Source: an uncultured Poribacteria bacterium
GTDB lineage: Bacteria; Poribacteria; WGA-4E; WGA-3G
Assembly (NCBI GenBank): GCA_951812525.1
Contig: OX638316.1
Location: 4,148,506 to 4,212,505, forward strand
Direction of reading: 5' to 3'
DNA length: 64,000 nt
Shown here: positions 1-64,000 of the stretch, piece after piece
How the letters are laid out: every line of letters begins with the position of its first letter
How positions within the stretch are numbered: the first letter of the stretch is position 1
Notes under the pieces: generated by a model
Told to the model about the DNA's origin: nothing
Databases searched by the model: none
What the model saw: the letters and a program-made list of their open reading frames with translations, nothing else
Program-made: the position numbers and the translations under genes

Positions 1-646
1 TACCTTTTATCTTGATGCCTTTGAAATCTACGAGACGGGTGACACGCCCCTGTCTTCTGACAATATAATTTTCATCGAACTGAAAGGTTAACCTGTCGTC
101 GTGCGGAAATCGAGCATGGATGACTTCGTGTTTGCGAATTAGGTTTTTGCGGATTAAGTCAGAAAGCTCGGGGTCGTCGGGTAGGCAGTAGTGCATCCCA
201 CGTTTACCTTCTCGTTCGCGCACAGTTGTCATTACAATGGGAGAGAGACAGCGGAAACGCATCTCTGACTGGAAACGTGGAGGGCGTGGGATGGTGACAT
301 CTTGGACTTGTAACTGATGTCCCCCAAGGGTCAGTCTACCTTCGGTTAGGAGTGTATCGGCAAAGTGGGATAGAAAATCCGCCACCGGCGAGGAGACAGA
401 CCACGTTAAGGTTGAAGCGAAATGGATCTGTGCCCCCGTTACGCGCCTGCGTTCCGCCATTAGCTGCGAGAAGGTGAAGAGTTTGAAACGTCTCGGTTCA
501 GCACCGTAGCCTTGGTTGTGTAGAAAGGTGGCGTATTCGGGATTTGACTCGGCGAGAAAACGATAGATGACACCGGTGAGTAGATGGTTGTAGTTAATGG
601 GGAGCGTGAGTCTGTCCCTGATGTTGGCTTGGATTTTGATTCGCAT
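1..646 (-). CDS. cas6: CRISPR endoribonuclease Cas6, partial (3' end outside window)
   Basis: Cas6 cuts the repeat part of CRISPR precursor RNA to give guide RNAs. The frame opens at an ATG at 646 behind GGAG (7 nt spacing) and stays open to position 1, giving 215 residues. Visible family features are an N-terminal ferredoxin-like start (MRIKIQA), the block LPINYNHLLTGVIYRFL near residues 15-31, and SPIVMTT near residue 137 at the second ferredoxin-like domain. The last visible residues (VDFKGIKIKG) lead towards the glycine-rich C-terminal loop typical of Cas6, which lies off the edge. No repeat array or other cas gene is inside the window, so the rest of the locus should lie to the left. Family identity is from sequence pattern; activity is inferred. 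Confidence 0.85.
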   Translation of the reverse strand, partial: MRIKIQANIRDRLTLPINYNHLLTGVIYRFLAESNPEYATFLHNQGYGAEPRRFKLFTFSQLMAERRRVTGAQIHFASTLTWSVSSPVADFLSHFADTLLTEGRLTLGGHQLQVQDVTIPRPPRFQSEMRFRCLSPIVMTTVREREGKRGMHYCLPDDPELSDLIRKNLIRKHEVIHARFPHDDRLTFQFDENYIVRRQGRVTRLVDFKGIKIKG

Positions 647-700
647 GAGGTTTCTCCATTGGTTGGGAAAATAGTTGCCAGTACCGGTTGTAGAAAGCGT

Positions 701-728
701 TGGGTTTCTCTCCGTTCAACCCAACCTA
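701..728. repeat. Dispersed palindrome, family GTTGGGTT/AACCCAAC
   Basis: Inverted arms GTTGGGTT and AACCCAAC flank an 11-12 nt loop and are followed by CTACGG. Related copies occur at 43847-43873 and 60271-60298, and with longer loops at 33644-33739 and 36414-36510. Here it sits just upstream of cas6. Confidence 0.6.
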
Positions 729-835
729 CGGCAGAAGTTTACCGCAACGGTGCATTTGACAACCACACCATAGGTGTCAATTTAGGAAAAATAAGCATAT
801 TTTCCTATGATGTAAAAAGAACATCGAGAAGCAGA

Positions 836-897
836 AACACCTCTTGTATAATGTAGAAGAGGGATCAAATCTCTACATATTCTACAAAAGAGGTGTT
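836..897. repeat. Long imperfect inverted repeat
   Basis: AACACCTCTT...ATGTAGA (836-857) pairs with TCTACATATTCTACAAAAGAGGTGTT (872-897) across a 14 nt loop. The right arm carries GAGGTG, which would be the ribosome binding site of a 24-codon frame at 902-976. It may be the end of a decayed insertion sequence or an RNA hairpin hiding a ribosome site. Between here and 1213 I see only AT-rich DNA and one dispersed repeat. Confidence 0.5.
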
Positions 898-1121
898 TTC
901 TATGTCCATTTTACTACAGATTGCCGATAAAATGCAAACCATTCTCAGCCCTGAAAATCCTGATTCTGACGATTAACTCGGTATCCTTTCTGCTACCCCA
1001 CCACCTTTCAATTTCACGGTATAAAATATCCACACATATAAAAAATACTTGCATTACTAAAATATATATGCTATCATATAAATGTAAATATAGTTTAAGT
1101 TATATTTGTGTTGAAATTCTT

Positions 1122-1190
1122 CTGTAGGAGGGATTTCCCAATCCCGACGCATGCTTGCAGATGCCTAATGTATACGTAATTCTAAAATTT
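1122..1190. repeat. Dispersed repeat of about 70 bp (copy 1)
   Basis: Begins CTGTAGGAGGGATTTCCC and runs through TATACGTAATTCTAAAATTT. The reverse complement matches 61465-61534 over nearly its whole length. Its first 27 bases are the widespread unit GTCGGGATTTGGAAATCCCTCCTACAG seen in tandem at 26022 and 47625. Confidence 0.7.
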
Positions 1191-1213
1191 ACCATAATAG
1201 CAAATAGAGGAGA

Positions 1214-1398
1214 TAGGGTTATTTAGTTTTAAGAAATAAGTTTACCTATGTGAAGGATTTCTGTTGATGGATGTCCGAATTTATTCGGGTTGCGTGTATT
1301 GTCCCGAACAAGAATGTAATACAAGGAATGGATTTCGTCTATTCACAGACTAAATCCGGGCGTCCGGATATAAATTATTGGAAAACTAAATGACCCTA
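1214..1398. mobile_element. MITE-like element, copy 1 (chimeric core)
   Basis: Terminal inverted repeats AGGGTTATTTAGTTTT / AAAACTAAATGACCCT are flanked by TA on both sides, as expected for a Tc1/mariner/IS630-type element. The core holds REP-like palindromes. Compared with the copies at 5641 and 11654 it is about 40 bp longer: the second REP is interrupted after CCCGAACAAG by a segment with its own hairpin (GGATTTCGTCT/AGACTAAATCC). The right end contains an ATG (1390) in frame with the next gene. Confidence 0.75.
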
Positions 1399-1416
1399 AT
1401 AGAGGAGACTACAATT

Positions 1417-1782
1417 ATGAACGTACGCGGTATTGACTTTACTTTCTTTGCGGTGAGAGATATGCAGAAATCGCTCACCTTTTATCGGGACTTGCTTGGA
1501 ATTTCACTAACATCTTTGGTGCATGAAGGAAAATGGGCAGAATTTGAGATAAATCCGGGTACGTTGGTGTTAGGGCAAGGCGATGATTTTACACAACCCG
1601 GCGGAGGGGTGGTCGCACTTGCTGTTGAAGACGCAGCGGCTGCCGTAGCCGAATTAGAACAAGCAGGAGTTTCTCCCTTTTTCCCTTTGGATGAATCTCC
1701 TGTATGTTTTTGGGCAGTTATCAAAGACCCCGATGGCAATCGTGTCATCATACATCAGCGAAAAGATAAAACTGTCGGGTGA
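1417..1782 (+). CDS. VOC-fold (glyoxalase/bleomycin resistance-like) protein
   Basis: A 121-residue single VOC domain made of two beta-alpha-beta-beta-beta modules: 'FTFFAVRDMQKSLTFYRDLLG' style start, central GGGVVALAVED, and 'FWAVIKDPDGNRVIIHQ' near the end, the usual place of the C-terminal metal-ligand region. VOC proteins are metal-dependent lyases, isomerases or dioxygenases, or binding proteins; the substrate cannot be told here. I chose the ATG at 1417 because GAGGAG lies 9 nt upstream. The earlier in-frame ATG at 1390 lies inside the MITE terminal repeat and has no ribosome site. The MITE end therefore sits about 20 bp from the start codon and may supply or remove promoter elements. 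Confidence 0.85.
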   Translation: MNVRGIDFTFFAVRDMQKSLTFYRDLLGISLTSLVHEGKWAEFEINPGTLVLGQGDDFTQPGGGVVALAVEDAAAAVAELEQAGVSPFFPLDESPVCFWAVIKDPDGNRVIIHQRKDKTVG

Positions 1783-1812
1783 AAAGCACATTCTGAAATA
1801 ATTTAATATCCA

Positions 1813-1836
1813 ATGCGGTTAGAAATTGCACCTACC
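1813..1836. repeat. Dispersed hairpin, family TGCGGTTAGAAACCGCACCTACC
   Basis: TGCGGTT-AGA-AATTGCA followed by CCTACC. Other copies: 11834-11858, 33774-33844 (tandem), 43892 and 43952, 45874-45899, 48652-48678. Confidence 0.6.
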
Positions 1837-2024
1837 AATTTGGAGGATTTTGATGCGCAGGAGCGTACCTCGTGTGGTATAATATATCAAGAGTCAAGCA
1901 AGTTTAGCGTGCGACACGATACTTTTTTATTTTTCACCCGCTAAATTCCCTTATCAGAGGGACTTATAGCCGACCGCCTAAGTTCTATTAATATCCAACT
2001 TTTGGTTTTTTAAGGACAGTAAAA

Positions 2025-2564
2025 ATGAAAAAAAAAAGAAGACCGACTGTTAACAAGTATGCCTTACAAGCAGAATACATGCGGATTACCCCCGATGAGC
2101 GGATACCGCCGCTTGATGAATCCCTGCCCCCTGAAGCCTTTCGCTTCGCACTCATCCACGAGGCGGTTCTTAGCCATGTTGACATGTTCGGTATACCTGA
2201 GGAATTGCAAGCACACGATACGGAGAAGCATATCGCTATACCCCGCGTTTCATGTTATGTTGTGCTGGTAACCCAATTGACTTACCAAAAACTCAATCAA
2301 CTGCCGACCGCATTTAAAAACGCTTTATGGCAAGGTATTGACGATTATCAATTAAACGACGATGACCTACCAGATGTTATCATGCTGATTGTAACGCACT
2401 ACATAGGGGAAGCAGTGGAAGAAATTAACTGTAAAGAACTGACGAATATACAGATATCTGGTCCCCTCTGGAATCGTATCAAATCTGCTTATGGTGACGA
2501 ATATGTAGCAGAAGAGGATGAGATTTTCGATATGTTTGTAACGGACGATGATGCCGAAAACTAA
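2025..2564 (+). CDS. Hypothetical protein, 179 aa
   Basis: I do not recognise a family. The protein is soluble, with a basic start (MKKKRRP), then mainly helical acidic sequence. It has no signal peptide and no membrane segment. The central part (about residues 70-150) is predicted helical, and the C-terminus is very acidic (EEDEIFDMFVTDDDAEN). AAGGAC lies 7 nt before the ATG. The last two codons and the stop (GAAAACTAA) come from a dispersed repeat present at five places in the window, so the C-terminus may have been cut or extended by repeat insertion. The flanking genes give no functional hint. Confidence 0.7.
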   Translation: MKKKRRPTVNKYALQAEYMRITPDERIPPLDESLPPEAFRFALIHEAVLSHVDMFGIPEELQAHDTEKHIAIPRVSCYVVLVTQLTYQKLNQLPTAFKNALWQGIDDYQLNDDDLPDVIMLIVTHYIGEAVEEINCKELTNIQISGPLWNRIKSAYGDEYVAEEDEIFDMFVTDDDAEN

Positions 2565-2580
2565 CAGTTTCTGCTACAAG
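2556..2580. repeat. Dispersed hairpin, family AAACTAACAGTTT (copy 1)
   Basis: GAAAACT-AAC-AGTTTC followed by TGCTACAAG. Copies also at 8073-8097, 9371-9394, 30001-30024 and 45811-45837. It overlaps the end of the preceding gene and gives its stop codon. Confidence 0.65.
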
Positions 2581-2647
2581 GGAAATGCCCTTTTTATGTG
2601 AGTTTGTCTTTCTAAGACTCACTTTTATCCCAACACAGTTCACAATA

Positions 2648-3154
2648 TCAGATCCCCATACGGAGAGCAACTGCCGCGAGCAGGATGAGCAGTGAGACAA
2701 CTCCCATCAGACTGGATACAATTGACATCTGGGAACGGATTTTATTGACCTCCGGCGGGAGTTCTTCCAAGTTTGGATCCAATGTCTCAATCGCTGCCGA
2801 GAGTCGGGGTCCGAAGAACATGCCGTGCAACGCCGTAAGGATCATCAGCAGAAAGAAAAGCCCTATTTTGATAAGGAGTGTCCGCATGAAGGCGTTGGCG
2901 AGTGGGGCAGAGGTGGTGAGGTCTACGGAGAAGAAAATGTTAATGATGCCTGTGAAAAATAGCACGCCGACACACCCCCATACGATAGGCTCAAAACGTT
3001 TTCCTATCTGCGTTAGCAGTTGAATGCGTTGGACGGGGGGTAGGTGCTGTCTGAAGTGTGGGACAATCACCATCGCTAAGATGAGGTTGCCGCCAACCCA
3101 TGTAACGGCGGCGATGACGTGTAGCCAGAGAATTAAGAGTGAGAATAGGTCCAT
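2648..3154 (-). CDS. CopD-like integral membrane protein
   Basis: 168 residues with four hydrophobic spans (about 5-25, 53-75, 88-112 and 143-165). The first helix holds LHVIAAVTWVGGNLILAMV, a pattern of the CopD/HemJ-like superfamily in which a helix histidine is thought to bind copper or haem. Length and layout fit the short DUF2269/CopD-type proteins of unknown substrate. The start has AAAGGA 8 nt upstream. It lies 3' of batD on the same strand with a gap of about 100 bp, so it may be read from the same promoter; a link to the bat system is not established. Confidence 0.7.
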   Translation of the reverse strand: MDLFSLLILWLHVIAAVTWVGGNLILAMVIVPHFRQHLPPVQRIQLLTQIGKRFEPIVWGCVGVLFFTGIINIFFSVDLTTSAPLANAFMRTLLIKIGLFFLLMILTALHGMFFGPRLSAAIETLDPNLEELPPEVNKIRSQMSIVSSLMGVVSLLILLAAVALRMGI

Positions 3155-3257
3155 TTTTGTATTCCTTTGATAAAGGCAAGATTAGGAAATCTCGCCAGCA
3201 GTGTCACTTTTCTTTTGATAAAGGCGAGGTTAGGAAACCTCGACAGCGGTATCAATA

Positions 3258-5039
3258 TTATTCAGTCTTCGGGTTCTGAAGGTTTTCAATGTCATTGATA
3301 ACTTCCTCAGCACGAGCGATGAGTGCTTTTTGTTCGTCGGCGCTGAGAGGTACGGGTGCGAACCTGTGGTAATCACACTTTGTGAGGATATCAACCAATT
3401 CCTCACGGGTGTGTTCAGACACCTGTGCCTGAAGGCATACCTGGCGTGCTGCGTCAACACTACGCTGTGAGAGTGTGAGCGTGCTTTCCAGATATTGGTA
3501 GAGTATTTGCGCCAGTGCGTTGGCGAACGGGGTTGCCTCGTTAGCAGAGGCGTTATGTACGAGTGCTGCGAGTGCTGCGTGCGCTTGGGAAACCGGAGTT
3601 TCGGGATGCGCCTCTCCGTTATCAGGCACACTTTCAGGGCGCGTCGATGCGCGTCGCACCATGCTTGTGAATGGTTTGACAAATCCTGCACGATACCAGA
3701 GAAAACCCGCTATTAACCCTCCGATCACTAGGATTGCTAACGCCAAAATCACCCAGAGATTCCAAGATGTGTCCTCGGTTTCAATCTCAACAGCATCGCT
3801 CGGATTTGGACGGACAGAGAGCGGAATCGGATCGGTCTGGGTCGTCGCGTAGACGGCACGATTCGGATCGAAATAGGCATACGCAATCGGTGGAATACGG
3901 AGCGTACCTGTCAACGCTGGCTTCAAGGTGTAAACGTAAGCCCGACTTGTGGGTGCAGAGTCTTTGGAAAGATTCGGTCCATTCACAATAACCCCAGTCA
4001 GTGTTGGCAAGATGGGTGCTGTAACCGTTTGTATGTTCCCAAGTCCAGAGACGCGAACGATGAGCGTCAGGGCATTTCCTACCCCTACCCAACCACGCTC
4101 AATCTGTGCCGAGATCTGGTATTCACCGATGGCACCGCTGAAGTCCTGCGGTTTGCCTATTTCTGGTAGCGGTTGCACGGTCAACGTCACACTGCCCGTT
4201 TTCAAGGTTCTGTTCCCTTGGCGGAGCGGCAGTATTAGCTCAGCAGGCGCAAGGACAATCCGTCCGGTTTTTTGCGGATATAATTTGCGGACATGTTCCT
4301 CAACCCAATACGTTTTCCCTCGAATCTGTTGCGTATATGGCGGTACTGTTGGAAGCTTCTCAACCAAAAAATCAGGAAATACGGGGAGACGTGGTGTTGG
4401 TAATTGTCGAGTGGGGAGGACTGTAGTATAGAGATAGCGAAAGGTATATGTTAACGGTGCGTTGTGGTATGGGTTTTCCGTATCGACCTCGGCTTCAACT
4501 TGGTGGATACCGCCTGTTAATTTTTCCTGATAAGTGTCAGTGCCGCTGACACGGATCGAACCCGGATTTGCAAAATAGAAGTTGCCTTGATAATCGAAAC
4601 GGATGTCGGAGAGCGAAAAGTCGCCGATGGCTTGCGGAATGAGTTCATAAACCCATGCCATCGAAACGGCAATCTTGTCAGATTTAAGTTGTGGCAGAGT
4701 ATCGGAATGCAAGGGGACAGCAAGGAACGCTGGGAGAAAATTGAATTTCGGTGCCTTAATGTGTTTGATGAAGGTGTCCCCGGAGATGGTGAGTTCCAAC
4801 CGCGCCTTCTCTCCAAATTGGATGTGCCGCGGTTTCACGACGGCAGCGACGTTGACAACAGGCGGTGTTGTCTTCACCCCGATCCGCTCTTGGGCAGAGA
4901 CAAAAAGAGGGAAGATTGTGAAAAGAAGGACACACCAAGCAGCGATAGGCGTTTTTTTACGCGGTTTACCAATCCTTTTCACGCCGATATCCGCTTTTGC
5001 GGTGTTTCTGTAATAACGCTTGTCGTAGCCTATTCTCAT
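3258..5039 (-). CDS. batD: BatD-family oxygen-tolerance protein
   Basis: 593 residues. The N-terminal signal helix (about residues 31-48, AAWCVLLFTIFPLFVSAQ) is followed by BatD-type beta-sandwich repeats: VNVAAVVKPRHIQFGEKARLELTISG, then VGVGNALTLIVRVSGLGNI near residue 320. One transmembrane helix near 430-452 (WVILALAILVIGGLIAGFLWY) precedes a cytoplasmic helical tail. BatD belongs to the moxR-batABCD system linked to envelope stress and aerotolerance. The ATG at 5039 gives a 74 bp overlap with batC and has a poor ribosome site; an in-frame GTG about 19 codons later would give a shorter, more normal signal peptide. No batA, batB or moxR is present upstream, which is unusual. Confidence 0.85.
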   Translation of the reverse strand: MRIGYDKRYYRNTAKADIGVKRIGKPRKKTPIAAWCVLLFTIFPLFVSAQERIGVKTTPPVVNVAAVVKPRHIQFGEKARLELTISGDTFIKHIKAPKFNFLPAFLAVPLHSDTLPQLKSDKIAVSMAWVYELIPQAIGDFSLSDIRFDYQGNFYFANPGSIRVSGTDTYQEKLTGGIHQVEAEVDTENPYHNAPLTYTFRYLYTTVLPTRQLPTPRLPVFPDFLVEKLPTVPPYTQQIRGKTYWVEEHVRKLYPQKTGRIVLAPAELILPLRQGNRTLKTGSVTLTVQPLPEIGKPQDFSGAIGEYQISAQIERGWVGVGNALTLIVRVSGLGNIQTVTAPILPTLTGVIVNGPNLSKDSAPTSRAYVYTLKPALTGTLRIPPIAYAYFDPNRAVYATTQTDPIPLSVRPNPSDAVEIETEDTSWNLWVILALAILVIGGLIAGFLWYRAGFVKPFTSMVRRASTRPESVPDNGEAHPETPVSQAHAALAALVHNASANEATPFANALAQILYQYLESTLTLSQRSVDAARQVCLQAQVSEHTREELVDILTKCDYHRFAPVPLSADEQKALIARAEEVINDIENLQNPKTE

Positions 5040-5598
5040 TCTTACTCAAACGTTCCAAGAGGCGGAGTGCTTCTGATTCGCCGATATCGTTCGGCTCGGT
5101 TTGTGGTGCAGCGGTTTTGTTAGGCTGCTGTTGCTGTGCGAAGTCGGCTTGCTGTTTTAGGAGTTGCTGTGCCAGTGCGAGGTTGTATTGCGCATCGGCA
5201 TCCTGCGGGTTCAAACGGAGTGCGTGCTTGTAAGATTCGATAGCGCTCTCAAGGTCACCGGTTTTAAATTGAGCGTTCCCCAAGTTGTAGTGAATATGTG
5301 CGAGATCTGGAAGGTTTTCGGCGTGTTGGCTATGTCTTGAGAGCGACTCTTGAAATGCGCGTATTGCTTCGTTAAATTTAGCTTTTTTGTACAGTGCAGT
5401 ACCGAGATTATAGGGTGCAACTGGACTGTCCATGTTTTCAAAGGTCGCCTGCTGAAATGCGGCGTGTGCTTCGTCATAATTTCCGAGCGAATACGCCTCA
5501 TTTCCGGCTTTTAGCGTGCTTTTCCAACCGCCCACCCATCCAACAAGGACGCAAACGAAAACCGCTATAAACGAGCAATAGAGCATTTTGTTTCGCAT
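4966..5598 (-). CDS. batC: BatC-like TPR protein
   Basis: 210 residues: an N-terminal signal/anchor helix (about residues 5-24) and then TPR units. Visible TPR cores are GNEAYSLGNYDEAHAAFQQA, PYNLGTALYKKAKFNEAIRAF and IHYNLGNAQFKTGDLESAIE, with a fourth around YNLALAQQLL. The C-terminus is polar and Q/K-rich. BatC proteins are thought to act as scaffolds for BatA/BatB, but those partners are not nearby. The TATAAT box ends about 7 nt before the ATG, so the message may be leaderless; no ribosome binding site is visible. It overlaps batD, which suggests coupled translation. Confidence 0.8.
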   Translation of the reverse strand: MRNKMLYCSFIAVFVCVLVGWVGGWKSTLKAGNEAYSLGNYDEAHAAFQQATFENMDSPVAPYNLGTALYKKAKFNEAIRAFQESLSRHSQHAENLPDLAHIHYNLGNAQFKTGDLESAIESYKHALRLNPQDADAQYNLALAQQLLKQQADFAQQQQPNKTAAPQTEPNDIGESEALRLLERLSKNENRLRQALLQKHRKSGYRREKDW

Positions 5599-5604
5599 GC
5601 TATT

Positions 5605-5633
5605 ATTATATCAGATAGTTTTGCGGTTTGCAA
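5605..5633 (-). promoter_or_regulatory. Sigma70-type promoter of batC
   Basis: Read on the minus strand: TTGCAA (5633-5628), 17 bp spacer, TATAAT (5610-5605). Transcription would start at or next to the batC ATG. The -35 box lies about 7 bp from the end of a MITE-like element. Confidence 0.65.
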
Positions 5634-5639
5634 GGGGTT

Positions 5640-5780
5640 GGGGTCATTTAGTTTTAAGAAATAGGCTTACTTATGCGAAGGATTTCTGTTGATGGATGCC
5701 CGAATTTATTCGGGTTACGTGCATTGTCCCGAACAAGTTCGGGCGTCCGGATATAAATTATTGGAAAACTGAATGGCCCT
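5640..5780. mobile_element. MITE-like element, copy 2
   Basis: Ends GGGTCATTTAGTTTT and AAAACTGAATGGCCC. The core has two REP palindromes in opposite orientation (CCCGAATTTATTCGGG and CCCGAACAAGTTCGGG), about 85% like the copy at 11654. The TA flanks of the other copies are not preserved here; instead GCAAGGGGTTG occurs just left (5630-5640) and right (5783-5793) of the element. Confidence 0.75.
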
Positions 5781-5838
5781 ACGCAAGGGGTTGGTTATTG
5801 ACGGTTGATGGTGCATAATAAAGACCTACGACCCGGCA

Positions 5839-5946
5839 CCCGGATTTCGTAGGGGATAGACGAAATCCATTCATTGTATTACATTCTTGTTCGGGACATT
5901 TCATTTACCCTACGACCCGGACGCCCGAACTTGTTCGGGATATTTC
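5839..5946. repeat. REP palindromes and related hairpins 3' of the RAYT gene
   Basis: GGATTTCGT...ACGAAATCC (5842-5868) forms a hairpin. The stretch 5862-5895 is the reverse complement of the extra segment found inside MITE copy 1 (about 1304-1340). A REP unit GCCCGAACTTGTTCGGG ends at 5940, just beyond the RAYT stop codon. The whole of 5599-5947 has no gene. Confidence 0.65.
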
Positions 5947-5947
5947 A

Positions 5948-6547
5948 CTATCCCCAATCCACTCTATGCATCGCAAGCGGATAATCAAGCCAGACCTGTA
6001 AAATGCCCTGTTTACCATATTTCCTCGTATAATATGGATAACTTGAGAACGGATAGTCTACCAACATATCATGGAGATCCACGGCATTGTCGTGCGCGAG
6101 CGATACCTCCTCTGTACTTTGAAGAAACGATGCACTACTTTTAAGGCACCCGTGCTTGGCAGGATTCGCGTGAATATAATTGAAGATTGTATAGAACTCC
6201 TTTTCAGATCTCGGAATGTAGTCCCAATAGTTACGCCAGACTCTACGTCCGGAGGCACTGTCTTTTTTGTTCAGCCAAATCGCGCTTTCACCGTGTAAAC
6301 TTTTGATGAATCGCAGCAGTTGTGGTTTATCCCTAATCTGAATGAGTAGATGATAATGTTCATCAAGAATCACCCATGCGCTGCATTTTATTTCATACTT
6401 TATGAGTTTCGCCTTAAGGAAATGACGGAATTGGGCTTTGTCGTCAGAGTTGGCGAACATCGGCTGACGATTAAAAGTACTGGCGGTGATGAAATATGCA
6501 GTGTTGTTTAGATATATGTGTGGTGGGTGGTAAGGTTTTCTTTGCAT
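5948..6547 (-). CDS. REP-associated tyrosine transposase (RAYT, Y1 family)
   Basis: 199 residues. Y1-transposase features are the metal-binding histidine pair in DEHYHLLIQ (H64, H66) and the block YIHANPAKHG (about 124-133), where the candidate nucleophilic tyrosine lies. IS200-like RAYTs cut and join REP/BIME palindromes as single strands. The gene is framed by exactly such palindromes: one ends at 5940 directly behind the stop and an array of six begins at 6576, 29 bp before the start codon. That arrangement supports a cognate REP/RAYT pair. The gene looks intact. No strong ribosome site is visible in front of the ATG. Confidence 0.88.
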   Translation of the reverse strand: MQRKPYHPPHIYLNNTAYFITASTFNRQPMFANSDDKAQFRHFLKAKLIKYEIKCSAWVILDEHYHLLIQIRDKPQLLRFIKSLHGESAIWLNKKDSASGRRVWRNYWDYIPRSEKEFYTIFNYIHANPAKHGCLKSSASFLQSTEEVSLAHDNAVDLHDMLVDYPFSSYPYYTRKYGKQGILQVWLDYPLAMHRVDWG

Positions 6548-6575
6548 TGTTAGGTTATTGTTTATTTTCCTTCAT

Positions 6576-6803
6576 CCCGAACAAGTTCGGGCGTCCAGCA
6601 CAAAAGGGTTTACACCGTCCCGAACAAGTTCGGGCGTCCAGCACAAAAGGGTCATCCCGCACAAGTTCGGGCATCCTGCACAAAAGGGTCATCCCGCACA
6701 AGTTCGGGCGTCCACATGGAGGGTGGTTTTTTATTCCCGAACAAGTTCGGGCGTCCAGCACAAAAGGGTTTACACCGTCCCGCACAAGTTCGGGCGTCCA
6801 GCA
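6576..6803. repeat. Array of six REP palindromes
   Basis: Six direct copies of CCC-G-[AC]-AC-AA-GTTCGGG start at 6576, 6619, 6656, 6693, 6736 and 6779 (periods 43, 37, 37, 43, 43). They are usually followed by CGTCCAGCACAAAAGGG. Two linker types, TTTACACCGT and CAT, give the two periods. Three units read CCCGCAC and lose one stem pair. Linkers are near-identical, so this is a REP cluster, not a CRISPR array. Confidence 0.85.
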
Positions 6804-6811
6804 GAAAAAAT

Positions 6812-6850
6812 ATGGCGAATTGTTGTACAGGGTGTACAGCAATTCGCCAT
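6812..6850. repeat. Perfect long hairpin between REP array and exported protein gene
   Basis: ATGGCGAATTGTTGTACA pairs with TGTACAGCAATTCGCCAT over 18 positions (one G-T pair) with a GGG loop. It lies 43 bp beyond the stop codon of the minus-strand gene ending at 6894 and could act as a transcript 3' end. There is no clear T run, so it is not called a terminator. Confidence 0.6.
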
Positions 6851-6893
6851 ACTGGATAGCTTAGAAATACACTCACAGAAACTGTAAGTTTTA

Positions 6894-7730
6894 CTATTCT
6901 TCGCGTTTGAGGTCTCCCCAAACAGTTGATAACTTACCTACAGGATCAATAGCCAGAGCACTGGAGGCTTCGGCGAAGAAACTCTTCTGATCCTTTGCCT
7001 TCTGAGGATAGATTTCGCAGACTTTGTGCGTGTTCTCGTCGAAGTGCAAATTGATATATGCAGCACCACCGGATTCACCACATCGATATAGAATGACGTT
7101 TCCGCCTTTTTGGAGTTCGACTTCGATGTTGTAATGGACGAGCTGCGCGCCGCCTGTCCATGTGGAATCGTTGTACCACTTTTCCCCGTTAATCCAAATT
7201 TGTGCGTAATCATCGTGCGCAGGGGACATGATCGCTTTCATATCCTTGGGTGCTTTAACAACGCACATAACATAGGTATCGATGTTATCAGCAGGACCGT
7301 CTCGGTTCATATTGTCCTGACTCTTCACATCGAGTTCAAAGACTGTCCACTCTCGGGGACCACCGTTCTTCTTATCCCAGTTCAGTTTAACGTTCTGTGT
7401 GGATTTCAAGCCTTCGATCGTCGAAAGTTTGGGCTGCGTTAGTTTGCCATTGGTGCCTTCATCAATGAGATCTTTCGGTGCAGAACCTTGGAAACCGCCG
7501 TTGTTTTCGTAGTTCCCATCGGGACCGTACCACAGGGAGATCCAATCATCAACATCAGCGTGGTTTTCCCCCAACTGTGCGCCCGGTGCTTCTGCCAGCC
7601 AATCTTTCTCTTTCAAGGGACCGCCCTTGATATTCACTTTGTGCTTCTGTGCGAGTGCGAGATGTGAGACACTCACAATAAGTGCGAACATAATCGAGAT
7701 TGCGAGTGTAAACCGACAAAACCTTTTCAT
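6894..7730 (-). CDS. Exported protein, paralogue 1 of 3, with C-terminal KLSTVWGDLK tag
   Basis: 278 residues. A signal peptide (about 1-27, ending LALAQ) is followed by one domain that looks like an extracellular beta-sandwich, and a short C-terminal motif (VGKLSTVWGDLKRE). Hallmarks shared with the paralogues at 9471 and 10648 are WYGPDGNYE, the STIEGL block, MNRDGPADNIDTY, MSPAHDDYAQIWINGEKWYN and LYRCGESGG. The AHDDYAQIWINGEKWYN strand resembles galactose-binding-like or PA14-like modules that bind glycans, but I cannot name a family. Expression should be high: promoter TTGACA-N17-CATAAT and AGGAGG upstream of the ATG. The protein probably ends up in the periplasm or on the surface. Confidence 0.8.
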   Translation of the reverse strand: MKRFCRFTLAISIMFALIVSVSHLALAQKHKVNIKGGPLKEKDWLAEAPGAQLGENHADVDDWISLWYGPDGNYENNGGFQGSAPKDLIDEGTNGKLTQPKLSTIEGLKSTQNVKLNWDKKNGGPREWTVFELDVKSQDNMNRDGPADNIDTYVMCVVKAPKDMKAIMSPAHDDYAQIWINGEKWYNDSTWTGGAQLVHYNIEVELQKGGNVILYRCGESGGAAYINLHFDENTHKVCEIYPQKAKDQKSFFAEASSALAIDPVGKLSTVWGDLKREE

Positions 7731-7857
7731 TTTAGTTTTCCTCCTGATAGGTTAAAGATTGAATGCGCTAAGTTGAATAGATGTGTAACTTAGCTGCTGT
7801 ACAGGTTCGCAGCGTAAAAATACTGCAAATTTACTTTAATGAACTATATTAAATTTT

Positions 7858-7886
7858 ATTATGCAATTATGAAAAATTTTTGTCAA
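7858..7886 (-). promoter_or_regulatory. Sigma70 promoter for the gene at 6894-7730
   Basis: Minus strand: TTGACA (7886-7881), 17 bp, CATAAT (7863-7858). The leader is about 120 nt. The rest of 7887-8105 holds no convincing gene, only a degenerate AAACTAACAGTTT repeat at 8073-8097. Confidence 0.75.
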
Positions 7887-8105
7887 GAAAATATTTAATT
7901 TTCAGTTGTCAGATTTGGAGATGCATCGTACCCATGGCGATTGGCAATTAGTGGTTGGCGGTACGGAGTTGGAGGTAGATAAATTGTCTGAATCGAAGAT
8001 TATGGTAGATATTAGAATTAATTGGACATTCTTAAAGAGTGTGAATGCCACTAATGAGCATTCACAGAGGCAGAAACTAACAGTTTATGCTACAAAGATG
8101 TCCAT

Positions 8106-9197
8106 TTATTTGTAGGTTTTACCATAGCTGGATTTCTTTAGTTCGCCCCAGTGGGTTGGGAGTTTGTCTTTTGGGTTAACTGCTCGAAAGCCGGTATCGA
8201 ACGTATGAACAACGTTTGAGAAACGACCTCTCACGAAACCGCCGAGAACATAAATTACACCGTTGACAGCCACTGATTTACCGATTTTGGGTATCGGCAT
8301 CGGTCGTATTGATCCCCATCTATTTAGGTTTGGTTCATACACATCGACCCATATAAGGTCATCAATTCTATCATTCCAAGTGTAGCCGCCAAGCAGATAG
8401 ATTTTCCTATCAATGGCAACGGTTGAATAGCCAAATCTGAACATTGGCATATCAGGACGTTTTCGCCAACGATCAGTCTTTGGATTGTATTCTTCAATGC
8501 TTCTAAAAAACTGGTCAACAAGCGGGACACCGTGCCGAGGTGATATCTCACCCCCAATGGCATAAATTTTATCATCCACAACGGCTGTATCAACCCACAT
8601 CCGTTTTGTCGGCATGTTAGAACGCTTAATCCACCGTTCTGTCAACGGGTCGTATGCTTCAACGAGGTCAGTGGCAACTCGAACATCGCGCTGTCTATCA
8701 TAAATCGCACCACCGATGGCGTATATTTTACCATTAGCAACCGCTGTACTAAACCCACGGCGAAGCGTCGGCATGTCCCGTGTTCTTCTCCATGTATTGG
8801 TCCGCGTGTTGTAAACTTCGACGATTTTATGGTCTTTCTCACCACGAATCTCTCCTCGACTGTATCCACCGAACACATAGATTTCGCCAGCAAATACTGT
8901 AGCTCGGGCGGCTATGCGTGCTGTCGGCATATCCGCACCCTTGCGCCACACTTTCGTTAGCGTGTCATAAATCTCCACTGTCGGAAGTGCAGACCAACCC
9001 GGTCCGCCCTTGTTGCTATAAGGGACACCACCGATGATATAAATTTTACCACTAGCGACAGCAGTCGCGACTGCATTTCTTGATGTCGGCACTTCGGTCT
9101 GCTGTACCCAAGAGTTAGCATCACTGCTTTCTACTGATATAACAACCAATAGGATAACAAGAATGGATTGGAAGTTTTGGCGATTCAACATAAACAT
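8106..9197 (-). CDS. Exported Kelch-repeat beta-propeller protein
   Basis: 363 residues. The signal peptide (about 1-27, FQSILVILLVVISVESSDA) precedes six Kelch motifs. Repeating landmarks are the pairs 'GKIYxxGG' (IYIIGGVP, IYVFGGYS, IYAIGGAI, IYAIGGEI, IYLLGGYT, IYVLGGFV) with W-x-x-x-x-x-M/P strands between them, such as WRKGADMPTARI. This is a one-domain six-blade propeller for binding proteins or glycans. The C-terminus carries a diverged version of the tag of its neighbours (NPKDKLPTHWGELKK) with a longer tail. AAGGAG is 7 nt before the ATG. It sits between two paralogous exported-protein genes on the same strand but has its own upstream region. Confidence 0.88.
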   Translation of the reverse strand: MFMLNRQNFQSILVILLVVISVESSDANSWVQQTEVPTSRNAVATAVASGKIYIIGGVPYSNKGGPGWSALPTVEIYDTLTKVWRKGADMPTARIAARATVFAGEIYVFGGYSRGEIRGEKDHKIVEVYNTRTNTWRRTRDMPTLRRGFSTAVANGKIYAIGGAIYDRQRDVRVATDLVEAYDPLTERWIKRSNMPTKRMWVDTAVVDDKIYAIGGEISPRHGVPLVDQFFRSIEEYNPKTDRWRKRPDMPMFRFGYSTVAIDRKIYLLGGYTWNDRIDDLIWVDVYEPNLNRWGSIRPMPIPKIGKSVAVNGVIYVLGGFVRGRFSNVVHTFDTGFRAVNPKDKLPTHWGELKKSSYGKTYK

Positions 9198-9370
9198 AGG
9201 TGTCTCCTTGCCAATATGGATAAACAGAGAATTTAGGATATGCGTTCAAAAAGAGAGACTTTACATTGTTAAAGACACAATTTTAGGGTGAAAAAGGTGC
9301 ATAAAATGCATTGTAGCACAAATTTGCCTCGCAGTGAGAGTATGGAATACTTTTCAGGGGCTTCGGATGC

Positions 9371-9394
9371 CACAAACTAACAGTTTGTGCTACA
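9371..9394. repeat. Dispersed hairpin, family AAACTAACAGTTT (copy 3)
   Basis: CACAAACT-AAC-AGTTTGTG followed by CTACAAC. The stem differs from other copies but still pairs fully. Confidence 0.6.
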
Positions 9395-9426
9395 ACACAC
9401 TTGCCAGCGGTAGGATTGGTGAGATA

Positions 9427-9462
9427 AAGAAAAAGCCCTTGCCTAATGGAGGACAAGGGCTT
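9427..9462 (-). terminator. Rho-independent terminator of the gene ending at 9471
   Basis: On the minus strand AAGCCCTTG...CAAGGGCTT forms a 9 bp stem directly followed by TTTTTCTTT. Confidence 0.85.
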
Positions 9463-9470
9463 AATTAGAT

Positions 9471-10304
9471 TTAGCGGTTCTTGATGTCCGCCCAAGTAGT
9501 CGCCAACTTCCCAGCCGGTTCGACATCAACAGTCATAGTGACTGCATCAAGGAAGGACGCCTTATCCATTCCTTCTTCCGGGTAGATGGTAACAGCATCG
9601 TTTGTTGCATCGTCAAAATGCAAGTTGAGATATGCGGAACCACCGGATTCACCACAGCGATAAAGGAGGACGTTCGCGCCTTTGACCAACTCGACTTCAA
9701 CGTCGTGAAGAATCATTTGTGCTGCGCCTGTCCATCTGGAATTGTTGTACCATTTTTCGCCGTTAATCCAGATTTGTGCATAGTCATCATGTGCTGGGGA
9801 CATAACTGAGGTCATATCACTCGGTGAATCGATGACGGCAATGACGTAAGTATCAACGTTATCAGCCGGACCATCACGGTTCATGTGGTTGCCGTCAGTG
9901 GGATCGAGTTCAAAGACTGTCCAGCCTCTGGTGCCGCCGTGATCGTCTCCCCATTCCATATCGATGTCTTGCGTCATGAGCAAGCCTTCAACAGTTGAGA
10001 GCGAGACTTGGTCTAGTGCACCGCCACTGCCTTCTGCGATAAGATCTATCGGAGCAGAAGTTGCAAAACCGCCGTTAACTTCATAGTTACCGTCGGGTCC
10101 GTACCACAGGGAAATCCAGGAATCTACGCCACTGCGATCTTCTCTTAAAGCGTCAGTGTTGGGGTCTGGATCCTCTAAGAGTACATCATCTGCCAAAGGA
10201 CCCCCTTGGATCAAGTTAGCTTGCGCAAATGCGTGGTGCGAGTAGCACATACCTAAGGCAAAAAGAATAGCTACTGCCAGAATAAGTGTGTAAAACTTTT
10301 TCAT
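9471..10304 (-). CDS. Exported protein, paralogue 2 of 3, with C-terminal KLATTWADIK tag
   Basis: 277 residues with a signal peptide (about 1-27, SHHAFAQ). It has the same domain as the genes at 6894 and 10648: WYGPDGNYE, MNRDGPADNVDTY, MSPAHDDYAQIWINGEKWYN and LYRCGESGGSAYLNLHFDD. It is more acidic than its relatives and has a diverged N-terminal part (DVLLEDPDPNTDALRED). The end is EPAGKLATTWADIKNR, the shared tag. Own promoter (TTGACA-N17-TACAAT), leader of about 115-120 nt with a GC hairpin, and own terminator, so it is a single-gene unit. Function unknown; probably an extracellular binding protein. Confidence 0.8.
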   Translation of the reverse strand: MKKFYTLILAVAILFALGMCYSHHAFAQANLIQGGPLADDVLLEDPDPNTDALREDRSGVDSWISLWYGPDGNYEVNGGFATSAPIDLIAEGSGGALDQVSLSTVEGLLMTQDIDMEWGDDHGGTRGWTVFELDPTDGNHMNRDGPADNVDTYVIAVIDSPSDMTSVMSPAHDDYAQIWINGEKWYNNSRWTGAAQMILHDVEVELVKGANVLLYRCGESGGSAYLNLHFDDATNDAVTIYPEEGMDKASFLDAVTMTVDVEPAGKLATTWADIKNR

Positions 10305-10428
10305 TCTTGTTCTATATCCTTTTTTATAGATTAGTTAAGGGTTGAAAATAACTGGGGGCATAGCAGTGCCTCCCAGACTTCTCTATAGGATAAAACGCTT
10401 AAATGCGTCCAACATTACAATTTTATTA

Positions 10429-10457
10429 ATTGTAACACCTTGACAGAGATTTGTCAA
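10429..10457 (-). promoter_or_regulatory. Sigma70 promoter for the gene at 9471-10304
   Basis: Minus strand: TTGACA (10457-10452), 17 bp, TACAAT (10434-10429). The leader contains a hairpin CTGGGAGGCA...TGCCCCCAG at 10352-10376. Nothing else is seen in 10305-10604. Confidence 0.75.
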
Positions 10458-10604
10458 GAGAATTAACGAAAAATCGGGCTGTTTAGTCATTTCGCCTGAA
10501 TGATCTTCGTTGAGTGCGGCTGCATTAGGATTGGACTTTGCGCTCATAAGATTCTCCTCAGACATTTAGAGGGGGAAAATATCTAATACCATGCTGCCTA
10601 AAGA

Positions 10605-10642
10605 TAAAAAAAATCCCTGCCTCAGGAAGAGAGGCAGGGACT
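10605..10642 (-). terminator. Rho-independent terminator of the gene ending at 10648
   Basis: Minus strand: AGTCCCTGCCTC / GAGGCAGGGAT stem with a 7 nt loop, then eight or more Ts. Confidence 0.88.
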
Positions 10643-10647
10643 GTAGT

Positions 10648-11481
10648 TTAGTCGGCGCGTTTAATGTCACCCCACGTGGTGGTGAGTTTACCAATCGCCT
10701 CGACATCTAAGACACCAGCAATTTCATCAAAGAAACTTGCCTTATCGTTCGCCTTCTGAGGGTAGATATCAACCTCATCGTGCGTTTTATCGTCAAAGTG
10801 CAGGTTCATATAGGCGTGTCCGCCGGATTCACCACAGCGATAAAGGACGATGTTCGCACCTTTCACCAAATCGACTTCAATATTGAAATCGACCTCGAAT
10901 GCGGCACCCGTCCATGCGGAGTTGTTATACCATTTTTCGCCGTTAATCCAGATCTGTGCGTAGTCATCGTGTGCTGGAGACATCACGGCTTTCCTATCAT
11001 CCGGGGAGTCAAGAACACAGATGGAATACATATCCATGTTATCAATGGGACCGTCGCGATTCATGTGGTGTGCATCTGCTGGATCGATTTCAAAGACAGT
11101 CCAACCCCGCGCACCACCATTAGCACCTTTCCATCCGATGTCGACAGTCTGTGTCAGTTTCAAACCCTCAATCGTTGAGAGTGACGGCTGATCGATCTTG
11201 CCGTTGGTGCCTTCATCGATAAGGTCTTTAGGTGCGGAAGCGGCGAAGCCATTGTTGTTTTCGTAATTACCATCAGGACCGTACCACTTTTCGATCCAGT
11301 TTTTGTTCTTGGCATGGCTCTCATTCAAGGGTGCCTCACCAGGGTTCACCAACCAATCTTTTTCGGGTATAGGACCACCCTTAATGTTGACCTTCCCCTG
11401 TGCGAATGCGAGGTGTGATATGCTCATGCCGAGTGCGAAAATAATCGCTACGGCGAGCATAAATAAATATGTTCTTCGCAT
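10648..11481 (-). CDS. Exported protein, paralogue 3 of 3, with C-terminal KLTTTWGDIK tag
   Basis: 277 residues from the ATG at 11481, chosen because AAGGAG lies 10 nt upstream and the product then begins with a normal signal peptide (MRRTYLFMLAVAIIFALG...AFAQ). A longer frame back to 11517 adds 12 residues before the signal and is unlikely. It has the shared domain landmarks WYGPDGNYE, MNRDGPIDNMDMY, MSPAHDDYAQIWINGEKWYN and LYRCGESGGHAY, and ends in EAIGKLTTTWGDIKRAD. It is closest to the gene at 6894. Perfect promoter, own terminator, and leader with hairpins. Likely abundant and extracellular; function unknown. Confidence 0.82.
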   Translation of the reverse strand: MRRTYLFMLAVAIIFALGMSISHLAFAQGKVNIKGGPIPEKDWLVNPGEAPLNESHAKNKNWIEKWYGPDGNYENNNGFAASAPKDLIDEGTNGKIDQPSLSTIEGLKLTQTVDIGWKGANGGARGWTVFEIDPADAHHMNRDGPIDNMDMYSICVLDSPDDRKAVMSPAHDDYAQIWINGEKWYNNSAWTGAAFEVDFNIEVDLVKGANIVLYRCGESGGHAYMNLHFDDKTHDEVDIYPQKANDKASFFDEIAGVLDVEAIGKLTTTWGDIKRAD

Positions 11482-11604
11482 TGAAGTTTTTCTCCTTATA
11501 GGTTTCGTATTTAACAACAGGCTTGGGCAACCTGTGTGTTCTACCTAAAGTTGAGTGAATCTGGACGTAATTCGGATTCACCATAAAATTTACACAGTAT
11601 ATAC

Positions 11605-11633
11605 ATTATAAATAATTAACGGTAATTTGTCAA
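11605..11633 (-). promoter_or_regulatory. Perfect sigma70 promoter for the gene at 10648-11481
   Basis: Minus strand: TTGACA (11633-11628), 17 bp, TATAAT (11610-11605). The leader of about 118 nt has an inverted repeat GTGAATC...GATTCAC (11554-11580). Confidence 0.85.
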
Positions 11634-11653
11634 GAGTAAAAAGGCGTACTATG

Positions 11654-11796
11654 TAGGGTCATTTAGTTTTAAGAAATAGGTTTACTTATGTAAAGGATTT
11701 CTGTTGATGGACGCCCGAATTTATTCGGGTTATGCGCTTTGTCCCGAACAAGTTCGGGCGTCCGGAGATTAATTATTGGAAAACTGAATGACCCTA
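11654..11796. mobile_element. MITE-like element, copy 3 (best preserved)
   Basis: 143 bp including TA at both ends. Terminal inverted repeats GGGTCATTTAGTTTT / AAAACTGAATGACCC. The core holds an inverted pair of REP palindromes (CCCGAATTTATTCGGG and CCCGAACAAGTTCGGG). It contains no coding frame, so it must be moved in trans. It lies in the gap 11634-11886, followed by one TGCGGTTAGAAACCGCA repeat (11834-11858). Confidence 0.82.
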
Positions 11797-11886
11797 GGCA
11801 CTATGAGTTATAAGTTAGGCGAGGTTTCTGACAGGTGCGGTTAGAAACCGCACCTACCTTAATCGGGAATAGATAGCGGGCGATGG

Positions 11887-13707
11887 TTAGCGAGATGGAT
11901 AGGCTTCTAATGCAGCTTGCCACTTTGTGAGTTGTGAGACGCGCTCTGCAGAATTTGAGGGAATCTCAAGCGGTCTGCCGCGGGTATCAATAACCAAGCC
12001 GACAACACCACCCATGACCTCTGCTTCGACTGGGTTGCCGCGTCCTTCACCGAGATCAAATCGCCGTGAGGGTTGGAGTTTCACTGCTGCCTTTTCCCCT
12101 AATTCCAGCGGATAGAGACGGAGTTCGCCGCACGGCACTTCCTGTGTGACAGGCGGGCTGCCCGGAAGATGCAGCTCAACAGAGAGACACTGATCACCCG
12201 TATTGCCAACGCCTATTGGAGAAATGCAAGTGCCTAAATGAATAAGACAGTCTCGTTCAAAGACGTGGGTAGCGGCTTCTGGGTTGACCTGAGCGAGTAC
12301 GCCGAGTTGTGGCATCATGAAGATGCTGTCAACAGCGAGATGGGTTACGCCTTCGGGTTGAAAAGCGTCTATCATCATGAGCATAGCCTGCTGCCGCCGC
12401 GGTGCGTGCGATAAGACACCACCACTGCCGACAATCATATCCAAACCGAGCATGTTCACGAGGGTTTGACCGCTTTCCCCTTGATCGAAGGCTTCGGAGA
12501 TAGTGCGTTGTTGCTGGACACCGCGCAATTCCACGGCAAGCTGCTTGTGCTGTTCAAAAGCGAGGCGGAGGGCTTCCCGTGCAATTGCTTGTTCGAGAAT
12601 CAACTCTTGCAAGGTTTGCGGGATGGTTGTCGGACGAATCATCTTGTTCTTGATTCGGTTGCGGAGATCACCTACTTCGATGTCAAACGGAACCCAGCGG
12701 AAAACGTTTTCCAATCCCGCTTCAGCAAGGACATTGGAGACGCTGTAACTCATGCCGAGGTTGGCACTAACGGTTCGGTTAAAGATTGGCTCACCTTCTT
12801 TGTTATTAAAAACGGAGAAAATGTCGGTTGTTGCGCCACCGATATCGACACCGACGACTGCGATATCCTGCTGTGCAGCGACGGTCTGGATAATCTCACC
12901 GACTGCCCCAGGGGTCGGCATAATCGGTGCATCCGTCCAATCAATGAGTTTCCTGTAGCCGGGTGCGTGTGCCATGACGTGTTCGAGGAATTGCTCCTGA
13001 ATTTTATGGCGCGTTGGCATGAGGTTTTCACGTTCCAAAACGGGACGGAGGTTATCTACCAGTTCCAGTGCCATTACATCCTGCAGTCGCTCTTGAATCG
13101 CCTGGCGTGCGTCTGTGTTCCCGGCATAGATAAGAGGGAGTTCATAAGCGATACCCAATCGGGGTGTGGGACGTGCAGCGGCGATGATTTCCGCTAATTC
13201 AACGACGTGCGAAGTTGTGCCACCGTCAACGCCACCCGACAAGAGGAGCATGTCGGGTCGGAGGTGTCGGATACGTTCGATTTTTTCGTGAGGTAGGCGT
13301 TTATCGTTAGATGCAATGACATCCATGACGATTGCCCCGGCACCAAGTGCGGCGCGCTCCGCACTTTCTCCCGTTAGATTACGGACAACCCCTGCGACCA
13401 TCATCTGGAGTCCACCGCCAGCACTGCTGGTCGATATGTAGATATCAACACCTTCGTCTCCGCGTTGTGGTTTGAGAACGCTACCGTTATCAAGGAGTTT
13501 GCGTCCGGCGAGTTCCTCTACCTCGGTGATGGCGTTGATAACACCTGCTGTTACATCTTCGACGGGAGCTTCAACAGTGGTGGGTGCCTCACCCCGCACA
13601 ATGAGTTGGTATTCGTCACCCCGTTTCTCAATGAGAATTGCTTTTGTCGTCGTGCTACCGCAGTCGGTAGCGAGTATAGAGCGGATCTCGCCCGCTGGTT
13701 TGTTCAT
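11887..13707 (-). CDS. MutL/GlmL-type ASKHA protein (methylaspartate mutase accessory)
   Basis: 606 residues from the ATG at 13707 (GGAG 12 nt upstream); a longer frame to 13791 adds 28 residues out of a repeat-rich region and is not preferred. ASKHA nucleotide-binding signatures are ATDCGSTTTKAILIEK near the start (phosphate 1) and VVGVDIGGATTDIFSVF mid-protein (phosphate 2), with LLSGGVDGG between. This matches the MutL/GlmL family, found between the two subunits of cobalamin-dependent glutamate mutase and thought to act as a repair or reactivation chaperone. No mutase subunit lies nearby, so the target enzyme is unknown. The next gene upstream is an unrelated TIM-barrel isomerase. Confidence 0.85.
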   Translation of the reverse strand: MNKPAGEIRSILATDCGSTTTKAILIEKRGDEYQLIVRGEAPTTVEAPVEDVTAGVINAITEVEELAGRKLLDNGSVLKPQRGDEGVDIYISTSSAGGGLQMMVAGVVRNLTGESAERAALGAGAIVMDVIASNDKRLPHEKIERIRHLRPDMLLLSGGVDGGTTSHVVELAEIIAAARPTPRLGIAYELPLIYAGNTDARQAIQERLQDVMALELVDNLRPVLERENLMPTRHKIQEQFLEHVMAHAPGYRKLIDWTDAPIMPTPGAVGEIIQTVAAQQDIAVVGVDIGGATTDIFSVFNNKEGEPIFNRTVSANLGMSYSVSNVLAEAGLENVFRWVPFDIEVGDLRNRIKNKMIRPTTIPQTLQELILEQAIAREALRLAFEQHKQLAVELRGVQQQRTISEAFDQGESGQTLVNMLGLDMIVGSGGVLSHAPRRQQAMLMMIDAFQPEGVTHLAVDSIFMMPQLGVLAQVNPEAATHVFERDCLIHLGTCISPIGVGNTGDQCLSVELHLPGSPPVTQEVPCGELRLYPLELGEKAAVKLQPSRRFDLGEGRGNPVEAEVMGGVVGLVIDTRGRPLEIPSNSAERVSQLTKWQAALEAYPSR

Positions 13708-13866
13708 ACGTTTGCTTGGTCTCCGGTTTGAAATATAGTAATAGTTGGTCCTCAAGGCGAGTTGCTGCGCAACCCCTCCAGTGTTCAGCATTTAGTGAAC
13801 ATGGTAATAGGATAGAAGATTTCGCATCACAAACGACCGATTGCTGACGGCTGACAGCTGATATAA

Positions 13867-14661
13867 TTAATAGCCTAATTGCTGCAGGTATTTGCGGTTG
13901 ACGGTCATACGTTCGACATCGGAACGATCTTCAACCTGTCCGGGACATGCCGTAACCCAACGGTCATATTCGAGTTCCTCAAGCGTGGACATGATGCCTG
14001 GAAAGTCCATCACGGTACCTGCTCCGACATCTACCCAACCGACATCGTAGGGCGTGTCGTCATCGCCACCGGTGAAACTGCTATAATCCTGAAGGTGGAC
14101 GTATACGAGTGCATCGCTATAACGACGGATGGATTCAATCGGATCGAAGCCCCAAAGTGCGGAATGCGATACGTCTATGCAAAGCTTGCACTTTCGGAGG
14201 AGGCTCATGTATTTCGCCCAGTCGTCAATGGAATCGACCGTGGTGTTGGTATGGATGTGATAACAGACCTCTAAACCGTATTGTGCGGCGTACTCTGCCC
14301 AGTTTTCGGAGACATCGGCGAGTGCTGCAAGGTCTTCATGATTGACAGGACGGTCCTGTGGTTTGCCAGCACCCATGAACATGAAACAGTCGGCTTCAAC
14401 TTCTGCGGCGAAGTCGATACGTCGTTTATTCAGTTCCATCTGCTCGGTGTTTTTGTCGATTGGCAGTCCACGTGCCGTGACGGCAGCGACCGGGAGATCT
14501 ACATTGCTACACACTTGTCGGATGCGTTGTGGTGTTCCGACCCAATCTAAGGACTGACGCATCTCCCAACCGTCCCAACCTGCGTCTTTGAGTTGGGTTA
14601 GTAGTTCCTCGAAATCCGGCGTTTGCCAGCGTAACGTGCTATATCCAAATTTGAAACCCAT
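13867..14661 (-). CDS. Sugar phosphate isomerase/epimerase (xylose isomerase-like TIM barrel)
   Basis: 264 residues. It starts KFGYSTLRWQTPDFEELLTQLKDAGWDGWEMR, the first two strands of an AP-endonuclease-2/xylose-isomerase-like barrel. Candidate metal ligands are the E and H in GLEVCYHIHTNTTVD, D in KLCIDVSHSALWG and H in VYVHLQDYSS. Such proteins isomerise or epimerise sugars and inositols, often next to Gfo/Idh/MocA dehydrogenases, as here (divergent gene at 14898). Good ribosome site AAGGAGG. Exact substrate unknown. Confidence 0.82.
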   Translation of the reverse strand: MGFKFGYSTLRWQTPDFEELLTQLKDAGWDGWEMRQSLDWVGTPQRIRQVCSNVDLPVAAVTARGLPIDKNTEQMELNKRRIDFAAEVEADCFMFMGAGKPQDRPVNHEDLAALADVSENWAEYAAQYGLEVCYHIHTNTTVDSIDDWAKYMSLLRKCKLCIDVSHSALWGFDPIESIRRYSDALVYVHLQDYSSFTGGDDDTPYDVGWVDVGAGTVMDFPGIMSTLEELEYDRWVTACPGQVEDRSDVERMTVNRKYLQQLGY

Positions 14662-14897
14662 CGTATTCCTCCTTGTTTGACTATTGGCTATCGGCAGTCA
14701 GTAAATAGATTGTTATGGCACTTAGAAACGTTTGTGAATACCACACGCGCGACAGATTGCTGACTACCGACAGCCATCTAAGATATTATAACACATTCAG
14801 AAAAAAATTACTTGCTATATAACATCGGCATTTGTTAGACTATAAACCGAAAAACTTAGGGATTCGCCCTGACTAAGCATTTTTTTAAGGAGATAAT

Positions 14898-15863
14898 ATG
14901 GATAAAGTGAAACTCGGTTTTATCGGAACCGGCGGTATGGCTGGTGCGCACATGCGCAATCTTAAAGATAACTTTGAGGACGTAGAATTTTCCGCGATGT
15001 GCGACATTTCCGAGGACCGTGCACAACAGCGCGCTGAAGAATTCGGTGGTAACGCTTATGCCGACTATCGCGTGATGTACGACAAAGAGGATCTGGATGC
15101 GGTTTATATCTGCACACCTCCCTTTGCACACGGCGAACAGGAACGGATTGCCTGTGAACAAGGCATTGCGATGTTCATTGAGAAACCGATCCACAGCGAA
15201 TTAGAGCCAGCAATCATTATCAACGAAGATATTGAGCGGAGCGGCGTGATTACGAGTGTTGGTTATCACTGGCGCTATGGTGGCAATGCCCAGAATGCGA
15301 AAGAGATGCTTGATGCGCAGCCACAAATCCTCGGTGCGCTCGGATATTGGATGGGTGGTATGCCCGGCACTCCGTGGTGGCGCGTGCGTGCAGAATCCGG
15401 TGGTCAACACGTAGAACAGACGACGCATATCTTCGATCTCGCTCGTTTCCTCGTCGGGAGTGACGGTAAAACTGTACATGGCGTTGCAGCAAGCGGTAGT
15501 ATGGAACATATTGAGAATTATGATATCGATGACATTAGCATGGTGAACATTGAGTTTAAGAACGGTGCTGTTGCCAACATCGTCTCTAGTTGTGCCATGG
15601 AAGGATTCGGTCGCGTTCATCTCGAAGTGTTCACGCGTGGATTGGTTGTCACCGTCGGAGGCGCGAACGAAGTAAACAAAGGTGGAGAGACAGAAGCACT
15701 TTCAAACGACGCTGGACAGGACCGCGATCGCGTCTTTATTGATGCAGTGAAGAGTGGAGATGGCTCAAAGATTCTATCACCCTATAGCGATGCGTTAGAG
15801 ACCTTGCGGATTATGCTCGCTGCGAGCACCTCCTTCCGCACTGGTAAAGCGGTAGACTTGTAA
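14898..15863 (+). CDS. Gfo/Idh/MocA-family NAD(P)-dependent oxidoreductase
   Basis: 321 residues. Rossmann start VKLGFIGTGGMAGAHMRNL with the G-x-G-x-x-G/A loop, then the EKP motif (FIEKPIHSE) near residue 95 that is typical of the family. The C-terminal alpha/beta substrate domain contains SGGQHVEQTTHIFDLARFLVG, with the usual H in position for catalysis. Family members oxidise or reduce sugars or their derivatives. AAGGAG precedes the ATG by 6 nt. It is followed on the same strand by a TIM-barrel isomerase (15919) and diverges from another (13867), a typical sugar or inositol catabolic trio. Confidence 0.87.
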   Translation: MDKVKLGFIGTGGMAGAHMRNLKDNFEDVEFSAMCDISEDRAQQRAEEFGGNAYADYRVMYDKEDLDAVYICTPPFAHGEQERIACEQGIAMFIEKPIHSELEPAIIINEDIERSGVITSVGYHWRYGGNAQNAKEMLDAQPQILGALGYWMGGMPGTPWWRVRAESGGQHVEQTTHIFDLARFLVGSDGKTVHGVAASGSMEHIENYDIDDISMVNIEFKNGAVANIVSSCAMEGFGRVHLEVFTRGLVVTVGGANEVNKGGETEALSNDAGQDRDRVFIDAVKSGDGSKILSPYSDALETLRIMLAASTSFRTGKAVDL

Positions 15864-15918
15864 AAAATGTTGTTCCGGCACAATAGTGTGTGCCTACTAC
15901 TTTAAGAAAGAGAGAATT

Positions 15919-16674
15919 ATGCCAATTAATCAATCCATCTGTTTCGGCGGTTTCAGTCGTGACAGAGACCCGGTAGACGTTATCAAAAAAGCCGCTGAAA
16001 TCGGTTATAAATCAGTTGAAATGTGTCCTACAGAACTTTGGTCCGTCGTTCAGGACCACGGGATGCGCGTTGCGATTATTTCTGGACACGCCTCGCTTCC
16101 GTCGGGCTTAAATGATCCGAGCAACCACGACCGAATTGAAGATGAACTTCTGCAAAATATCGACGTTGCGGTAGAAAATAACATCCCAGGGCTTATCTGT
16201 TTCTCCGGGAACAGGGAAGGTAGGTCGGAAGAAGAGGGACGCGATAACACGATAGCAGGCTTGTCCCGCGTTACCAAAGCCGCTGAAGAGAAAGGGATCA
16301 ACCTCTGTGTTGAGCTGCTCAATAGTAAAGTGAACCATCCCGACTATCAATGCGACACAACGGCGTGGGGCGTTGAAGTTTGCAAAGGTGTAGGTTCACC
16401 GCGGGCATTACTGCTCTACGACATCTACCACATGCAGATCATGGAAGGCGATCTCATCCGTAACATCACGGACTACAGCGAATATATTGGGCATTACCAT
16501 ACCGCAGGTAACCCGGGTCGTCACGATCTCGATGACGAGCAGGAGATCTACTATCCAGCCGTGATGCGCGCTATTGTCAATACTGGTTATGACCTCTATG
16601 TGGGTCACGAGTTTAGCCCTAAAGGTGATGCGTTTGACGCGATGCAACACGCGTATGGCGTGTGTAACGTCTAA
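15919..16674 (+). CDS. Sugar phosphate isomerase/epimerase (hydroxypyruvate isomerase-like)
   Basis: 251 residues from the ATG at 15919 (AGAGAG upstream); an earlier in-frame ATG at 15886 has no ribosome site. TIM barrel with DPVDVIKKAAEIGYKSVEMC, ligands in INLCVELLNSK (E), LLLYDIYHMQI (D, H), GHYHTAG (H) and YVGHEFSP (E). The fourfold E-D-H-E arrangement and the HTAGNPGRH loop are close to hydroxypyruvate isomerase and related keto-sugar isomerases. It lies 55 bp after the Gfo/Idh/MocA gene and is probably co-transcribed with it. Confidence 0.85.
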   Translation: MPINQSICFGGFSRDRDPVDVIKKAAEIGYKSVEMCPTELWSVVQDHGMRVAIISGHASLPSGLNDPSNHDRIEDELLQNIDVAVENNIPGLICFSGNREGRSEEEGRDNTIAGLSRVTKAAEEKGINLCVELLNSKVNHPDYQCDTTAWGVEVCKGVGSPRALLLYDIYHMQIMEGDLIRNITDYSEYIGHYHTAGNPGRHDLDDEQEIYYPAVMRAIVNTGYDLYVGHEFSPKGDAFDAMQHAYGVCNV

Positions 16675-16695
16675 GCACTCCTAACACAGATTACA

Positions 16696-16717
16696 GGGCA
16701 GGTCGTTGCACCTGCCC
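16696..16717. repeat. GC-rich hairpin after the isomerase gene
   Basis: GGGCAGGT-CGTTGC-ACCTGCCC, 22 bp after the stop codon. No T run follows, so termination by this hairpin alone is doubtful. Confidence 0.5.
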
Positions 16718-16911
16718 ACTCCCACCATTTCACAACAGACAGTACCATAAAGGACACTGCACTTCGCCTACATATTAAGTAACTCATACAACAGATGATT
16801 CGGCGGAAGCCTCCAGCAAAAAGACGCTGGATGAAATCAGATGTGAAACCACAGCAATTGATAATAGAACGACCACCTAAAACCTATAAAGGTTATAAGG
16901 AGGAAGTAAAA

Positions 16912-17724
16912 ATGCGGAACGGAATTAAGGTACTACTCTTCACGTTCATCGTTTCTATTGCGTTGAGTTCTATCGCTGTTGCGAGTCTTAAAGATGGGTT
17001 GCTTGGGTATTGGCCCCTTGACGAAGCAGATGGAAAAACCGCAGCGGACGCGAGCGGAAACGGGAACGATGCAGCACTTAAAGGGAACGGTGTCTCTTGG
17101 GAGCCAAATGGTGGAAAACTCGGCGGTGCTGCGGAATTTGACGGTGGCGGCGAGGCTATAGAAGACGACAACGGCGCAGATTACATTAATGACCTCACTG
17201 CTATTACTGTTTCGGTTTGGATAAAATCAGCTGAAACCAATTCTGACCGAGGGTTCATTGACGGGCGTGACCCGGGTGGCGACGATACTGTACTCTCACT
17301 ACGTTATGATGCCGCCGGTTTTGAGGCTGGTGGTAAAGAGCTTATTAAAGCCGGTATCACGACGACGGGCGGGATTCAGCGACTTGAAACTGCAAGTGAT
17401 ATACAGACGAAATCTTGGCAACATATTGTTTTGACATGGAGTAGTGGCAACGAGCTGGCACTCTATATTGATGGTGAACTTGATACGCCAACCTTTAACA
17501 GTCCAGAAACTAAGGGCAAGTTGACGGATGCTACGAAATTGGTCATAGGGAAAGGCGAAAAGGACCAAGGGCGTTCATGGAATGGACTCATCGACGACGT
17601 GCGCATCTACGACAGGGTGCTGGATGACAATGAAATTGCCGACCTTGCTGCGGGTGTGCTTGCGGTTGAAGCGAGTGGGAAGTTATCGACTGTCTGGGCA
17701 GATCTGAAGCAGACACGCGATTAA
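16912..17724 (+). CDS. Exported LamG-domain protein with C-terminal KLSTVWADLK tag
   Basis: 270 residues from the ATG at 16912 (AAGGAGG 8 nt upstream); a longer frame to 16795 is less likely because the signal peptide begins here (MRNGIKVLLFTFIVSIALSS). The laminin-G/concanavalin-like jelly roll covers about 25-240: GYWPLDEADGKTAADASGNGNDA, then AITVSVWIKS, WQHIVLTWSSGNELALYIDG and WNGLIDDVRIYDRVLDDNEI. Such domains bind glycans. It ends VEASGKLSTVWADLKQTRD, the same tag as the exported proteins at 6894-11481, so it probably goes to the same place. Confidence 0.88.
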   Translation: MRNGIKVLLFTFIVSIALSSIAVASLKDGLLGYWPLDEADGKTAADASGNGNDAALKGNGVSWEPNGGKLGGAAEFDGGGEAIEDDNGADYINDLTAITVSVWIKSAETNSDRGFIDGRDPGGDDTVLSLRYDAAGFEAGGKELIKAGITTTGGIQRLETASDIQTKSWQHIVLTWSSGNELALYIDGELDTPTFNSPETKGKLTDATKLVIGKGEKDQGRSWNGLIDDVRIYDRVLDDNEIADLAAGVLAVEASGKLSTVWADLKQTRD

Positions 17725-17747
17725 TTAAGAACTATAATTACCTGAAA

Positions 17748-17803
17748 GTGAAACCTAACATCCCTGTATACGAATGCACTTGGGATACAATGTTAGGTTT
17801 CAC
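17748..17803. repeat. Inverted repeat after the LamG gene
   Basis: GTGAAACCTAACAT pairs with ATGTTAGGTTTCAC around a 28 nt loop that itself holds CCC/GGG. It may mark the transcript end. The rest of 17804-17957 shows no gene. Confidence 0.55.
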
Positions 17804-17957
17804 TTATGTAGAGTATAAGGAGTTATAATAAATAAAAACGAGATTACGACACAACATACAGTTAATGCGATACATAGAATGAGAAATGAAGATGAACTAT
17901 AATATTCTTATGAATTGTCGCGTTGGTTACATGAAAATCCCAGCGTTGAAATAGGTA

Positions 17958-17986
17958 TTGCATTCGACGAGAATCTATGCTAATAT
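17958..17986 (+). promoter_or_regulatory. Candidate promoter of the TIGR04255 operon
   Basis: TTGCAT (17958-17963), 17 bp, TAATAT (17981-17986), about 40 nt before the ATG at 18035. Confidence 0.5.
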
Positions 17987-18034
17987 ATACAAAAGAGTAG
18001 TAAATTAATCTTAAACTTTAATAGGTAAAATATT

Positions 18035-18856
18035 ATGGATGCACCTAAAAAGAAACTTGATTTCGTCCATCCTCCCGTAGACGAGGTTGTATTAAGTGTT
18101 CTTTTTAAACCTCTTAGTAGATTCCTTGCTCCGCATCTTGGTGCAATCTGGCAGGAATTTAAAAAAGATGGGTTTGTGCGTATCGTGGAGCGACCACCGG
18201 TTAATCCTACAATTGAAGTCTTCCCTAACCAAGGCGAGGAGACTGAGTTTGAAATTAGTAATGTTCCTCCGTTCTCGCGAATTTGGTTTATTCATGAAGA
18301 TGAGAGCAAAATCTTACAAGTGCAGCGTGATCGGTTCACATTCAATTGGCGTAGAACCAATCCAGACCAGAAATATCCAGGATTTTCAGCAATTTTTGAA
18401 ACCTTTGAAGATTTTTATAACCGCTTTGGTGAGATGATAAAAAATCTGGGAATTGGTTCGGTGGCCCCGTCACAGTACGAGCTAACCTATATAGATCAAC
18501 TTATGTGTGGTGACGGCTGGAACACTCTTAATGACATAGGAAAAGTCTACAACTTGTTTACTGATTTCCAGCAACCTAATGATTCATTTTGGCAGGACGC
18601 GGAATTGGTGAATTTCCGGACTTCATTTCCAGCCATACATTTACGCGGAAGGCTGCATCTTGCCGTTAGTAATAGGATAAAGATGCCCGAACAACATCAA
18701 ACACTACAGACCGATTTTACAGTACGTGGTTTTCCAAAAAACACGAAATATCCAATGGAGATGTGGTTCAAATCGGCGCGCGATCAAATCCGTGAAAAAT
18801 TCACAAGCATGTTCGCAGAAGATATTCAAATACAAGTATGGGAGCGGAAACAATGA
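18035..18856 (+). CDS. TIGR04255 family protein
   Basis: 273 residues, no signal or membrane segment. The start (KLDFVHPPVDEVVLSVLFKPLSR...LGAIWQEF) and the block SQYELTYIDQL near residue 150 fit the TIGR04255 family as I know it. The biochemical role is unknown to me. The next gene overlaps the stop codon by 4 bp (ATGA), which points to coupled translation. Base composition is more AT-rich than the flanking metabolic genes, consistent with an acquired cassette. A defence or toxin-type role is possible but only by analogy with accessory location. Confidence 0.7.
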   Translation: MDAPKKKLDFVHPPVDEVVLSVLFKPLSRFLAPHLGAIWQEFKKDGFVRIVERPPVNPTIEVFPNQGEETEFEISNVPPFSRIWFIHEDESKILQVQRDRFTFNWRRTNPDQKYPGFSAIFETFEDFYNRFGEMIKNLGIGSVAPSQYELTYIDQLMCGDGWNTLNDIGKVYNLFTDFQQPNDSFWQDAELVNFRTSFPAIHLRGRLHLAVSNRIKMPEQHQTLQTDFTVRGFPKNTKYPMEMWFKSARDQIREKFTSMFAEDIQIQVWERKQ

Positions 18857-19410
18857 TTCGAGCCAAAAGTCTTTCACTACGTTACCAGCCTTTTCAGGAC
18901 AAAATGGAGTCCGAATTTATGAGTGCCCCGAATATTCCGTCTTTAACATATTACGGTGCAGATCTGCAGACCTACGAATACAATTTTCCAACTGCAGACA
19001 ATCAGAGCGGTGGTTCCTCATTTGCCTCGGATCCATATTTATCTTGGGTGAACGATGTAGATCAACAGATAGAAGAACTTCGCGAAGAAAATGAGGAAGC
19101 TTGTACATTGGATGAAGAAATTGAATCTATCCCTGATTCAGCTTATGACGATGCATATTGGTTGTTAGAGATGCTATTCGATTGCAATGTCCCAACCCCG
19201 GACATCGGTTGGTTAGTGGATGGAGGAATTGGATTTGAATGGCGTTCAAAGAATAAGAAAGGGATAGGAACGATAAGTGTATATGGAGACAATCAGGTAG
19301 TCTATGGTGCATCCTTGGGAAGCACGGACAGAGTTAAAGGAACTTGCGCGTTATCAGATATTGTCTCGCTTTATCATTTTTTTGCAAATTTAATCATTCT
19401 ATGCTCCTAA
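18853..19410 (+). CDS. Unknown protein coupled to TIGR04255 gene
   Basis: 185 residues from the ATG that overlaps the previous stop (ATGA). An upstream in-frame ATG at 18838 would lengthen the overlap and is less likely. No family recognised. The N-terminal part is Ser/Asn/Gln-rich. An acidic coiled segment (about 65-90, QIEELREENEEACTLDEEIES) is followed by a compact alpha/beta part with PTPDIGWLVDGGIGFEWRSKNKKGIGTISVYGDNQVVYGASLG. That last block looks like the small enzyme-less partner proteins with a G-x-G-x-E-W strand found beside other accessory genes. Soluble; function unknown. Confidence 0.6.
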   Translation: MIRAKSLSLRYQPFQDKMESEFMSAPNIPSLTYYGADLQTYEYNFPTADNQSGGSSFASDPYLSWVNDVDQQIEELREENEEACTLDEEIESIPDSAYDDAYWLLEMLFDCNVPTPDIGWLVDGGIGFEWRSKNKKGIGTISVYGDNQVVYGASLGSTDRVKGTCALSDIVSLYHFFANLIILCS

Positions 19411-19445
19411 TAACAGTAAAATTTACAATCACTGAAATATCGTCA

Positions 19446-19472
19446 ATTGGTGCGCTTTGAAAGCGCGCCAAT
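19446..19472. repeat. Hairpin of the G-C stem/TGA loop type
   Basis: ATTGGTGCGCTT-TGA-AAGCGCGCCAAT, 12 bp stem with one G-T pair. Structural relatives with different stem bases lie at 41444-41466 and 54369-54392. Nothing else is seen between 19411 and 19625. Confidence 0.55.
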
Positions 19473-19625
19473 CGTGAAATATCGATATACTTTTCAATTG
19501 TGCCTTTTTAATGCTCAGTGCGATCACTATTAAAACCTGAAACTTTTAACCGGTGCAATCTTCGAGTCCGTGTATAGGTTTCCAGACACATTACTTAGGT
19601 AATATCCCTCAGAAAAGGACTTGAT

Positions 19626-20033
19626 ATGAATGTTCCACCGGATGAGAAACTAACTTACTTCATTTCATCCAGAACTGGTTTTTCCATTGAAAAAAGAGAA
19701 GTCAAAGCCAGAGCATTTAGTCCATCGAAAAAAAGCCCAAATGAACTTTCTGTATATTGTATTTCATCACTTACTGAAAACCAAGTGTGGGAAATAGGAA
19801 AGAGATATGTTGAAGGTAAAATTAAAATAAAAGCAAGGGCAGACTTTCCGGCGAGTATATTTTACGAGAATCAGTTTTTTCAGGAGAAAAATATTAAAGT
19901 GCTCTCAGCACCACATCCTCATGAATTACATGCTAATATCACACCGATTCCAGTGGACAAAGAGGATCGGGATGAAATCTTCAGAGAGCTTGCATTAATT
20001 AGCGAATTGGTAGTACGTCCGGAAGATACCTGA
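19626..20033 (+). CDS. Small unknown protein, third gene of the TIGR04255 group
   Basis: 135 residues with GAAAAGGAC about 7 nt before the ATG. The pattern ELSVYCISSLTENQVWEIGKRYV ... KARADF ... APHPHELHANITPIP reads like a small alpha/beta protein seen in many genomes beside TIGR04255 genes. I know no function for it. The APHPHELHANI block with its two or three histidines is the most conserved-looking part. It is 215 bp from the preceding gene and shares its strand and AT-rich composition. No membrane segment. Confidence 0.6.
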   Translation: MNVPPDEKLTYFISSRTGFSIEKREVKARAFSPSKKSPNELSVYCISSLTENQVWEIGKRYVEGKIKIKARADFPASIFYENQFFQEKNIKVLSAPHPHELHANITPIPVDKEDRDEIFRELALISELVVRPEDT

Positions 20034-20192
20034 CTTAAATTCTAAACACTTTGAAACAAATCTATATACAAATCTATATACAATCGTCCAGAAACTTTGG
20101 AATTTCTTCCGTCCGAGTAAACCATACTAACCACAGAAACTACATTAGCGCAGTTTCAGAATGCTCACATAGAATTAGGAGAAGATCGTTAG

Positions 20193-22658
20193 ATGAACAG
20201 CGACGTGCCTACTTTAAAAGCGCGCCTACCGGACAATATAACATCTATTCTTGAAAACCTACTCGGTTGCAAATTAGAAGACATACTTGCGGAGATCTCC
20301 GACGATACCGTTGCACTCGAAACTTTCCTATCCACACTCCCCACAGATTCCCTTGAAAGCTACCTTACCCCACAGTGGGTGGTTCTTGCTGCTGGGAAAG
20401 GCACTCGTATAGATCCCACCGGACGCTTGAGCAAAACGTTGGACATTATGTTCGGCGAGGAGAATATGCTCCAACGTTCTCGACGCTATCTGCCTGGCAC
20501 GCGCCCCGATATTGTCGTTATCAATCCACAGATGGCATCGCGTATCGAGAAAAGCGGATCCGCATCACAACTGTTAGGTCCAAATGCTGTTTACTGTATC
20601 CAAGAAGAGATGAACGGCACGGGCGGTGCGTTACAAGCAGCACTGCCTGCAGTCCGAGAATCCGATGCTGAATGGATCGGAGTGTCGTTCGGTGATGAGC
20701 CGTTTTTGGATAGAGATATTTTTGCACAGACGCTTCTCTCTCATCTTATTTCTGGTGCGGATGTCACCTTGTGCGGTAAAGTCCCTGAAACAGTCGTAGA
20801 TAAAGGTGGGCTTTTTTTCGATGCAGATGGAAGGTTCATAGGAACCAAAGAGTGGTACGACATGACGGACGCAGAAAAGCAGGAGATGTGGGATCGGTGG
20901 CATAATGGCGAGGCGTATACCAACACTGGTATTACACTCATTCGGAAAAGTGCGTTGTTAGAACGGATGCATCGGTTGCAACCGCACGCAAATCGAAATA
21001 ATGAACTCCATCAGGTAGATCTGATACGTCACTGTTATGAAGACGACTTGAAAACATACGCTTTTATCTATCGCGGCGAGGTACTGTCGGGAGTTAATCG
21101 TTGGTCGAATGTCTTATCGGGTGAAGCAGTAATGTTTGCGGAAACACGCGAGTTCCTTGCCCAGAAAGGCGTTCGCGTCGATCCGGCTGCACAGATAACG
21201 TTGAGTAGCGAGGATATTGAGATTGGGACGGCGTGCTATCTCGTCGGTAGGGTGCATCTCGGTGAAAAGGTTCGGGTTGGAGACTATTGCAGACTTGAAT
21301 ATGTCACACTGCTCGGTGCGACGACGGTGGGCGATGCGGTTGGATTGGAAGGTGTCTCTGCTACCGATACGACCTTTGAAGGCAACCCGTTACCCGAAAC
21401 AGTAGCCGCACCTGTGCATGGTCTTGCGGTTGCGAGTACGATTAAAAATAGTACGTTTGATGCCGCAAACATTGGGAGTGAGGTCCAACTCTCGTCGGTT
21501 GTGGCGCGAGGGACGGTGATTCCATCCGGTATTATTTTAGCAGACCGGACGCTCGGTGTTCCACCTGCGCAAGCCCCACCTTCGGTGCCGAAATCAGTCT
21601 TTGATCGGATTGTGCCACCAGGCTATCACCCTGGAGTCTTCAATCTTGGTGAGAAGAAGGGATCACCGGATTGGAAAGGTCTACGGCAGCATTTCCAATC
21701 GCACAGTGCTTCGGAACTGGTTCCGCGTGCAACACGTATACCAGAATTACAACAGGTTATGGGTGAGGCGGTGAAAACATTTTTGGATATACGCCGGGCA
21801 GATGGTGCTTATCTGATTGAGGCACTTACACCTGAAGAGATATGGGGAAGCATCTTCGAGATGGTCACCCTGCATACAGGCAACCTGAATCCCTATCACC
21901 ACGATAAACTGCAAGCACGAGAGACGGCTTTGGAACTCCTCCCGGAGTTCTGGGATAACGATTGGTTGCATCGTTTGAAGTTGGTTGTTACAGGGAATAT
22001 CATTGATTACAGTAGCGAGCGGGTTATAAAACGGTTGCAAGCGAATCCCGACTATTTCTCTGAAGTCCTGCGTGCAGCGGTTGACGCACCTTTCGCTATA
22101 GACTGCTATGAAGCGTTTCGCGAGCGGGTAATTGACGGGACACCGCAGGAGATTGTTTGGCTCGTTGATAACGATGGCGAAGTGATTTTCGATATTGCCT
22201 TCGTTCAAGATCTCATTGAATGTGGACATCGTATCACGATTGTTGGGAAAGCAGACAACGCCAGCAACGACGCAACGGTGGCGGACCTACAGGACATTGT
22301 AAATTTGCCGCAATTCGGAAAACTACCGACTGCGATACAGGACGGTGCTGTGAGATTAATGTCGTCAGGCGCAAAGACAATCGGCACGAATCTTTATCAC
22401 GGGACGCCGGAATTTTTCAACGCCTTGTTAGAAGCTGACGTCGTTATCTCAAAGGGGCAAGGGAATTTCTTTACAACACCGGGGTGGGCAAAAGATACAT
22501 TCTACCTATTGCTTTCCAAAGGTATGATTGCGGAACGGAGTACGGGGGTCGTCGCCGATCAGCATCTGCCGGTTGATGGATTGATTTTGGCTTATCTTCC
22601 GGGTGGGACAGCACGTACGGAAATGCTGCGAGAACTCTGCCGTAAAACCGATCTTTAA
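20193..22658 (+). CDS. Nucleotidyltransferase / hexapeptide / DUF89 fusion protein
   Basis: 821 residues in three parts. Residues about 60-320 form a GlmU-like sugar-nucleotide transferase: WVVLAAGKGTRI (nucleotide loop), EEMNGTGGALQAALP, and GDEP for metal binding. Residues about 325-440 are a short left-handed beta-helix with hexapeptide spacing (VGRVHLGEKVRVGDYCRLEYV, NIGSEVQLSSVV). Residues about 455-815 match DUF89/ARMT1-type metal-dependent phosphatases: TGNIIDYS, VWLVDNDGEVIFD, NDATVADL, IGTNLYHGTPEF and VISKGQGNF. GlmU-type enzymes make UDP-sugars and DUF89 proteins remove phosphate from reactive sugar phosphates, so one chain may both activate a sugar and clear a damaged or competing phosphate. 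Substrate unknown. TAGGAG lies 12 nt before the ATG. Confidence 0.83.
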   Translation: MNSDVPTLKARLPDNITSILENLLGCKLEDILAEISDDTVALETFLSTLPTDSLESYLTPQWVVLAAGKGTRIDPTGRLSKTLDIMFGEENMLQRSRRYLPGTRPDIVVINPQMASRIEKSGSASQLLGPNAVYCIQEEMNGTGGALQAALPAVRESDAEWIGVSFGDEPFLDRDIFAQTLLSHLISGADVTLCGKVPETVVDKGGLFFDADGRFIGTKEWYDMTDAEKQEMWDRWHNGEAYTNTGITLIRKSALLERMHRLQPHANRNNELHQVDLIRHCYEDDLKTYAFIYRGEVLSGVNRWSNVLSGEAVMFAETREFLAQKGVRVDPAAQITLSSEDIEIGTACYLVGRVHLGEKVRVGDYCRLEYVTLLGATTVGDAVGLEGVSATDTTFEGNPLPETVAAPVHGLAVASTIKNSTFDAANIGSEVQLSSVVARGTVIPSGIILADRTLGVPPAQAPPSVPKSVFDRIVPPGYHPGVFNLGEKKGSPDWKGLRQHFQSHSASELVPRATRIPELQQVMGEAVKTFLDIRRADGAYLIEALTPEEIWGSIFEMVTLHTGNLNPYHHDKLQARETALELLPEFWDNDWLHRLKLVVTGNIIDYSSERVIKRLQANPDYFSEVLRAAVDAPFAIDCYEAFRERVIDGTPQEIVWLVDNDGEVIFDIAFVQDLIECGHRITIVGKADNASNDATVADLQDIVNLPQFGKLPTAIQDGAVRLMSSGAKTIGTNLYHGTPEFFNALLEADVVISKGQGNFFTTPGWAKDTFYLLLSKGMIAERSTGVVADQHLPVDGLILAYLPGGTARTEMLRELCRKTDL

Positions 22659-23992
22659 TCAGTGTCGGCGGTTACTTTTGAAATCGTGAACTGCCGCTTG
22701 CCTGAAGTAGGCAGTGGAATCTCCTCCACAAATTCTATTGTGACAACTACATCGCCACCGAGCACCTTCTGGATACCGTGGACGAGGTAACGACGTGATG
22801 CTTCTGTCCAGTCTTTGTTAATAACCAATTTCAAGACACAATGCTTAAGTGATTCTTGGATTATCTGAAACTGGCTCACACCCTCAATACCATAGAATTG
22901 TTGTGTAAAATAGCCGCCGTGTACCAGCGCGCCAGTTCTCGTTCGGAAGGTAGCAGTGGTGCGTCCGAGCAAATCGTCCAAAATAGGTAACTGATTACCA
23001 CACGGACAGATTTCGTCAGAGAGAATGCCGATGTCTCCGATTCGGTAACGGATAAACGGCATCACATAGTTATTGAGTTGCGTAATCAGAATCTCTCCCG
23101 GTACGGCGTATGGATTGGGACTATCTATTTCAAGGTAGATGTCGCGGCAATTGATATGCATCCTGCCTTCGGTACATTCCATGGCAATCAATCCGACTTC
23201 TCGTCCACCGTAGCGATTGTAAACCTTTGTCCTGAAAACTTCCTCCGCCAAAGCGCGGTAATGCGGATGTAGCATCTCAGCGGAAGATATGATTCCTTTC
23301 AGTGACCATTTGTGTACCAATCCGTTTTCATAGAGAAATGTGGCAAACTGGTAGAGAGAGGAAGGATAGGTGAGGATTGTCTGTGGACGACATCTGTTCA
23401 TTCGTTCATACGTTGCTTGCATTTCTTCATCCGTGAGGTGAAATCCGTTGAGCCAATACTGATTTCGCCAAAAAGTGTTGAGGCGATGTTTCCAGTCTTC
23501 ATCTCCTTTTATATCTGCGGGTGCACCCCAGATAACCAGTTGAGGTTCACCATGATTCCAGCCTGCCCATCGATCAAAATAGTAGACGCTCAAGTTACGT
23601 TGATTCCAATAATACCTCCCCTGATAGAAAGTAAGGGGTGTCCCAGTCGAACCGCCAGTGGCGTTCTTAATCCGTTCCTGCTCTGTAAAGCGATCGGAAC
23701 AGAGACGCTCCAAATGCTCTCGTATGTTCTCCTTCTCAAGCGGTGGAATCTGTGTTATATCTGGCGTGTCTGTCTCTAACAATTCCCTATAGTAAGGAGT
23801 TGTGTAATAAGCGTGTCGGATGAGTTTTCCTAAGCGGACGCGTTGAAACGCCTCAATAGCCTCGCGCGAGGAATCCAGCAGTGCAGCAGTTTGCGAGAGC
23901 TGGGAGTGATAATGCAGTCCTTTGCGGTAGGTATTGTAGGAATGCCACGCCATTTTTGAGAGCAGCATTTTAAAAGAACGATGAATTGACAT
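22655..23992 (-). CDS. CapK/PaaK-like adenylate-forming enzyme
   Basis: 445 residues of the phenylacetate-CoA ligase/CapK group. The AMP-binding P-loop is NATGGSTGTPLTFYQG near 110-125; further motifs are YPSSLYQFA, ISSAEMLHP, VYNRYGGREVGLIAMEC and RYRIGDIG. CapK-type members are used in polysaccharide and exoproduct gene clusters, and the acid they activate is often unknown. The C-terminal lid domain is present. It meets the DUF89 fusion gene tail to tail with a 4 bp overlap. No strong ribosome site is seen before the ATG. Confidence 0.8.
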   Translation of the reverse strand: MSIHRSFKMLLSKMAWHSYNTYRKGLHYHSQLSQTAALLDSSREAIEAFQRVRLGKLIRHAYYTTPYYRELLETDTPDITQIPPLEKENIREHLERLCSDRFTEQERIKNATGGSTGTPLTFYQGRYYWNQRNLSVYYFDRWAGWNHGEPQLVIWGAPADIKGDEDWKHRLNTFWRNQYWLNGFHLTDEEMQATYERMNRCRPQTILTYPSSLYQFATFLYENGLVHKWSLKGIISSAEMLHPHYRALAEEVFRTKVYNRYGGREVGLIAMECTEGRMHINCRDIYLEIDSPNPYAVPGEILITQLNNYVMPFIRYRIGDIGILSDEICPCGNQLPILDDLLGRTTATFRTRTGALVHGGYFTQQFYGIEGVSQFQIIQESLKHCVLKLVINKDWTEASRRYLVHGIQKVLGGDVVVTIEFVEEIPLPTSGKRQFTISKVTADTD

Positions 23993-24326
23993 AATCTTGG
24001 CTTGTTTAAGTATTATAAATAAAAAACAGAGATCGAATCACAAAAACATATTAGCGTATAGATTGAACCTACAATTCGCTTTAATAAATAATGAACTGAT
24101 ACGATAATTATAATAAATTCTTAGCAAGTTTTGTGCCAATGTTTTTTATAAGACGGATATGTGGATTTGTATTACTGAAATATAAAGGATATTTTCACCA
24201 CCACTCGTCCCAAACATAGGTATATACTGAGTTTATTGAAGCGAATGTAAACGGACATTTTTTGCAATAAACCCCATCACGACTGAAAACGCCGAATCCA
24301 TTCAACCGTCATATTGTCACGTGAAT

Positions 24327-24386
24327 ACACAAAATTTGTAGAATTATACACAAAATTTGTGGAATTATACGCATAAACCGTACGAT
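24327..24386 (-). promoter_or_regulatory. Tandem operator-like palindromes over a promoter
   Basis: Two copies of ACACAAAATTTGT[AG]GAATTAT start at 24327 and 24348, exactly 21 bp (two helix turns) apart. Each has the palindrome ACAAAATTTGT. On the minus strand the flanking bases give TATAAT, with TTGGAA 16 bp upstream, pointing towards the CapK-like gene (start 23992). This is the only structure I see in the AT-rich gap 23993-24420. Confidence 0.4.
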
Positions 24387-24420
24387 TCCAATGTAAATTT
24401 AGACAGTCTCTCACCCCAGA

Positions 24421-25908
24421 TTAAGATTGAGACCTAAGCGTGTCCACATTCGGTGAATAGCCCGATGGAAACTGATCACTCACTGACCGTCCATCTTGGA
24501 AAAGCTGACCAGCATCGGGATTTTCAGGTTCAGCGGGTGGCGGAAAGTCTCGCCATCTGTTGCCCTCAAGCGGAAGTTCGTATCCGTCCTCGCGGAACCA
24601 TTCAATCAGACGGTTTCGATAGATGTTAAGCGTTGTAGCGTATGCAGGATTGCCAGCAAGACTGCGTTCGTCAAGTCTACCTGGCATACGCTTGAAAAGC
24701 CATTCCTTGCGATCAGCAGCAGAGTAAATGTATTTGTATTCATTGGTCAAGAGCATATAAAGCCCTGTGCCTTCCTCCCCTAATTGTCCAACAATCGCAT
24801 CTCGCTGTGTGTCCCCGGTGGCAATATCCGCAAGATCAACACCACTCCTATCTGCCTGTAGGGGTAGGTCTGCTGCACCGAGACAGGTCGGGAGGACATC
24901 AACAAGACTCGTTGGTGTATCGCACTGTGCGTTTACTTCAAAACGTTCGGGATAACGGACAAGGAGCGGGATTCGGGCGGCTGCGTCAAGGAAGGCGCGT
25001 TTCCCGTAGCAGTCATAGTCACCCAGCAACTCGCCGTGATCGGAGGTGTACAAAATCAGTGTGTTATCCAACTCGCCTTCCGATTCAAGATAATCGAGGA
25101 TTCGATTCACTTGATAATCGATGAACGAGATGGCGGCATAATAGGCAGCACGCATCGTCCGAAGCAGGTTCATATCCCGTCCTTGGTCACGGTATTTATA
25201 GCGATTTTGATGCCGATTCCAGTAAGTATGCAGATGTTCATAATCGGGTGGTAGGAAGGGGAGTGGCATCTCGACACTGCGATAGAGCCGGCTCCACGGC
25301 ACAGGTGATTCAAATGGAGGGTGCGGTTTGATAAAGCTGCTCCAACACAAGAAGGGTCGGCTCGTATCACGTTGCGATAAGAATTGGAGCGTTCCATCTC
25401 CTACCCACTGTGTGTGATGCAAGCGGACGGGAAGTTGCGAGGGTTGTGGGATATAGTAGTATTCGCTGCGTTCACCGTGCGGTGCAACAATATGGTCGTA
25501 GCCGTTTTCATGTAGAAATTGTGTATAGTCGTCGGGACCGGGTCCCTCCTCGGAATAGTCTCTCGTTTCAAAACCCCACATTTTTCGGCTTTGCGGCGAG
25601 AAGTGCATCTTGCCGATACCGTGTGTCTGATAACCGGCTTCATTCAGCAGTTCCATCACCGAGACGCGATCTTGTGGCATCGGTGAGTTACTCGTACACC
25701 CGGTTTCGTGGGGCCACTGTCCAAGCAGGAAACTGCATCGCGATGCCACGCATACTGGCGACGGACAGTACGCTGAAGTGAAACTTGTACCTTCCCGTGC
25801 GATACGATCCAGACCCGGTGTCTGAATAAGGGGATTGCCAAGCGCACCGATTGTGTCAAAACGCTGCTGATCGGTCATGAGTAAAAGGATATTCGGTTGC
25901 TTTGTCAT
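24421..25908 (-). CDS. Type I sulfatase
   Basis: 495 residues of the alkaline phosphatase/sulfatase superfamily. N-terminal metal site NILLLMTDQQRFD (D13), the formylglycine site C53-V-A-S-R57 (a variant of C-x-P-S-R with Ala at the third place), GKMHFSP (K/H of the active site) and the second metal site LYTSDHGELLGDYDCYGKR. The active cysteine needs a formylglycine-generating enzyme, not present in the window. No signal peptide is visible, so the protein may act inside the cell on imported sulfated sugars. Sulfatases of this type remove sulfate esters from glycans. Confidence 0.92.
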   Translation of the reverse strand: MTKQPNILLLMTDQQRFDTIGALGNPLIQTPGLDRIAREGTSFTSAYCPSPVCVASRCSFLLGQWPHETGCTSNSPMPQDRVSVMELLNEAGYQTHGIGKMHFSPQSRKMWGFETRDYSEEGPGPDDYTQFLHENGYDHIVAPHGERSEYYYIPQPSQLPVRLHHTQWVGDGTLQFLSQRDTSRPFLCWSSFIKPHPPFESPVPWSRLYRSVEMPLPFLPPDYEHLHTYWNRHQNRYKYRDQGRDMNLLRTMRAAYYAAISFIDYQVNRILDYLESEGELDNTLILYTSDHGELLGDYDCYGKRAFLDAAARIPLLVRYPERFEVNAQCDTPTSLVDVLPTCLGAADLPLQADRSGVDLADIATGDTQRDAIVGQLGEEGTGLYMLLTNEYKYIYSAADRKEWLFKRMPGRLDERSLAGNPAYATTLNIYRNRLIEWFREDGYELPLEGNRWRDFPPPAEPENPDAGQLFQDGRSVSDQFPSGYSPNVDTLRSQS

Positions 25909-26021
25909 GTGAGGTACCGGTCCTTTCGGTCAAAAGGTTTTGGCTTGTGGGTGAATGTATAGGCATAGGATACCAACTTTAGAAAAAAAAGGCAAATGGT
26001 TGGTGGTGGTTGGTAGAAAAG

Positions 26022-26144
26022 GTCGGGATCGGGAGATCCCTCCTACAGGAAGCGTCGGGATTTGGAAATCCCTCCTACAGGAAGAGTCGGGATCGGGAGA
26101 TCTCTCCTACAGGGAGAGTCGGGATCGGGAGATCCCTCCTACAG
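26022..26144. repeat. Four tandem 32 bp repeats
   Basis: GTCGGGATCGGGAGATCCC then TCCTACAG, at 26022, 26054, 26086 and 26118. Unit 2 reads GGGATTTGGAAATCCC, again a full palindrome, so the stem changes in both arms together. The same unit occurs at 1122, 47625-47808, 61506 and 61558. The region 25909-26264 otherwise holds no gene. Confidence 0.8.
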
Positions 26145-26264
26145 GGAGAGGGTTCTTTTTGAGTTGACATTGAGTTATGGATATAGTATTATTTTGATAA
26201 TAGTAAAGCTTGATTGCCTTTACGAGAGGCGCGTTAAGATTACGCGAAACAGATACTTAAACAG

Positions 26265-26489
26265 ATGCAGAAATGGTACGAAAACAAAACACTTCTGAAT
26301 ACCTTCATTGTTTTAATGTGTGTCAGCTTTATCGCCTATTATTTTTTTCACTGGGCATGGGGGTTGCCACTTTTTTTGATTGGCGGCACGGCGATTATGG
26401 TGAGAGGTATTGTAAAGATTACGATGCGAATGCGAGCGAATAGGAGACGTAATGAAGAGACGAAGGTTCATAAAACTGAGCGCGATTAG
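26265..26489 (+). CDS. Small membrane protein, 74 aa
   Basis: Two hydrophobic helices (about 11-30 and 32-52) followed by a basic tail (RMRANRRRNEETKVHKTERD). The end overlaps the next gene by 38 bp in another frame. No strong ribosome site precedes the ATG. It could be a small membrane partner of the molybdoenzyme that follows, but the sequence does not resemble the haem subunit YedZ/MsrQ. Function unknown. Confidence 0.5.
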   Translation: MQKWYENKTLLNTFIVLMCVSFIAYYFFHWAWGLPLFLIGGTAIMVRGIVKITMRMRANRRRNEETKVHKTERD

Positions 26490-27444
26490 TGCCGCAGGGA
26501 TGGTTTTGCCACTTCAACTGGAAGGACAGATGGAAGCGATGCCGTCCTTGAAGCCGAGCACGCTAATAACATCAAATGCTGACTTCTATATTCTACAGAT
26601 CGGTGATCCTGCTGTGCTTGATACTGCATCTTGGCGCATGGTAATCACAGGATTGATTGAGAAACCGATGCCTCCTTTACGACTTGAAGATATAACAGCA
26701 ATGGAATCTGTTACGGCGATGCGGACCCTGAAATGCATCGGGGACCCGATCGGCACGGAGCAGATGAGCAATGCAGTATGGAAAGGTGTTCGCCTGCGCG
26801 ATCTGCTTGAAAAAGTAGGTCCGAAGCCCGATGTTAAGGTAGTTGTATTCCGTTGTGCAGACGGCTACCACACGGCAATCCCGTTGGAAGAGGCGATGGA
26901 AGATGAGACCCTCCTCGCTTTTGAGATGAACGGTGTTCCGCTTCCTACGGAACACGGTTTCCCGATTCGTCTGCTGAATCCCGGAAACTATGGCACGAAA
27001 AATCCGAAATGGATTGTCAATATCCAATTGGCGGCGGAACACGAAAGTTATTGGGAGAAACGAGGTTGGGACCCGATCGCGCAGGTGAAACTCGCTACGA
27101 TGATCGGGACACCCGGTGAAGGCGAAGAGATCACAGGCGGCAAGGTGTATACAGTCAGCGGCGCGGCGTTCGATGCGGGTAACCACGGTGGTATCAAGAA
27201 AGTCGAGGTTAGTATAGATTACGGGCAAACGTGGGAAGAGGCAGAAATTTGGGCAAAGGATTCCCCACTCGCATGGGTGCTCTGGAAATGGGATTGGCAG
27301 GTCCCGGAGAAAGTAGAACCCGTTGAAATCTATGCGCGAGCAACCGCTAACAGTGGTGTCGTCCAAGACGAAATCGGCATTGAAGTAGAACCTGTTGGTG
27401 CGACGGGCTATCACATGATCGATGCAGCGATTGTTATGCCATAG
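26452..27444 (+). CDS. SoxC/sulfite oxidase-like molybdopterin enzyme
   Basis: 330 residues. N-terminus MKRRRFIKLSAISAAGMVLP is a Tat-like signal, fitting export of a folded cofactor protein. The Mo-binding domain carries the cysteine ligand in TLKCIGDPIGTEQM (C95) and NAVWKGVRLRDLL, plus GYHTAIPLEEA and PIRLLNPGNYGTKNPKW. The C-terminal Mo-co dimerisation domain (about 215-325) has GIKKVEVSIDYGQTWEEAE and WKWDWQVP. Sulfite oxidase, SoxC and related MsrP-like enzymes share this layout. There is no haem domain and no soxD gene here, so electron acceptor and substrate are open. AGGAG is 7 nt before the ATG. Confidence 0.85.
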   Translation: MKRRRFIKLSAISAAGMVLPLQLEGQMEAMPSLKPSTLITSNADFYILQIGDPAVLDTASWRMVITGLIEKPMPPLRLEDITAMESVTAMRTLKCIGDPIGTEQMSNAVWKGVRLRDLLEKVGPKPDVKVVVFRCADGYHTAIPLEEAMEDETLLAFEMNGVPLPTEHGFPIRLLNPGNYGTKNPKWIVNIQLAAEHESYWEKRGWDPIAQVKLATMIGTPGEGEEITGGKVYTVSGAAFDAGNHGGIKKVEVSIDYGQTWEEAEIWAKDSPLAWVLWKWDWQVPEKVEPVEIYARATANSGVVQDEIGIEVEPVGATGYHMIDAAIVMP

Positions 27445-27468
27445 GCACCAGGTGCGGAACAACAAAAT

Positions 27469-28662
27469 ATGCGCCTAAACCTAAAGTTGAGCCAACTGTT
27501 CACCGTCTATTTCCCCGTCCTGCTAATAGACTTTGCTTATAGCAGTGTCTTAACCAACACCTCCTTTTATACCAGTTATTTAGGACTATCCTCCACGTTC
27601 CTGGGGATCCTAAATGCGGTTATGACTGGCTTTTTTGTGGTGCTGGCGATTCCGTTCGGTCGGCTGTCGGATCGAATAGATCGCAGATATGTTCTTTACG
27701 CTGCATTTCTGGTCCTGGGTGCTGTGAGTCTCGGACTTCCATACTGTCGGAACGGGACTCATCTCCTGCTTGTTTTCCCCGGTATCGGTATTAGTATGGC
27801 ACTCTTCTGGCCGGCTTATGAGGCGTGGCTGGCTGAACGCGAAGGTGAAGGTGAACTCGTCCAACGGGTTATGCTTTTTAACCTGTTTTGGAGTATCGGT
27901 ATTACTTTAGGTCCAGTGCTCTCAAGTTATTTGTATGGTGATGCGAATCCGTTTAGACCCTTCTATCTTGCTGGCATCTCGACGCTGCTCACTTTAGGTG
28001 CTATTTTCGGGAGCAACTTCCTGAAACTCGATATTGCGAGAACCCACCAATCAGACACTCCTGAAATACTCTATCCACCTCCAGCCGTTCGTACAACCTA
28101 TCTCAATATCGGTCGGTGCGCGAACTTTGTTTCGTGGTTTGTCCTCGGTGTGTTAAGACGACTTGCGCCTAAACTTACGAAGGAGATGGGGATGCCACCC
28201 ACAATATTTGGCAATTTAATGCTGACACTTGGTGGCATCCAAACACTGGCGTTCATTGTTCTTGGTACCGGCTATTCGACCCGGTGGCACTATCGGTTCG
28301 CGCCTATCCTCATCGTTCAGTTATTGGCAATTCTCAGCTTTTTTGGGATATGGAAGATCCAAAACACGCTTCTCTGGGCATTTGCGTTTGGGGTTATTGG
28401 TGTGTCTGTCGCACTCACGTATTTCAGTAGTCTCTACTACGGATTGGACAAACAGGCGGACAAAGGAGAACAGAGCGGATGGCACGAGGCTATATTGGGT
28501 GTGGGGATCCTGTTAGGTCCGCTTTTAGGCGGTATTTTAGCGGATTCACGATTCGGTGTTCGGAGTCCGTATCTACTCTGTGGTGTGGCGGTTACCATCG
28601 CTATTGTGATAGAGGCATTTATTCTGATTAAGGGTTCTCAATCTTCAGGGGATTCTCCTTAA
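27469..28662 (+). CDS. Major facilitator superfamily transporter
   Basis: 397 residues with about 12 hydrophobic helices. The loop between helices 2 and 3 has the MFS signature in the form GRLSDRIDRRYVLYAAF, and a related motif occurs in the second half (GGILADSRFGVRSPYLL). It follows the SoxC-like gene by 24 bp and is probably in the same transcript. No substrate can be assigned; a small organic anion or sugar would fit the region. Its 3' end overlaps the convergent enolase-superfamily gene by 35 bp. Confidence 0.85.
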   Translation: MRLNLKLSQLFTVYFPVLLIDFAYSSVLTNTSFYTSYLGLSSTFLGILNAVMTGFFVVLAIPFGRLSDRIDRRYVLYAAFLVLGAVSLGLPYCRNGTHLLLVFPGIGISMALFWPAYEAWLAEREGEGELVQRVMLFNLFWSIGITLGPVLSSYLYGDANPFRPFYLAGISTLLTLGAIFGSNFLKLDIARTHQSDTPEILYPPPAVRTTYLNIGRCANFVSWFVLGVLRRLAPKLTKEMGMPPTIFGNLMLTLGGIQTLAFIVLGTGYSTRWHYRFAPILIVQLLAILSFFGIWKIQNTLLWAFAFGVIGVSVALTYFSSLYYGLDKQADKGEQSGWHEAILGVGILLGPLLGGILADSRFGVRSPYLLCGVAVTIAIVIEAFILIKGSQSSGDSP

Positions 28663-29758
28663 TGTAGTCCTCATCGGGTGTAACACCGAGACCGGGTCCA
28701 TCTGGTACGGTTACAACATGGTCATGAATCTCGACACCACTGACCACCAAGGTCTCCAAAAAGGCGGGTGCGTTGAGTTCAGCGGGAAGGACTAAATCCA
28801 GCGTCGAAAAGAGATGGACACTCGCAATAAATCCTATACCGGCTTCGGTCAAGCCGCTGCCGAGAAGTTCCAACGCATTGGCTTCGGCGACATGAACACT
28901 CTTAAGGCATTCTGCTAAACCGCCAGATTTACAGACTTTCAAAACGACGGCATCGGCACACTCCAGACGTGCGATTTTTGCCAGATCGTAGTAGGTGAAG
29001 CAGCCTTCGTCGATAGCAATCGGAATTTGTGCATCACTTCGGACGCGTTTCATACTGAACCAATCTTGGCTCGCTACGGGTTGTTCCATGCAGTAAATCT
29101 CGCGAATGTCGGCGACCCGTTTTAGCAATTCGAGGGCATTAGACGGCGTATACGACTGATTCGCATCAATCCAGAGTTTTGCCTGTGGCATCGCTTCGTG
29201 GATTGCGCGCAAGCGTTCTTCATCTTCGGCTGGATTGCCAGCAACTTTTACTTTGAAACAGGAACATGGAGATAAGGCTTTTGCCTTCAAGCCCATTATC
29301 TCTGGGGTATCAATACTCAAGGCATAACAGAGCGGCAAGGCATCGTGTCGTTTCCCACCGAAGAGGGTATGTAGTGGCACTCCAAGAATCCGTCCGCGGA
29401 GATCGTGTAAAGCGATGTCTACGGCGGCTTTGGCGAACGGGTGTCCATTGCTGACAGCCGGTTTTAATGCGTCATAGATGGCGCGGTGGATTCCGTTGTG
29501 ATTTAGTGGATCTGCACCAAGTAGCAAGGGTGCGATGTAATGTCGGATAGTGGTTGTGATGGATTCGGTGGTTTCGTAGCTCCACGAGGGGAGTGCGCGT
29601 TGTTCACCCCAACCGATGTAGCCGTCGTCTGTTGTAATTTTGACGAAGACATGATCGCCTGCGGTGCCGGTGTCTCCGACGAAGCCGGTGCCTATAGTGA
29701 AAACATCTTTCATCCCGACAGCAGTGGGGTAAACGTCTATATGTGCTATTTTACTCAT
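28628..29758 (-). CDS. Mandelate racemase/muconate lactonizing enzyme family protein
   Basis: 376 residues of the enolase superfamily. The capping domain is at about 1-125. The barrel carries the K-x-K pair in FKVKVAG, metal ligands in WIDANQS (D), CMEQPV (E) and IAIDEG (D), and the opposite-face lysine in VVLKVCKSGG. Two acid/base lysines suggest a racemase/epimerase or cycloisomerase type rather than a sugar-acid dehydratase with a His-Asp pair. Substrate not predictable. It converges on the MFS gene with a 35 bp overlap, so the two cannot be read fully without antisense contact. Confidence 0.87.
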   Translation of the reverse strand: MSKIAHIDVYPTAVGMKDVFTIGTGFVGDTGTAGDHVFVKITTDDGYIGWGEQRALPSWSYETTESITTTIRHYIAPLLLGADPLNHNGIHRAIYDALKPAVSNGHPFAKAAVDIALHDLRGRILGVPLHTLFGGKRHDALPLCYALSIDTPEIMGLKAKALSPCSCFKVKVAGNPAEDEERLRAIHEAMPQAKLWIDANQSYTPSNALELLKRVADIREIYCMEQPVASQDWFSMKRVRSDAQIPIAIDEGCFTYYDLAKIARLECADAVVLKVCKSGGLAECLKSVHVAEANALELLGSGLTEAGIGFIASVHLFSTLDLVLPAELNAPAFLETLVVSGVEIHDHVVTVPDGPGLGVTPDEDYIKENPLKIENP

Positions 29759-29868
29759 TGTGGCTATTAGCTTTCAGCTTGCAGCTGTCGGCAGCTGTTA
29801 TGTCAAGTGTATTTGTACTACAAACTGTATGAAGTTTCAATAAATATATCGGTAATATCTGAACACCT

Positions 29869-29930
29869 GGATGCCCGAACTTGTTCGGGAATGTTTCGCT
29901 GACTCGCGTCCCCAACAAGTTGGGGCATCC
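29869..29930. repeat. Inverted REP pair (BIME-like)
   Basis: GGATGCCCGAACTTGTTCGGGA (29869-29890) and, opposite, TCCCCAACAAGTTGGGGCATCC (29909-29930). The second stem reads CCCCAAC/GTTGGGG instead of CCCGAAC/GTTCGGG, a paired change. Another repeat of the AAACTAACAGTTT family lies at 30001-30024. The gap 29759-30089 has no gene. Confidence 0.7.
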
Positions 29931-30089
29931 GAAAAAATTACCGAATTAAATTCTTAATCCTCATACAGTTTGTGGGTGCGAAGTGTACCTCATAAGCATC
30001 GCAAACTAACAGTTTGCGGTACAGGTCCCTCTTTATCAAACTTAGGTTATATATTAGCATAAGAGCAGGAATAATCAAAAGAATTTCCG

Positions 30090-30118
30090 TTGACATCCTC
30101 TCTGCTGTCGGCTATAGT
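30090..30118 (+). promoter_or_regulatory. Sigma70 promoter of the 30164-32496 gene group
   Basis: TTGACA (30090-30095), 17 bp, TATAGT (30113-30118); start codon 46 nt downstream. Confidence 0.75.
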
Positions 30119-30163
30119 AACGGAAATGTGAGTTGCTGAATGTCGTTATAAGGAAAACACTGA

Positions 30164-30430
30164 ATGCTATTTATTATCTTCGTAATTCTCACGCCTATTG
30201 CCGTTTGGGGACTCTTGCACTTTATGTCTTCTCGTCAGAAATCGGATTCAGAAGCGGAACCTGAAGCACCGATAGAGGTCTGTGCGATGTGCCAAAACGA
30301 TTTTCCGATGACCGAACTGCTTGAAAAAGAGGTAGGCGGTTACGGTAGGGTCTACTGTTTCTGTGGACCGTGTATTGAAAAACTCTATAACGAATATCAG
30401 AACAAAACAGACATCATAACAGGAGAATAA
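30164..30430 (+). CDS. Small membrane-anchored cysteine-motif protein, 88 aa
   Basis: One N-terminal membrane helix (about 1-22) and a short cytoplasmic or external part with four to five cysteines: VCAMCQ (C-x-x-C) near 43 and YCFCGPC (C-x-C-x-x-C) near 66. The spacing looks like a small zinc ribbon or redox motif. No family recognised. It ends 2 bp before the sugar kinase gene and shares its promoter, so the two are likely translated together. AAGGAAAAC is the probable ribosome site. Confidence 0.65.
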   Translation: MLFIIFVILTPIAVWGLLHFMSSRQKSDSEAEPEAPIEVCAMCQNDFPMTELLEKEVGGYGRVYCFCGPCIEKLYNEYQNKTDIITGE

Positions 30431-30432
30431 CT

Positions 30433-31476
30433 ATGTACGATTTGGTTACATTTGGGGAAGCGATGATCCGACTCACTGCGCCGGAATTTATGCGGCTTGA
30501 ACAGGTATCGTCGCTGGCAATCACGGCAGGCGGTGCAGAGATGAACGTCGCCGTCAATGCCGCACAACTCGGATTGCGAACGTCGTGGGTATCACGACTC
30601 GTGGACAACTGGTCGGGTCGTTATATTCGCAACAAAGGACGCGAACTCGGCGTGGATATGTCGAACATCGTTTGGGTGGACTTTGATGGGGTCGGCTTAG
30701 AGCGGAACGGATTTTATCATCTTGAATTGGGGGCTGGTCCGCGTGCGAGTAGTGTCACTTACGATCGTGGCTATTCTGCTATCTCCAACGTACAGGTCGG
30801 AGAGATCGATTGGGCATCTATTTTTAGTGGTACGCGCTGGTTCCATCTCAGCGGTATTACACCGGCTTTATCGGAATCGGCGGGGGCTGTCTCAGCAGAG
30901 GCACTAAAAGCAGCACAGGCAGCGGGTGCTAAGACCAGCTACGATCTGAACTTCCGTTCCAAACTGTGGAGTGCGGAGGAAGCACAGGCAGCGAACCGAC
31001 CGATGATGGAGCATGTCTCCGTTCTGATTGGTAACGAGGAAGATTTTGAGAAATCCCTCGGCTTTGCAGCGGAAGGAACAACCGAATCCTATAGTAAACT
31101 TGAACCTGAAAGCTACAAAGAGATGGCGCAACGCGTCAAAGATGCTTTCCCGAACGTTGAGATGATCGGTACAACACTACGCGATGCGAAAACCGGTTGG
31201 CTCAACGACTGGCGGACACTCCTGTATGATGGCGAAGAATTCTATCTGTCCCGTATTTATGAAGATTTGGAACTGGTAGACCGTGTTGGTGGCGGCGACA
31301 GTTTCTCGTCTGGATTAATTTATAGTCTACTAAATGGAAAATCGCCACAAGAGGCGGTCGATTTTGCCGGTGGCTACTCCGCCTTAGCACATACCTTCCC
31401 AGGCGACTTCAACTGGGCAACAGCAGATGAGGCAGAAACAGCGATGCAAGCGGGGAGCGTGCGCATTAGTCGCTAA
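30433..31476 (+). CDS. PfkB-family sugar kinase (2-keto-3-deoxygluconate kinase-like)
   Basis: 347 residues of the ribokinase fold. N-terminal GEAMIRLTAPEFMRLEQ and GGAEMNVAVNAAQLGLRTSWVSRL, typical of KdgK-type enzymes; the catalytic base lies in VGGGDSFSSGLIYSLL (G-x-G-D, D near 295). The product would be a sugar 6-phosphate or 2-keto-3-deoxy-6-phosphogluconate. An insertion of about 30 residues (AAEGTTESYSKLEPESYKEMAQR) follows NEEDFEKSLG, the loop common in KdgK. AGGAG precedes the ATG. It forms an operon with the 30164 gene and the dehydrogenase at 31489. Confidence 0.88.
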   Translation: MYDLVTFGEAMIRLTAPEFMRLEQVSSLAITAGGAEMNVAVNAAQLGLRTSWVSRLVDNWSGRYIRNKGRELGVDMSNIVWVDFDGVGLERNGFYHLELGAGPRASSVTYDRGYSAISNVQVGEIDWASIFSGTRWFHLSGITPALSESAGAVSAEALKAAQAAGAKTSYDLNFRSKLWSAEEAQAANRPMMEHVSVLIGNEEDFEKSLGFAAEGTTESYSKLEPESYKEMAQRVKDAFPNVEMIGTTLRDAKTGWLNDWRTLLYDGEEFYLSRIYEDLELVDRVGGGDSFSSGLIYSLLNGKSPQEAVDFAGGYSALAHTFPGDFNWATADEAETAMQAGSVRISR

Positions 31477-31488
31477 ACAGACAAAACT

Positions 31489-32496
31489 ATGGATAAGATT
31501 TATCTATCTCCTATCTTTGAAAATAACGAATTTGATACCCCTGAACGTCGAGACGCGTTGGCAGATTTGGCGCAATTTGGTGCGTTGAGTATTCACCCTA
31601 AAGAACTAACCGACGAACACGCTGATGGCGTTGTTGGTGTGATTGCGAGTTCGGTGCCTTTTCATGAAAGTTTCTACCAAGCGGCATCATCGCTCCGAAT
31701 CATATCGCGTTGGGGGGTCGGATACGAAACGGTTAACGTGGATTTGGCGACCGAATACGGTGTCATTGTTACGATTGCCCCTGAACACATGGTGACTGTC
31801 GCTGAATATGCGATTGCCCAGTGGTTCGCAACGCTGAAACGGGTTTATACGCTCAATAGGGCTTCCCATAGTGGGAATTTCGGGCTCATTAAGACTCATG
31901 AGGTAATGGGTTCTACGCTCGGATTGTACGGCTTCGGTCGGATCGGTCAAGAGGTAGCCCGTCGTGCGCGTCCACTTCTCGGTGATGAGGGTAGGCTCTT
32001 AGTGTATGATATCCGTCCGGATATCGCTGAAGTTGCTGCGGAATATGGAGCAGAGGCTGTTGATTCGCCGATGACGCTCTTCCAAGAGAGCGATACCGTC
32101 TCTCTGCACGTATCAGGTGCGGATGCTGTTGTCGGCTATGAGGAACTCTGCGCGATGAAACCGCATGCATCTCTTATCAATCCGTCGCGCGGGAATCTTG
32201 TTGACGATGCTGCAGCGAACCGTGCTGTTAGCGAAAATCGGCTCTGGTATTATGTAGTGGACGATCCGGTTAACGGAACACGAGCGATTCATAAGGATCA
32301 TCCACGTATCATCAGTACGAATCACAACGCCGGTATGACCGTTGAATCTGGTATCCGGTTGGATCTGCGGACAATTGGACAGGTTAAAGATGCGATTCAG
32401 GGACGTGCACCGGCATACATTCTCAATCCAGAAGTGCTGGAGCATCCGAGGGTTAAGGCGTTTTGTAAGGATACTACGCAAACACTGACGCTTTAG
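31489..32496 (+). CDS. D-isomer-specific 2-hydroxyacid dehydrogenase
   Basis: 335 residues. The NAD-binding domain starts at GSTLGLYGFGRIGQEVARRARP (about 142-163) with the G-x-G-x-x-G loop and an acidic residue in VYDIRPD. Catalytic Arg is in NPSRGNLVDDAAA, and the histidine lies in ISTNHNAGMTVES (H instead of the usual PHIAG context). The active-site glutamate region is weak (WYYVVDDP in place of the common DVFE-P), so catalysis may differ from phosphoglycerate dehydrogenase. It sits 12 bp after the sugar kinase, suggesting a shared sugar-acid pathway. Confidence 0.85.
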   Translation: MDKIYLSPIFENNEFDTPERRDALADLAQFGALSIHPKELTDEHADGVVGVIASSVPFHESFYQAASSLRIISRWGVGYETVNVDLATEYGVIVTIAPEHMVTVAEYAIAQWFATLKRVYTLNRASHSGNFGLIKTHEVMGSTLGLYGFGRIGQEVARRARPLLGDEGRLLVYDIRPDIAEVAAEYGAEAVDSPMTLFQESDTVSLHVSGADAVVGYEELCAMKPHASLINPSRGNLVDDAAANRAVSENRLWYYVVDDPVNGTRAIHKDHPRIISTNHNAGMTVESGIRLDLRTIGQVKDAIQGRAPAYILNPEVLEHPRVKAFCKDTTQTLTL

Positions 32497-33614
32497 TTTT
32501 TCTCAAGTAGGAAAAGAAATTCTCGGTTGGGTTCTTCGGCTGCGCTTACCCATTCATTAGTCCATTTCATGCCCGCCATGACGTTCCTTTTGTAATCGAG
32601 TTCAAGGACGGTAAGAAGTTTGCCGTTGCGGTGCATAACTTCGTTGAGTTGTTGAGCAGTTGCGCGACCACCGGAACTGTAGGAGAGTAGAATCCAACGG
32701 GTTTGCGTGATCTGGATGAGAGTGTCAATGGCTTCAACAGCGATGAAACGTCCGTCAGCGTTGCGGCGGAATTCTTCAAATACAGAGGCGGCGAGGCGAT
32801 CTGATGTATCTTCTCGCCGTTTTGCTTTGCCGAAAAGGGTGGGTTTGTCGAAGAGGACAACGCTTTTCCAGAGATGGTAATAGGCGGCATACCTAACGCG
32901 AGAGGGTGGCATCTTCTCGTTGTTTGAGCCGTACGGTGGATCGAAGTAAGCAAGGTCAACAGAGACCCGTGGCACGAGTTCAAAGATGTCGGTTTGGTAG
33001 ACCTTGTGTTCTCCTTCCGATGTGAAAACTTCAGGCACTTCAAGCCGTAATTCTTTATAGGCACGCGGTGCCCATTCTTTGAGGTAGGCTGAAAAGTGTC
33101 CGAGGGTGCTGTCAACCCGATCAAGAGCGAGTATTAGACTTGTGAGCGCAACGGCTTTAGAAACTGGGTCGAGGTAGAGGGTTTCGATTTCTTGCCGAAT
33201 CGCGTCTAATTTGCGGGTGTTGTGGCACTGCCACGGTTTTTTCAGTCCATCTGTTTGGATTGCGCGACCGCCGTTGGCGTGTCCGCCGTAGTGTGCTGTG
33301 AACCAACCGTCCGTAGGTGGGACGGCGTTGAGATGATCGATGAGGGGCTGATACGTTGCTCTCGGTTTTGTGTTGAGCAGGTAACATGTTCCGAAAATTT
33401 TTGACCAAGGTGCGATGTCGTTGCAAATAACGGTATAGCCGAGTTTGGCGAGTGCTTGCGAGACTCGGGTTGTGCCTGAGAACCCGTCGAGAATTGTCTT
33501 GGCATTGACTTTTTTGACGAGTTCAAGTACTTGTGGGATGAGTTTCAGCTTGGAGCCGATGTATTTGATGCTTTGCGTTGGAGGGGTATGAAGGCGTGGA
33601 AGTGTATGCTGCAT
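32493..33614 (-). CDS. DNA adenine-N6 methyltransferase, D12 class
   Basis: 373 residues from the ATG at 33614. A longer GTG start at 33662 adds residues encoded by a dispersed repeat. The SAM-binding motif I region is TILDGFSGTTRVSQALAKLGY with KYIGSKLKLIPQVL before it (the D12-type X/I motifs), and the catalytic motif IV is YFDPPYGSNNEK. A long insert between them and a C-terminal basic part (RNVMAGMKW) may carry target recognition. There is no restriction enzyme next to it, so it is probably an orphan or a remnant. It converges on the dehydrogenase with a 4 bp overlap. Confidence 0.88.
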   Translation of the reverse strand: MQHTLPRLHTPPTQSIKYIGSKLKLIPQVLELVKKVNAKTILDGFSGTTRVSQALAKLGYTVICNDIAPWSKIFGTCYLLNTKPRATYQPLIDHLNAVPPTDGWFTAHYGGHANGGRAIQTDGLKKPWQCHNTRKLDAIRQEIETLYLDPVSKAVALTSLILALDRVDSTLGHFSAYLKEWAPRAYKELRLEVPEVFTSEGEHKVYQTDIFELVPRVSVDLAYFDPPYGSNNEKMPPSRVRYAAYYHLWKSVVLFDKPTLFGKAKRREDTSDRLAASVFEEFRRNADGRFIAVEAIDTLIQITQTRWILLSYSSGGRATAQQLNEVMHRNGKLLTVLELDYKRNVMAGMKWTNEWVSAAEEPNREFLFLLEKN

Positions 33615-33773
33615 TGGTTTATGGTACGCTGGCTGGTGAAAGTGTTGGGTTTCACTCGGCACATCGGCAATAATAAGTTTATAGGATGAACACTAGTTTT
33701 TTGGGTGCTAATGTTTTGCGCAAATGCGTTCAACCCAACCTACAAAGAGAGCTTTCCTAAATTGACACATAAA

Positions 33774-33844
33774 GTGCGGTTAGAAACCGCACCTACCTTG
33801 GTTAGAAACCGCACCTACCTTGGTTAGAAACCGCACCTACCTTG
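33774..33844. repeat. Three tandem 22 bp units of the TGCGGTTAGAAACCGCA family
   Basis: GGTTAGAAACCGCACCTACC plus TT repeats with 22 bp period from 33778; the first unit has the full GTGCGGTT stem. Related to 1813, 11834, 43892, 45874 and 48652. Confidence 0.8.
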
Positions 33845-33881
33845 TTTGGAACCTGAACCGCACTTCACCCACCAGATGAAA

Positions 33882-35120
33882 TTACGTATGGCGGATAGCG
33901 TCAATGGGTGTGAGTTTTGCGGCTTGGCTGGCGGGGTAGTAGCCGAAGAAGATGCCGACCGATGCGCCTGCAGCGACCGAGATGAGGACGGCTCTGAGTG
34001 TAACAACAGAGGGCCAGGTCAGTTCTGGCAAGAAATGACCCACTGCCCATGCGAAACCTTTCCCCACCAGAACACCAAAAGCAATACCAAGTAGACTCCC
34101 AATCAGACACAATAACACAGATTCTGTGAGGAACTGGAGTCGGATGTCAAGACTTGTTGCCCCGACTGCTTTTCGGAGTCCGATTTCCGGTATCCGCTCT
34201 GTCACGGAAACGAGCATGATATTGAGAATACCAATACCCGCAACAATCAACGCGACAGAGGCAATAACTACGAGAACCATCTCTATAATAAAGATAATTC
34301 TTTTTCCACCTTCGATTCCCTTTTTCGCATTCCATGTTCGGAAAAAAGTGTCGTCGCCACCGTGGTTACGCATAATAACAGTCTTCACCTCTTTTAGGGC
34401 TTGATCGACTAAATGGATACTCTTCGCACGTGCCATGATCGCCCCAACTCGATTACGTCCGCCCATACGGGTTTGAGCAGTCGTGATAGGAATGAAGATC
34501 ATATTGTCGTCGCTTCTGCCTTCCTCTAACCCGTCACCACGGCTCTCCATAACACCAATAACGGTAAAACGTTTGTTGTCAATACCGACTTCTTTGCCGA
34601 TGGGGTCCTGTCCTTTAAATTGCTCTCGCCAGACCTTTGCCCCGATGACACAGACCTTATTCCAGAAGTCCATGTCGGTATCAGCGATGAACCTACCGTA
34701 CTCAGTCTGCCATCGTCGGACATCTTGGTATTCATTTGTCGTTGCTCTGAGATAGGTGCGTCGGTGCCTCCCTTCGACTTCAAAGTTAATAGGATGACTT
34801 CTTTCAACGGTGGCTACCTCAACAGAGGGACAGTCTGCCAGAATGTCGTGGAGATCTCGCATCTCTAAGTAATGGGGACTCGTATTGCGCTGCCAACGAT
34901 TGTTTTTTTCTATATAGCCGGGTCGGTAAACACCGAACATACTCGGTCCACCGATATTTTCAATTTGCGCCATCATGAGTTTTTCTGCACCCGCACCAAA
35001 AGACATCATGGCAATGACACCGGCAATACCCATGGTAATACCCAAGAGTGTGAGAATTGTGCGGAGTTTACTGCCGCGCAGCACGGAAAACGCTGAGATG
35101 AGATTTTCTAAGATTTGCAC
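33882..35120 (-). CDS. MacB-type ABC transporter permease, copy 2 of a tandem pair
   Basis: 412 residues from a GTG at 35120 (GAGGA upstream). The layout is that of FtsX/MacB permeases: one N-terminal helix (SKLRTILTLLGITMGIAGVIAM, about 15-36), a large periplasmic MacB_PCD domain, then three helices at about 275-300, 330-355 and 375-400, ending with YPASQAAKLTPIDAIRHT. MacB-like exporters need an ATP-binding subunit, here absent from the gene. It is about 80% like its neighbour at 35130, differing mostly in the periplasmic domain, as after a recent duplication. Confidence 0.88.
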   Translation of the reverse strand: MQILENLISAFSVLRGSKLRTILTLLGITMGIAGVIAMMSFGAGAEKLMMAQIENIGGPSMFGVYRPGYIEKNNRWQRNTSPHYLEMRDLHDILADCPSVEVATVERSHPINFEVEGRHRRTYLRATTNEYQDVRRWQTEYGRFIADTDMDFWNKVCVIGAKVWREQFKGQDPIGKEVGIDNKRFTVIGVMESRGDGLEEGRSDDNMIFIPITTAQTRMGGRNRVGAIMARAKSIHLVDQALKEVKTVIMRNHGGDDTFFRTWNAKKGIEGGKRIIFIIEMVLVVIASVALIVAGIGILNIMLVSVTERIPEIGLRKAVGATSLDIRLQFLTESVLLCLIGSLLGIAFGVLVGKGFAWAVGHFLPELTWPSVVTLRAVLISVAAGASVGIFFGYYPASQAAKLTPIDAIRHT

Positions 35121-35129
35121 TTTTATCCT

Positions 35130-36380
35130 CTATGTATGGCGGATTGCGTCAATGGGAGTGAGTTTAGCGGCTTGGCTGGCGGGGTAGTAGCCGAAGAAGA
35201 TACCGACCGCTGCACCTGCACCTACAGAGACCAGCACGGCTTCTGGCGTAATCACGGAGGGCCACGCCATTTCTCTTAATAACTGGGCTACTATCCAGGC
35301 GAAACCTTTTCCAACGAGGGCACCGAAAAAGATACCGAGCAGGCTGCCAATCAGGCAGAGAAGCACGGATTCTGTGAGGAACTGGAGTCGGATGTCAAAA
35401 CTTTTCGCGCCGACCGCTTTTCGCAGTCCGATCTCTGGGATCCGTTCTGTTACGGAAACGAGCATAATATTAAGGATCCCGATCCCCGCGACAATCAAAG
35501 AGACAGAGGCGATAACGACGAGAACTGTCTCTATGATAAAGATCATTCTCTTGGCGTTTGCGATCCCCTTTTTTGCAGACCAGGTTCGGAAAAATGTCTC
35601 ATCGCCGCCATGGTTGCGCATGATGACGGTCTTCACCTCTTTTAAGGCTTGTTCAACCAGCATTGGACTCTTGGCACGGACCATGATATGCCCGACGTGA
35701 TCGTGTCCCCAAAACCGTTTCTGCGCTGTTGTAATCGGAATGAAGAGCATATTGTCATCGCTTTTTCCGCGCTCTAACCCGTCGCCTCGACTCTCCATGA
35801 TTCCGATAACGGTAAAGCGTTTGTTGGTTCCATGATTGTTAATAATGACTTCCTTACCGATGGGATCCTGTCCTTTAAACTGCTCTTTCCAGATTTTTGA
35901 ACCGATGACACAGACTTTCGTCCACATGTCCATGTCGGTGTCAGCGAGGAACCTGCCGTATTCCGTACGCCATTCGCGGACGGATTGATATTCATTTGTT
36001 GTTGCGCGGAGATAGGTCTTCTGAAACTTCCCGTCAACACCGAGGCTGATGTAGTAGCTACCTTCGACAGTGGCAACTTCAACGGAAGGGCAGTCTGCTA
36101 AGACATCACGGAGATCGTCCATCTCTAAGTGATGCGGACTGGTGTTGCGTTGCCAACGTCCGTTTTTACGTATGTACCCGGGTCGATAAACGCCAAACAT
36201 GCTGGGTCCACCGATTTGGTCGATTTCCGCCATGAGAAGTTTTTCAGCACCCGCTCCAAAAGACATCATAGCGATGACACCGGCGATACCGATGGTTATC
36301 CCTAAGAGCGTGAGGATCGTCCGGAGTTTGCTGGCGCGAAGGATAGAAACTGCTGAGATGAGATTTTCGAGTATGTTCAT
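35130..36380 (-). CDS. MacB-type ABC transporter permease, copy 1 of a tandem pair
   Basis: 416 residues with the same helix plan as the gene at 33882: SKLRTILTLLGITIGIAGVIAM, periplasmic domain 40-270, then IIETVLVVIASVSLIVAGIGILNIMLVSVTERIPEIGLRKAVGA and the terminal YPASQAAKLTPIDAIRHT. The ends of the two genes are nearly identical and they are 9 bp apart. A pair of different permeases could form a heterodimer like other FtsX-type exporters. The ATPase and the membrane fusion protein are not in this window. AAATAAAAATG lacks a strong ribosome site. Confidence 0.88.
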   Translation of the reverse strand: MNILENLISAVSILRASKLRTILTLLGITIGIAGVIAMMSFGAGAEKLLMAEIDQIGGPSMFGVYRPGYIRKNGRWQRNTSPHHLEMDDLRDVLADCPSVEVATVEGSYYISLGVDGKFQKTYLRATTNEYQSVREWRTEYGRFLADTDMDMWTKVCVIGSKIWKEQFKGQDPIGKEVIINNHGTNKRFTVIGIMESRGDGLERGKSDDNMLFIPITTAQKRFWGHDHVGHIMVRAKSPMLVEQALKEVKTVIMRNHGGDETFFRTWSAKKGIANAKRMIFIIETVLVVIASVSLIVAGIGILNIMLVSVTERIPEIGLRKAVGAKSFDIRLQFLTESVLLCLIGSLLGIFFGALVGKGFAWIVAQLLREMAWPSVITPEAVLVSVGAGAAVGIFFGYYPASQAAKLTPIDAIRHT

Positions 36381-36701
36381 TTTTATTTTTCTTGGCAGAC
36401 AGAGTGATAAAGCGTTGGGTTTCGCTGGGATTTCTGTGTGTTTAAGTATCCTGAAAATGTACAGCCACCGGTTTATCGGGGTTTGGTTTACCTATCCTGC
36501 TCAACCCAACCTACGTGTCTAAAGCCAACATAGGTCGAAAAAGTTTTGATTGCATGAATTCTAAAGACGTGCTAAACTGCTTTAATATACAAAATAGAGA
36601 TCTATTCACGGATAAAAAACGATACCTACAACACGCCTCGGTGTTATAAAGTATATCATAAAACATTTGAGAACTGCAAATTTATTGGGAGCAAACAAGT
36701 T
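36381..36701. other. Gene-free gap
   Basis: Contains the long-loop inverted repeat GTTGGGTT...AACCCAAC (36414-36510), otherwise AT-rich with no coding signal. The promoter of the next gene is not clear. Confidence 0.5.
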
Positions 36702-38537
36702 GTGCAGACGGACTCTTTCAACGCAGGAAGTGTGTTATTATGGAAGGGAAAACATGACGCAGCACACCGAGCAGAATTAACGGCATTGTCGCGACGCCGT
36801 GAGCGTGCATGGATTCAATTGTCGTCTGCTTTATTGAAAACGCGGTATGGGTTGGACGCAATCCAGCTGTCCTTTGGTGATTCAAAGACCCCAAAGACAA
36901 TTCAAGCATCACTTCGGCAGTTGTCTCAATCGCTGGAAACGAAATGGCATCAGCACTATTTAATTGCGGAACCGCATGCGGATGCTCCGTGTTACAATAT
37001 CAGCGATTACATTAGGAAGTGTGTTGCGGGTGACCTTGAAATTGCTGAACGGCTTCGCGGGCGGACGGTGATTACACTCTATCAGACAGAAGGAAGAGGC
37101 GCGGACCTTTTCAGCGACAGTGGCGTTTCAGCATTTGTGGAAGATGTGCTGACAGGATATTTAGAGACTTATGGCAAGAAACACCTCGTCGGTTTTAGTT
37201 GCGAACTGCCGAAGTTTCTATCAATGGCGAGCGTTTTAGATACTGGAGCGTCGTCGCTTCCGTGGAGTCCGACACTTTCAGAATCGCTTGAAGAGAGCGT
37301 CTCAGACTATTTGCCCTTGGTGTTTTATGAGACTTACAACTCTGCGGCAGTTAGGAACACGTTCTGGCGTGAGCTAACGACGCGATTCGCGACCTGTTTT
37401 CTTGGTGGACTGCGCTATTTTTGTCATCAGAAAGGATTACAGTTTGCCTTAAGTCTGCCAGCGAGTACTAAGGCGTTGGATTTTGAATTAGGGGCGATGT
37501 TGGCGCAGGTGGATTGCCCAATTTTAAATGCCACTGAAATAAATACGCCGAAGCGGTTCGTCGTTGCCAAATGGGTCTGTAGCAACACCCAACACGCTGG
37601 GCTTTCACGAAAGCGTCCGGATAAAATAGATAATCACACGCTGATAGAAGACGCGACGCTCGGTTTTAACCTATGGGTAAACAGAAATAGGAGTGGATCA
37701 GGAAAGTCCAATGCTATAATACCTGTACTATCAGAACTGTTATCAGTGGGTTATCCAAAGAGACCGCTCCTGATGGTGGCTCCGACGCAGAGTCTCTGGA
37801 CTAAACCTGATAAAAAAATGTGGAGCCAGGTAACAAAAGCGTGGGGTTGGCTCTGCGAAACGGTATGGGAATTCGGATACGACTTCAGGATTATCTCGGA
37901 ACAGGATCTGGCTTCAGCAGAGATAATAGACGCACGACGCGTAGGTATACGTGCCCATAGGAACCGTTGCCTTCGCTTAAAAAATAGTCATAAAGGTGTT
38001 GAAGAGGCATACAGTGTTGTTCTGCTTCCGAGCTGCATATCGCTTCAAGAAGAGACGGTGAAGTGCCTGAAGGCGTTCACAAAGGCGAAGGGTCGATTGA
38101 TAGTAGATGAACCGACGCCGTATCTGCTCAACGGCAGGATCGGACTGGAACCGTATCCGCTGGAACAACTCATCTATGGACGGCGTGCAACGATACTCCG
38201 CGGTCCCTTGAACGAGAAAGCCGAGAAACTCGAAAAACACCTGCAAAAATGGGTGCAACGTCTTGTATCAGTGTATGTAAAACCAGATAACGAACCGACA
38301 GACGTTGTTCAAGTGCACCAGAGAGAGGCAGGGACTTCTGAACTTTTTTATCTGTTCAACAGCGGTGATGCAACGATTGACACTTTGATTGAAATAGATC
38401 GAGCAGCAGTGAGCGTTGTGGAGTGGGATTTATTTGAAGGCACGAAGAAGAACATCGATTCTTGGGATGCTGACGGAAAGATTTATTTAAACAGTGCGTT
38501 TGTCCCTAAGCAGGGACGGCTTTTTGAAGTTTCGTGA
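36702..38537 (+). CDS. Probable glycoside hydrolase-like protein
   Basis: 611 residues from a GTG (GGGAG 10 nt upstream). It reads as three parts. A TIM-barrel-like N-terminal half includes SDYLPLVFYETYNSAAVRNTFWRELTTRFATCFLGGLRYFCHQKGLQFALSLP, resembling rhamnosidase/galactosidase-type barrels (GH106 or GH42-like). A Rossmann/amidotransferase-like middle part covers about 340-500 (KRPLLMVAPTQSLWTKPD, VLLPSCISLQEETVKCLKAF). A beta-sandwich ends the chain (SELFYLFNSGDATIDTLIEI). Catalytic acids cannot be fixed; ETYNS or CELPK are candidates. No signal peptide, so it would act on imported oligosaccharides. Assignment is by resemblance only. Confidence 0.6.
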   Translation: MQTDSFNAGSVLLWKGKHDAAHRAELTALSRRRERAWIQLSSALLKTRYGLDAIQLSFGDSKTPKTIQASLRQLSQSLETKWHQHYLIAEPHADAPCYNISDYIRKCVAGDLEIAERLRGRTVITLYQTEGRGADLFSDSGVSAFVEDVLTGYLETYGKKHLVGFSCELPKFLSMASVLDTGASSLPWSPTLSESLEESVSDYLPLVFYETYNSAAVRNTFWRELTTRFATCFLGGLRYFCHQKGLQFALSLPASTKALDFELGAMLAQVDCPILNATEINTPKRFVVAKWVCSNTQHAGLSRKRPDKIDNHTLIEDATLGFNLWVNRNRSGSGKSNAIIPVLSELLSVGYPKRPLLMVAPTQSLWTKPDKKMWSQVTKAWGWLCETVWEFGYDFRIISEQDLASAEIIDARRVGIRAHRNRCLRLKNSHKGVEEAYSVVLLPSCISLQEETVKCLKAFTKAKGRLIVDEPTPYLLNGRIGLEPYPLEQLIYGRRATILRGPLNEKAEKLEKHLQKWVQRLVSVYVKPDNEPTDVVQVHQREAGTSELFYLFNSGDATIDTLIEIDRAAVSVVEWDLFEGTKKNIDSWDADGKIYLNSAFVPKQGRLFEVS

Positions 38538-38574
38538 AATTAGAAATCGTGATCGATAAATATGAAAGGAGCCT

Positions 38575-40137
38575 ATGATGACAGGTGGCGATCTTTTTGT
38601 AGAATGTTTGAAGGAACAAGGTGTTAGCGATATTTTCGGTCTGCCGGGTAACCACTTGGACACCGTCTATGAATCACTGTATAACAACCAAGATAGCATC
38701 CAGCACTACGTTACGCGCCATGAAGGCGGTGCCTCGTTTATGGCGGACGGTTATGCGCGGGCAACAGGTGGCGTGGGTGTCTGCATGACCGTTCCGGGTC
38801 CGGGTTCCAATAATGCCTCTATCGGTATCGGTGAGGCAAACACGGCATCCTCACCGGTTCTCTGGATTACAGGTCAGAATCCATCTTACTTGGCATCACG
38901 AGATCCGAAGAAGAGCTTCCACGGCTTGGATCAACGTGCTGCTTTTACGCCGATGACGAAACATTTGGAAATCGTGCATCGGGTAGATCAGATTCCGGGA
39001 GCAATCAATCGGAGTTTCACCGCGATGCGTTCGGGTAGACCGGGACCCGTGCTGATTGAACTGGCGAAAGACGCGCTGGATGCCGATGCTAACTTTCCGG
39101 TCCCCGCATATAACAACGGTATTCAGACGACTGCGAGTCCACAAGATGTAGACGCCGCTTTGGCACTCCTGCAGAAAGCGGAACGTCCACTGATTATTTC
39201 TGGTGGTGGTATTAACCATACACGCGCCACAGCAGAAATGCTTGAGTTCGCAGAACTGTTAGACGCACCGATTGTGATGACGGGCTTTGGAAAAGGTTCG
39301 GTGCCTGAGGATTCACCGAATGTGATCGGTATATTCCGTGACGGTGTCTCGCAAGCGGCAATTGAAGCGTGTGACCTCCTTGTTGCTGTTGGCACGAGGT
39401 TCAACTATCGCGATACGGGCAACTGGAGTTTCAAGTTTGAACAACCCTTACTCCACATTGAAGCGGATACAGAGGAAATTCACAAGGAATATCCGGCGAC
39501 TGTTGGCATCGGTGCGAATCCGAAACTGGTTTTGCGCCAGTTGAACGCTGCGCTGCGTGATGAGAAGCAGACCGGTGGCTGGAACGACGGTTTACGCGAA
39601 TTACGTCGTCGGTTTACAGAGACTGAACCGCCACGGATTCTCAAGGAGATGCGCGACGTGATGCCGCACGATGCGATCTTATCGGTTGACGTTAATATCA
39701 CGGGATACGGTGCGCTCCAGCATTTCCCGTGCTATCACCCTGGCAGTTATATCTTTTCGGGTGTCTCTGTGGCGATGGGTATTGGATTGACGGGTGCCAT
39801 CGGTGCACAGGTCGCTTACCCCGAACGGAAAGTGGTTGCACTGAGTGGTGATGGCGGATTCTTAATGTCGTGTCCGGATCTCGCAACAGCCGTGATGTAT
39901 GACCTACCCGTTGTGACGTTGGTGATGAACGATAATCAATACACATCTATTGAGCGGGGTCAGCTGCGGCGATTCGGCAAACGGATCGGTGTTGAACTTG
40001 CTAACCCAGACTTCGTTCAGTTCGCTGAGTCGTTTGGGGCAATCGGGTTACGGGTTGAAGATCCGAACGATTTCAGACCAACTTTTGAAAAGGCACTCGC
40101 CTTCGATAAGCCGGTTCTCCTTGAAGTTGTTAAATAG
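38575..40137 (+). CDS. ThDP-dependent enzyme, acetolactate synthase/benzoylformate decarboxylase-like
   Basis: 520 residues. The PYR domain has the catalytic glutamate in RHEGGASFMADGYAR (about 49). The middle domain contains RPLIISGGG and APIVMTGFGKGSVPED. The PP domain ends with the ThDP/Mg motif GDGGFLMSCPDLATAVMYDLPVVTLVMNDNQY (G-D-G to N). No FAD-binding insertion is obvious. Substrates of such enzymes are 2-keto acids: the reaction could be acetolactate formation, glyoxylate carboligation or a sulfo-sugar step. AAAGGAG is 7 nt before the ATG. It is followed by a phosphofructokinase on the same strand. Confidence 0.85.
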   Translation: MMTGGDLFVECLKEQGVSDIFGLPGNHLDTVYESLYNNQDSIQHYVTRHEGGASFMADGYARATGGVGVCMTVPGPGSNNASIGIGEANTASSPVLWITGQNPSYLASRDPKKSFHGLDQRAAFTPMTKHLEIVHRVDQIPGAINRSFTAMRSGRPGPVLIELAKDALDADANFPVPAYNNGIQTTASPQDVDAALALLQKAERPLIISGGGINHTRATAEMLEFAELLDAPIVMTGFGKGSVPEDSPNVIGIFRDGVSQAAIEACDLLVAVGTRFNYRDTGNWSFKFEQPLLHIEADTEEIHKEYPATVGIGANPKLVLRQLNAALRDEKQTGGWNDGLRELRRRFTETEPPRILKEMRDVMPHDAILSVDVNITGYGALQHFPCYHPGSYIFSGVSVAMGIGLTGAIGAQVAYPERKVVALSGDGGFLMSCPDLATAVMYDLPVVTLVMNDNQYTSIERGQLRRFGKRIGVELANPDFVQFAESFGAIGLRVEDPNDFRPTFEKALAFDKPVLLEVVK

Positions 40138-40155
40138 TCTTTGCTTCATAGAGAG

Positions 40156-40176
40156 GTTGCCTCCAGTGGAGGCAAC
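40156..40176. other. Hairpin between ThDP enzyme and phosphofructokinase genes
   Basis: GTTGCCTCCA-G-TGGAGGCAAC, 10 bp stem, no T run. It may shape mRNA processing or attenuate the downstream gene. Confidence 0.45.
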
Positions 40177-40216
40177 ACCGGATAGTGCAATAAAAAATAC
40201 ATAAGAGGAGATTAAC

Positions 40217-41419
40217 ATGCCCAAAAAGATCGGTGTTTTAACAGGGGGTGGCGATACCAGTGCGCTCAACGCCACCCTTAAAGGCATCGCGCTAAAAGCC
40301 GAAGAACTTGGTTTTGAATTGGTCGGGTTCATGGAGGGGTGGCGCGGTGTCCTGAAAGGTGGACGCTACTTTACGTTGACCCCGGATCTGATTGATGAGA
40401 ACCGGGGTGGAACGTTATTAAAGAGTTCACGCACGAATCTAATTAAAGATAATAAGTTAGACGAGGCGGTCAGCAACCTGAAAAAATTGGACATTAGCGG
40501 TCTGATTCCAATAGGCGGCGATGATACGCTGACAGTTGGCACTGCCCTGTCGGATCAACTCACGACCACGTTTGTGACCAAAACTATTGATAACGATGTC
40601 GGTATAAATCCGCCAGAAGGGGATGCAGTTGACTACTCTAAGATGGTTAACTATTTCTGTCCGGGTTTCCCTTCATCCGCACAGAGCGTTATCAATGCCG
40701 TCCGCGATTTACGGACGACGACCTATTCACACGATCGGGTAATTGTCGTTGAATCGATGGGAAGGGATGCTGGTTGGTTGACGTTGTCTGCTGCTTACGG
40801 ACAGGCAGACTTAATCGTTGTTCCAGAGGTGCCGTATCAGCCGGAAAAACTGGCAGAAGCGATTCGTGAGAAACACACAGAACAGGGCAACGTGATTGTT
40901 GTTGTGTCGGAGGGTATTCGGAATGAGGCAGGAGAATTGATGATTAATTCCGAAGCTGAACTCGATGCCTTTGGACATACGAAACCGGGTGGCTGTTCTG
41001 AGATTATTGTTGAAGCGATGAAGAAGCTGCTCCCTGAGATTTCAAGTTCTGCGTTCCGTGCGTTGATACTCGGCTATCTCCAGAGATGCGGGAGTCCGAT
41101 TCCATTGGACAGGGACACCGCTATCAAAGCAGGAGCGTTGGCTGTGCAGGCACTCTCAGAGGGTATGTTCAACGGTGTGGCGACGATTACACGGACGGAT
41201 GCTGGTATTGAACCGACGCTGTTGCCGTTAGAACAGGTACTCAAAAGGGATGAAACCGGACATGTTGTCAGGCGGGATCTCGATCTACGGTTCTACGATG
41301 CGGAACGGTATCAGATGTCTCCGGCGGGTGCTGGATATTTCCGTCCGCTTTTTGGTAATCTGCCGCGTCCGGATTTGTCTTTGGATGATTGGTTGATTGA
41401 GGTTGGTGAGATTCGGTGA
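40217..41419 (+). CDS. pfp: 6-phosphofructokinase, PPi-dependent type
   Basis: 400 residues of the PfkA family. The phosphoryl donor loop is GVLTGGGDTSALNAT instead of the usual GGD-x-P-G-x-N. The key residues match PPi-dependent enzymes: G-G-D-D-T at 100-104 (Asp103 blocks ATP) and K122 in TKTIDND. Further family motifs are VVESMGRDAGWLTL and RALILGYLQRCGSP. It would convert fructose 6-phosphate and pyrophosphate to fructose 1,6-bisphosphate and phosphate, reversibly. AGAGGAG lies 7 nt before the ATG. It follows the ThDP gene by 79 bp and is ended by a clear terminator. Confidence 0.87.
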   Translation: MPKKIGVLTGGGDTSALNATLKGIALKAEELGFELVGFMEGWRGVLKGGRYFTLTPDLIDENRGGTLLKSSRTNLIKDNKLDEAVSNLKKLDISGLIPIGGDDTLTVGTALSDQLTTTFVTKTIDNDVGINPPEGDAVDYSKMVNYFCPGFPSSAQSVINAVRDLRTTTYSHDRVIVVESMGRDAGWLTLSAAYGQADLIVVPEVPYQPEKLAEAIREKHTEQGNVIVVVSEGIRNEAGELMINSEAELDAFGHTKPGGCSEIIVEAMKKLLPEISSSAFRALILGYLQRCGSPIPLDRDTAIKAGALAVQALSEGMFNGVATITRTDAGIEPTLLPLEQVLKRDETGHVVRRDLDLRFYDAERYQMSPAGAGYFRPLFGNLPRPDLSLDDWLIEVGEIR

Positions 41420-41443
41420 TAATCAGAGCGTTTAGATAAATGG

Positions 41444-41478
41444 AGGCGCGGTTTGAAACCGCGCCTTTAATTTTTTTC
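41444..41478 (+). terminator. Rho-independent terminator of the phosphofructokinase gene
   Basis: AGGCGCGGTT-TGA-AACCGCGCCT followed by TTAATTTTTTT. It belongs structurally to the TGA-loop hairpin family seen at 19446 and 54369. Confidence 0.85.
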
Positions 41479-41500
41479 CAGAAATATCACATCTAATCTA

Positions 41501-41977
41501 TTATAGATTGATCCCTGATTCTCGGATTTTTTGTAAGAAATTCGGTGGTTCAACGATTTCAACACCGAATTCAAACAGAACTTTTATAAGTTCGGCATCA
41601 TCCACAAGATCATTGTCATACGACACCAAGAATTGGACACGTCCCGATATTGCACAATCAACGAACATATCATCCTTGGAGTCCCGACACAATTCAAACG
41701 ATGAGGTTACCTCAACAATGCTTGCTTGTTGCAGAAGGCTGATTAAACTTGATACTTCGACCAGTGAATACTGATATTTCAGACGTAGCGTGCGGCGTGA
41801 TAAGACTTTTTCGATCTCATCAATAATAGGCTGCGATAAAACAAGAACAAATCTCCTTTCACGCCAAAGAGAAAGCAGACGGTTAGCGAGATTCTCCTTC
41901 CCAATTACTGAACGAACAAAGATATTAGTATCAAACGTCGCCCGGTAAACACGCCATCGGTTCTCAGGTTCGTTCAC
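41501..41977 (-). CDS. PIN-domain ribonuclease
   Basis: 158 residues of the PIN fold, close to the TIGR00305 toxin-like group. The four acidic positions are visible: FDTNIFV (D15), IIDEIEKVL (E), CRDSKDDMFVDCAI (D) and VSYDNDLVD (D). PIN toxins cleave RNA, often tRNA or mRNA. It has no typical small antitoxin gene. Instead it is the third gene of a tight group behind an ATPase and an unknown protein, overlapping the latter by 14 bp. The context suggests an effector in a defence-type operon, though a normal RNA-processing role is possible. Confidence 0.85.
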   Translation of the reverse strand: MNEPENRWRVYRATFDTNIFVRSVIGKENLANRLLSLWRERRFVLVLSQPIIDEIEKVLSRRTLRLKYQYSLVEVSSLISLLQQASIVEVTSSFELCRDSKDDMFVDCAISGRVQFLVSYDNDLVDDAELIKVLFEFGVEIVEPPNFLQKIRESGINL

Positions 41978-42506
41978 GCCTCACCTCTGCCAGTGCTTCC
42001 TCAAAATCGCGTATCACTTCTTCTTCTGGTGCGTCAGCAAAGGCATCATGGAAGTGTGCTACAGTTTTATCCCATTCATCCCGAAACTGTTTGCGATCTC
42101 TTTCAACTTCAACACTGAAGTCCGAAATAATACCTTGCCATTGTGTCGGCAAAGAAGATTCAGATTCTCGAAGATCAGTAGCGAAAAAGACTTTGTCAGT
42201 AAAATTGCTATTGTTGACGACATACCTGAGCTGACTAATAAGTGGCTTTGATTTTGGCTGTCGTTGATGCTGGGCATCAATGACAAAAATAATATAGTCA
42301 TCCTGCGCGAGGTAGTGTTGAATAGCCTTCCTTAGGCTGCTCCTTACAGGAGCTCCTTTCTCATGACATTTGCGGAGGGCACTTCTTCCCGCTGTTCGGA
42401 TAGCAAGATCCCCGAGCTCCTTAGATTTTTCAAATTCACTTTCCAAAAATTTAACTGCTTGAGCATTATGATCGGATTCCAAATTCCAGACTCGCACGCT
42501 TATCAT
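41964..42506 (-). CDS. Unknown alpha/beta protein between ATPase and PIN gene (TOPRIM-like?)
   Basis: 180 residues. It starts VRVWNLESDHNAQAVKFLESEFEKS and has a strand YLAQDDYIIFVIDAQHQRQPKSKP with an acidic pair. This is the arrangement of the small TOPRIM-like or DUF4276/DUF4435-like proteins that follow OLD/RecF-type ATPases in defence systems, but the pattern is too weak to call. The C-terminal third is charged and helical (RDRKQFRDEWDKTVAHFHDAFADAPEEEVIRDFEEA). It overlaps the ATPase stop by 4 bp (ATGA). No signal or membrane part. Confidence 0.7.
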   Translation of the reverse strand: MISVRVWNLESDHNAQAVKFLESEFEKSKELGDLAIRTAGRSALRKCHEKGAPVRSSLRKAIQHYLAQDDYIIFVIDAQHQRQPKSKPLISQLRYVVNNSNFTDKVFFATDLRESESSLPTQWQGIISDFSVEVERDRKQFRDEWDKTVAHFHDAFADAPEEEVIRDFEEALAEVRRERT

Positions 42507-43672
42507 ACTGGTTCCTCCATAAGGTCCTGCAGTAGTTCACTATCGAAAATGGCACTGCCTATTCCGAAGTCCGAAATCCAATTGTCAAGTGCTTCACGTT
42601 TATCACGAATCTCCTCAAGATTGGTGACTTCTGTGCCAAGTCCGGGTCTATTGCGTAAAAGCAATATACCAAGCCAATCTGATAAACTTTCAGAACTGAG
42701 GGTGTCAAGGAGTTGAGAACTATGGGTAGTGATAATGACTTGTGTTCGTTCAGCAAGCTGTTCAAGAACATTGGCAATATCCTTCAACGCGCCCGGGTGC
42801 AGATTTCGCTCAGGTTCCTCAATAGTAATGAGAGATGGCAGCTCAGCCTGATTGAGCAAGGTGCAATAGGCAACAAGTCGTAATGTACCATCAGATGCCC
42901 CCTCCAAAGGAATCGGATTTTTGTAACCTTCTAAAAGGCATAATTGGGTTTCACCGTTAATCAGGCGATGGTCTATGCTAACATCGGTACAGGCTGCGAG
43001 GGACTCACTAACGTTACGAAAGCCCTCTGGAGTATTTGTGTGCCAATCTGACAGTACCTCCCCCAGTCTAAAACCATAACTATCAAGTTTTGGCGATTCA
43101 CGAACATTTTTTTTAACAGGCAAAAAACCCGTGAGATGATTACGTATGAATTCCGGTTGAAAGTCATAAAATTCCCAACCTTTAATAAAACTTGTTAAGG
43201 CATTTGTAATAGGCTTGTTCCCGTAATCACCAGCGGACTTCAAAGCAAGTTGATTTGATTTATACGTTGTCTTGTTTTTGCTGTCTTCATCCTGAACTGA
43301 ACCTTCTCCATCCAGAATCGATATAATTTTTATACCATTAACCGACAAACTTTCGGCAACAAAAGGATTGTTAACCTCTGCTGTAAACTTCAGTTGATAC
43401 TCAGTAGATGAGTTCTGCACTTCAATGTGTAATTGAAAATCTATGTGACTTGCTTCACCTGCCCAAAGGGAATCCTGGATTGTTTCAATTGAAGGTAGTT
43501 CCTCGCTAATCACCATCCTTTTAAAAAGGTGTAGAGCACTTAAGACGTTCGATTTCCCACTAGCATTGGGACCAACGAGAACTGTCAGAGGTTTCAACGA
43601 AAGCTCAACATTCCGCAAACTCAGGAAATTTTTGACACGAACTCTCTCTAAAAATACTTTCCGTTCAGACAT
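42503..43672 (-). CDS. AAA ATPase of RecF/OLD-like (AAA_15/21) type
   Basis: 389 residues of the ABC-type ATPase fold: Walker A GPNASGKSN (34-42), signature-like EGASDGTLRLVAYCTLL (about 278-294), Walker B SLITIEEPERNLHPG and the H-loop IITTHSSQLLDTL. No TOPRIM nuclease is fused, unlike full OLD proteins, so it needs a partner for any nuclease function; the next gene is the natural candidate. It is first in a three-gene unit with overlapping ends. The palindrome TTGTTAACAA upstream (around 43695) lies in a short AT-rich leader and could be a control site. Confidence 0.87.
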   Translation of the reverse strand: MSERKVFLERVRVKNFLSLRNVELSLKPLTVLVGPNASGKSNVLSALHLFKRMVISEELPSIETIQDSLWAGEASHIDFQLHIEVQNSSTEYQLKFTAEVNNPFVAESLSVNGIKIISILDGEGSVQDEDSKNKTTYKSNQLALKSAGDYGNKPITNALTSFIKGWEFYDFQPEFIRNHLTGFLPVKKNVRESPKLDSYGFRLGEVLSDWHTNTPEGFRNVSESLAACTDVSIDHRLINGETQLCLLEGYKNPIPLEGASDGTLRLVAYCTLLNQAELPSLITIEEPERNLHPGALKDIANVLEQLAERTQVIITTHSSQLLDTLSSESLSDWLGILLLRNRPGLGTEVTNLEEIRDKREALDNWISDFGIGSAIFDSELLQDLMEEPV

Positions 43673-43998
43673 GCTTATTTACCTCTGTTCACCATTGTTA
43701 ACAAATATTTTACCATAGCAATATATTTTTTTGCGAAAGAAAATCCATAGAGGAGTGTCGGGTTTCACTTGGTATGCCTGTAATAGATGGATGACGCAGG
43801 TTTCGCGGATTTGGAGTTTCTGTCTATCCAACACCCATAGTACAACGTTGGGTTTCACTACTTTCAACCCAACCTACGGGTCTGAGTCGGACCGGTGCGG
43901 TTAGGAAACCGCACCTACCGTTTCTGGGGAGGTTTGGTGGGTCTGAGTCGGACCGGTGCGGTTAGGAAACCGCACCTACCGTTTCTGGAGAGGTTGGT
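43673..43998. other. Gene-free gap with 61 bp tandem duplication
   Basis: Positions 43878-43938 are repeated at 43939-43998 almost exactly. Each unit contains GTGCGGTTAGGAAACCGCAC. An inverted repeat GTTGGGTT/AACCCAAC lies at 43847-43873, with half copies nearer the ATPase gene. No gene seen. Confidence 0.75.
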
Positions 43999-45177
43999 CT
44001 ACGGTTCGACAACTTTGTAGAATTCTACTTGTCCGTTGCGGATTGTGTTGATTACAACGCTTTTTACGGGGTGCCTATTGGCATCGTAGTGAGAAATGAA
44101 CGTTGCGCCTTGGTGGTTGGTGATGTTCGAGAGTGCGTCTCGAATGGCACTTGGGTTTAGGGTCTGGACGTTTTCGATGGCAACAGCCAATAAGGACATG
44201 GCATCGTAACCTGCGGCTGCCATTCCGTCTGGAGGCATCATAAATAGTTCTGTATAAGCCTGGATAAACTGTGCTGCATTCGGTAATGCTGAACTAAAAT
44301 TCGTAGTAAAGTAAGAATCCTCCAACGGCACGTCGTCATCTAAGGTGCTGAAAAGTTTCTCCGGTTCATCCCAGCTCCCCATCCCAAGAAAAGTAGTCAG
44401 AATACCGAACTCCCTTGCCTGTGCCATTACTAAGTGAATCTCTGGAATAACGCCAGCAATATAGAGTACATCTGGAGATGCGGATTTGATTCTTGCCAAC
44501 TGTACATCAAAGGTTTTATCGCCGACTCCATAAACTTCGCTGGCGACTATTTCCCCACCGAGTTCCTGAAAACTCTTTTCAAACGATCGAGTAAGTCCCT
44601 CTGTGTAAGCACTATCAGCTTGACGGATAGTTGCGGCGGTTGTTGCGTCAAGTTCAGAGGGATTAACAGCGAATTGTGCCATGACTGCCCCTTGAACCGG
44701 CGTTGGCGGGACGACGAGGAAGATGAAATCTCCTGCAGCGGTCACGAACTCGCCAGCGGAGCCGGAAATAATGGGACGTCCAAACTCCTGAACGACCGGT
44801 CCGACCTGCATGGAATTGTTGGAGAAGATAGGACCGAGGATTGCGACAACATCCTCCTGTTCAATCAGTGTTTTTGCGATACGGACACTTTCATCTGCGT
44901 CCGGGACTGGACGGTCTCCTTGATTATCCATAACGATAAGTTCAATCTGTGTCCCGAGTAGACCGCCGCCATGGTTTATTTGGGTTTGCGCGAGTGCTGC
45001 GCCTTGGGCGAAACCGGTGTAGTATCCTGAGGGTTGAATTACTCCGATTTTAATGGTAGAGACGGTGTCTGTGGAAAGCACATCGGGTGTAACGACCTGT
45101 TTTACGCGTTCGCAACTGGAAAAAGATATAATGAAAATTGCGATGAGGATGAGGAAAATTTTAGTGTTCACTGTCAA
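43999..45177 (-). CDS. LivJ-type ABC substrate-binding lipoprotein
   Basis: 392 residues. The signal ends in a lipobox (FIISFSSC, Cys near 22). The type I periplasmic binding fold follows: IKIGVIQPSGYYTGFAQGAALAQTQINHGGGLLGTQIELIVMDNQG, VVAILGPIFSNNSMQVGPVVQEFGRPIISGSAG and PDVLYIAGVIPE. Such proteins deliver branched-chain amino acids, amides or short carboxylates to LivHMGF-like importers, or act as sensors. No permease or ATPase gene is adjacent. It overlaps the preceding 2H phosphoesterase by 4 bp, which gives a two-gene unit. Confidence 0.87.
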   Translation of the reverse strand: MTVNTKIFLILIAIFIISFSSCERVKQVVTPDVLSTDTVSTIKIGVIQPSGYYTGFAQGAALAQTQINHGGGLLGTQIELIVMDNQGDRPVPDADESVRIAKTLIEQEDVVAILGPIFSNNSMQVGPVVQEFGRPIISGSAGEFVTAAGDFIFLVVPPTPVQGAVMAQFAVNPSELDATTAATIRQADSAYTEGLTRSFEKSFQELGGEIVASEVYGVGDKTFDVQLARIKSASPDVLYIAGVIPEIHLVMAQAREFGILTTFLGMGSWDEPEKLFSTLDDDVPLEDSYFTTNFSSALPNAAQFIQAYTELFMMPPDGMAAAGYDAMSLLAVAIENVQTLNPSAIRDALSNITNHQGATFISHYDANRHPVKSVVINTIRNGQVEFYKVVEP

Positions 45178-45719
45178 CTCCTTGTTTGAAACGGAAACTG
45201 TTCCGCAACGACGAACCGATCATTTGTTTCAGGTGAGCGATAGATAAGGCTAACTGTTGCAATTTCGCACTGTATCGGTTGCCACTCGGTTTGGAGCCGT
45301 TGTTGTTCGGTACGGAGGGAACGGTGCTGGAATTGTCCAACGGAGAGGTGTGGGTGAAATCCACCGGCAAACTGTGCCGTGTCGTTGTAGTCAGGTAGAT
45401 GCTGCATCAGCACACTGTGTAAACGTACAATCTCATCTTCTGGTTCGGGGACTAAGAACATTGTACACGATCTGCGGTGTATGAAAGCATCAAAGCGCGC
45501 AAGCTCAATAAAAAAGGGTGCTATCTGTTGTGCGGCTTTTGTAAGTGCGGGGGTAATATCCGCGAAACTGTGACGCTCTGCAAATGGATAGAGGAGTGTT
45601 ATGTGCGGCATCCACCGCACGAAGTTTCGGTCGTGGATTCGGCGGATGTCTTGGATGGGTGGTTGTGCCAATTCAGGTGGAATGAGGACAACGGCGGTTG
45701 TGTGGGTTTTGGTTGGCAT
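45174..45719 (-). CDS. 2H phosphoesterase superfamily protein (2'-5' RNA ligase-like)
   Basis: 181 residues. The two family histidine motifs are PHITLLYPF (about 38-46) and HPHLSVGQF (about 120-128), in the form H-x-[TS]-[LV]. These proteins hydrolyse or join 2'-5' linkages or cyclic phosphates in RNA. The start overlaps nothing and the end overlaps the LivJ-type gene (ATGA). The partnership with a binding lipoprotein is odd and probably not functional. Confidence 0.85.
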   Translation of the reverse strand: MPTKTHTTAVVLIPPELAQPPIQDIRRIHDRNFVRWMPHITLLYPFAERHSFADITPALTKAAQQIAPFFIELARFDAFIHRRSCTMFLVPEPEDEIVRLHSVLMQHLPDYNDTAQFAGGFHPHLSVGQFQHRSLRTEQQRLQTEWQPIQCEIATVSLIYRSPETNDRFVVAEQFPFQTRS

Positions 45720-45810
45720 AAGGGAAATAATAGTCGTTGTTAGTTATCAGTTGTCAGTACTCAGCAGTAAGACTGTAAGTATGTGGCATGCGAAGCGAAC
45801 CTCGGAAACA

Positions 45811-45899
45811 CCGCAAACTAACAGTTTGCGGTACAGGTCCTCCTTATCGAATGTACGTTTTTATAGGAAAACCGGTGCGGTTGAAAACCGCACCTACCA
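45811..45899. repeat. Two dispersed hairpins
   Basis: CCGCAAACT-AAC-AGTTTGCGG (45811-45829 with GTACAG after it) and GGTGCGGTT-GAA-AACCGCACC (45874 onwards). They share intergenic sequence with 29980-30040, where the neighbouring TACAGGTCC is also conserved. Confidence 0.7.
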
Positions 45900-45930
45900 A
45901 TTGCTGTTAGAGACTCCTAAACAAAATAGA

Positions 45931-46734
45931 TCAATCTCTTCCAACAGACATGCCCCAACGACCACCGTCAACGTGGATCGTCTGACCCGTGATGTAGGAG
46001 GCATCGTCGCTGAGAAGGAAGGCAATAGTGGCTGCAATCTCTTCGGGTCCACAGCGGCGTTTCATAATGCACGAAACGATGGGTGTCTCCTCTAACTCCT
46101 TTTTCCGAGCGGCAGGATCGGGTGCTCTCCCAAAGTGCATCTCTGTGACAACCCACCCCGGTGCAACGGCGTTCACGCGAATTCCATAGTCGACGAATTC
46201 ATACGCCATTGTCTTCGTGAGAGAGACCAATGCGGATTTAATGGCATCGTAGACCCATCCTCCGGGTCTGCCGAGGTATCCGCCCTCTGATGAGAGATTG
46301 ACGATGGCACCACCTTCCTGTTTTAAGAGGGGTAATAGATGCTGCGTGATGACGACCCAACCGCGGAGACCGATTGAGGTTTCGGGTCCCCAAGTTGAAA
46401 CCCAGCCACCGTCTTCAATTCTGCCACCTCCGGCAATAGCAGCGTTATTAACAAGGATATGAAGGGCGGAAAACTTTTCGGCGACAGTACTTGCTGCGGA
46501 GATGACGCTTTCATCATCGGCGAGATCAACTTCTACAAAAAGAGCCTTTCCACCTGCTTCTTCGATTTCGGCGACTGCTTTGTTCGCCATTTCGGCGTTG
46601 ATATCGGCGATAATAACGTGTGCACCTTCGGCTGCGAGTCGGTTGGCTGTCGCTCTACCGATGCCCGAGGCTCCACCTGTTACCAGGGCGACTTTATCAG
46701 TAAAACGGATTGTTCCCCATTGGTTTGTGTTCAT
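45931..46734 (-). CDS. SDR-family oxidoreductase, copy A of tandem pair
   Basis: 267 residues of the classical short-chain dehydrogenase type: TGGASGIGRATANRLAAEGAHVIIADIN (NAD loop and Asp for NAD(H)), NNAAIAG, catalytic Ser in NLSSEGG, Tyr/Lys in VYDAIKSALVSLTK, and the end SYITGQTIHVDGGRWG. It oxidises or reduces a secondary alcohol or keto group, substrate unknown. AAAGGAG precedes the ATG. About 80% like the copy at 46802, with most differences in the mid-protein substrate loop. Confidence 0.88.
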   Translation of the reverse strand: MNTNQWGTIRFTDKVALVTGGASGIGRATANRLAAEGAHVIIADINAEMANKAVAEIEEAGGKALFVEVDLADDESVISAASTVAEKFSALHILVNNAAIAGGGRIEDGGWVSTWGPETSIGLRGWVVITQHLLPLLKQEGGAIVNLSSEGGYLGRPGGWVYDAIKSALVSLTKTMAYEFVDYGIRVNAVAPGWVVTEMHFGRAPDPAARKKELEETPIVSCIMKRRCGPEEIAATIAFLLSDDASYITGQTIHVDGGRWGMSVGRD

Positions 46735-46801
46735 TGGATGCTCCTTTTATTCGGTCTGTCAGCGATTAGCGGTCAGAGGTTATCAGTTGTCAGTGAGAGG
46801 A

Positions 46802-47602
46802 TTAACTACGGACGGACATGCCCCAACGTCCGCCGTCAACGTGGATGGTCTGTCCTGTGATGTATGAAGCGTCGTCACTAAGGAGGAATGCAATAGTGGC
46901 TGCGATCTCTTCGGGTTTAGCAAGACGTTTCATGATACACGAAGTGATTGTTAATTCCTCTAATACCTTTTTTTGGGTAGCAGGATTGGGGGCTGTCCCG
47001 AAGTGCATCTCCGTAACAATCCACCCGGGGGCGACGGCGTTCACACGTATTCCGTATTCGACGAATTCCTGTGCCATGGTTTTGGTGACAGAAACCAGAG
47101 CGGCTTTAATCGCATCGTAGACCCACTGTCCGGGCCTGCCGAGGTATCCTCCCTCTGATGATAGGTTGACGATAGCTGCACTTTCCTGTTTTAAGAGCGG
47201 GAGTAGGTGCTGCGTGATGTGTACCCAACCGCGGAGACCGATTGCGGTTTCAACATCCCAATTAGGTAGCCACTCGCCATCCTCAATTCTGCCGGTTCGT
47301 AAAACAGCAGCATTATTGACAAGGATATGAAGTGCAGAAAACTTTTCAGTGACAGCACTTGCAGCGGCACTAACGCTCTCATCATCAGCGAGATCGACTT
47401 CTACAAAAAGAGCCTTCCCACCTACTTCTTGGATTTCAGAGACAGCCTTATTTGCCATGTCGGCGTTGTTATCAGCGATGATGACGTGTGCGCCTTCGGC
47501 GGCGAGTCGGTTCGCTGTTGCTCTGCCGATACCGGAGGCACCGCCTGTTATCAAAGCCACCTTATCAGTAAAACGGATTGTTCCCCATTGGTTTGTGTTC
47601 AT
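46802..47602 (-). CDS. SDR-family oxidoreductase, copy B of tandem pair
   Basis: 266 residues, paralogue of 45931: the first residues MNTNQWGTIRFTDKVAL are identical and YDAIKAALVSVTK carries Tyr/Lys. Asp in IIADNNADMA points to NAD. Differences cluster at residues 100-120 and 195-215 (SCIMKRLAKPEEIAAT), regions that shape substrate choice. The pair may have started from one enzyme and then split in function. No strong promoter seen upstream; a tandem repeat block fills the space to 47817. Confidence 0.88.
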   Translation of the reverse strand: MNTNQWGTIRFTDKVALITGGASGIGRATANRLAAEGAHVIIADNNADMANKAVSEIQEVGGKALFVEVDLADDESVSAAASAVTEKFSALHILVNNAAVLRTGRIEDGEWLPNWDVETAIGLRGWVHITQHLLPLLKQESAAIVNLSSEGGYLGRPGQWVYDAIKAALVSVTKTMAQEFVEYGIRVNAVAPGWIVTEMHFGTAPNPATQKKVLEELTITSCIMKRLAKPEEIAATIAFLLSDDASYITGQTIHVDGGRWGMSVRS

Positions 47603-47624
47603 TTGTTGTCTCTTTGTGAAAAAA

Positions 47625-47808
47625 ATCGAGATTCGGAGATCTTCCTACAGGAGGTATATCTCATCAGTTAAGAGTCGGGATTCGGAGATCACTCCTACAG
47701 GAAGCATATCTCATCAGTTAAGAGTCGGGATTCGGAAATCACTCCTACAGAAGATATATCTCATCAGTTAAGAGTCGGGATTCGGAGATCCCTCCTACAG
47801 AAGATATG
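47625..47808. repeat. Four tandem 50 bp repeats
   Basis: Units start at 47672, 47722 and 47772, with a partial copy at 47625. Each has GAGTCGGGATTCGGAGATC, CTCCTACAG, then the linker GATATATCTCATCAGTTAA. Same core as the 32 bp repeat at 26022, but another linker. Confidence 0.82.
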
Positions 47809-47816
47809 TTGTTTTT

Positions 47817-48590
47817 CTATACACCAGCGGCGAATCCGCCGTCTACGAGGAGGGATGCACCAGTAACCCATTCGGCATCGTCAGAGGCGAAAAAAACAGC
47901 GGCGCGCCCGATGTCCTTCGGCAGTCCAAAACGTGGTAAGGCGGTTTTCTCTAACGCTTCCTCAACCTGTTCTGAGGTAAGGTAATCTTGGATTGCGGTT
48001 TCGATATAACCCGGACAGATGGCGTTGACAGTTATGCCGAATTGCCCGATTTCCAACGCGGTATCCCGAACCATGTTGACGACAGCGGCTTTCGCCGGTG
48101 CATACGCAGGTCCTGCACCACCTCCGTAGGCGTGAACTGAGGCGATCTGGATAATCCGACCGTATTTTGACTGTTTCAGATGCGGGAGTGCGAGTTTCGT
48201 TGCGACGAAGATGCCGCGTAGATTTACACCGACGACTTTGTCCCAGTCGGCGATTGAGATCTCTTGCGCGCCACCCGGTATGTGGATGCCAGCGTTATTG
48301 ACGAGAATATCGAGTCCGCCGAAGTGTTCGACGGTCTGTTGGATTACGTGCGCGATCTGTGATTCATCGGCGACATCGGTTTGGACGAATATCCCTTGCG
48401 CACCGAGTTTTTCGATTTCTTCAACGGTTGGCGTTGTGACATCGGTTTCGTGGTATTTGCCGCGAAGGGGTGTCTCCTGTATATCGGCGATAGCGATCCG
48501 TGCGCCTTCGCGTGCGAATTCAAGAGCGATGCCGCGCCCGATGCCTGAACTCCCACCTGTTATGATAGCGATCCGATCATTGAGTAGCAT
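47817..48590 (-). CDS. SDR-family oxidoreductase (glucose 1-dehydrogenase-like)
   Basis: 257 residues. TGGSSGIGRGIALEFAREGARIAIADIQ, NNAGIHIPGG, catalytic Ser in IIQIASVHAYGG, YAPAKAAVVNMVR with Tyr/Lys, and the usual ASLLVDGGFAAG end. Unlike the two SDRs downstream it has an insert (GKYHETDVTTPTVEEIEKL) after the NAD loop. Substrate likely a sugar or polyol by family, unproved. The ATG lies before a gap with repeats; no clear ribosome site. Confidence 0.88.
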   Translation of the reverse strand: MLLNDRIAIITGGSSGIGRGIALEFAREGARIAIADIQETPLRGKYHETDVTTPTVEEIEKLGAQGIFVQTDVADESQIAHVIQQTVEHFGGLDILVNNAGIHIPGGAQEISIADWDKVVGVNLRGIFVATKLALPHLKQSKYGRIIQIASVHAYGGGAGPAYAPAKAAVVNMVRDTALEIGQFGITVNAICPGYIETAIQDYLTSEQVEEALEKTALPRFGLPKDIGRAAVFFASDDAEWVTGASLLVDGGFAAGV

Positions 48591-48651
48591 GAAAAGCTTA
48601 ACCCTGATGTGGAAAAAATAATAAAGTCAATAATTACTGATATCTGGTCAC

Positions 48652-48678
48652 CGATGCGGTTACAAACCGCACCTACCA
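48652..48678. repeat. Dispersed hairpin, family TGCGGTTAGAAACCGCA
   Basis: GATGCGGTT-AC-AAACCGCACCTACC; one of seven places with this family in the window. Nothing else is seen between 48591 and 48805. Confidence 0.6.
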
Positions 48679-48805
48679 AGTGAAAACAATCTGCCAGCAA
48701 ATATATATTGGTAAGAATTATACACTATCTTCTAAAATCTTTGTGACATTTTCTGACTAGGTGGTTTGGTTGAGTCGCACTGGATTTATTAGACAGGGTC
48801 AGGTA

Positions 48806-51800
48806 TTAGAAATACGATCTACCGAGTGAGTTACCGACACCGAAGGCGTTGTACGGCGCGCCTGCTGGTAAGGTTCGGATGCCCCAAGTTTCAGTGGTGG
48901 CATCGTAACCGACACCCATTGAAATCGCTGGTTCCTGAATCAGACTAACTTGGAATGTGAAATCTTGGCGGACGTTGTTGTAAGGTGAGTCGTCGCGCTT
49001 AATACCGATCCGATTCCAAGAGATGCGGAGGTTCCAATCGTGAAGGTTTCGTGTCATCATAATGCGCTGTGAATAAAACTGCTTCTCAATCGGATAATAG
49101 ATGAGACTCACATCGAATTCAAGGTTGCGGCTGAAACGGTAGCGACCAGTAGCAGTGATAGAACGGGAGGCTCTCCTTGAGGTGTGGCGTTTACTGAAAG
49201 AACTCCCAACGCTGACATTCCAACTCTGTCGCGTGTACCGGATATTGGAACGGAAACCGACCATTTTGAACTGTTTTTCGTCAACTGGATGTGGATTCGG
49301 GTCGTGGGTAAAGCGTATCGTAACATTTAGGTTTCGACTGGGAAGCGGTATAAATGTAAAATCGCTTTCTATAGGCTCATATTTACGCTTATATAAGGGG
49401 TCAAAGTCGGTGAAATCGGCGGTCAGTCGTGTATCAAAATATAAGACGCGGTGTGGTGATTGACCGCGTGGGGTCTTTATTTCAATGCTGGTATTGAAGT
49501 TGTAAGTGAGCATCTTCCGTTCATAGAAATAGGTGCTGGGTCCGAAAGGATAGAGGTCATCATTCTCGTCAACAGGGGGTTGGTAATCAAATCGGAGTGA
49601 GGACTGCATTTCATGGCGCAATTTCCGTAGTCCTGGGATATAACTGACATCGAAGATACGGAAGAGGGTATTTGTTGCGTTTGCGTTGATACTGTAAACC
49701 CCACGTATAATGTTTCTATTCTGCGCCTGATCTCGGTCGTGATAGATGGCGTTTGTGTTGAGATAGAGGTTAAGCTGGAGTTCGCGGAGCGGCGTAATAA
49801 GGAGTGTTGATTGCTTACGGACATCGAATCCGAGGTCTACTGTCTGTAGAAATACGTCTCTTTCCTCACCTGCTTTACCGCGATAGATCCCTCTATAGAA
49901 GTTTCCGAGTTCAACATCTAAATCAAGACTGGTGCTTTCGAGCGTTGGGAGTGTAAACATTGAAAGGAACGGTGTTTCAGTTTTGAACCTATCGGCGAGG
50001 GATAGCATACCGTCGTTGAGGGTTTCAAAGAGTGGGAAAGCACTGACCCGCATCCGTGAAAAGTTCAAAGTGAGTTGTGGGAGTTTCTGCAGCGAGGTAG
50101 TACCTTCGCCTGTGAAATCGTGAATGTGGCGCACTTCAAGTCTGCCAGTGAAGTCCCCGATAGTTTCGCGCGAAAACCTGAGATTGCCGTCCGGATCAAC
50201 ATCCTCTGGACTAAAGGCAGAGAAAGCCGTGCCATAGGTGAGTATTCCGAAAGTGTTGAGTGTAGATTCACCCGGGAGTTGCAATTCTTCTTTGTAATTA
50301 AGGGCGCGCAGCTCTGTCCTACCATTAAAGCTGATAGGGCGTCTACCGGCTTCTCGGCTGTCCCACGGTGTAAAGAAGGATTGGGTATGCGCCCACCGCG
50401 CAATCCAACTTCTACCGATCCGGGTGGCGTTCTGCCGTTCATAAGAGAATCGGTCAGCCCCGTAGAAGTAGATGTCGCCTCGATACGCTCGTTTTCGATC
50501 AATTTTGATAAGGCGAAACGATTTACTCGTCCGAATGGGACGGCTACTGTGTTCACCGGCGTACAATCTTTGCGCTTCTGAAGCCACGGCACTTGGGTCT
50601 TCCCATCTTCCGCGAAAGCCCTTCTTTCTATAAACACCTTCTTCGGCTTCCTCTTCTTCGGCCTCCTCGTCTGAGTCGACTACATCTTCGTCCTGAACCT
50701 CGCCTTCCTGCTCATCTTCTGACACAGCTGCTTCTGCTTCTTCAGTTCCTTCTTGGGACTTGCTTTCTTGCTCATCTTCTGGCTCAGTCGCCTCCGCTTC
50801 TTGGGTTTCCACTTGAGGCGCAACTTCTTCCTGATTTTCCGGTTCAGTTACCTCCGCCTCTTGGACTTCTTCCTGAGTCTCGTCTTCTTGTTCATCTTCT
50901 GGTTTAACTACCTCGGTATCTTGGGTTTCTTCGTCTGTATCCGTCGTATCAGTTGCCTGTGCTGCTTCTGGGACTGTAGGTGGGACATCTGTCTCTTCTT
51001 CTACATCGCCGGATTCAGAGTCTTGTGTCTCAGCAGCTTCCTCAGTTTCCTCTTGTACCGGATTCATTATGCCTTCGTAAAAAGCATCCCATTCCGCCTC
51101 AAATCCTTCAGCGAGTGCCTCAAAAGTGGGGGTCTGTTCTTTTTCGATTAATTGGAAAATGTAAAACCCTTCCGGCGTTGAAATAGGACGGCGTTCAGTT
51201 ACATCGCCAGGGTTTTCCATACGTCTGACGGAGTATTGCCAAGAAGACGGCATCTCATTCAGCATCATGCCTTCCCCCTCATTGATCTCGGTTAGGGTGG
51301 CATTCACATACTCAGAGAGTACATCAGCACGTTCTTTAAGTGATTCAAAGGATTCACCTTCCTCAGCACGTAGTAGTAGGTCGTCTGCTAATTCGCGTAG
51401 GATTGTCTCGGTTTCCTCGCTTGCAGTGATATTGATGTCAATACGGCGGAGCCTGACTTCACGTTCACCGTAAACGTCAATCACGCGATCTGCTTTGAGG
51501 ATATGGAAAGCGGATTCGGTTTGTACAACAGGGCTAATTTCGCCTTCTTGTAAAGCGAAGGCGACTTCCTCCAGAACAGGATCGAGTTTCGGGTTCTCAT
51601 CGTTATCGGTCTCACCGGGAACGAGGAATCCTATATCACCGCCATCGTAGCGGGTATCGGAGTGGTCGGAGTTGCTTTGTGCGATCTGTGCGAAGTCGGC
51701 GTCTTCCTCTAAAGCCTGCGTGCGGATTTCCTCAGCACTCTCTTTGGCACGTTTGACATCATCATCGGTGATTTTATATTCAAGGAAAAGCTGCTTTAGC

Positions 51801-53032
51801 CAATAACGATCATATTCACCGTCGAGGCGTTCTTGTAATTCGGTCGCCTTTTCCTCCAATTTGGTGCGTTGATTCGGCGTTGCATCGGGCGGAATAGGGA
51901 TATGAATCTCTTGATACTTGGTATCATTAAAGCGATACTTGCCTTCAAATCCGAAGCCTTGTCCGCGTCGGGCACTTCTGTCGTAAAGGAGCGCTGCGTC
52001 GTAGCGGCGTTTGCGCACAAGCGGTTGGATGATACTGAGATACGGTCCCTGATAACTATCGGTTCCGACTTTGACGATAATCTTGGCAATCTTTCCTTTG
52101 CGCAGGTCCCGACGAATAGCAGGGAAATAGAAGAGAGGAAAACCACCAATGCGTAAGACGATGTTCTTGGCAATCAGCTCCTCGTTCATCCGAACGATGA
52201 CCTCAGAGACGCTAAAATAGTAGTGCGGATATTTCAGGGAACAGGTCGTCAAAGTCGCGCCGCGGACATAGGATTTATTCTCCTCTATCTTAAAAATTTC
52301 ACTACCACCAAAGAACCAAGGATCACTATACGTAAATCCATCTCTGGCGATCCCCTTTTTGTTTTCGAGATTGAAAACAAGCTCATCGGAGTAGGTTTCT
52401 TCATCACCAACCTTCAGGTGAACATTTCCTGAAGCGCGCATTAGATTGTCATCAAAATCAGCCCAGATGTGATCGGCGCGCAGGACGACATCCTCGAATT
52501 TGACGAGGGCGTTTCCGTGAATCGAAACAAAATTATCGACCATCGAGACATTATCGCCATCACCAATCACCGTGCCTTCTTCAGGGACATCGGTTTCTGG
52601 ATTCAACCGTTCAGAGGCAGATCCTTCTTCCTCTGTTTCATCTGCTGCATCGGGTTCCTGAGTTGTGCCATCAGCGGGTGGTTGAGGCGGTGCCTCGTCT
52701 GGCGTTCCTTCTGTAGCGTCGGGTTCTTGCGTCTCATCTGTAGCGTCGGGTTCCTGAGTTTCTTCAGTCGGTGCCTGTTCCTGCTCCTGAGTTTCTTCAG
52801 TTGGTGGTTGCGCCGGTGTTTGTTCCTGCTGTGGTTCCTCTTGTGCGATAAGCACCTGTAGCGGACAGAAGAAGCAGACAACGGCGAAAACGCCGACGCT
52901 TATACTCGCTATTGAGAAAATACTAGCAAGTACAGAACGGCAGCGCGGTGCAAGGTTCCGTGTCCTTACGCGCCTTTTCTTAGAGTATGGATGTTGGTGA
53001 TAGGTAGGCAAATCGGATTGGCTCTTTTTCAC
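48806..53032 (-). CDS. lptD: LptD/OstA-type outer-membrane protein with internal parvulin-like domains
   Basis: 1408 residues from a GTG 7 bp after the surA stop. Plan: signal helix about 34-63; acidic P/Q/E-rich stretch 64-150; OstA/LptA-like jelly roll 155-310 (VSIHGNALVKFEDVVLRADHIWADFDDNLMRASGNVHLK); first strands of the barrel 310-370; a parvulin-like domain about 405-520 (GGDIGFLVPG, FALQEGEISPVVQTESAFHILKADRV); a second, weaker one about 525-655; acidic linker 660-800; barrel 800-1408 ending in F, typical for outer-membrane barrels. LptD inserts LPS with LptE. A normal LptD has about 800 residues and no isomerase domain. Its neighbours are three parvulin/SurA-like genes, so it may carry its own folding helper. 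Identity is from motifs; a different OMP role is possible. Confidence 0.82.
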   Translation of the reverse strand: MKKSQSDLPTYHQHPYSKKRRVRTRNLAPRCRSVLASIFSIASISVGVFAVVCFFCPLQVLIAQEEPQQEQTPAQPPTEETQEQEQAPTEETQEPDATDETQEPDATEGTPDEAPPQPPADGTTQEPDAADETEEEGSASERLNPETDVPEEGTVIGDGDNVSMVDNFVSIHGNALVKFEDVVLRADHIWADFDDNLMRASGNVHLKVGDEETYSDELVFNLENKKGIARDGFTYSDPWFFGGSEIFKIEENKSYVRGATLTTCSLKYPHYYFSVSEVIVRMNEELIAKNIVLRIGGFPLFYFPAIRRDLRKGKIAKIIVKVGTDSYQGPYLSIIQPLVRKRRYDAALLYDRSARRGQGFGFEGKYRFNDTKYQEIHIPIPPDATPNQRTKLEEKATELQERLDGEYDRYWLKQLFLEYKITDDDVKRAKESAEEIRTQALEEDADFAQIAQSNSDHSDTRYDGGDIGFLVPGETDNDENPKLDPVLEEVAFALQEGEISPVVQTESAFHILKADRVIDVYGEREVRLRRIDINITASEETETILRELADDLLLRAEEGESFESLKERADVLSEYVNATLTEINEGEGMMLNEMPSSWQYSVRRMENPGDVTERRPISTPEGFYIFQLIEKEQTPTFEALAEGFEAEWDAFYEGIMNPVQEETEEAAETQDSESGDVEEETDVPPTVPEAAQATDTTDTDEETQDTEVVKPEDEQEDETQEEVQEAEVTEPENQEEVAPQVETQEAEATEPEDEQESKSQEGTEEAEAAVSEDEQEGEVQDEDVVDSDEEAEEEEAEEGVYRKKGFRGRWEDPSAVASEAQRLYAGEHSSRPIRTSKSFRLIKIDRKRAYRGDIYFYGADRFSYERQNATRIGRSWIARWAHTQSFFTPWDSREAGRRPISFNGRTELRALNYKEELQLPGESTLNTFGILTYGTAFSAFSPEDVDPDGNLRFSRETIGDFTGRLEVRHIHDFTGEGTTSLQKLPQLTLNFSRMRVSAFPLFETLNDGMLSLADRFKTETPFLSMFTLPTLESTSLDLDVELGNFYRGIYRGKAGEERDVFLQTVDLGFDVRKQSTLLITPLRELQLNLYLNTNAIYHDRDQAQNRNIIRGVYSINANATNTLFRIFDVSYIPGLRKLRHEMQSSLRFDYQPPVDENDDLYPFGPSTYFYERKMLTYNFNTSIEIKTPRGQSPHRVLYFDTRLTADFTDFDPLYKRKYEPIESDFTFIPLPSRNLNVTIRFTHDPNPHPVDEKQFKMVGFRSNIRYTRQSWNVSVGSSFSKRHTSRRASRSITATGRYRFSRNLEFDVSLIYYPIEKQFYSQRIMMTRNLHDWNLRISWNRIGIKRDDSPYNNVRQDFTFQVSLIQEPAISMGVGYDATTETWGIRTLPAGAPYNAFGVGNSLGRSYF

Positions 53033-53039
53033 GTATCTC

Positions 53040-54344
53040 TTACTCTTTCAGTTTTATTTCGATGTAAGCGTTCGAGATGAGGCTGTCGGTGTATGCGTTC
53101 CATTCTTCTTGAAAGCGCTGCTGGCGGAGTATAGAAATAATCTGTTGCTTCTCAGCGTCAGTGAGATCTGGGCTGTTTCGCTCGTCTACCTTGAAGATGT
53201 GGAGTCCAGACTCCGTTTCATGAGGATTACTGTATGCCCCTGCTGCCAGAGATTCAATGATTCTCCGGGTTTTGGGATTGAGTTCGGCTAAGGACCGAAC
53301 CCCAAGGTAGCCGCCGTTTTCTCGTGTCTCGGCATCATCGGAAGCTGTCTTGGAGAGTGTATTAAAATCTTCTCCATTTTCTAATTTTTTGAAAATCTCA
53401 ACGCTACGCTGGCGTGCTACTTGCATCGCCTCCGAACTAATTTCAAGCGGGACGATGAGGTAACGGAATGCGATCATTTTAACATCTTTTGCCTCAACTT
53501 TAAAAAGGTAGAGCCCTTCATTTCCTTCAACAGGTTCACTCACCTCACCGGCTGCTAACTCCGTTAGCACGCCCTGAAATATGTCTGGAAATCTGCTGAG
53601 TTCCTCAGTGGTAGCTTCTATGAGGATCCCAGCCTGTGAAGTAGGGTTTTGTTTTGAGGCGTAACGCTTCGCGATCTCTTCAAAATCAGCACCGTCTGCT
53701 GATATTTCGTTACGTGCTTTCTCGACGTTGCTGTAAGCAGTGTCCCGGTCGGCTTGGGTCGGTTCAAAAGCGATAAAGATATGCCGCATCTCTACATTAT
53801 CGGCTTTAACGGGCAATTGATCTCGATTTTCCTCAAAGAATTTTTGGATTTCACTGTCCCGTACCTGCAATCGAGGGACAATTCTCCCCATCACAAGTTT
53901 CTCGGCTTTAAGATTGCGTTCTGCTTGTTCACGAAAAGCGAAGAGCGTCATTCCTTCTTTATTTAATTGTTCTTTGAATTCCTGGTCGGTTTCAATCTGG
54001 TATCTATTTTTAAATTCTTGGATGTACTGCTCGACTTCTGCGTCGTTAACAGTAATTTTCAATGTCAGTGCTGCCTCCAAAAGCAACATCTGACGGATCA
54101 AACGGTCAAGGAGTTCTCCGCGTTGTCGTTCGGCTTCGCTGCGTGCTTCGCGCTCACTAAAGCGATAAACCTGCTGAAGTTCCACTGCGCGCTGGTTCAC
54201 CAAGATATCGAGTTCCCGCTTGGTTACAATATCGTCATTGACGTAAGCGACGATTTTGTCGAAAGTGCGGGCGGTGGCACTTGTTAGTCCACAGGTCATG
54301 AGTATCAGACAGATGGTGAGATAGGCGGCCGTTTTATAAATCAC
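53040..54344 (-). CDS. surA: SurA-like periplasmic peptidyl-prolyl isomerase
   Basis: 434 residues from a GTG at 54344 with AGGAGGT 7 nt upstream; a longer frame to 54581 would run into the previous gene. Signal peptide 1-22 (AAYLTICLILMTCGLTSA). SurA_N-like chaperone part: TFDKIVAYVNDDIVTKRELD. Two parvulin domains: VEMRHIFIAFEPTQ..GEVSEPVEGNEGLYLFKVE (about 215-318) and FRYLIVPLEIS..GGYLGVRSL..SGLHIFKVDE (about 320-405). SurA escorts outer-membrane proteins, LptD being its best known client. The lptD gene follows after 7 bp, the same pairing as in Proteobacteria. Confidence 0.88.
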   Translation of the reverse strand: MIYKTAAYLTICLILMTCGLTSATARTFDKIVAYVNDDIVTKRELDILVNQRAVELQQVYRFSEREARSEAERQRGELLDRLIRQMLLLEAALTLKITVNDAEVEQYIQEFKNRYQIETDQEFKEQLNKEGMTLFAFREQAERNLKAEKLVMGRIVPRLQVRDSEIQKFFEENRDQLPVKADNVEMRHIFIAFEPTQADRDTAYSNVEKARNEISADGADFEEIAKRYASKQNPTSQAGILIEATTEELSRFPDIFQGVLTELAAGEVSEPVEGNEGLYLFKVEAKDVKMIAFRYLIVPLEISSEAMQVARQRSVEIFKKLENGEDFNTLSKTASDDAETRENGGYLGVRSLAELNPKTRRIIESLAAGAYSNPHETESGLHIFKVDERNSPDLTDAEKQQIISILRQQRFQEEWNAYTDSLISNAYIEIKLKE

Positions 54345-54368
54345 ATGTATACCTCCTATACTAAGATA

Positions 54369-54392
54369 TGGCGCGATCTGAAGATCGCGCCA
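54369..54392. repeat. GC hairpin between two chaperone genes
   Basis: TGGCGCGATC-TGAA-GATCGCGCCA, 10 bp stem. It is a member of the TGA-loop hairpins (19446, 41444) with another stem sequence. It may tune the level of the downstream surA-lptD part. Confidence 0.55.
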
Positions 54393-54408
54393 ACAACTAT
54401 TGAAAAGA

Positions 54409-55470
54409 CTACTCTTCGGGTTCATCCTCAGCAGGTGTTTCTTCTGCTTCGGGTTCATCCTCAGCCGCCTCCTCCTCGGAAGCCCCCTCTGGAATGCGAT
54501 CGATATAGGTTTTGACTTCAGCGCGTTCACGGAGTTGGAGAATCCACCCATCCATGAGTTCCTGTCGTCTTTCGCGCTCAACCTTACGCTCTACATTTCT
54601 ACGGACTTCCTCTTCATCAAAAGGCTTCTGATAAGCGTCACGCGCCTCATCCTTACGGAACATCATGTAGTACATCTGTCCTTGGACATCAACATCAATA
54701 ACGCCATCATGCATCGTCCCAATCTCAGCGGCGAATGCTGCATCTAAGAAGGGTTCGGTTCCGGTTGGGAAGGAGTCTCGACTGATATAGTCGGTATCGC
54801 CAGGGCTGGCAGGATTTGCGCCGGGACCGACGAGTTCACCTTTGTCGGAAAGCTCCTGAGCGACTTCGGCAATGTCTCTTCCACCTACGATTTGTGCGTA
54901 AGCTTCGTCTGCCCGTACTTTATCGGTGAGGGTTATACACATAAGCCTCACCTGTGCAGGACGAACGTAGTCTTCCTTATGTGCTTCGTAGTATTCGAGG
55001 TAATCCTGCTCGTTCAAAGTGAGTTTATCGTCAACTTCTTGAGCGGTAATTCTCTTAACCATCAACTCATGGAGATAGTCTTGGACCTTCTTGATAATTT
55101 CTGGGTCTTCATTGAGTCCTTGGTCGCGAGCGAGGTTAAGGATCAAGCGGCTCTCCGCCATGAGGAGCATATAGGTTTCCAAGCCCTCTTTGTCCTGATA
55201 CTGCCGCTGTTTGTATTCTGGAAGTTCGCTAATCTCTTGCATCATCTCTTCAAGCGTGATGTGCTGCTTGCCGTTCCATTCAAATTCTGCGATGACAGTG
55301 CCATCGGCACCGATTGCCTTGTCCCCACAACTATAAAAGACGGGGTGTATAGCAATAACGGCGAGTAAAAGCAGAGGGATAACCGGGGATCTATTCTGTC
55401 CCACACGCTGATCGCTACGGGGACCCCGACCATCCATTTTGCCTATGAAGGATATAATTCCTGTGAGCAT
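54409..55470 (-). CDS. Parvulin-like lipoprotein (PrsA/SurA-type)
   Basis: 353 residues from the ATG at 55470 (AAAGGAG about 12 nt upstream); a frame to 55527 has no ribosome site. A hydrophobic stretch with lipobox (LLLLAVIAIHPVFYSC, Cys about 48) is preceded by an unusually long polar N-terminus. The chaperone helix part (EFEWNGKQHITLEEMMQEI, YLEYYEAHKEDYVRPAQ) is followed by one parvulin-like domain, VRLMCITLTDKVRADEAYAQIVGGRDIAEVAQELS..DTDYISRDS. A charged tail ends in many E. No strict catalytic set is visible, so it may act as holdase only. Likely anchored to the periplasmic face of the outer membrane. Confidence 0.8.
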   Translation of the reverse strand: MLTGIISFIGKMDGRGPRSDQRVGQNRSPVIPLLLLAVIAIHPVFYSCGDKAIGADGTVIAEFEWNGKQHITLEEMMQEISELPEYKQRQYQDKEGLETYMLLMAESRLILNLARDQGLNEDPEIIKKVQDYLHELMVKRITAQEVDDKLTLNEQDYLEYYEAHKEDYVRPAQVRLMCITLTDKVRADEAYAQIVGGRDIAEVAQELSDKGELVGPGANPASPGDTDYISRDSFPTGTEPFLDAAFAAEIGTMHDGVIDVDVQGQMYYMMFRKDEARDAYQKPFDEEEVRRNVERKVERERRQELMDGWILQLRERAEVKTYIDRIPEGASEEEAAEDEPEAEETPAEDEPEE

Positions 55471-55539
55471 TTTTATTCTAACTCCTTTTCTCCGTCCAGT
55501 TTTAGCACTGGAGGGTTGCTCCCACAAAATGGGAATAGG

Positions 55540-56511
55540 CTATTCGTCTGACGCCTCGGTTTCCGCCTCTTCTTCAGGTTGCGGTGGCTCTGGAATATTT
55601 TCAGGATAGGTCTTTAGTTTACCTTTTGCCGAGATTTCTTCGACCCACTCGTTGATACGCTCGCGCTTCTTTTCGCGCTCAATGGTGCGCACAACATCAT
55701 CTTTAACTTCCTCGAATTCCTGCTGACGGTCGGGCTGATGCTCCTCTTTACGGAAGATGAGGTAGAAGACAGCGTCGTTAACCTCAGTTTCAAAGACGGA
55801 ATCTGTCATTTCGCCGACCTCCTGCGCGAAGGCGGTTTCAATGAAGTCTGCCCAACGTGCAGAAGAGGATTGCGTGAAGAAATAGGTATTGCCGGGGTCG
55901 TCGCGATTCGTGCCGGGTCCAGAAGCAAGTTTCCCAGCTTCGGAGAGCTCCTTTGCCATCTCAACGATATCTTTTCCAGCTTTGATAGCATCAAGCGTTT
56001 CATAGGCAAGGTCTTCATCGTCGAGTGAGATGCAGGTTGCGCGAACTTTGGCTTCCTCAACGTACTCACTGAGATTTTCCTGATAATAAGCCATGAGCTC
56101 TTCGTCGGTATAGACAACTTTGGCATCTACCTCAGCCTCGGTTAATTTTTCAACCATAAGCTGATGCGTATAATCCTCAAGTTTCTTGAGATGTTCAGGG
56201 AGCGTATCAAAACCGTCATCAGTGGCACGTAGGATTTTGAGACGTTCCTCAATTAATTCCTCGAGATACTCGGCTTTATCCGCTCTGTTCTCATAGTTCT
56301 GTTGCCGGTAGACAGGCAATTCAGCAATAGCGGCGTTTAAATCCGCCAGTGAGATTTGATAGGATTCGTCGTTCCATTTGTACACTGCCAAAATCACCTT
56401 GCTTTCGTCCACAGCAGGCATGGATTGTTCATGAGCATCGGACTGAACAAACCGCCATGTGAGCAGGCAGGTCACAACGACAATTACAAAAATAGTAATC
56501 GTTTTTTTCAT
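55540..56511 (-). CDS. Parvulin-like periplasmic chaperone, membrane-anchored
   Basis: 323 residues from the ATG at 56511 (AAAGGAAG about 12 nt before; the ATG at 56532 has none). One N-terminal helix MKKTITIFVIVVVTCLLTW, then SurA_N-type helices (SLADLNAAIAELPVYRQQNYENRADKAEYLEELIEERL, YTDEELMAYYQENLSEYV) and a parvulin-like domain (VRATCISLDDEDLAYETLDAIKAGKDIVEMAKELSEAG..NTYFFTQSS). It is a paralogue of the next gene (54409), about 30% alike with the same order of blocks. It ends in an acidic P/E tail. Substrates would be exported barrel proteins. Confidence 0.8.
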   Translation of the reverse strand: MKKTITIFVIVVVTCLLTWRFVQSDAHEQSMPAVDESKVILAVYKWNDESYQISLADLNAAIAELPVYRQQNYENRADKAEYLEELIEERLKILRATDDGFDTLPEHLKKLEDYTHQLMVEKLTEAEVDAKVVYTDEELMAYYQENLSEYVEEAKVRATCISLDDEDLAYETLDAIKAGKDIVEMAKELSEAGKLASGPGTNRDDPGNTYFFTQSSSARWADFIETAFAQEVGEMTDSVFETEVNDAVFYLIFRKEEHQPDRQQEFEEVKDDVVRTIEREKKRERINEWVEEISAKGKLKTYPENIPEPPQPEEEAETEASDE

Positions 56512-56724
56512 GTGATGAAAACTTCCTTTCATTTAGGACTTACAGACGAAAAGCGTGGTATTTAAGACACGAAATCGGCGTAAGTCTTATCGTTTTACAC
56601 ATTCATAGCCTACGGGAACTGAGACACAACCCCTTTGTCGTACCAGATAAATGAAAAACGGAAAGACTCGGTTCTTTGTGTCGTGAACTCCCGTTGAGAG
56701 ATTATGGACGGATTTGTGCCGTCC

Positions 56725-59700
56725 CTATAGATCAACAAACAATTGCAAAGTTTGCTGCAATTCGGTTAACATATTTGCGCCAGTCATCCCTGGCATGCGA
56801 ATTTTGAGTTGCGCTGGTGGTTGCAACTGAAGGTTCTTATTTTGGTGTACTATTTCAACAAATTTCTTCACATTAATTCGTGGGTTTTGTTCCTCAAAGG
56901 TAACCTTTATCTGTTCGTTTCCAGCAACAACAGCGGTGATGCCCAAGCGGTTACTGAGTTGCTTAAGGTTTGCAACTTCAAGCAACATTTCAACAGGTTC
57001 AGGAATGGAGCCGTATCGGTCTTGAAGCTCCTCGCGGAGTTCCATGAGCGCATCATCATCTTTCAGTCCAGCAATTTTTTTGTAGACAGAGACCTTTTGG
57101 CGGCTGTCCGGTACATAGTCATCGGGCAGATATGCCTCAATAGGCAAGCTGATGCGTGTCTCGACAGTTTCCTCGACCTTTTCACCCTTGAGTGCCATTA
57201 CTGCTTCTTCAAGGAGTTTACAATAGAGTTCATAGCCGACGGTGACGATATGCCCATGCTGCTGAGCGCCGAGGATATTCCCTGTACCGCGAATTTCGAG
57301 ATCCCGGAGTGCTATTTTAAAGCCCGAACCGAGGTCGGTGAATTCCTCAATGACTCGGAGTCGCTTCTGCGCGCCTTCGGTAATTGCGTGATGCTGCGGA
57401 TAGAACAGATATCCGTAAGCCTGGGCAGTAGCTCTGCCGACGCGTCCGCGCAACTGATAGAGCTGCGCCAAACCGAGAGCATCTGCCCGATTAATTAGGA
57501 TCGTATTAACATTGGGTATATCAAGTCCTGATTCAATAATCATTGTACAGACGAGGATATCGTGCTTGTGGCGGACAAACTCAAGCATAACGGATTCCAA
57601 TTCCCGTTCTGGCATTTGTCCATGTGCGACAGCGACGCGTGCCTCCGGTACGAGTTGCTGAACAGCCAATGCGATACTCTGGATATCCTGAACGCGATTG
57701 TGAACAAAGAACACCTGTCCATCGCGACTTAATTCTGCGGTGATCGCGTCTCGAATGACCTCGGAATCGTAAGGCATGACATGGGTCTGAATTGGCAATC
57801 GATCTGCTGGCGGTGTATTGATAACGCTGAAATCCCGAATACCAACAAGCGACATGTGGAGTGTGCGGGGAATCGGGGTAGCAGTCAACGTAAGCACGTC
57901 AATTGTCTCTTTGAACTGCTTGATTTTCTCCTTGTGTTTAACGCCAAAACGATGCTCCTCGTCAACTATCAAGAGACCGAGATTGTCAAACTTCACTGTT
58001 TTAGAAAGCAGGCTGTGGGTTCCAATAACGACGTCCACAGTGCCTTTTGCCAATCCTTCCTTAATCTGCTTTACTTCCTTCGGTGTCCGGAACCGGTTTA
58101 GCATTTCGACATGGACTGGGAACGATTGAAAACGTTGTTCAAAGGTATCATAGTGCTGGAGTGCGAGAATAGTCGTTGGAACGAGAATGGCGACCTGCTT
58201 TTCTGACATGACGGCTTTAAAGGCTGCACGGAGAGCGACCTCTGTCTTTCCGTATCCGACGTCACCACAGACGAGCCTATCCATCGGTTGTTCACTTTCC
58301 ATATCTGTTTTAACGTCTTCAATGGCTTGAAGTTGGTCATTGGTTTCCTGATAAGGGAATAGGGCTTCAAACTCGGTTTGCCAAGGGATTTCAGCAGGGA
58401 AACTATACCCTTTTCGCGCCTGTCGGAGGGCGTACAATTTAAGGAGTTCATCTGCCATCTCTTGTATTGATTCTTTGACACGTCCCTTGCGACGCTGCCA
58501 AGCGACTCCACCGAGACGGTCGAGACGCGGCTTATATGTTTCATCCTTGCTACCGATGTATTTTTGAACGAGATCAACTTGATAAGTAGGTACGTAGAGG
58601 ATATCGTCTGCACTGTATTTGAGAATCAAAAAATCTTGTGATTTGCCGTCAATGTCCAATCGACGTATGCCTTCATAAATGGCAATACCGTGGGAGACGT
58701 GCACGACATAGTCTCCAGGCTTGAGATCAATGAGACTGAGAATAGGTGTTCCATCTGTGACTGAGCGACGGCGAATTGGACGGTGCTGACGATTTCCAAA
58801 GAGTTCGTCCTCAGAGATGACAACAAGATTCAGTGATTCATTGAGAAAGCCTTGACTAATTGCACCAACACTGATGTCAATATCCGGTGGCAACAACTCA
58901 CGTTCGGCTAAAATTTCAGACACCCGCTTGGATTGCTGTGGGGTTTCACAGAAGAGATGGACCTGATGTCCTTGCTGTGCCCATGTTTTCATCTGATTGA
59001 TAACCGTTTGATAGTTACCAGATGGTAAAGCAAGTGGCTTCATCTCAAAAGGCAGTGGGACCAATTTGTTGTCCGTGATTTCACGCGGGGGTGCTAAAGA
59101 CGAAGAGATGATTGGATACTTCTCTATTTGAGCATTAAGGGTCTCAAAAGGCACCAAGAATTTATCGGGCGACACAACGAAATGAGATTCATCGAGTTTT
59201 TGCTCATACAATTCCTGCATCTGCTCGTGCATGTGTACTGCTTCACGCTTCTGCCACTGCGGTTCAATCAAGCAGATAATCGTGTCATCAGATAGATAGT
59301 CCGTGAGGAGTTCGGTTTCCGGCGTAAGCATCGACAAAAATGCGTCAATTTCGTTATTTAACGTACAACTGGCAAGTCCATAGGGAGAAGATGCGCTTTC
59401 TGTTAGGCACTGGGTCATTTCCCAGATAGCATTTTTGAGTTGGGGTGTTGCCCGTCCCTGAACAAGAGCATCCGTTTGTGTCTGCCAATAATCCATCGAC
59501 ATCTCAACAGAAAAGATCTCGCGGAGCGGCGTGAGCGTCACGGATTCAAGAGATTCCGTTGACCGTTGCGAGATTGGATCAAAAGCACGGATGGCATCAA
59601 TTTCATCTCCGAAAAATTCGATCCGCACCGGGGCATCAGCAGTAAGCGGATAGACATCTAAAATATCGCCTCTGCGTGCGAATTCGCCCTTGACTTCTAC

Positions 59701-60231
59701 GAGTTCAACATTCTGATACCCACCGCACATCAGCGTGAATGCAATGTCGTCAGGATCAATCTCATCGCCAAGATTAAGTACGCGGCAGGCGGCAGCCAAA
59801 CGTGTACGCGAGGGCAGCTTGTAAAGCATAGCTTGGCTTGTCGTGACAACGACGCTTCGTTCGTGATGGACCAGGCGATCAAGGCATCGCATCCGATCTG
59901 CGACGATATTTTTGGGTGGGGCAATCCCCTCAAAGAATTTGCGATGCCAACTTGGGAAAAGATTCAGTTCTGGATGCGTATCCGAGGTCGGTGTAATTTC
60001 TAAAGCCGGGTATGCCCGGTATGTGCAGATTTCTTCGAGTATCTGTTCAGCTTCACGCTGTGAGGGAAGCACAATTAGGAAGGGTCTCTCTGGAAAATCA
60101 TCAATTAGGGTTGCTAAAACATAGGAGGCAGACGCGTTCACTAATCCTCTGAGCCACGGTAGCTTTTTTCCGTCTTTAAGACGTGACACGAGCGTCTGAT
60201 AATTTTCTGTTTTGCGTAAAAGTTCTATCAT
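56725..60231 (-). CDS. mfd: Transcription-repair coupling factor Mfd
   Basis: 1168 residues. N-terminal UvrB-homology part (about 1-350), RNA polymerase-binding CarD-like module (LKPGDYVVHVSHGIAIYEGIRRL near 500), helicase motor with Walker A RLVCGDVGYGKTEVALRAAFKAV, DEEH box LLIVDEEHRFGVKHKEK, motif III TLTATPIPRTLHMSL, motif VI VQLRGRVGRATAQAY, and C-terminal TRCF domain (EAYLPDDYVPDSRQKVSVYKKIA). Mfd removes stalled RNA polymerase and recruits UvrA. It heads the row of outer-membrane chaperone genes, on the same strand and 210 bp from the next. The ATG is preceded by the repeat-like CTGATAACTGACAACT with no ribosome site, so the start may be off by some codons. Confidence 0.95.
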   Translation of the reverse strand: MIELLRKTENYQTLVSRLKDGKKLPWLRGLVNASASYVLATLIDDFPERPFLIVLPSQREAEQILEEICTYRAYPALEITPTSDTHPELNLFPSWHRKFFEGIAPPKNIVADRMRCLDRLVHHERSVVVTTSQAMLYKLPSRTRLAAACRVLNLGDEIDPDDIAFTLMCGGYQNVELVEVKGEFARRGDILDVYPLTADAPVRIEFFGDEIDAIRAFDPISQRSTESLESVTLTPLREIFSVEMSMDYWQTQTDALVQGRATPQLKNAIWEMTQCLTESASSPYGLASCTLNNEIDAFLSMLTPETELLTDYLSDDTIICLIEPQWQKREAVHMHEQMQELYEQKLDESHFVVSPDKFLVPFETLNAQIEKYPIISSSLAPPREITDNKLVPLPFEMKPLALPSGNYQTVINQMKTWAQQGHQVHLFCETPQQSKRVSEILAERELLPPDIDISVGAISQGFLNESLNLVVISEDELFGNRQHRPIRRRSVTDGTPILSLIDLKPGDYVVHVSHGIAIYEGIRRLDIDGKSQDFLILKYSADDILYVPTYQVDLVQKYIGSKDETYKPRLDRLGGVAWQRRKGRVKESIQEMADELLKLYALRQARKGYSFPAEIPWQTEFEALFPYQETNDQLQAIEDVKTDMESEQPMDRLVCGDVGYGKTEVALRAAFKAVMSEKQVAILVPTTILALQHYDTFEQRFQSFPVHVEMLNRFRTPKEVKQIKEGLAKGTVDVVIGTHSLLSKTVKFDNLGLLIVDEEHRFGVKHKEKIKQFKETIDVLTLTATPIPRTLHMSLVGIRDFSVINTPPADRLPIQTHVMPYDSEVIRDAITAELSRDGQVFFVHNRVQDIQSIALAVQQLVPEARVAVAHGQMPERELESVMLEFVRHKHDILVCTMIIESGLDIPNVNTILINRADALGLAQLYQLRGRVGRATAQAYGYLFYPQHHAITEGAQKRLRVIEEFTDLGSGFKIALRDLEIRGTGNILGAQQHGHIVTVGYELYCKLLEEAVMALKGEKVEETVETRISLPIEAYLPDDYVPDSRQKVSVYKKIAGLKDDDALMELREELQDRYGSIPEPVEMLLEVANLKQLSNRLGITAVVAGNEQIKVTFEEQNPRINVKKFVEIVHQNKNLQLQPPAQLKIRMPGMTGANMLTELQQTLQLFVDL

Positions 60232-60540
60232 AGTTGTCAGTTATCAGTTGTCAGTTCCCAGTCTGAAGATGTTGGGTTTCGCCGCGCTCAACCCAACCTA
60301 CGACACTAATCGGCGAGGAATATAAAACTAAGACAAATTATGCTGTAGTAGCATAATTTGAAACCTAGCTTATCAAGTATAAGAGCTTTTAGGATACCTC
60401 GCCTACTCAGTGGAAATACATTGCCTCTTTCATCTTCCGAGTAATGAGAAGGAACACACGTAGGGAACCTGGTTAGGAACCTTTTCCCCTATCCAGTAAC
60501 GGGTGGGTCCCCTATCGGGCTACAAAATATTATTACGGGC
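60232..60540. other. Repeat-filled gap, no gene
   Basis: Inverted repeats GTTGGGTT/AACCCAAC (60271-60298) and CAAATTATGCT-GTAGT-AGCATAATTTG (60334-60360). The latter has a structural twin at 61415-61437 with other stem bases. Several short copies of TATCAGTTGTCAGT are also found here and near 45745, 46785 and 61375. Confidence 0.6.
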
Positions 60541-61308
60541 TTAGTTTGCAAACTCAACGTCCGTTAAAGCGGCTTTGAGTGGGCCCAATTTGCTTTCCGC
60601 TTCCATTTTGACCGGTAACCGTCGTTTATCATCCGTGAGCCAGAAACGATCGCCCTTCGAGGTACGTAACACGAGTGTCCTAACGGTGCCGAGTGCTTTA
60701 TTCTTAACAAACTCCCTGCGTTCAACGGTGAGCGTGACCTTCTGGACCTTTCCCTTTACGAGGAGCGGGAAGAAATACGTTTTACCGAGTGCAAGCTGTT
60801 TAGAACGTAGAAAGTAGAGCGTCGATAGTTCATCTTGTGTACCCACTGGCATCGTTAGCGTTTTCGCCTCGTGTTTTTGAGGCGACTTTGGATTGCGCTG
60901 AGAGGTTTTTTTATATTCTGCTTCGCCCTCTCGGAAATCAATTGTGACGGTGGCACGATATTTCCGATCTTGTACCTGGTTCCGAAAATGGACAGGAGAG
61001 AGGGTAGAAGGATTCAGATATGTTTCTTGCTGATTGCGGAAACTATAGAATCTGAAAAGCGCTCGGGTTTTCATTTCGGATAGGATATGATAAACAGATT
61101 CCCCATTTAACGTTTCCCCTTTAGCGATCCAGTCTGTTCTTCTTCCAGCGGGCAATTTTTTCCAACTAATATCGTAAGTTAATTTTTCACCAATCTGTAA
61201 CGGTTGAGGCGTGAGATCTTCACTCTCAACAAGAGAGGTAGTAGCACCATTTACAGCAACACTCCCGATCAACAAACAAAAAAAGATTAGGTGTTTGATA
61301 TAACGCAC
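60541..61308 (-). CDS. DUF3108 periplasmic protein
   Basis: 255 residues from a GTG at 61308 (GAGGA 8 nt upstream); an ATG at 61329 has no ribosome site. Signal peptide about 1-22. The DUF3108 fold shows as IGEKLTYDISWKKLPAGR near 42, the beta-strand run VYHILSEMKTRALFRFYSFRNQQETYLNP, KYRATVTIDFREGEAEYKK, TQDELSTLYFLRSKQL and the end TDDKRRLPVKMEAESKLGPLKAALTDVEF. Members lie in the periplasm or outer membrane in many Gram-negative groups, with unknown role. No operon partner is clear. Confidence 0.8.
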   Translation of the reverse strand: MRYIKHLIFFCLLIGSVAVNGATTSLVESEDLTPQPLQIGEKLTYDISWKKLPAGRRTDWIAKGETLNGESVYHILSEMKTRALFRFYSFRNQQETYLNPSTLSPVHFRNQVQDRKYRATVTIDFREGEAEYKKTSQRNPKSPQKHEAKTLTMPVGTQDELSTLYFLRSKQLALGKTYFFPLLVKGKVQKVTLTVERREFVKNKALGTVRTLVLRTSKGDRFWLTDDKRRLPVKMEAESKLGPLKAALTDVEFAN

Positions 61309-61464
61309 ATTTTTGTCCTCGTTAGACATCGGGGTTGCAAAGTACTCTCACAAATGAGCGTCTCTACCTGAGTTGTCAGTTATCAGTTGTCGCGGGAAGT
61401 GTAAAGCCAAGACATATTGTGCTTAAGGTGCACAATTTGGAGATCCCTTCTACAGGATAACTTG

Positions 61465-61534
61465 GTAGATTTTAGAATTACGTATACATTAGACATCTGC
61501 GAGCATACGTCGGGATTCGCAAATCCCTCCTACA
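61465..61534. repeat. Dispersed repeat of about 70 bp (copy 2)
   Basis: Reverse match of 1122-1190: TTTTAGAATTACGTATACATTAGACATCTGC and then CGTCGGGATT. A further unit GTCGGGATTTGGAAATCCC follows at 61559. The region 61330-61609 holds no gene. Confidence 0.7.
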
Positions 61535-61609
61535 CAAGAGACCTGATACGCAAATACGTCGGGATTTGGAAATCCCTCCTACAGGACAACTAAGTTCCAA
61601 AAAGCCGGA

Positions 61610-62275
61610 CTAAAATCTATGTGAAAAAATGAGAGATTGAAGCCCACTATCAGTTTGTTGCATCTGCACGGAAAATCTTCGACTATTATACGCCTCGGCT
61701 GTCTTTGGTGCATCAAGGATATTCCAGATATGCAGTCCTATTCCAGTCACGAGAAATACACCACTGAAAAAGGTGTGATTCTGCATTCGGGCGCGTCCCT
61801 GTTCATAGGTTAAGAATTCACCCGTACGGATGTCTTGGAATCCCGTCTCGAAAACATCTTGTTCGTTGTAATGTAGCGCGCGTGCGATGTTATAGCCAGC
61901 GAGTGCGAAAACACCTAATTCGGCGGTGAGGAAAAGCGTCGCTTTCGTATAATTACCGGCGTAAGCCTGTCCTAACCCTGGCATAAAAGTCGATAGTCGC
62001 GTTGCTCTTTCAACATCTATTTCGGGGTAGTAACGCTCTGCATGGGAGCGGAACAGCGGGTAAGAAGAAGTAGATTCGGCTTCAGTCTCCGTCAGGTAAT
62101 TACGGATAAGCGGCAGCATCCGCTGCTTTTCGGTATCGGATTCCGCTGTTGCGGTATCTGCGTCGTCCTGTGACGTTTCGGCGGCTACCGAAATAGATCC
62201 AGCAATAAGCAAGAACAGGCATGGAAGGATTAGGTATAGAGACGACCTTCGTGTCGTCTGCTGATTTCTACGCAT
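61610..62275 (-). CDS. DUF5683-like membrane/exported protein
   Basis: 221 residues from the ATG at 62275 (AAGGAG 8 nt upstream). Signal helix about 10-30; a polar D/E/T-rich part; then ATRLSTFMPGLGQAYAGNYTKATLFLTAELGVFALAGYNIARAL, a double hydrophobic block resembling DUF5683 proteins (P-G-x-G-Q-x-Y core). Another helix follows at about 160-180 (TFFSGVFLVTGIGLHIWNILDA). The end QSLIFSHRF closes in an aromatic residue as for outer-membrane beta-hairpins. It follows the lipoprotein gene at 62291 by 15 bp and is probably co-expressed with it. Function unknown. Confidence 0.75.
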   Translation of the reverse strand: MRRNQQTTRRSSLYLILPCLFLLIAGSISVAAETSQDDADTATAESDTEKQRMLPLIRNYLTETEAESTSSYPLFRSHAERYYPEIDVERATRLSTFMPGLGQAYAGNYTKATLFLTAELGVFALAGYNIARALHYNEQDVFETGFQDIRTGEFLTYEQGRARMQNHTFFSGVFLVTGIGLHIWNILDAPKTAEAYNSRRFSVQMQQTDSGLQSLIFSHRF

Positions 62276-62290
62276 TAAGTGCACTCCTTA

Positions 62291-63088
62291 TCAAGGTCTA
62301 TTAAGAGGTGGAGCTAATTGGATATTTTCCGGGTCGGTCTGGTACGCCCAATCGAAAATGACGACATCATCAAAAAGTTCGCGCACCTGAATCTTTGCGA
62401 AGTTTCCATCGGGTGTGTAGAGAGCATAGATATGCCCCTCGATCAACTCAACAAACAGTGTTGTATATCCCATCTCTGGAACGACATCAATTGCGTCAAA
62501 GTCTTCGTGATATCCCAAATCTTGCATGAGAGTTTCATTGTCTGAATATAGGTATGTAACACCGACTTCAGTATCAAGCCCGAAATAGATATCCGTCTCC
62601 GGGGCGTTCCACGGGATACTCCCTTTCTGCGGCTGCGAGAAATCGAAACCACTTCTTCCTGGGGAAAGGATATAGTCATCAAGTGCAATGTTTCGTCCCT
62701 CTGGTCGTGGGGTATCCCAAGCATCCTCGGGACTCAGTTCGCTCTCGTTTCCTTCAGTGTCATAAGCGGAGACAGCGTAGTAATAAGTTCTTCCGTTTTG
62801 CACATCCGTATCTGCATAGTGTGTTGTATTTTCGGACACATCTACTAACAGGTCATTAAAGTTGACACTGTCTCTACCACGCCAGACTCTATAGCCTGCC
62901 AAGTCGAATTCCCCGTTAGGATACCATTCAATGATAACTTGTTCGTCGCCGGTGATGGTTTGGACCCCGCGTGGAATAGCGGGTGGTTCGCGATCGCTAT
63001 CATCGGTATCAATATAACATCCACTGATACCAGCAAGTAGAACTGTGAAAAGTAGTGTTGCGAGAATTCTGTTAATTTTTAACAACAT
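62291..63088 (-). CDS. Fibronectin type III lipoprotein
   Basis: 265 residues from the ATG at 63088 (GGAGG upstream); the longer frame to 63133 lacks a ribosome site. Lipoprotein signal LLFTVLLAGISGCYID (Cys about 24). One FN3 domain about 37-122 (PPAIPRGVQTITGDEQVIIEWYPNGEFDLAGYRVWRG, THYADTDVQNGRTYYYAVSAYDTEGNESELS), then a beta-rich unknown domain with DVVPEMGYTTLFVELIEGHIYALYTPDGNFAKIQVREL. Located at the inner leaflet of the outer membrane or exposed. The second half may sense or hold a partner; function unknown. Confidence 0.82.
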   Translation of the reverse strand: MLLKINRILATLLFTVLLAGISGCYIDTDDSDREPPAIPRGVQTITGDEQVIIEWYPNGEFDLAGYRVWRGRDSVNFNDLLVDVSENTTHYADTDVQNGRTYYYAVSAYDTEGNESELSPEDAWDTPRPEGRNIALDDYILSPGRSGFDFSQPQKGSIPWNAPETDIYFGLDTEVGVTYLYSDNETLMQDLGYHEDFDAIDVVPEMGYTTLFVELIEGHIYALYTPDGNFAKIQVRELFDDVVIFDWAYQTDPENIQLAPPLNRP

Positions 63089-63315
63089 TGGTCTATATCC
63101 TCCAGAGTTTGCATTATATTTCAACTTTGCCATTATATTTCAACTCTGTAACGGATATATCTGAAAAAACGTTGACAGACCTTTTTATTAAATAATATCA
63201 CATAAGGGTTGGGAATGCAAGGCAAAATTAGTTGGTGTTGGTTAGTTATGAGTTATGAGTTGTCAGAAAGAATGGCTGTCAGCCGTCGGGGGTCAGTAAA
63301 TATGAATATCCACAA

Positions 63316-63344
63316 TTGACATCCAAATTAGACTGTGATAAGAT
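63316..63344 (+). promoter_or_regulatory. Sigma70 promoter of sixA
   Basis: TTGACA (63316-63321), 17 bp, TAAGAT (63339-63344), leader about 32 nt. It diverges from the FN3 lipoprotein gene, whose own promoter is not clear. Confidence 0.75.
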
Positions 63345-63382
63345 AGAACAGAAATCTAAAAGCGACATAAGGAGACACCATC

Positions 63383-63880
63383 ATGAAAACCCTTCTTATT
63401 ATGCGACACGCAAAATCGAGTTGGAATCATCCTGAACTCTCTGATTATGATCGCCCTCTCAATGGACGCGGCAAACGAGACGCACCGCGCATGGGAGAAC
63501 ATCTACGTCAAGAAGGATTGATTCCAGACATGATTCTCACCTCATCAGCGAAACGCGCCCGATCAACAGCGAGTAGAGTCGTGAAAGCTTCCGGTTACGG
63601 CGGAAAAGTGAAGAAATTAGACGCGCTTTATGATACTGTCTTAGGGGCTTACTTCAAAACCTTACAAGTCCTGCCTGAAAAATATCAGAGCGTTATGGTA
63701 ATCGGGCATAATCCCACAATGGAACAACTCATAGACCACTTGACTGGGCATATCAAATTAATGCCGACAGCAGCACTTGCCCATATTGAACTTCCCATTG
63801 AACATTGGGAAACATTTGATTTGTATACAAAAGGGACATTAGTCAACTTATGGACCCCCAAAACACTTTTCACAAATTAA
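63383..63880 (+). CDS. sixA: Phosphohistidine phosphatase, SixA-like
   Basis: 165 residues of the histidine phosphatase superfamily. RHG motif LLIMRHAKSSWNHPELSDYDRPLNGRGKRDA (H at about 9) and the second histidine in VMVIGHNPTMEQLI, with P-LTSSAKRARSTAS between. SixA removes phosphate from histidine in phosphorelay or PTS-linked proteins. AAGGAG precedes the ATG. The next gene starts inside its last codons (63850). Confidence 0.9.
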   Translation: MKTLLIMRHAKSSWNHPELSDYDRPLNGRGKRDAPRMGEHLRQEGLIPDMILTSSAKRARSTASRVVKASGYGGKVKKLDALYDTVLGAYFKTLQVLPEKYQSVMVIGHNPTMEQLIDHLTGHIKLMPTAALAHIELPIEHWETFDLYTKGTLVNLWTPKTLFTN

Positions 63881-64000
63881 TTAGGCTATCGACGAGATCA
63901 ATATTTCTTTTCCTTGTGAGTGGTTGTGCGATATGCAATACCGCATGGGGTGAAGTTGCTGTTTCGACTGCTGTAGATGGACAATTCCTGCCGTGGGTTG
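63850..64000 (+). CDS. Partial gene, exported lipoprotein-like start
   Basis: An ATG at 63850 opens a frame that runs off the right edge (50 residues seen). The start is MDPQNTFHKLIRLSTRSIFLFLVSGCAICNTAWGEVAV: a basic region, a hydrophobic helix, then LVSGC, a possible lipobox, or cleavage after NTAWG. It overlaps sixA by 31 bp in another frame. The family cannot be told. Confidence 0.55.
   Translation, partial: MDPQNTFHKLIRLSTRSIFLFLVSGCAICNTAWGEVAVSTAVDGQFLPWV

Follow-up and report, generated by a model that had tools for sequence, protein, structure and literature searches.

A GlmU-type nucleotidyltransferase joined to a DUF89 phosphatase is probably a UDP-GlcNAc enzyme of Poribacteria

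Introduction

The synthesis of UDP-GlcNAc by GlmS, GlmM, and GlmU is among the most conserved routes of bacteria and is a drug target. The DUF89 phosphatases, which divide into subfamilies I, II, and III, are known as standalone proteins and from fusions in the CoA pathway. PANK4 consists of a (pseudo)kinase and a DUF89 domain and limits CoA synthesis by dephosphorylating 4'-phosphopantetheine, and two aspartates are essential in this DUF89 domain (PMC9352595). Another paper names the joining of DUF89 to a CoA gene as one of the fusions from which a function was found (PMC4921024).

In this study, we analysed a gene in a 64,000-nucleotide stretch of DNA (hereafter, the window) from Poribacteria, a phylum associated with sponges. 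The gene encodes a nucleotidyltransferase, a left-handed beta-helix, and a DUF89 phosphatase in one chain. The protein resembles GlmU in its N-terminal transferase, which has most of the uridylyltransferase residues, and in the beta-helix that follows. It differs from GlmU in that the helix is short and lacks the acetyltransferase residues, in its score with the GlmU model (about 80 bits, where the cut-off is 367), and in the additional C-terminal phosphatase. In our reading, it resembles PANK4 and related PANK-DUF89 fusions, in which a DUF89 phosphatase is joined to an enzyme, or the relic of one, from the biosynthetic pathway on which it acts (PMC9352595). Those fusions, however, belong to the CoA pathway and have a partner of kinase fold, whereas the partner here is a sugar nucleotidyltransferase with a beta-helix; no kinase family, and hence no pantothenate kinase domain, was found among the Pfam matches of the window protein. 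The parts, a GlmU-type transferase and a DUF89 phosphatase, are known, and it is their joining that appears to be new. An initial sequence-only reading had known of no characterised enzyme with this domain order; none was found in the literature searched, nor was anything that treats DUF89 together with GlmU.

We propose, with a probability of roughly 50%, that the fusion is a two-headed enzyme of UDP-GlcNAc and amino-sugar metabolism, in which GlmU-type synthesis of UDP-GlcNAc is combined with a DUF89 domain that drains a phosphate of the same pathway.

Results and discussion

Domain architecture of the fusion protein

The features of the gene are listed in Table 1. The sequence-only reading had described the order transferase, beta-helix, and DUF89 on the basis of the motifs LAAGKGTR, DNDGE, NDAT, and SKGQGNF. 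All four motifs were correct, and the order was borne out by Pfam, NCBIfam, profile comparisons, and the fold of the DUF89 part. Among the three Pfam families that it had named, PF12804 and PF01937 matched the window protein, whereas PF00132 did not match there and was found in 12 of 17 family members. The DUF89 match, whose absence would have spoken against that reading, was strong, and the middle part, which might have turned out to be a linker, contains hexapeptide coils as judged from the PF00132 matches of the relatives and from profile matches. Thus, the three-part fusion first seen in the sequence is confirmed. No RNA feature in the window exceeded the gathering score.

Table 1 Features of the fusion gene, in positions of the window
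Feature	Position	Strand	Remarks and evidence
Whole fusion gene	20193..22658	+	ATG start, 821 aa plus stop
Variable N-terminal extension, aa 1-57	20193..20363	+	Helices in AF2 model; most relaxed part by dN/dS
GlmU-type nucleotidyltransferase (predicted), aa 58-325	20364..21167	+	Pfam, NCBIfam, residues, dN/dS
Short left-handed beta-helix without GlmU acetyltransferase residues, aa 328-462	21174..21578	+	Profiles, hhalign, Pfam on relatives
DUF89/ARMT1-type phosphatase domain (predicted) including its own N-terminal helices, aa 463-821	21579..22655	+	Pfam, alignment, AF2 fold
DNDGE, aa 659-663, with the first catalytic aspartate and the asparagine next to it	22167..22181	+	D659 and N660 invariant in 13 rows
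NDAT, aa 692-695, with D693 as the second catalytic aspartate	22266..22277	+	Invariant in 13 rows
SKGQGNF, aa 753-759	22449..22469	+	K754, G755, Q756, and N758 invariant in 13 rows

Behind the N-terminal extension, the first approximately 16 residues of which are missing in many relatives, the transferase part of the window protein was matched by PF12804 (aa 63-193, E 1.7e-9) and PF00483 (aa 63-296, E 2.8e-5), both over their cut-offs. The best NCBIfam model was TIGR01173 (glmU), with 79.6 bits over aa 63-383, far below its cut-off of 366.85. We compared 14 fusion representatives with E. coli GlmU (L076), assuming the roles generally given to its uridylyltransferase and acetyltransferase positions. 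Nine GlmU residues (R18, K25, Q76, G81, D105, E154, N169, E195, and N227) are identical in all 14 representatives, and T82 and G140 are the same in 13; in the window protein, K25, Q76, D105, E154, N169, E195, and N227 correspond to K81, Q137, D168, E220, N244, E271, and N302, respectively. Of the remaining positions, K15 is the same in only six representatives, Q79 and Y197 are replaced, and L80 and T199 vary or are replaced. Most of the uridylyltransferase active site of GlmU is therefore retained, and uridylyltransferase activity is predicted, although the sugar specificity is not readable from the sequence. The structural models contributed little to this half. The mean pLDDT of an AF2 model of aa 52-468 alone was 43, the transferase and the helix were poor in two models, and in the structure comparison of the full model the GlmU rows were weak (Z 8-9) and were kept out of the evidence. 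Hence, the assignment of the transferase and the helix rests on sequence.

The profile of the middle part matched the helices of LpxA and GlmU in the PDB (E 2.4e-7 and 6.2e-6, respectively), and hhalign placed this part on residues 284-333 of E. coli GlmU, that is, on its first helix coils, with a probability of 93. A home-made hexapeptide-register score of the window protein was attained by only 8 of 2000 shuffles; this score alone proves little, fewer than 40 of 2000 shuffles attaining it in only 5 of 17 members. These comparisons indicate a genuine beta-helix, although a short and weakly marked one in the window sequence. None of the seven acetyltransferase residues of E. coli GlmU that were checked (R333, K351, H363, Y366, N377, N386, and K392) is conserved, in a region where the alignment is weak, and the AF2 model of the helix was too poor for use.

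The C-terminal half was better defined. PF01937 (ARMT1-like) matched aa 554-759 with E 9.2e-31 and 107.6 bits against a cut-off of 25, and all 17 family members were matched at E 0.01. The positions of D659, N660, D693, K754, and N758 are invariant in an alignment of 13 rows, nine of fused and four of standalone DUF89 sequences. In the AF2 model the pLDDT was mostly 80-93 over residues 560-815. The closest structure was At2g17340 (1xfi; Z 26.2, 306 residues aligned, rmsd 3.3), which aligns over residues 463-804 of the model, so that the apparent linker at 463-540 belongs to the DUF89 fold. PH1575 (2g8l; Z 25.7), which ties with it in fold and is nearer in sequence, AF1104 (2ffj; Z 24.1), and 6umr, which we take to be human ARMT1 (Z 19.3), followed. 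The modelled C-terminal half thus has a DUF89 fold, and it resembles the standalone enzymes in its catalytic residues as well; in contrast to them, it is fused and lacks the N-terminal CxxC motif that is present in the four standalone relatives aligned. A metal-dependent phosphatase activity is predicted for this half.

Loss of the phosphatase site in two lineages

Motifs of the DNDGE, ND-T, and SKGQGN types are retained in 50 of 52 distinct proteins of at least 500 residues from loci L001-L067, shorter sequences (standalone DUF89 and fragments) having been dropped before the count. The two remaining proteins, those of genomes G017 (L052) and G057 (L053), lack these motifs and keep the transferase motifs, so the phosphatase is dispensable in these lineages. 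A standalone DUF89 protein of G017 might replace it; G057 has none. This loss counts against our proposal as well as against two alternatives. In one of them, the two activities would be steps of a single synthesis, a sugar bisphosphate or 6-phospho sugar being dephosphorylated and then activated. Fusions often join consecutive steps, the GDP-heptose and MurNAc-recycling routes use a separate phosphatase, and most lineages have intact motifs of the transferase as well as of the phosphatase. Nevertheless, we consider it improbable that consecutive steps are joined here, because the transferase is retained where the phosphatase is ruined and because the neighbours GlmM, NagB, and NagA described below point to an ordinary amino-sugar route, in which no phosphatase is needed.

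Distribution and selection

Concerning the taxonomic spread, on which the sequence-only reading had left the matter to a search, a fusion-level match (E under 1e-60) was obtained in 77 of 84 genomes of Candidatus Poribacteria. The fusion occurs in 69 of 72 genomes of the order to which the window belongs and in 8 of 10 elsewhere in its class. Two of the matches, those of G062 and G068, cover the gene only in part and were found at the ends of contigs; G040 and G055 each have the gene on two contigs. The seven genomes without the fusion are G048, G069, G058, G059, and G003, which are 73-88% complete, G001 (91%), and G012 (96%). G001 and G003, which belong to other classes, have standalone DUF89 genes. 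G012 is a member of the window's own family and has neither the fusion nor a canonical GlmU; the fusion is therefore not the sole possible source of UDP-GlcNAc.

A scan of a genome collection of 84,980 species, which finds close relatives only, yielded 29 loci, all from Candidatus Poribacteria by title. Among plasmids, 11 records contained one half only and none covered 80% of the protein; among viral contigs, 55 pattern matches included no relative. A comparison of nine close pairs gave dN/dS values of 0.06-0.10 in the transferase, 0.07-0.12 in DUF89, and 0.18-0.53 in the N-terminal extension; purifying selection thus acts on the two catalytic domains. An assembly chimera is ruled out by this selection on both halves together with the matches in 77 of 84 genomes.

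Amino-sugar genes of Poribacteria

A canonical GlmU over the TIGR01173 cut-off was found in none of 58 Poribacteria genomes, whereas 9 of 14 controls passed. The genomes contain a total of 5-17 matches each to the GlmU model, mostly short nucleotidyltransferases, and the best such match within the window genome is the fusion. The pathway was surveyed in a panel of 15 genomes that represent 14 genera. GlmM of the archaeal type was over its cut-off in 12 and MurA in 14 of them; for their MurA, the cells require UDP-GlcNAc. A UAP1/UDPGP enzyme was seen in G008 only. GlmS was over the cut-off in three genomes (G008, G035, and G005), and NagB was matched in exactly the 12 genomes without GlmS, in 11 of them over the cut-off. 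This complementarity suggests that, where GlmS is lacking, NagB acts as the synthase of GlcN-6-P, and hints at such a role in most Poribacteria. The three genomes with GlmS are relatives from two families of a single order, so the complementarity may represent one or two events.

The enzyme of the acetylation step was sought in the window genome, and no candidate acetyltransferase was identified. A hexapeptide protein lies beside GlmS in G008 and G005 and is a candidate; a related protein of L068 had no match in G000. In a search for a GlmU-type helix elsewhere using PF24894, three of the four strong hits fell inside GlgC genes beside GlmM and were rejected; the fourth was in G057.

A different fusion was observed in the two genomes in which the DUF89 site is ruined. 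In G057 (L068:1766-4150, +) and G017 (L069:2648-5092, -), a GHMP (galactokinase-like) kinase is fused to a GlmU-like nucleotidyltransferase, and in L068 NagB and a hexapeptide protein lie just upstream of it. It is similar to the fusion described here in having a GlmU-like transferase and, in L068, in its position beside NagB, but its partner is an N-terminal kinase and not a C-terminal phosphatase.

Genomic context of the fusion

In G061 (L101), the genes for GlgC, GlmM, YvcK, the fusion, and NagB are consecutive on one strand of one contig, adjacent genes overlapping or being separated by about 35 bases at most, and all four neighbours of the fusion are over the NCBIfam cut-offs. The order is the same in G060 (L102), where the assembly shows short or broken frames for GlgC and GlmM. 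Of the eight genomes of the class that carry the fusion and lie outside the order of the window, seven have YvcK directly upstream of it, namely all six that belong to family f5 and G057. NagB is directly downstream in five (G004, G040, G055, G060, and G061) and NagA in one (G057); none of YvcK, NagB, and NagA adjoins the fusion in G017. In the window's order, GlmM, YvcK, or the operon NagB was beside the fusion in none of 24 loci, a separation that counts against our proposal, and the GlmM-YvcK pair was retained in all eight loci examined (L077-L084). In G035, GlmS follows GlmM-YvcK.

This operon context in deep-branching relatives ties the fusion to UDP-GlcNAc or amino-sugar synthesis, and the assignment to the amino-sugar pathway is well supported. 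YvcK is identical with GlmR, which in B. subtilis binds UDP-GlcNAc and regulates GlmS (PMC7525490); in Listeria and further Firmicutes, GlmR/YvcK is reported to act as a uridylyltransferase (PMC10128056). Since YvcK is kept beside GlmM, this activity weighs against the fusion as the UDP-GlcNAc enzyme. The fusion might instead make another NDP-sugar for a surface polysaccharide, with YvcK/GlmR or one of the small nucleotidyltransferases supplying UDP-GlcNAc; the many GlmU-model matches per genome would allow this, as would the fact that G012 manages without the fusion. We regard such a division of labour as unlikely. The residues E154, N169, and mostly G140, which presumably form the sugar site of GlmU, are retained, and the fusion, besides being the best GlmU-model match of the window genome, follows GlmM-YvcK in the deep relatives.

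Proposed function

On these grounds, the fusion is probably the UDP-GlcNAc enzyme of a class without the usual GlmU rather than the generic fusion for the repair of sugar phosphates that the sequence-only reading had considered. In the proposed two-headed enzyme, the N-terminal domain would form UDP-GlcNAc or UDP-HexNAc from UTP and either GlcNAc-1-phosphate or a similar hexosamine-1-phosphate. The beta-helix would be a structural remnant without acetyltransferase activity. We infer UDP-GlcNAc as the product and NagB as acting in the synthetic direction. Because the context ties the protein to UDP-GlcNAc and amino-sugar synthesis, the substrate of the phosphatase is most likely a hexosamine phosphate; the DUF89 domain would hydrolyse GlcN-6-P, GlcN-1-P, phosphorylated GlcNAc, or one of these in damaged form. 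A single chain would thereby pull on the pathway and also drain what piles up before it, as a bleed valve comparable with PANK4. Apart from the points given above, the poor transferase model, the variable K15, the replaced Q79 and Y197, and the negative search for an acetyltransferase count against this proposal.

The other alternative affected by the loss of the phosphatase site concerns the same pathway, in which the phosphatase would perform true repair, destroying a wrong or damaged sugar phosphate that inhibits the transferase or is activated by it, with no metering of flux. The amino-sugar operon fits repair as well as it fits a drain, and some DUF89 proteins are described as preferring non-canonical phosphates such as fructose-1-phosphate and oxidised phosphopantetheine (PMC8669784). 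However, no damaged metabolite has been identified, and the DUF89 site was lost in two lineages in which the transferase was kept. Drain and repair are not separable from the sequence. By analogy with the DUF89 domain of PANK4, a flux-limiting role appears at least as likely as metabolite repair, and repair as the sole purpose seems to us rather doubtful, though to be taken seriously.

We tentatively extend the proposed push-and-drain function to a rebuilt UDP-GlcNAc route, a picture that we consider possible but would not put forward as the expected one. In this route, which would lack canonical GlmU and mostly GlmS, NagB would run in reverse to give GlcN-6-P, GlmM would isomerise it, and some other enzyme would acetylate the product. 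A uridylyltransferase carrying its own DUF89 would then make UDP-GlcNAc and bleed off hexosamine phosphates, with YvcK/GlmR as a sensor from the same operon. Such a single-chain valve on a precursor of the cell wall would be an independent reinvention of the PANK4 principle.

A whole uncultured class thus appears to lack canonical GlmU and mostly GlmS, and to have a phosphatase attached to the enzyme that probably ends the route. If confirmed, DUF89 phosphatases have been recruited independently to biosynthetic enzymes of CoA and amino-sugar metabolism, and the fusion is a single two-domain protein in which drain and repair can be tested directly against each other. The two lineages with intact transferase motifs and a lost phosphatase site provide a natural control.

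Other genes near the fusion and GlmM-YvcK loci

A GAF histidine kinase precedes the GlgC-GlmM-YvcK-fusion operon (L101:14539-17342, -; L102:1399-4128, +; L086:4450-7307, -; L055:5258-8477, -), mostly together with a small response-regulator-like gene; the Pfam test covered L101 and L102 only. It is possible that this kinase is a sensor for the operon. In the window, a gene for an adenylate-forming enzyme related to PaaK/F390 synthetase (22655-23992, -) is convergent with the fusion gene and overlaps its end; its NCBIfam matches were below the cut-offs and Pfam gave no match. A functional link between the two was dropped, since this gene, although its place beside the fusion is conserved in much of the family to which the window belongs, is missing from the deep relatives. 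HsdM- and HsdS-like genes of type I restriction-modification lie upstream of the fusion in several relatives (L013:8357-9991, L022:4712-6190) and none was seen upstream of the window fusion, the spot being a variable insertion site. Upstream of GlmM-YvcK, a TPR/HEAT protein and a 264-aa protein with no Pfam match are encoded (L077:7091-8545, also L078-L083) in most of the order.

Follow-up and report, generated by a model that had tools for sequence, protein, structure and literature searches.

An LptD of Poribacteria with parvulin-fold domains built into a barrel turn

LptD is the essential, near-universal LPS translocon, and its slow assembly serves as a model for outer-membrane biogenesis. 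A stretch of 64,000 nucleotides (the window) from the genome of a Candidatus Poribacteria, assembled as a single 5.06 Mb contig, contains a reading frame that an earlier note described as an LptD/OstA protein of 1408 residues carrying prolyl isomerase domains. Is this a genuine LptD, what has been built into it, and what could such an insert do for an outer-membrane barrel?

Identity of the LptD-like protein

The reading frame lies at 48806–53032 on the minus strand, as do all features and neighbouring genes described below. It starts with GTG, has no internal stop and encodes the 1408 amino acids given in the earlier note. No second LptD copy was found in the genome, making this the sole LptD detected there. 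Residues 1–61 (52850–53032) probably form a long basic n-region and signal peptide, judging from their sequence, and are followed by an acidic, low-complexity N-terminal tail with a net charge of -26 (residues 62–145, 52598–52849). The OstA/LptA-like periplasmic domain (residues 146–330, 52043–52597) contains the LptD motifs TTCSL..PH and GGFPLFYFP. Barrel strands beta1–beta4 come next (residues 331–371, 51920–52042) and, beyond the insert, the barrel extends from beta5 to the C-terminus, where the last residue is Phe (residues 851–1408, 48809–50482).

PF04453 had no match anywhere in the window's genome, PF19838 matched 8 of 26 orthologues (best E = 1.3e-5) and the window sequence itself was unmatched by any Pfam LptD model. 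Using hhalign, the N-terminal domain of the family aligned to residues 72–222 of E. coli LptD (E = 4e-5), with motifs FTSC and VPIFYSP within the alignment, and the poribacterial OstA profile matched 50/50 LptD loci taken from other phyla. An AlphaFold2 (AF2) model of a linker-free orthologue, L092 (pLDDT 77.6), has a barrel of ∼26 strands by DSSP. In a Foldseek search with this model the 15 best PDB matches were all LptD (top 4q35, E = 3.5e-21), followed after the LptD structures by the PPIase 8hm4 and SurA; LptA (2r19) was also returned. The genome in addition encodes Omp85 proteins and an LPS pathway, with matches to LpxC (E = 3.9e-84) and to LptF/LptG (1e-86 and 8e-81). No Rfam family was found within the window.

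Compared to Proteobacterial LptD (E. coli, PDB 4q35 and 4rhb), the poribacterial protein has in common the OstA N-domain, the ∼26-strand barrel, an RRG strand motif and a surA neighbour. It differs in two accessory features. Since poribacterial LptDs have only 0–3 Cys after residue 60, a double disulfide of the E. coli type is ruled out; the two inter-domain disulfides are a feature of E. coli, unneeded for membership of the LptD family. LptE went undetected: PF04390 had no match in the window's genome, in a search that was positive in E. coli and Bacteroides. A profile can easily miss so short and divergent a protein, which makes the negative result weak evidence, and an LptE partner characterises the known complexes without defining LptD. 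We conclude that 48806–53032 encodes a true LptD into which parvulin-fold domains have been built.

The insert and its place in the barrel

The insert, of ∼480 residues, occupies the turn between beta4 and beta5, after the fourth barrel strand, bearing out the expectation that it would follow the first strands of the barrel. This turn is tight in E. coli LptD. When the insert is omitted, the poribacterial flanks align over the junction with LptDs from other phyla, which have a tight turn here as well. In established LptD topology the OstA domain is periplasmic and N-terminal to strand 1, and since this domain lies ahead of strand 1, the beta4–beta5 turn should by parity be periplasmic too. The module would then sit at the periplasmic rim of the barrel.

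Alignment resolves the insert into three parvulins, with a P1–P2 tandem enclosed by the two halves of an outer domain, P0. The first half, P0-N (residues 372–404, 51821–51919; YQEIHIPIPPDATPNQRTKLEEKATELQERLDG), comprises beta1 and alpha1 of the split parvulin, and its beta1 continues barrel strand beta4. The P1 parvulin (residues 405–520, 51473–51820) carries GGDIGFL and FHILK, has lost its first catalytic His, and is matched by PF00639 at residues 422–515 (E = 3.8e-21), well inside the stretch, residues 380–660, in which the earlier note had placed its isomerase insert. P2 (residues 521–633, 51134–51472) is degenerate in the window, where the single sequence gives E = 0.004 with PF13616, below the cut-off, whereas the orthologous domain in L092 gives 1.6e-24; over the entire window LptD, PF13616 reported two stretches. 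P1 and P2 together align colinearly with E. coli SurA 176–409 (hhalign, E = 1.3e-12).

The second half of P0 is itself interrupted. It consists of part a (alpha2, with TPTFEALAEGF; residues 634–655, 51068–51133) and part b (residues 799–850, 50483–50638), whose end, SFRLIKIDRKR, passes straight into barrel strand beta5. Between them lies a disordered acidic linker of 143 residues (656–798, 50639–51067) with 45% D+E and a net charge of -62. Linkers of 32–174 residues are present in the order comprising families f1–f4 and absent from f5–f8 and from L134 (f10). The earlier note was right that an acidic linker of ∼140 residues exists; its position is inside P0 rather than between domains.

With its halves rejoined, P0 was matched by PF00639 at 4e-5 in the window, over the curated cut-off, at 3e-15 in L092 and at 1e-18 in L134. 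The window P0 is weak when taken alone (E = 4e-5). As a control, sequences were shuffled and scored with a profile built solely from SurA and PpiC domains: of 893 shuffles scored, none rose above 7.2 bits, and real domains reached 18–60 bits for P0, 35–94 for P1 and 34–103 for P2 with the same profile. A count of only one or two parvulins was rejected since the rejoined P0 scores far above shuffles. One clear and one weaker parvulin had been proposed from the window, and both are real, the clear one by PF00639 and the weaker one by PF13616 in the L092 orthologue; the third, split domain had been missed.

The fold of the insert is a prediction. In the AF2 model of the window protein, pLDDT is mostly 88–94 across P0, P1 and P2 (∼90 for the insert) and 30–45 in the acidic linker. 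In the L092 model, DSSP assigns two continuous strands, residues 217–239 (23 residues) and 536–560 (25 residues), that lead from the barrel into P0; a barrel hairpin can, on this model, continue into the sheet of a soluble domain. The resulting arrangement, a parvulin pair within a parvulin within a barrel turn, is a striking nesting. A Foldseek search with the insert matched PPIase 8hm4 and SurA. The former, also seen in the PPIase–BfUbb complex 8hm3, is the best match among solved non-LptD structures, but it is a separate protein and not part of a barrel. Compared to SurA (E. coli, PDB 1m5y), the insert shares the P1–P2 tandem, yet lacks the N/C chaperone core, has the extra split P0 around the tandem and has lost the catalytic His pairs. 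SurA_N had no match within LptD; the SurA N/C core is encoded by the adjacent gene.

Are these domains enzymes? P1 retains GGDxG and FHILK in the order comprising f1–f4 and scores well with PF00639, as would be expected of an active prolyl isomerase whose substrates were LptD loops or other envelope proteins. However, the first active-site His is replaced by Q, E or R in all P1 and by E, D, W or M in all P0, and no LptD parvulin of any sampled clade has both catalytic His, whereas several of the neighbouring SurA domains keep both. His loss does not always abolish parvulin activity. Since no LptD domain has both histidines, enzyme activity is unlikely, and a role in chaperoning or docking without catalysis is more probable than isomerisation; we regard an active isomerase as improbable. 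The isomerase reading of the earlier note is therefore not upheld, and nothing was found in support of its more specific suggestion that the insert folds the plug or loops of LptD. Prolyl isomerisation, going by these residues, is probably not the job of the module. SurA's own PPIase activity seems dispensable for OMP assembly (PMC9820271).

Distribution, constraint and relation to SurA

The profile found a match in each of the 85 Poribacteria genomes searched, and in nearly every one, the second class included, the fusion is an open frame. Only weak matches came from G015, G027 and G049, three assemblies that are incomplete or contaminated. Outside the phylum, no parvulin was present in LptD at any of 50 loci, which had been picked to include the longest ORFs, and in a search of 387 genomes with a junction-spanning profile, none of the matches listed from outside Poribacteria (down to ∼E = 1e-28) spans LptD and parvulin. 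The fusion is phylum-wide in Poribacteria. In the open-access literature we found no description of an LptD–parvulin fusion, nor of LptD in Poribacteria, and an LptD variant with built-in parvulins is apparently unreported.

In two closest pairs of sequences, dN/dS was 0.07–0.10 for P1 and P2, ∼0.06 for the barrel and 0.25 for the linker; in a third pair, P1 gave 0.22. Values this low (∼0.05–0.2 for the parvulins) amount to strong purifying selection, and the parvulin insert is thus maintained. These data also bear on whether an assembly or annotation error has joined two genes. The same intact frame is found in independent genomes of two classes, single-contig genomes among them, and dN/dS is about 0.1, so that an artefact, in whose favour nothing was found, deserves practically no credence. 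Because almost every genome of the phylum has this fusion intact, a frame error, a worry raised in the original description, is excluded and the joining of two genes was rejected.

The gene lies in the conserved order mfd–ppiC–ppiC–surA–lptD. At its upstream end is mfd, encoding the transcription-repair coupling factor (56725–60231), adjoined by one PpiC-like parvulin gene (55540–56532); a second PpiC-like gene (54409–55527) lies between this and surA (53040–54581), which encodes the N core, P1, P2 and C helix. The gene surA probably starts within the listed ORF, close to 54300, and its stop lies 7 bp ahead of the lptD start. In E. coli, too, surA adjoins lptD. With SurA still encoded next door, the insert is distinct from SurA, as had been supposed, and because SurA persists across most of the phylum, the module is no replacement for it.

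In a domain tree, P0, P1 and P2 group apart, with few alignment columns available, and most LptD P1 domains, those of the main class, group with the SurA P1 of the deepest class (support 98/82). A single LptD clade was not rejected by the AU test (p = 0.19). On these comparisons the LptD parvulins likely, though not certainly, derive from SurA, and the data are compatible with an insert that arose by duplication of the neighbouring surA.

A deep family, f5, departs from the rule. Here the SurA next to LptD is reduced to the N core and the C helix: both P1 and P2 are cleanly missing in 5/5 genomes showing the gene, and the rest of the f5 genomes yielded no full SurA. The same architecture has been engineered in E. 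coli as a core-only SurA; in f5 the loss is natural and stands beside a parvulin-bearing LptD. The f5 LptD retains the insert, yet its parvulins are the most degenerate.

Such a SurA raises the prospect that LptD acts as an outer-membrane-tethered chaperone station, whose parvulins would serve in trans on OMPs delivered by the SurA core, with f5 as the clearest case. Along with the missing SurA parvulins, the two further parvulin genes of the cluster would suit this, as would the division of tasks in E. coli SurA, in which P1 contacts OMP clients and P2 binds BAM (PMC9820271). In known systems, however, LptD is an OMP of low copy number, and f5 is where its parvulins are most degraded. Moreover, parvulin-less E. 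coli SurA still functions in vivo according to Behrens 2001, as cited in PMC9820271, so a substitute for the SurA parvulins would be unneeded. We consider a station of this kind quite unlikely.

Possible functions of the parvulin module

The explanation that we favour, at roughly even chances, is that the module helps LptD itself to assemble, as a non-catalytic chaperone and docking arm of the SurA type built into the protein. Its structural part, in which P0 would prolong the barrel's beta4/beta5 hairpin on the periplasmic side and take up a SurA-type P1–P2 pair in its alpha1–alpha2 loop, we hold to be nearly certain. For the functional part our confidence falls a little below even: the module would bind LptD's own unfolded strands during slow barrel assembly, and possibly also BAM or the SurA core, and the acidic linker, in the order comprising f1–f4, would be a flexible solubilising segment. 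In E. coli, LptD folding is strictly SurA-dependent (PMC9820271) and assembly is slow, taking about 20 min (PMC13067283).

The module could equally serve the function of mature LptD. One specific form of this is a structural part of the finished translocon that serves, in place of LptE (and LptM), as a plug or brace on the periplasmic side of the barrel. The predicted position of the module at the periplasmic rim is suitable, the constraint on it nearly equals that on the barrel, and the negative PF04390 search would be accounted for, weak as that evidence is. A plug for the lumen would be expected to be smaller than parvulins, though, and their fold and P1–P2 order indicate client handling of the SurA type. 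A stand-in for LptE is accordingly unlikely in our judgement.

Returning to the built-in chaperone, the earlier suggestion that LptD may act as its own chaperone agrees with the homology to SurA, with the location in the periplasm, with the conservation and with the loss of parvulins from SurA in f5, and we retain it as an interpretation. Counting against a built-in chaperone, the f5 LptD parvulins are more degenerate exactly where SurA has lost its own. A stronger version, which we put forward as a tentative and rather doubtful possibility, is that LptD serves in part as its own SurA: in the ancestor of Poribacteria the parvulin half of the chaperone would have been moved or copied into the client that demands most of it, to act there in cis. 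If this is true, f5 would represent a complete division of labour between a free SurA core and LptD-embedded parvulins.

What the SurA parvulins do for a barrel client is debated, and a phylum-wide natural fusion provides a system for testing it, with the natural core-only SurA of f5 as an added evolutionary experiment. The finding suggests that LptD in Poribacteria may carry part of its own folding helper, not relying only on a separate SurA.

SurA and PpiC-like genes in family f5

In the deep Poribacteria family f5, SurA is by nature reduced to its core, with both the P1 and P2 parvulins cleanly absent (lptD loci L089, L093, L094, L096 and L099). The mature core-only protein measures ~190–200 aa and is encoded directly before lptD. 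Upstream of surA, the two PpiC-like genes form a single fused ORF of ~650–740 aa, located at 4645–6861 (L089), 9681–11624 (L093), 11913–14030 (L094), 4045–6177 (L096) and 4070–6184 (L099).

An additional parvulin in second-class LptD

LptD of the second Poribacteria class carries an additional parvulin (ORF residues about 754–879 in L134 and about 257–380 in L136), set into a turn further along the barrel that is probably β10–β11. This domain is circularly permuted, its second half preceding β1-α1.

Frame integrity, cysteines and LptE

In one genome, G066 (locus L067), a TGA/frame break separates the OstA part from the remainder of LptD, probably reflecting an assembly error. In the window, two highly similar tandem short-chain dehydrogenase genes (45931–46734 and 46802–47602) probably arose by recent duplication.

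A PF04390 profile search of the window's genome detected no LptE. After residue 60, LptD contains only 0–3 cysteines (window 48806–53032 and orthologues), so the E. coli disulfide-switch checkpoint is probably inoperative in this protein.
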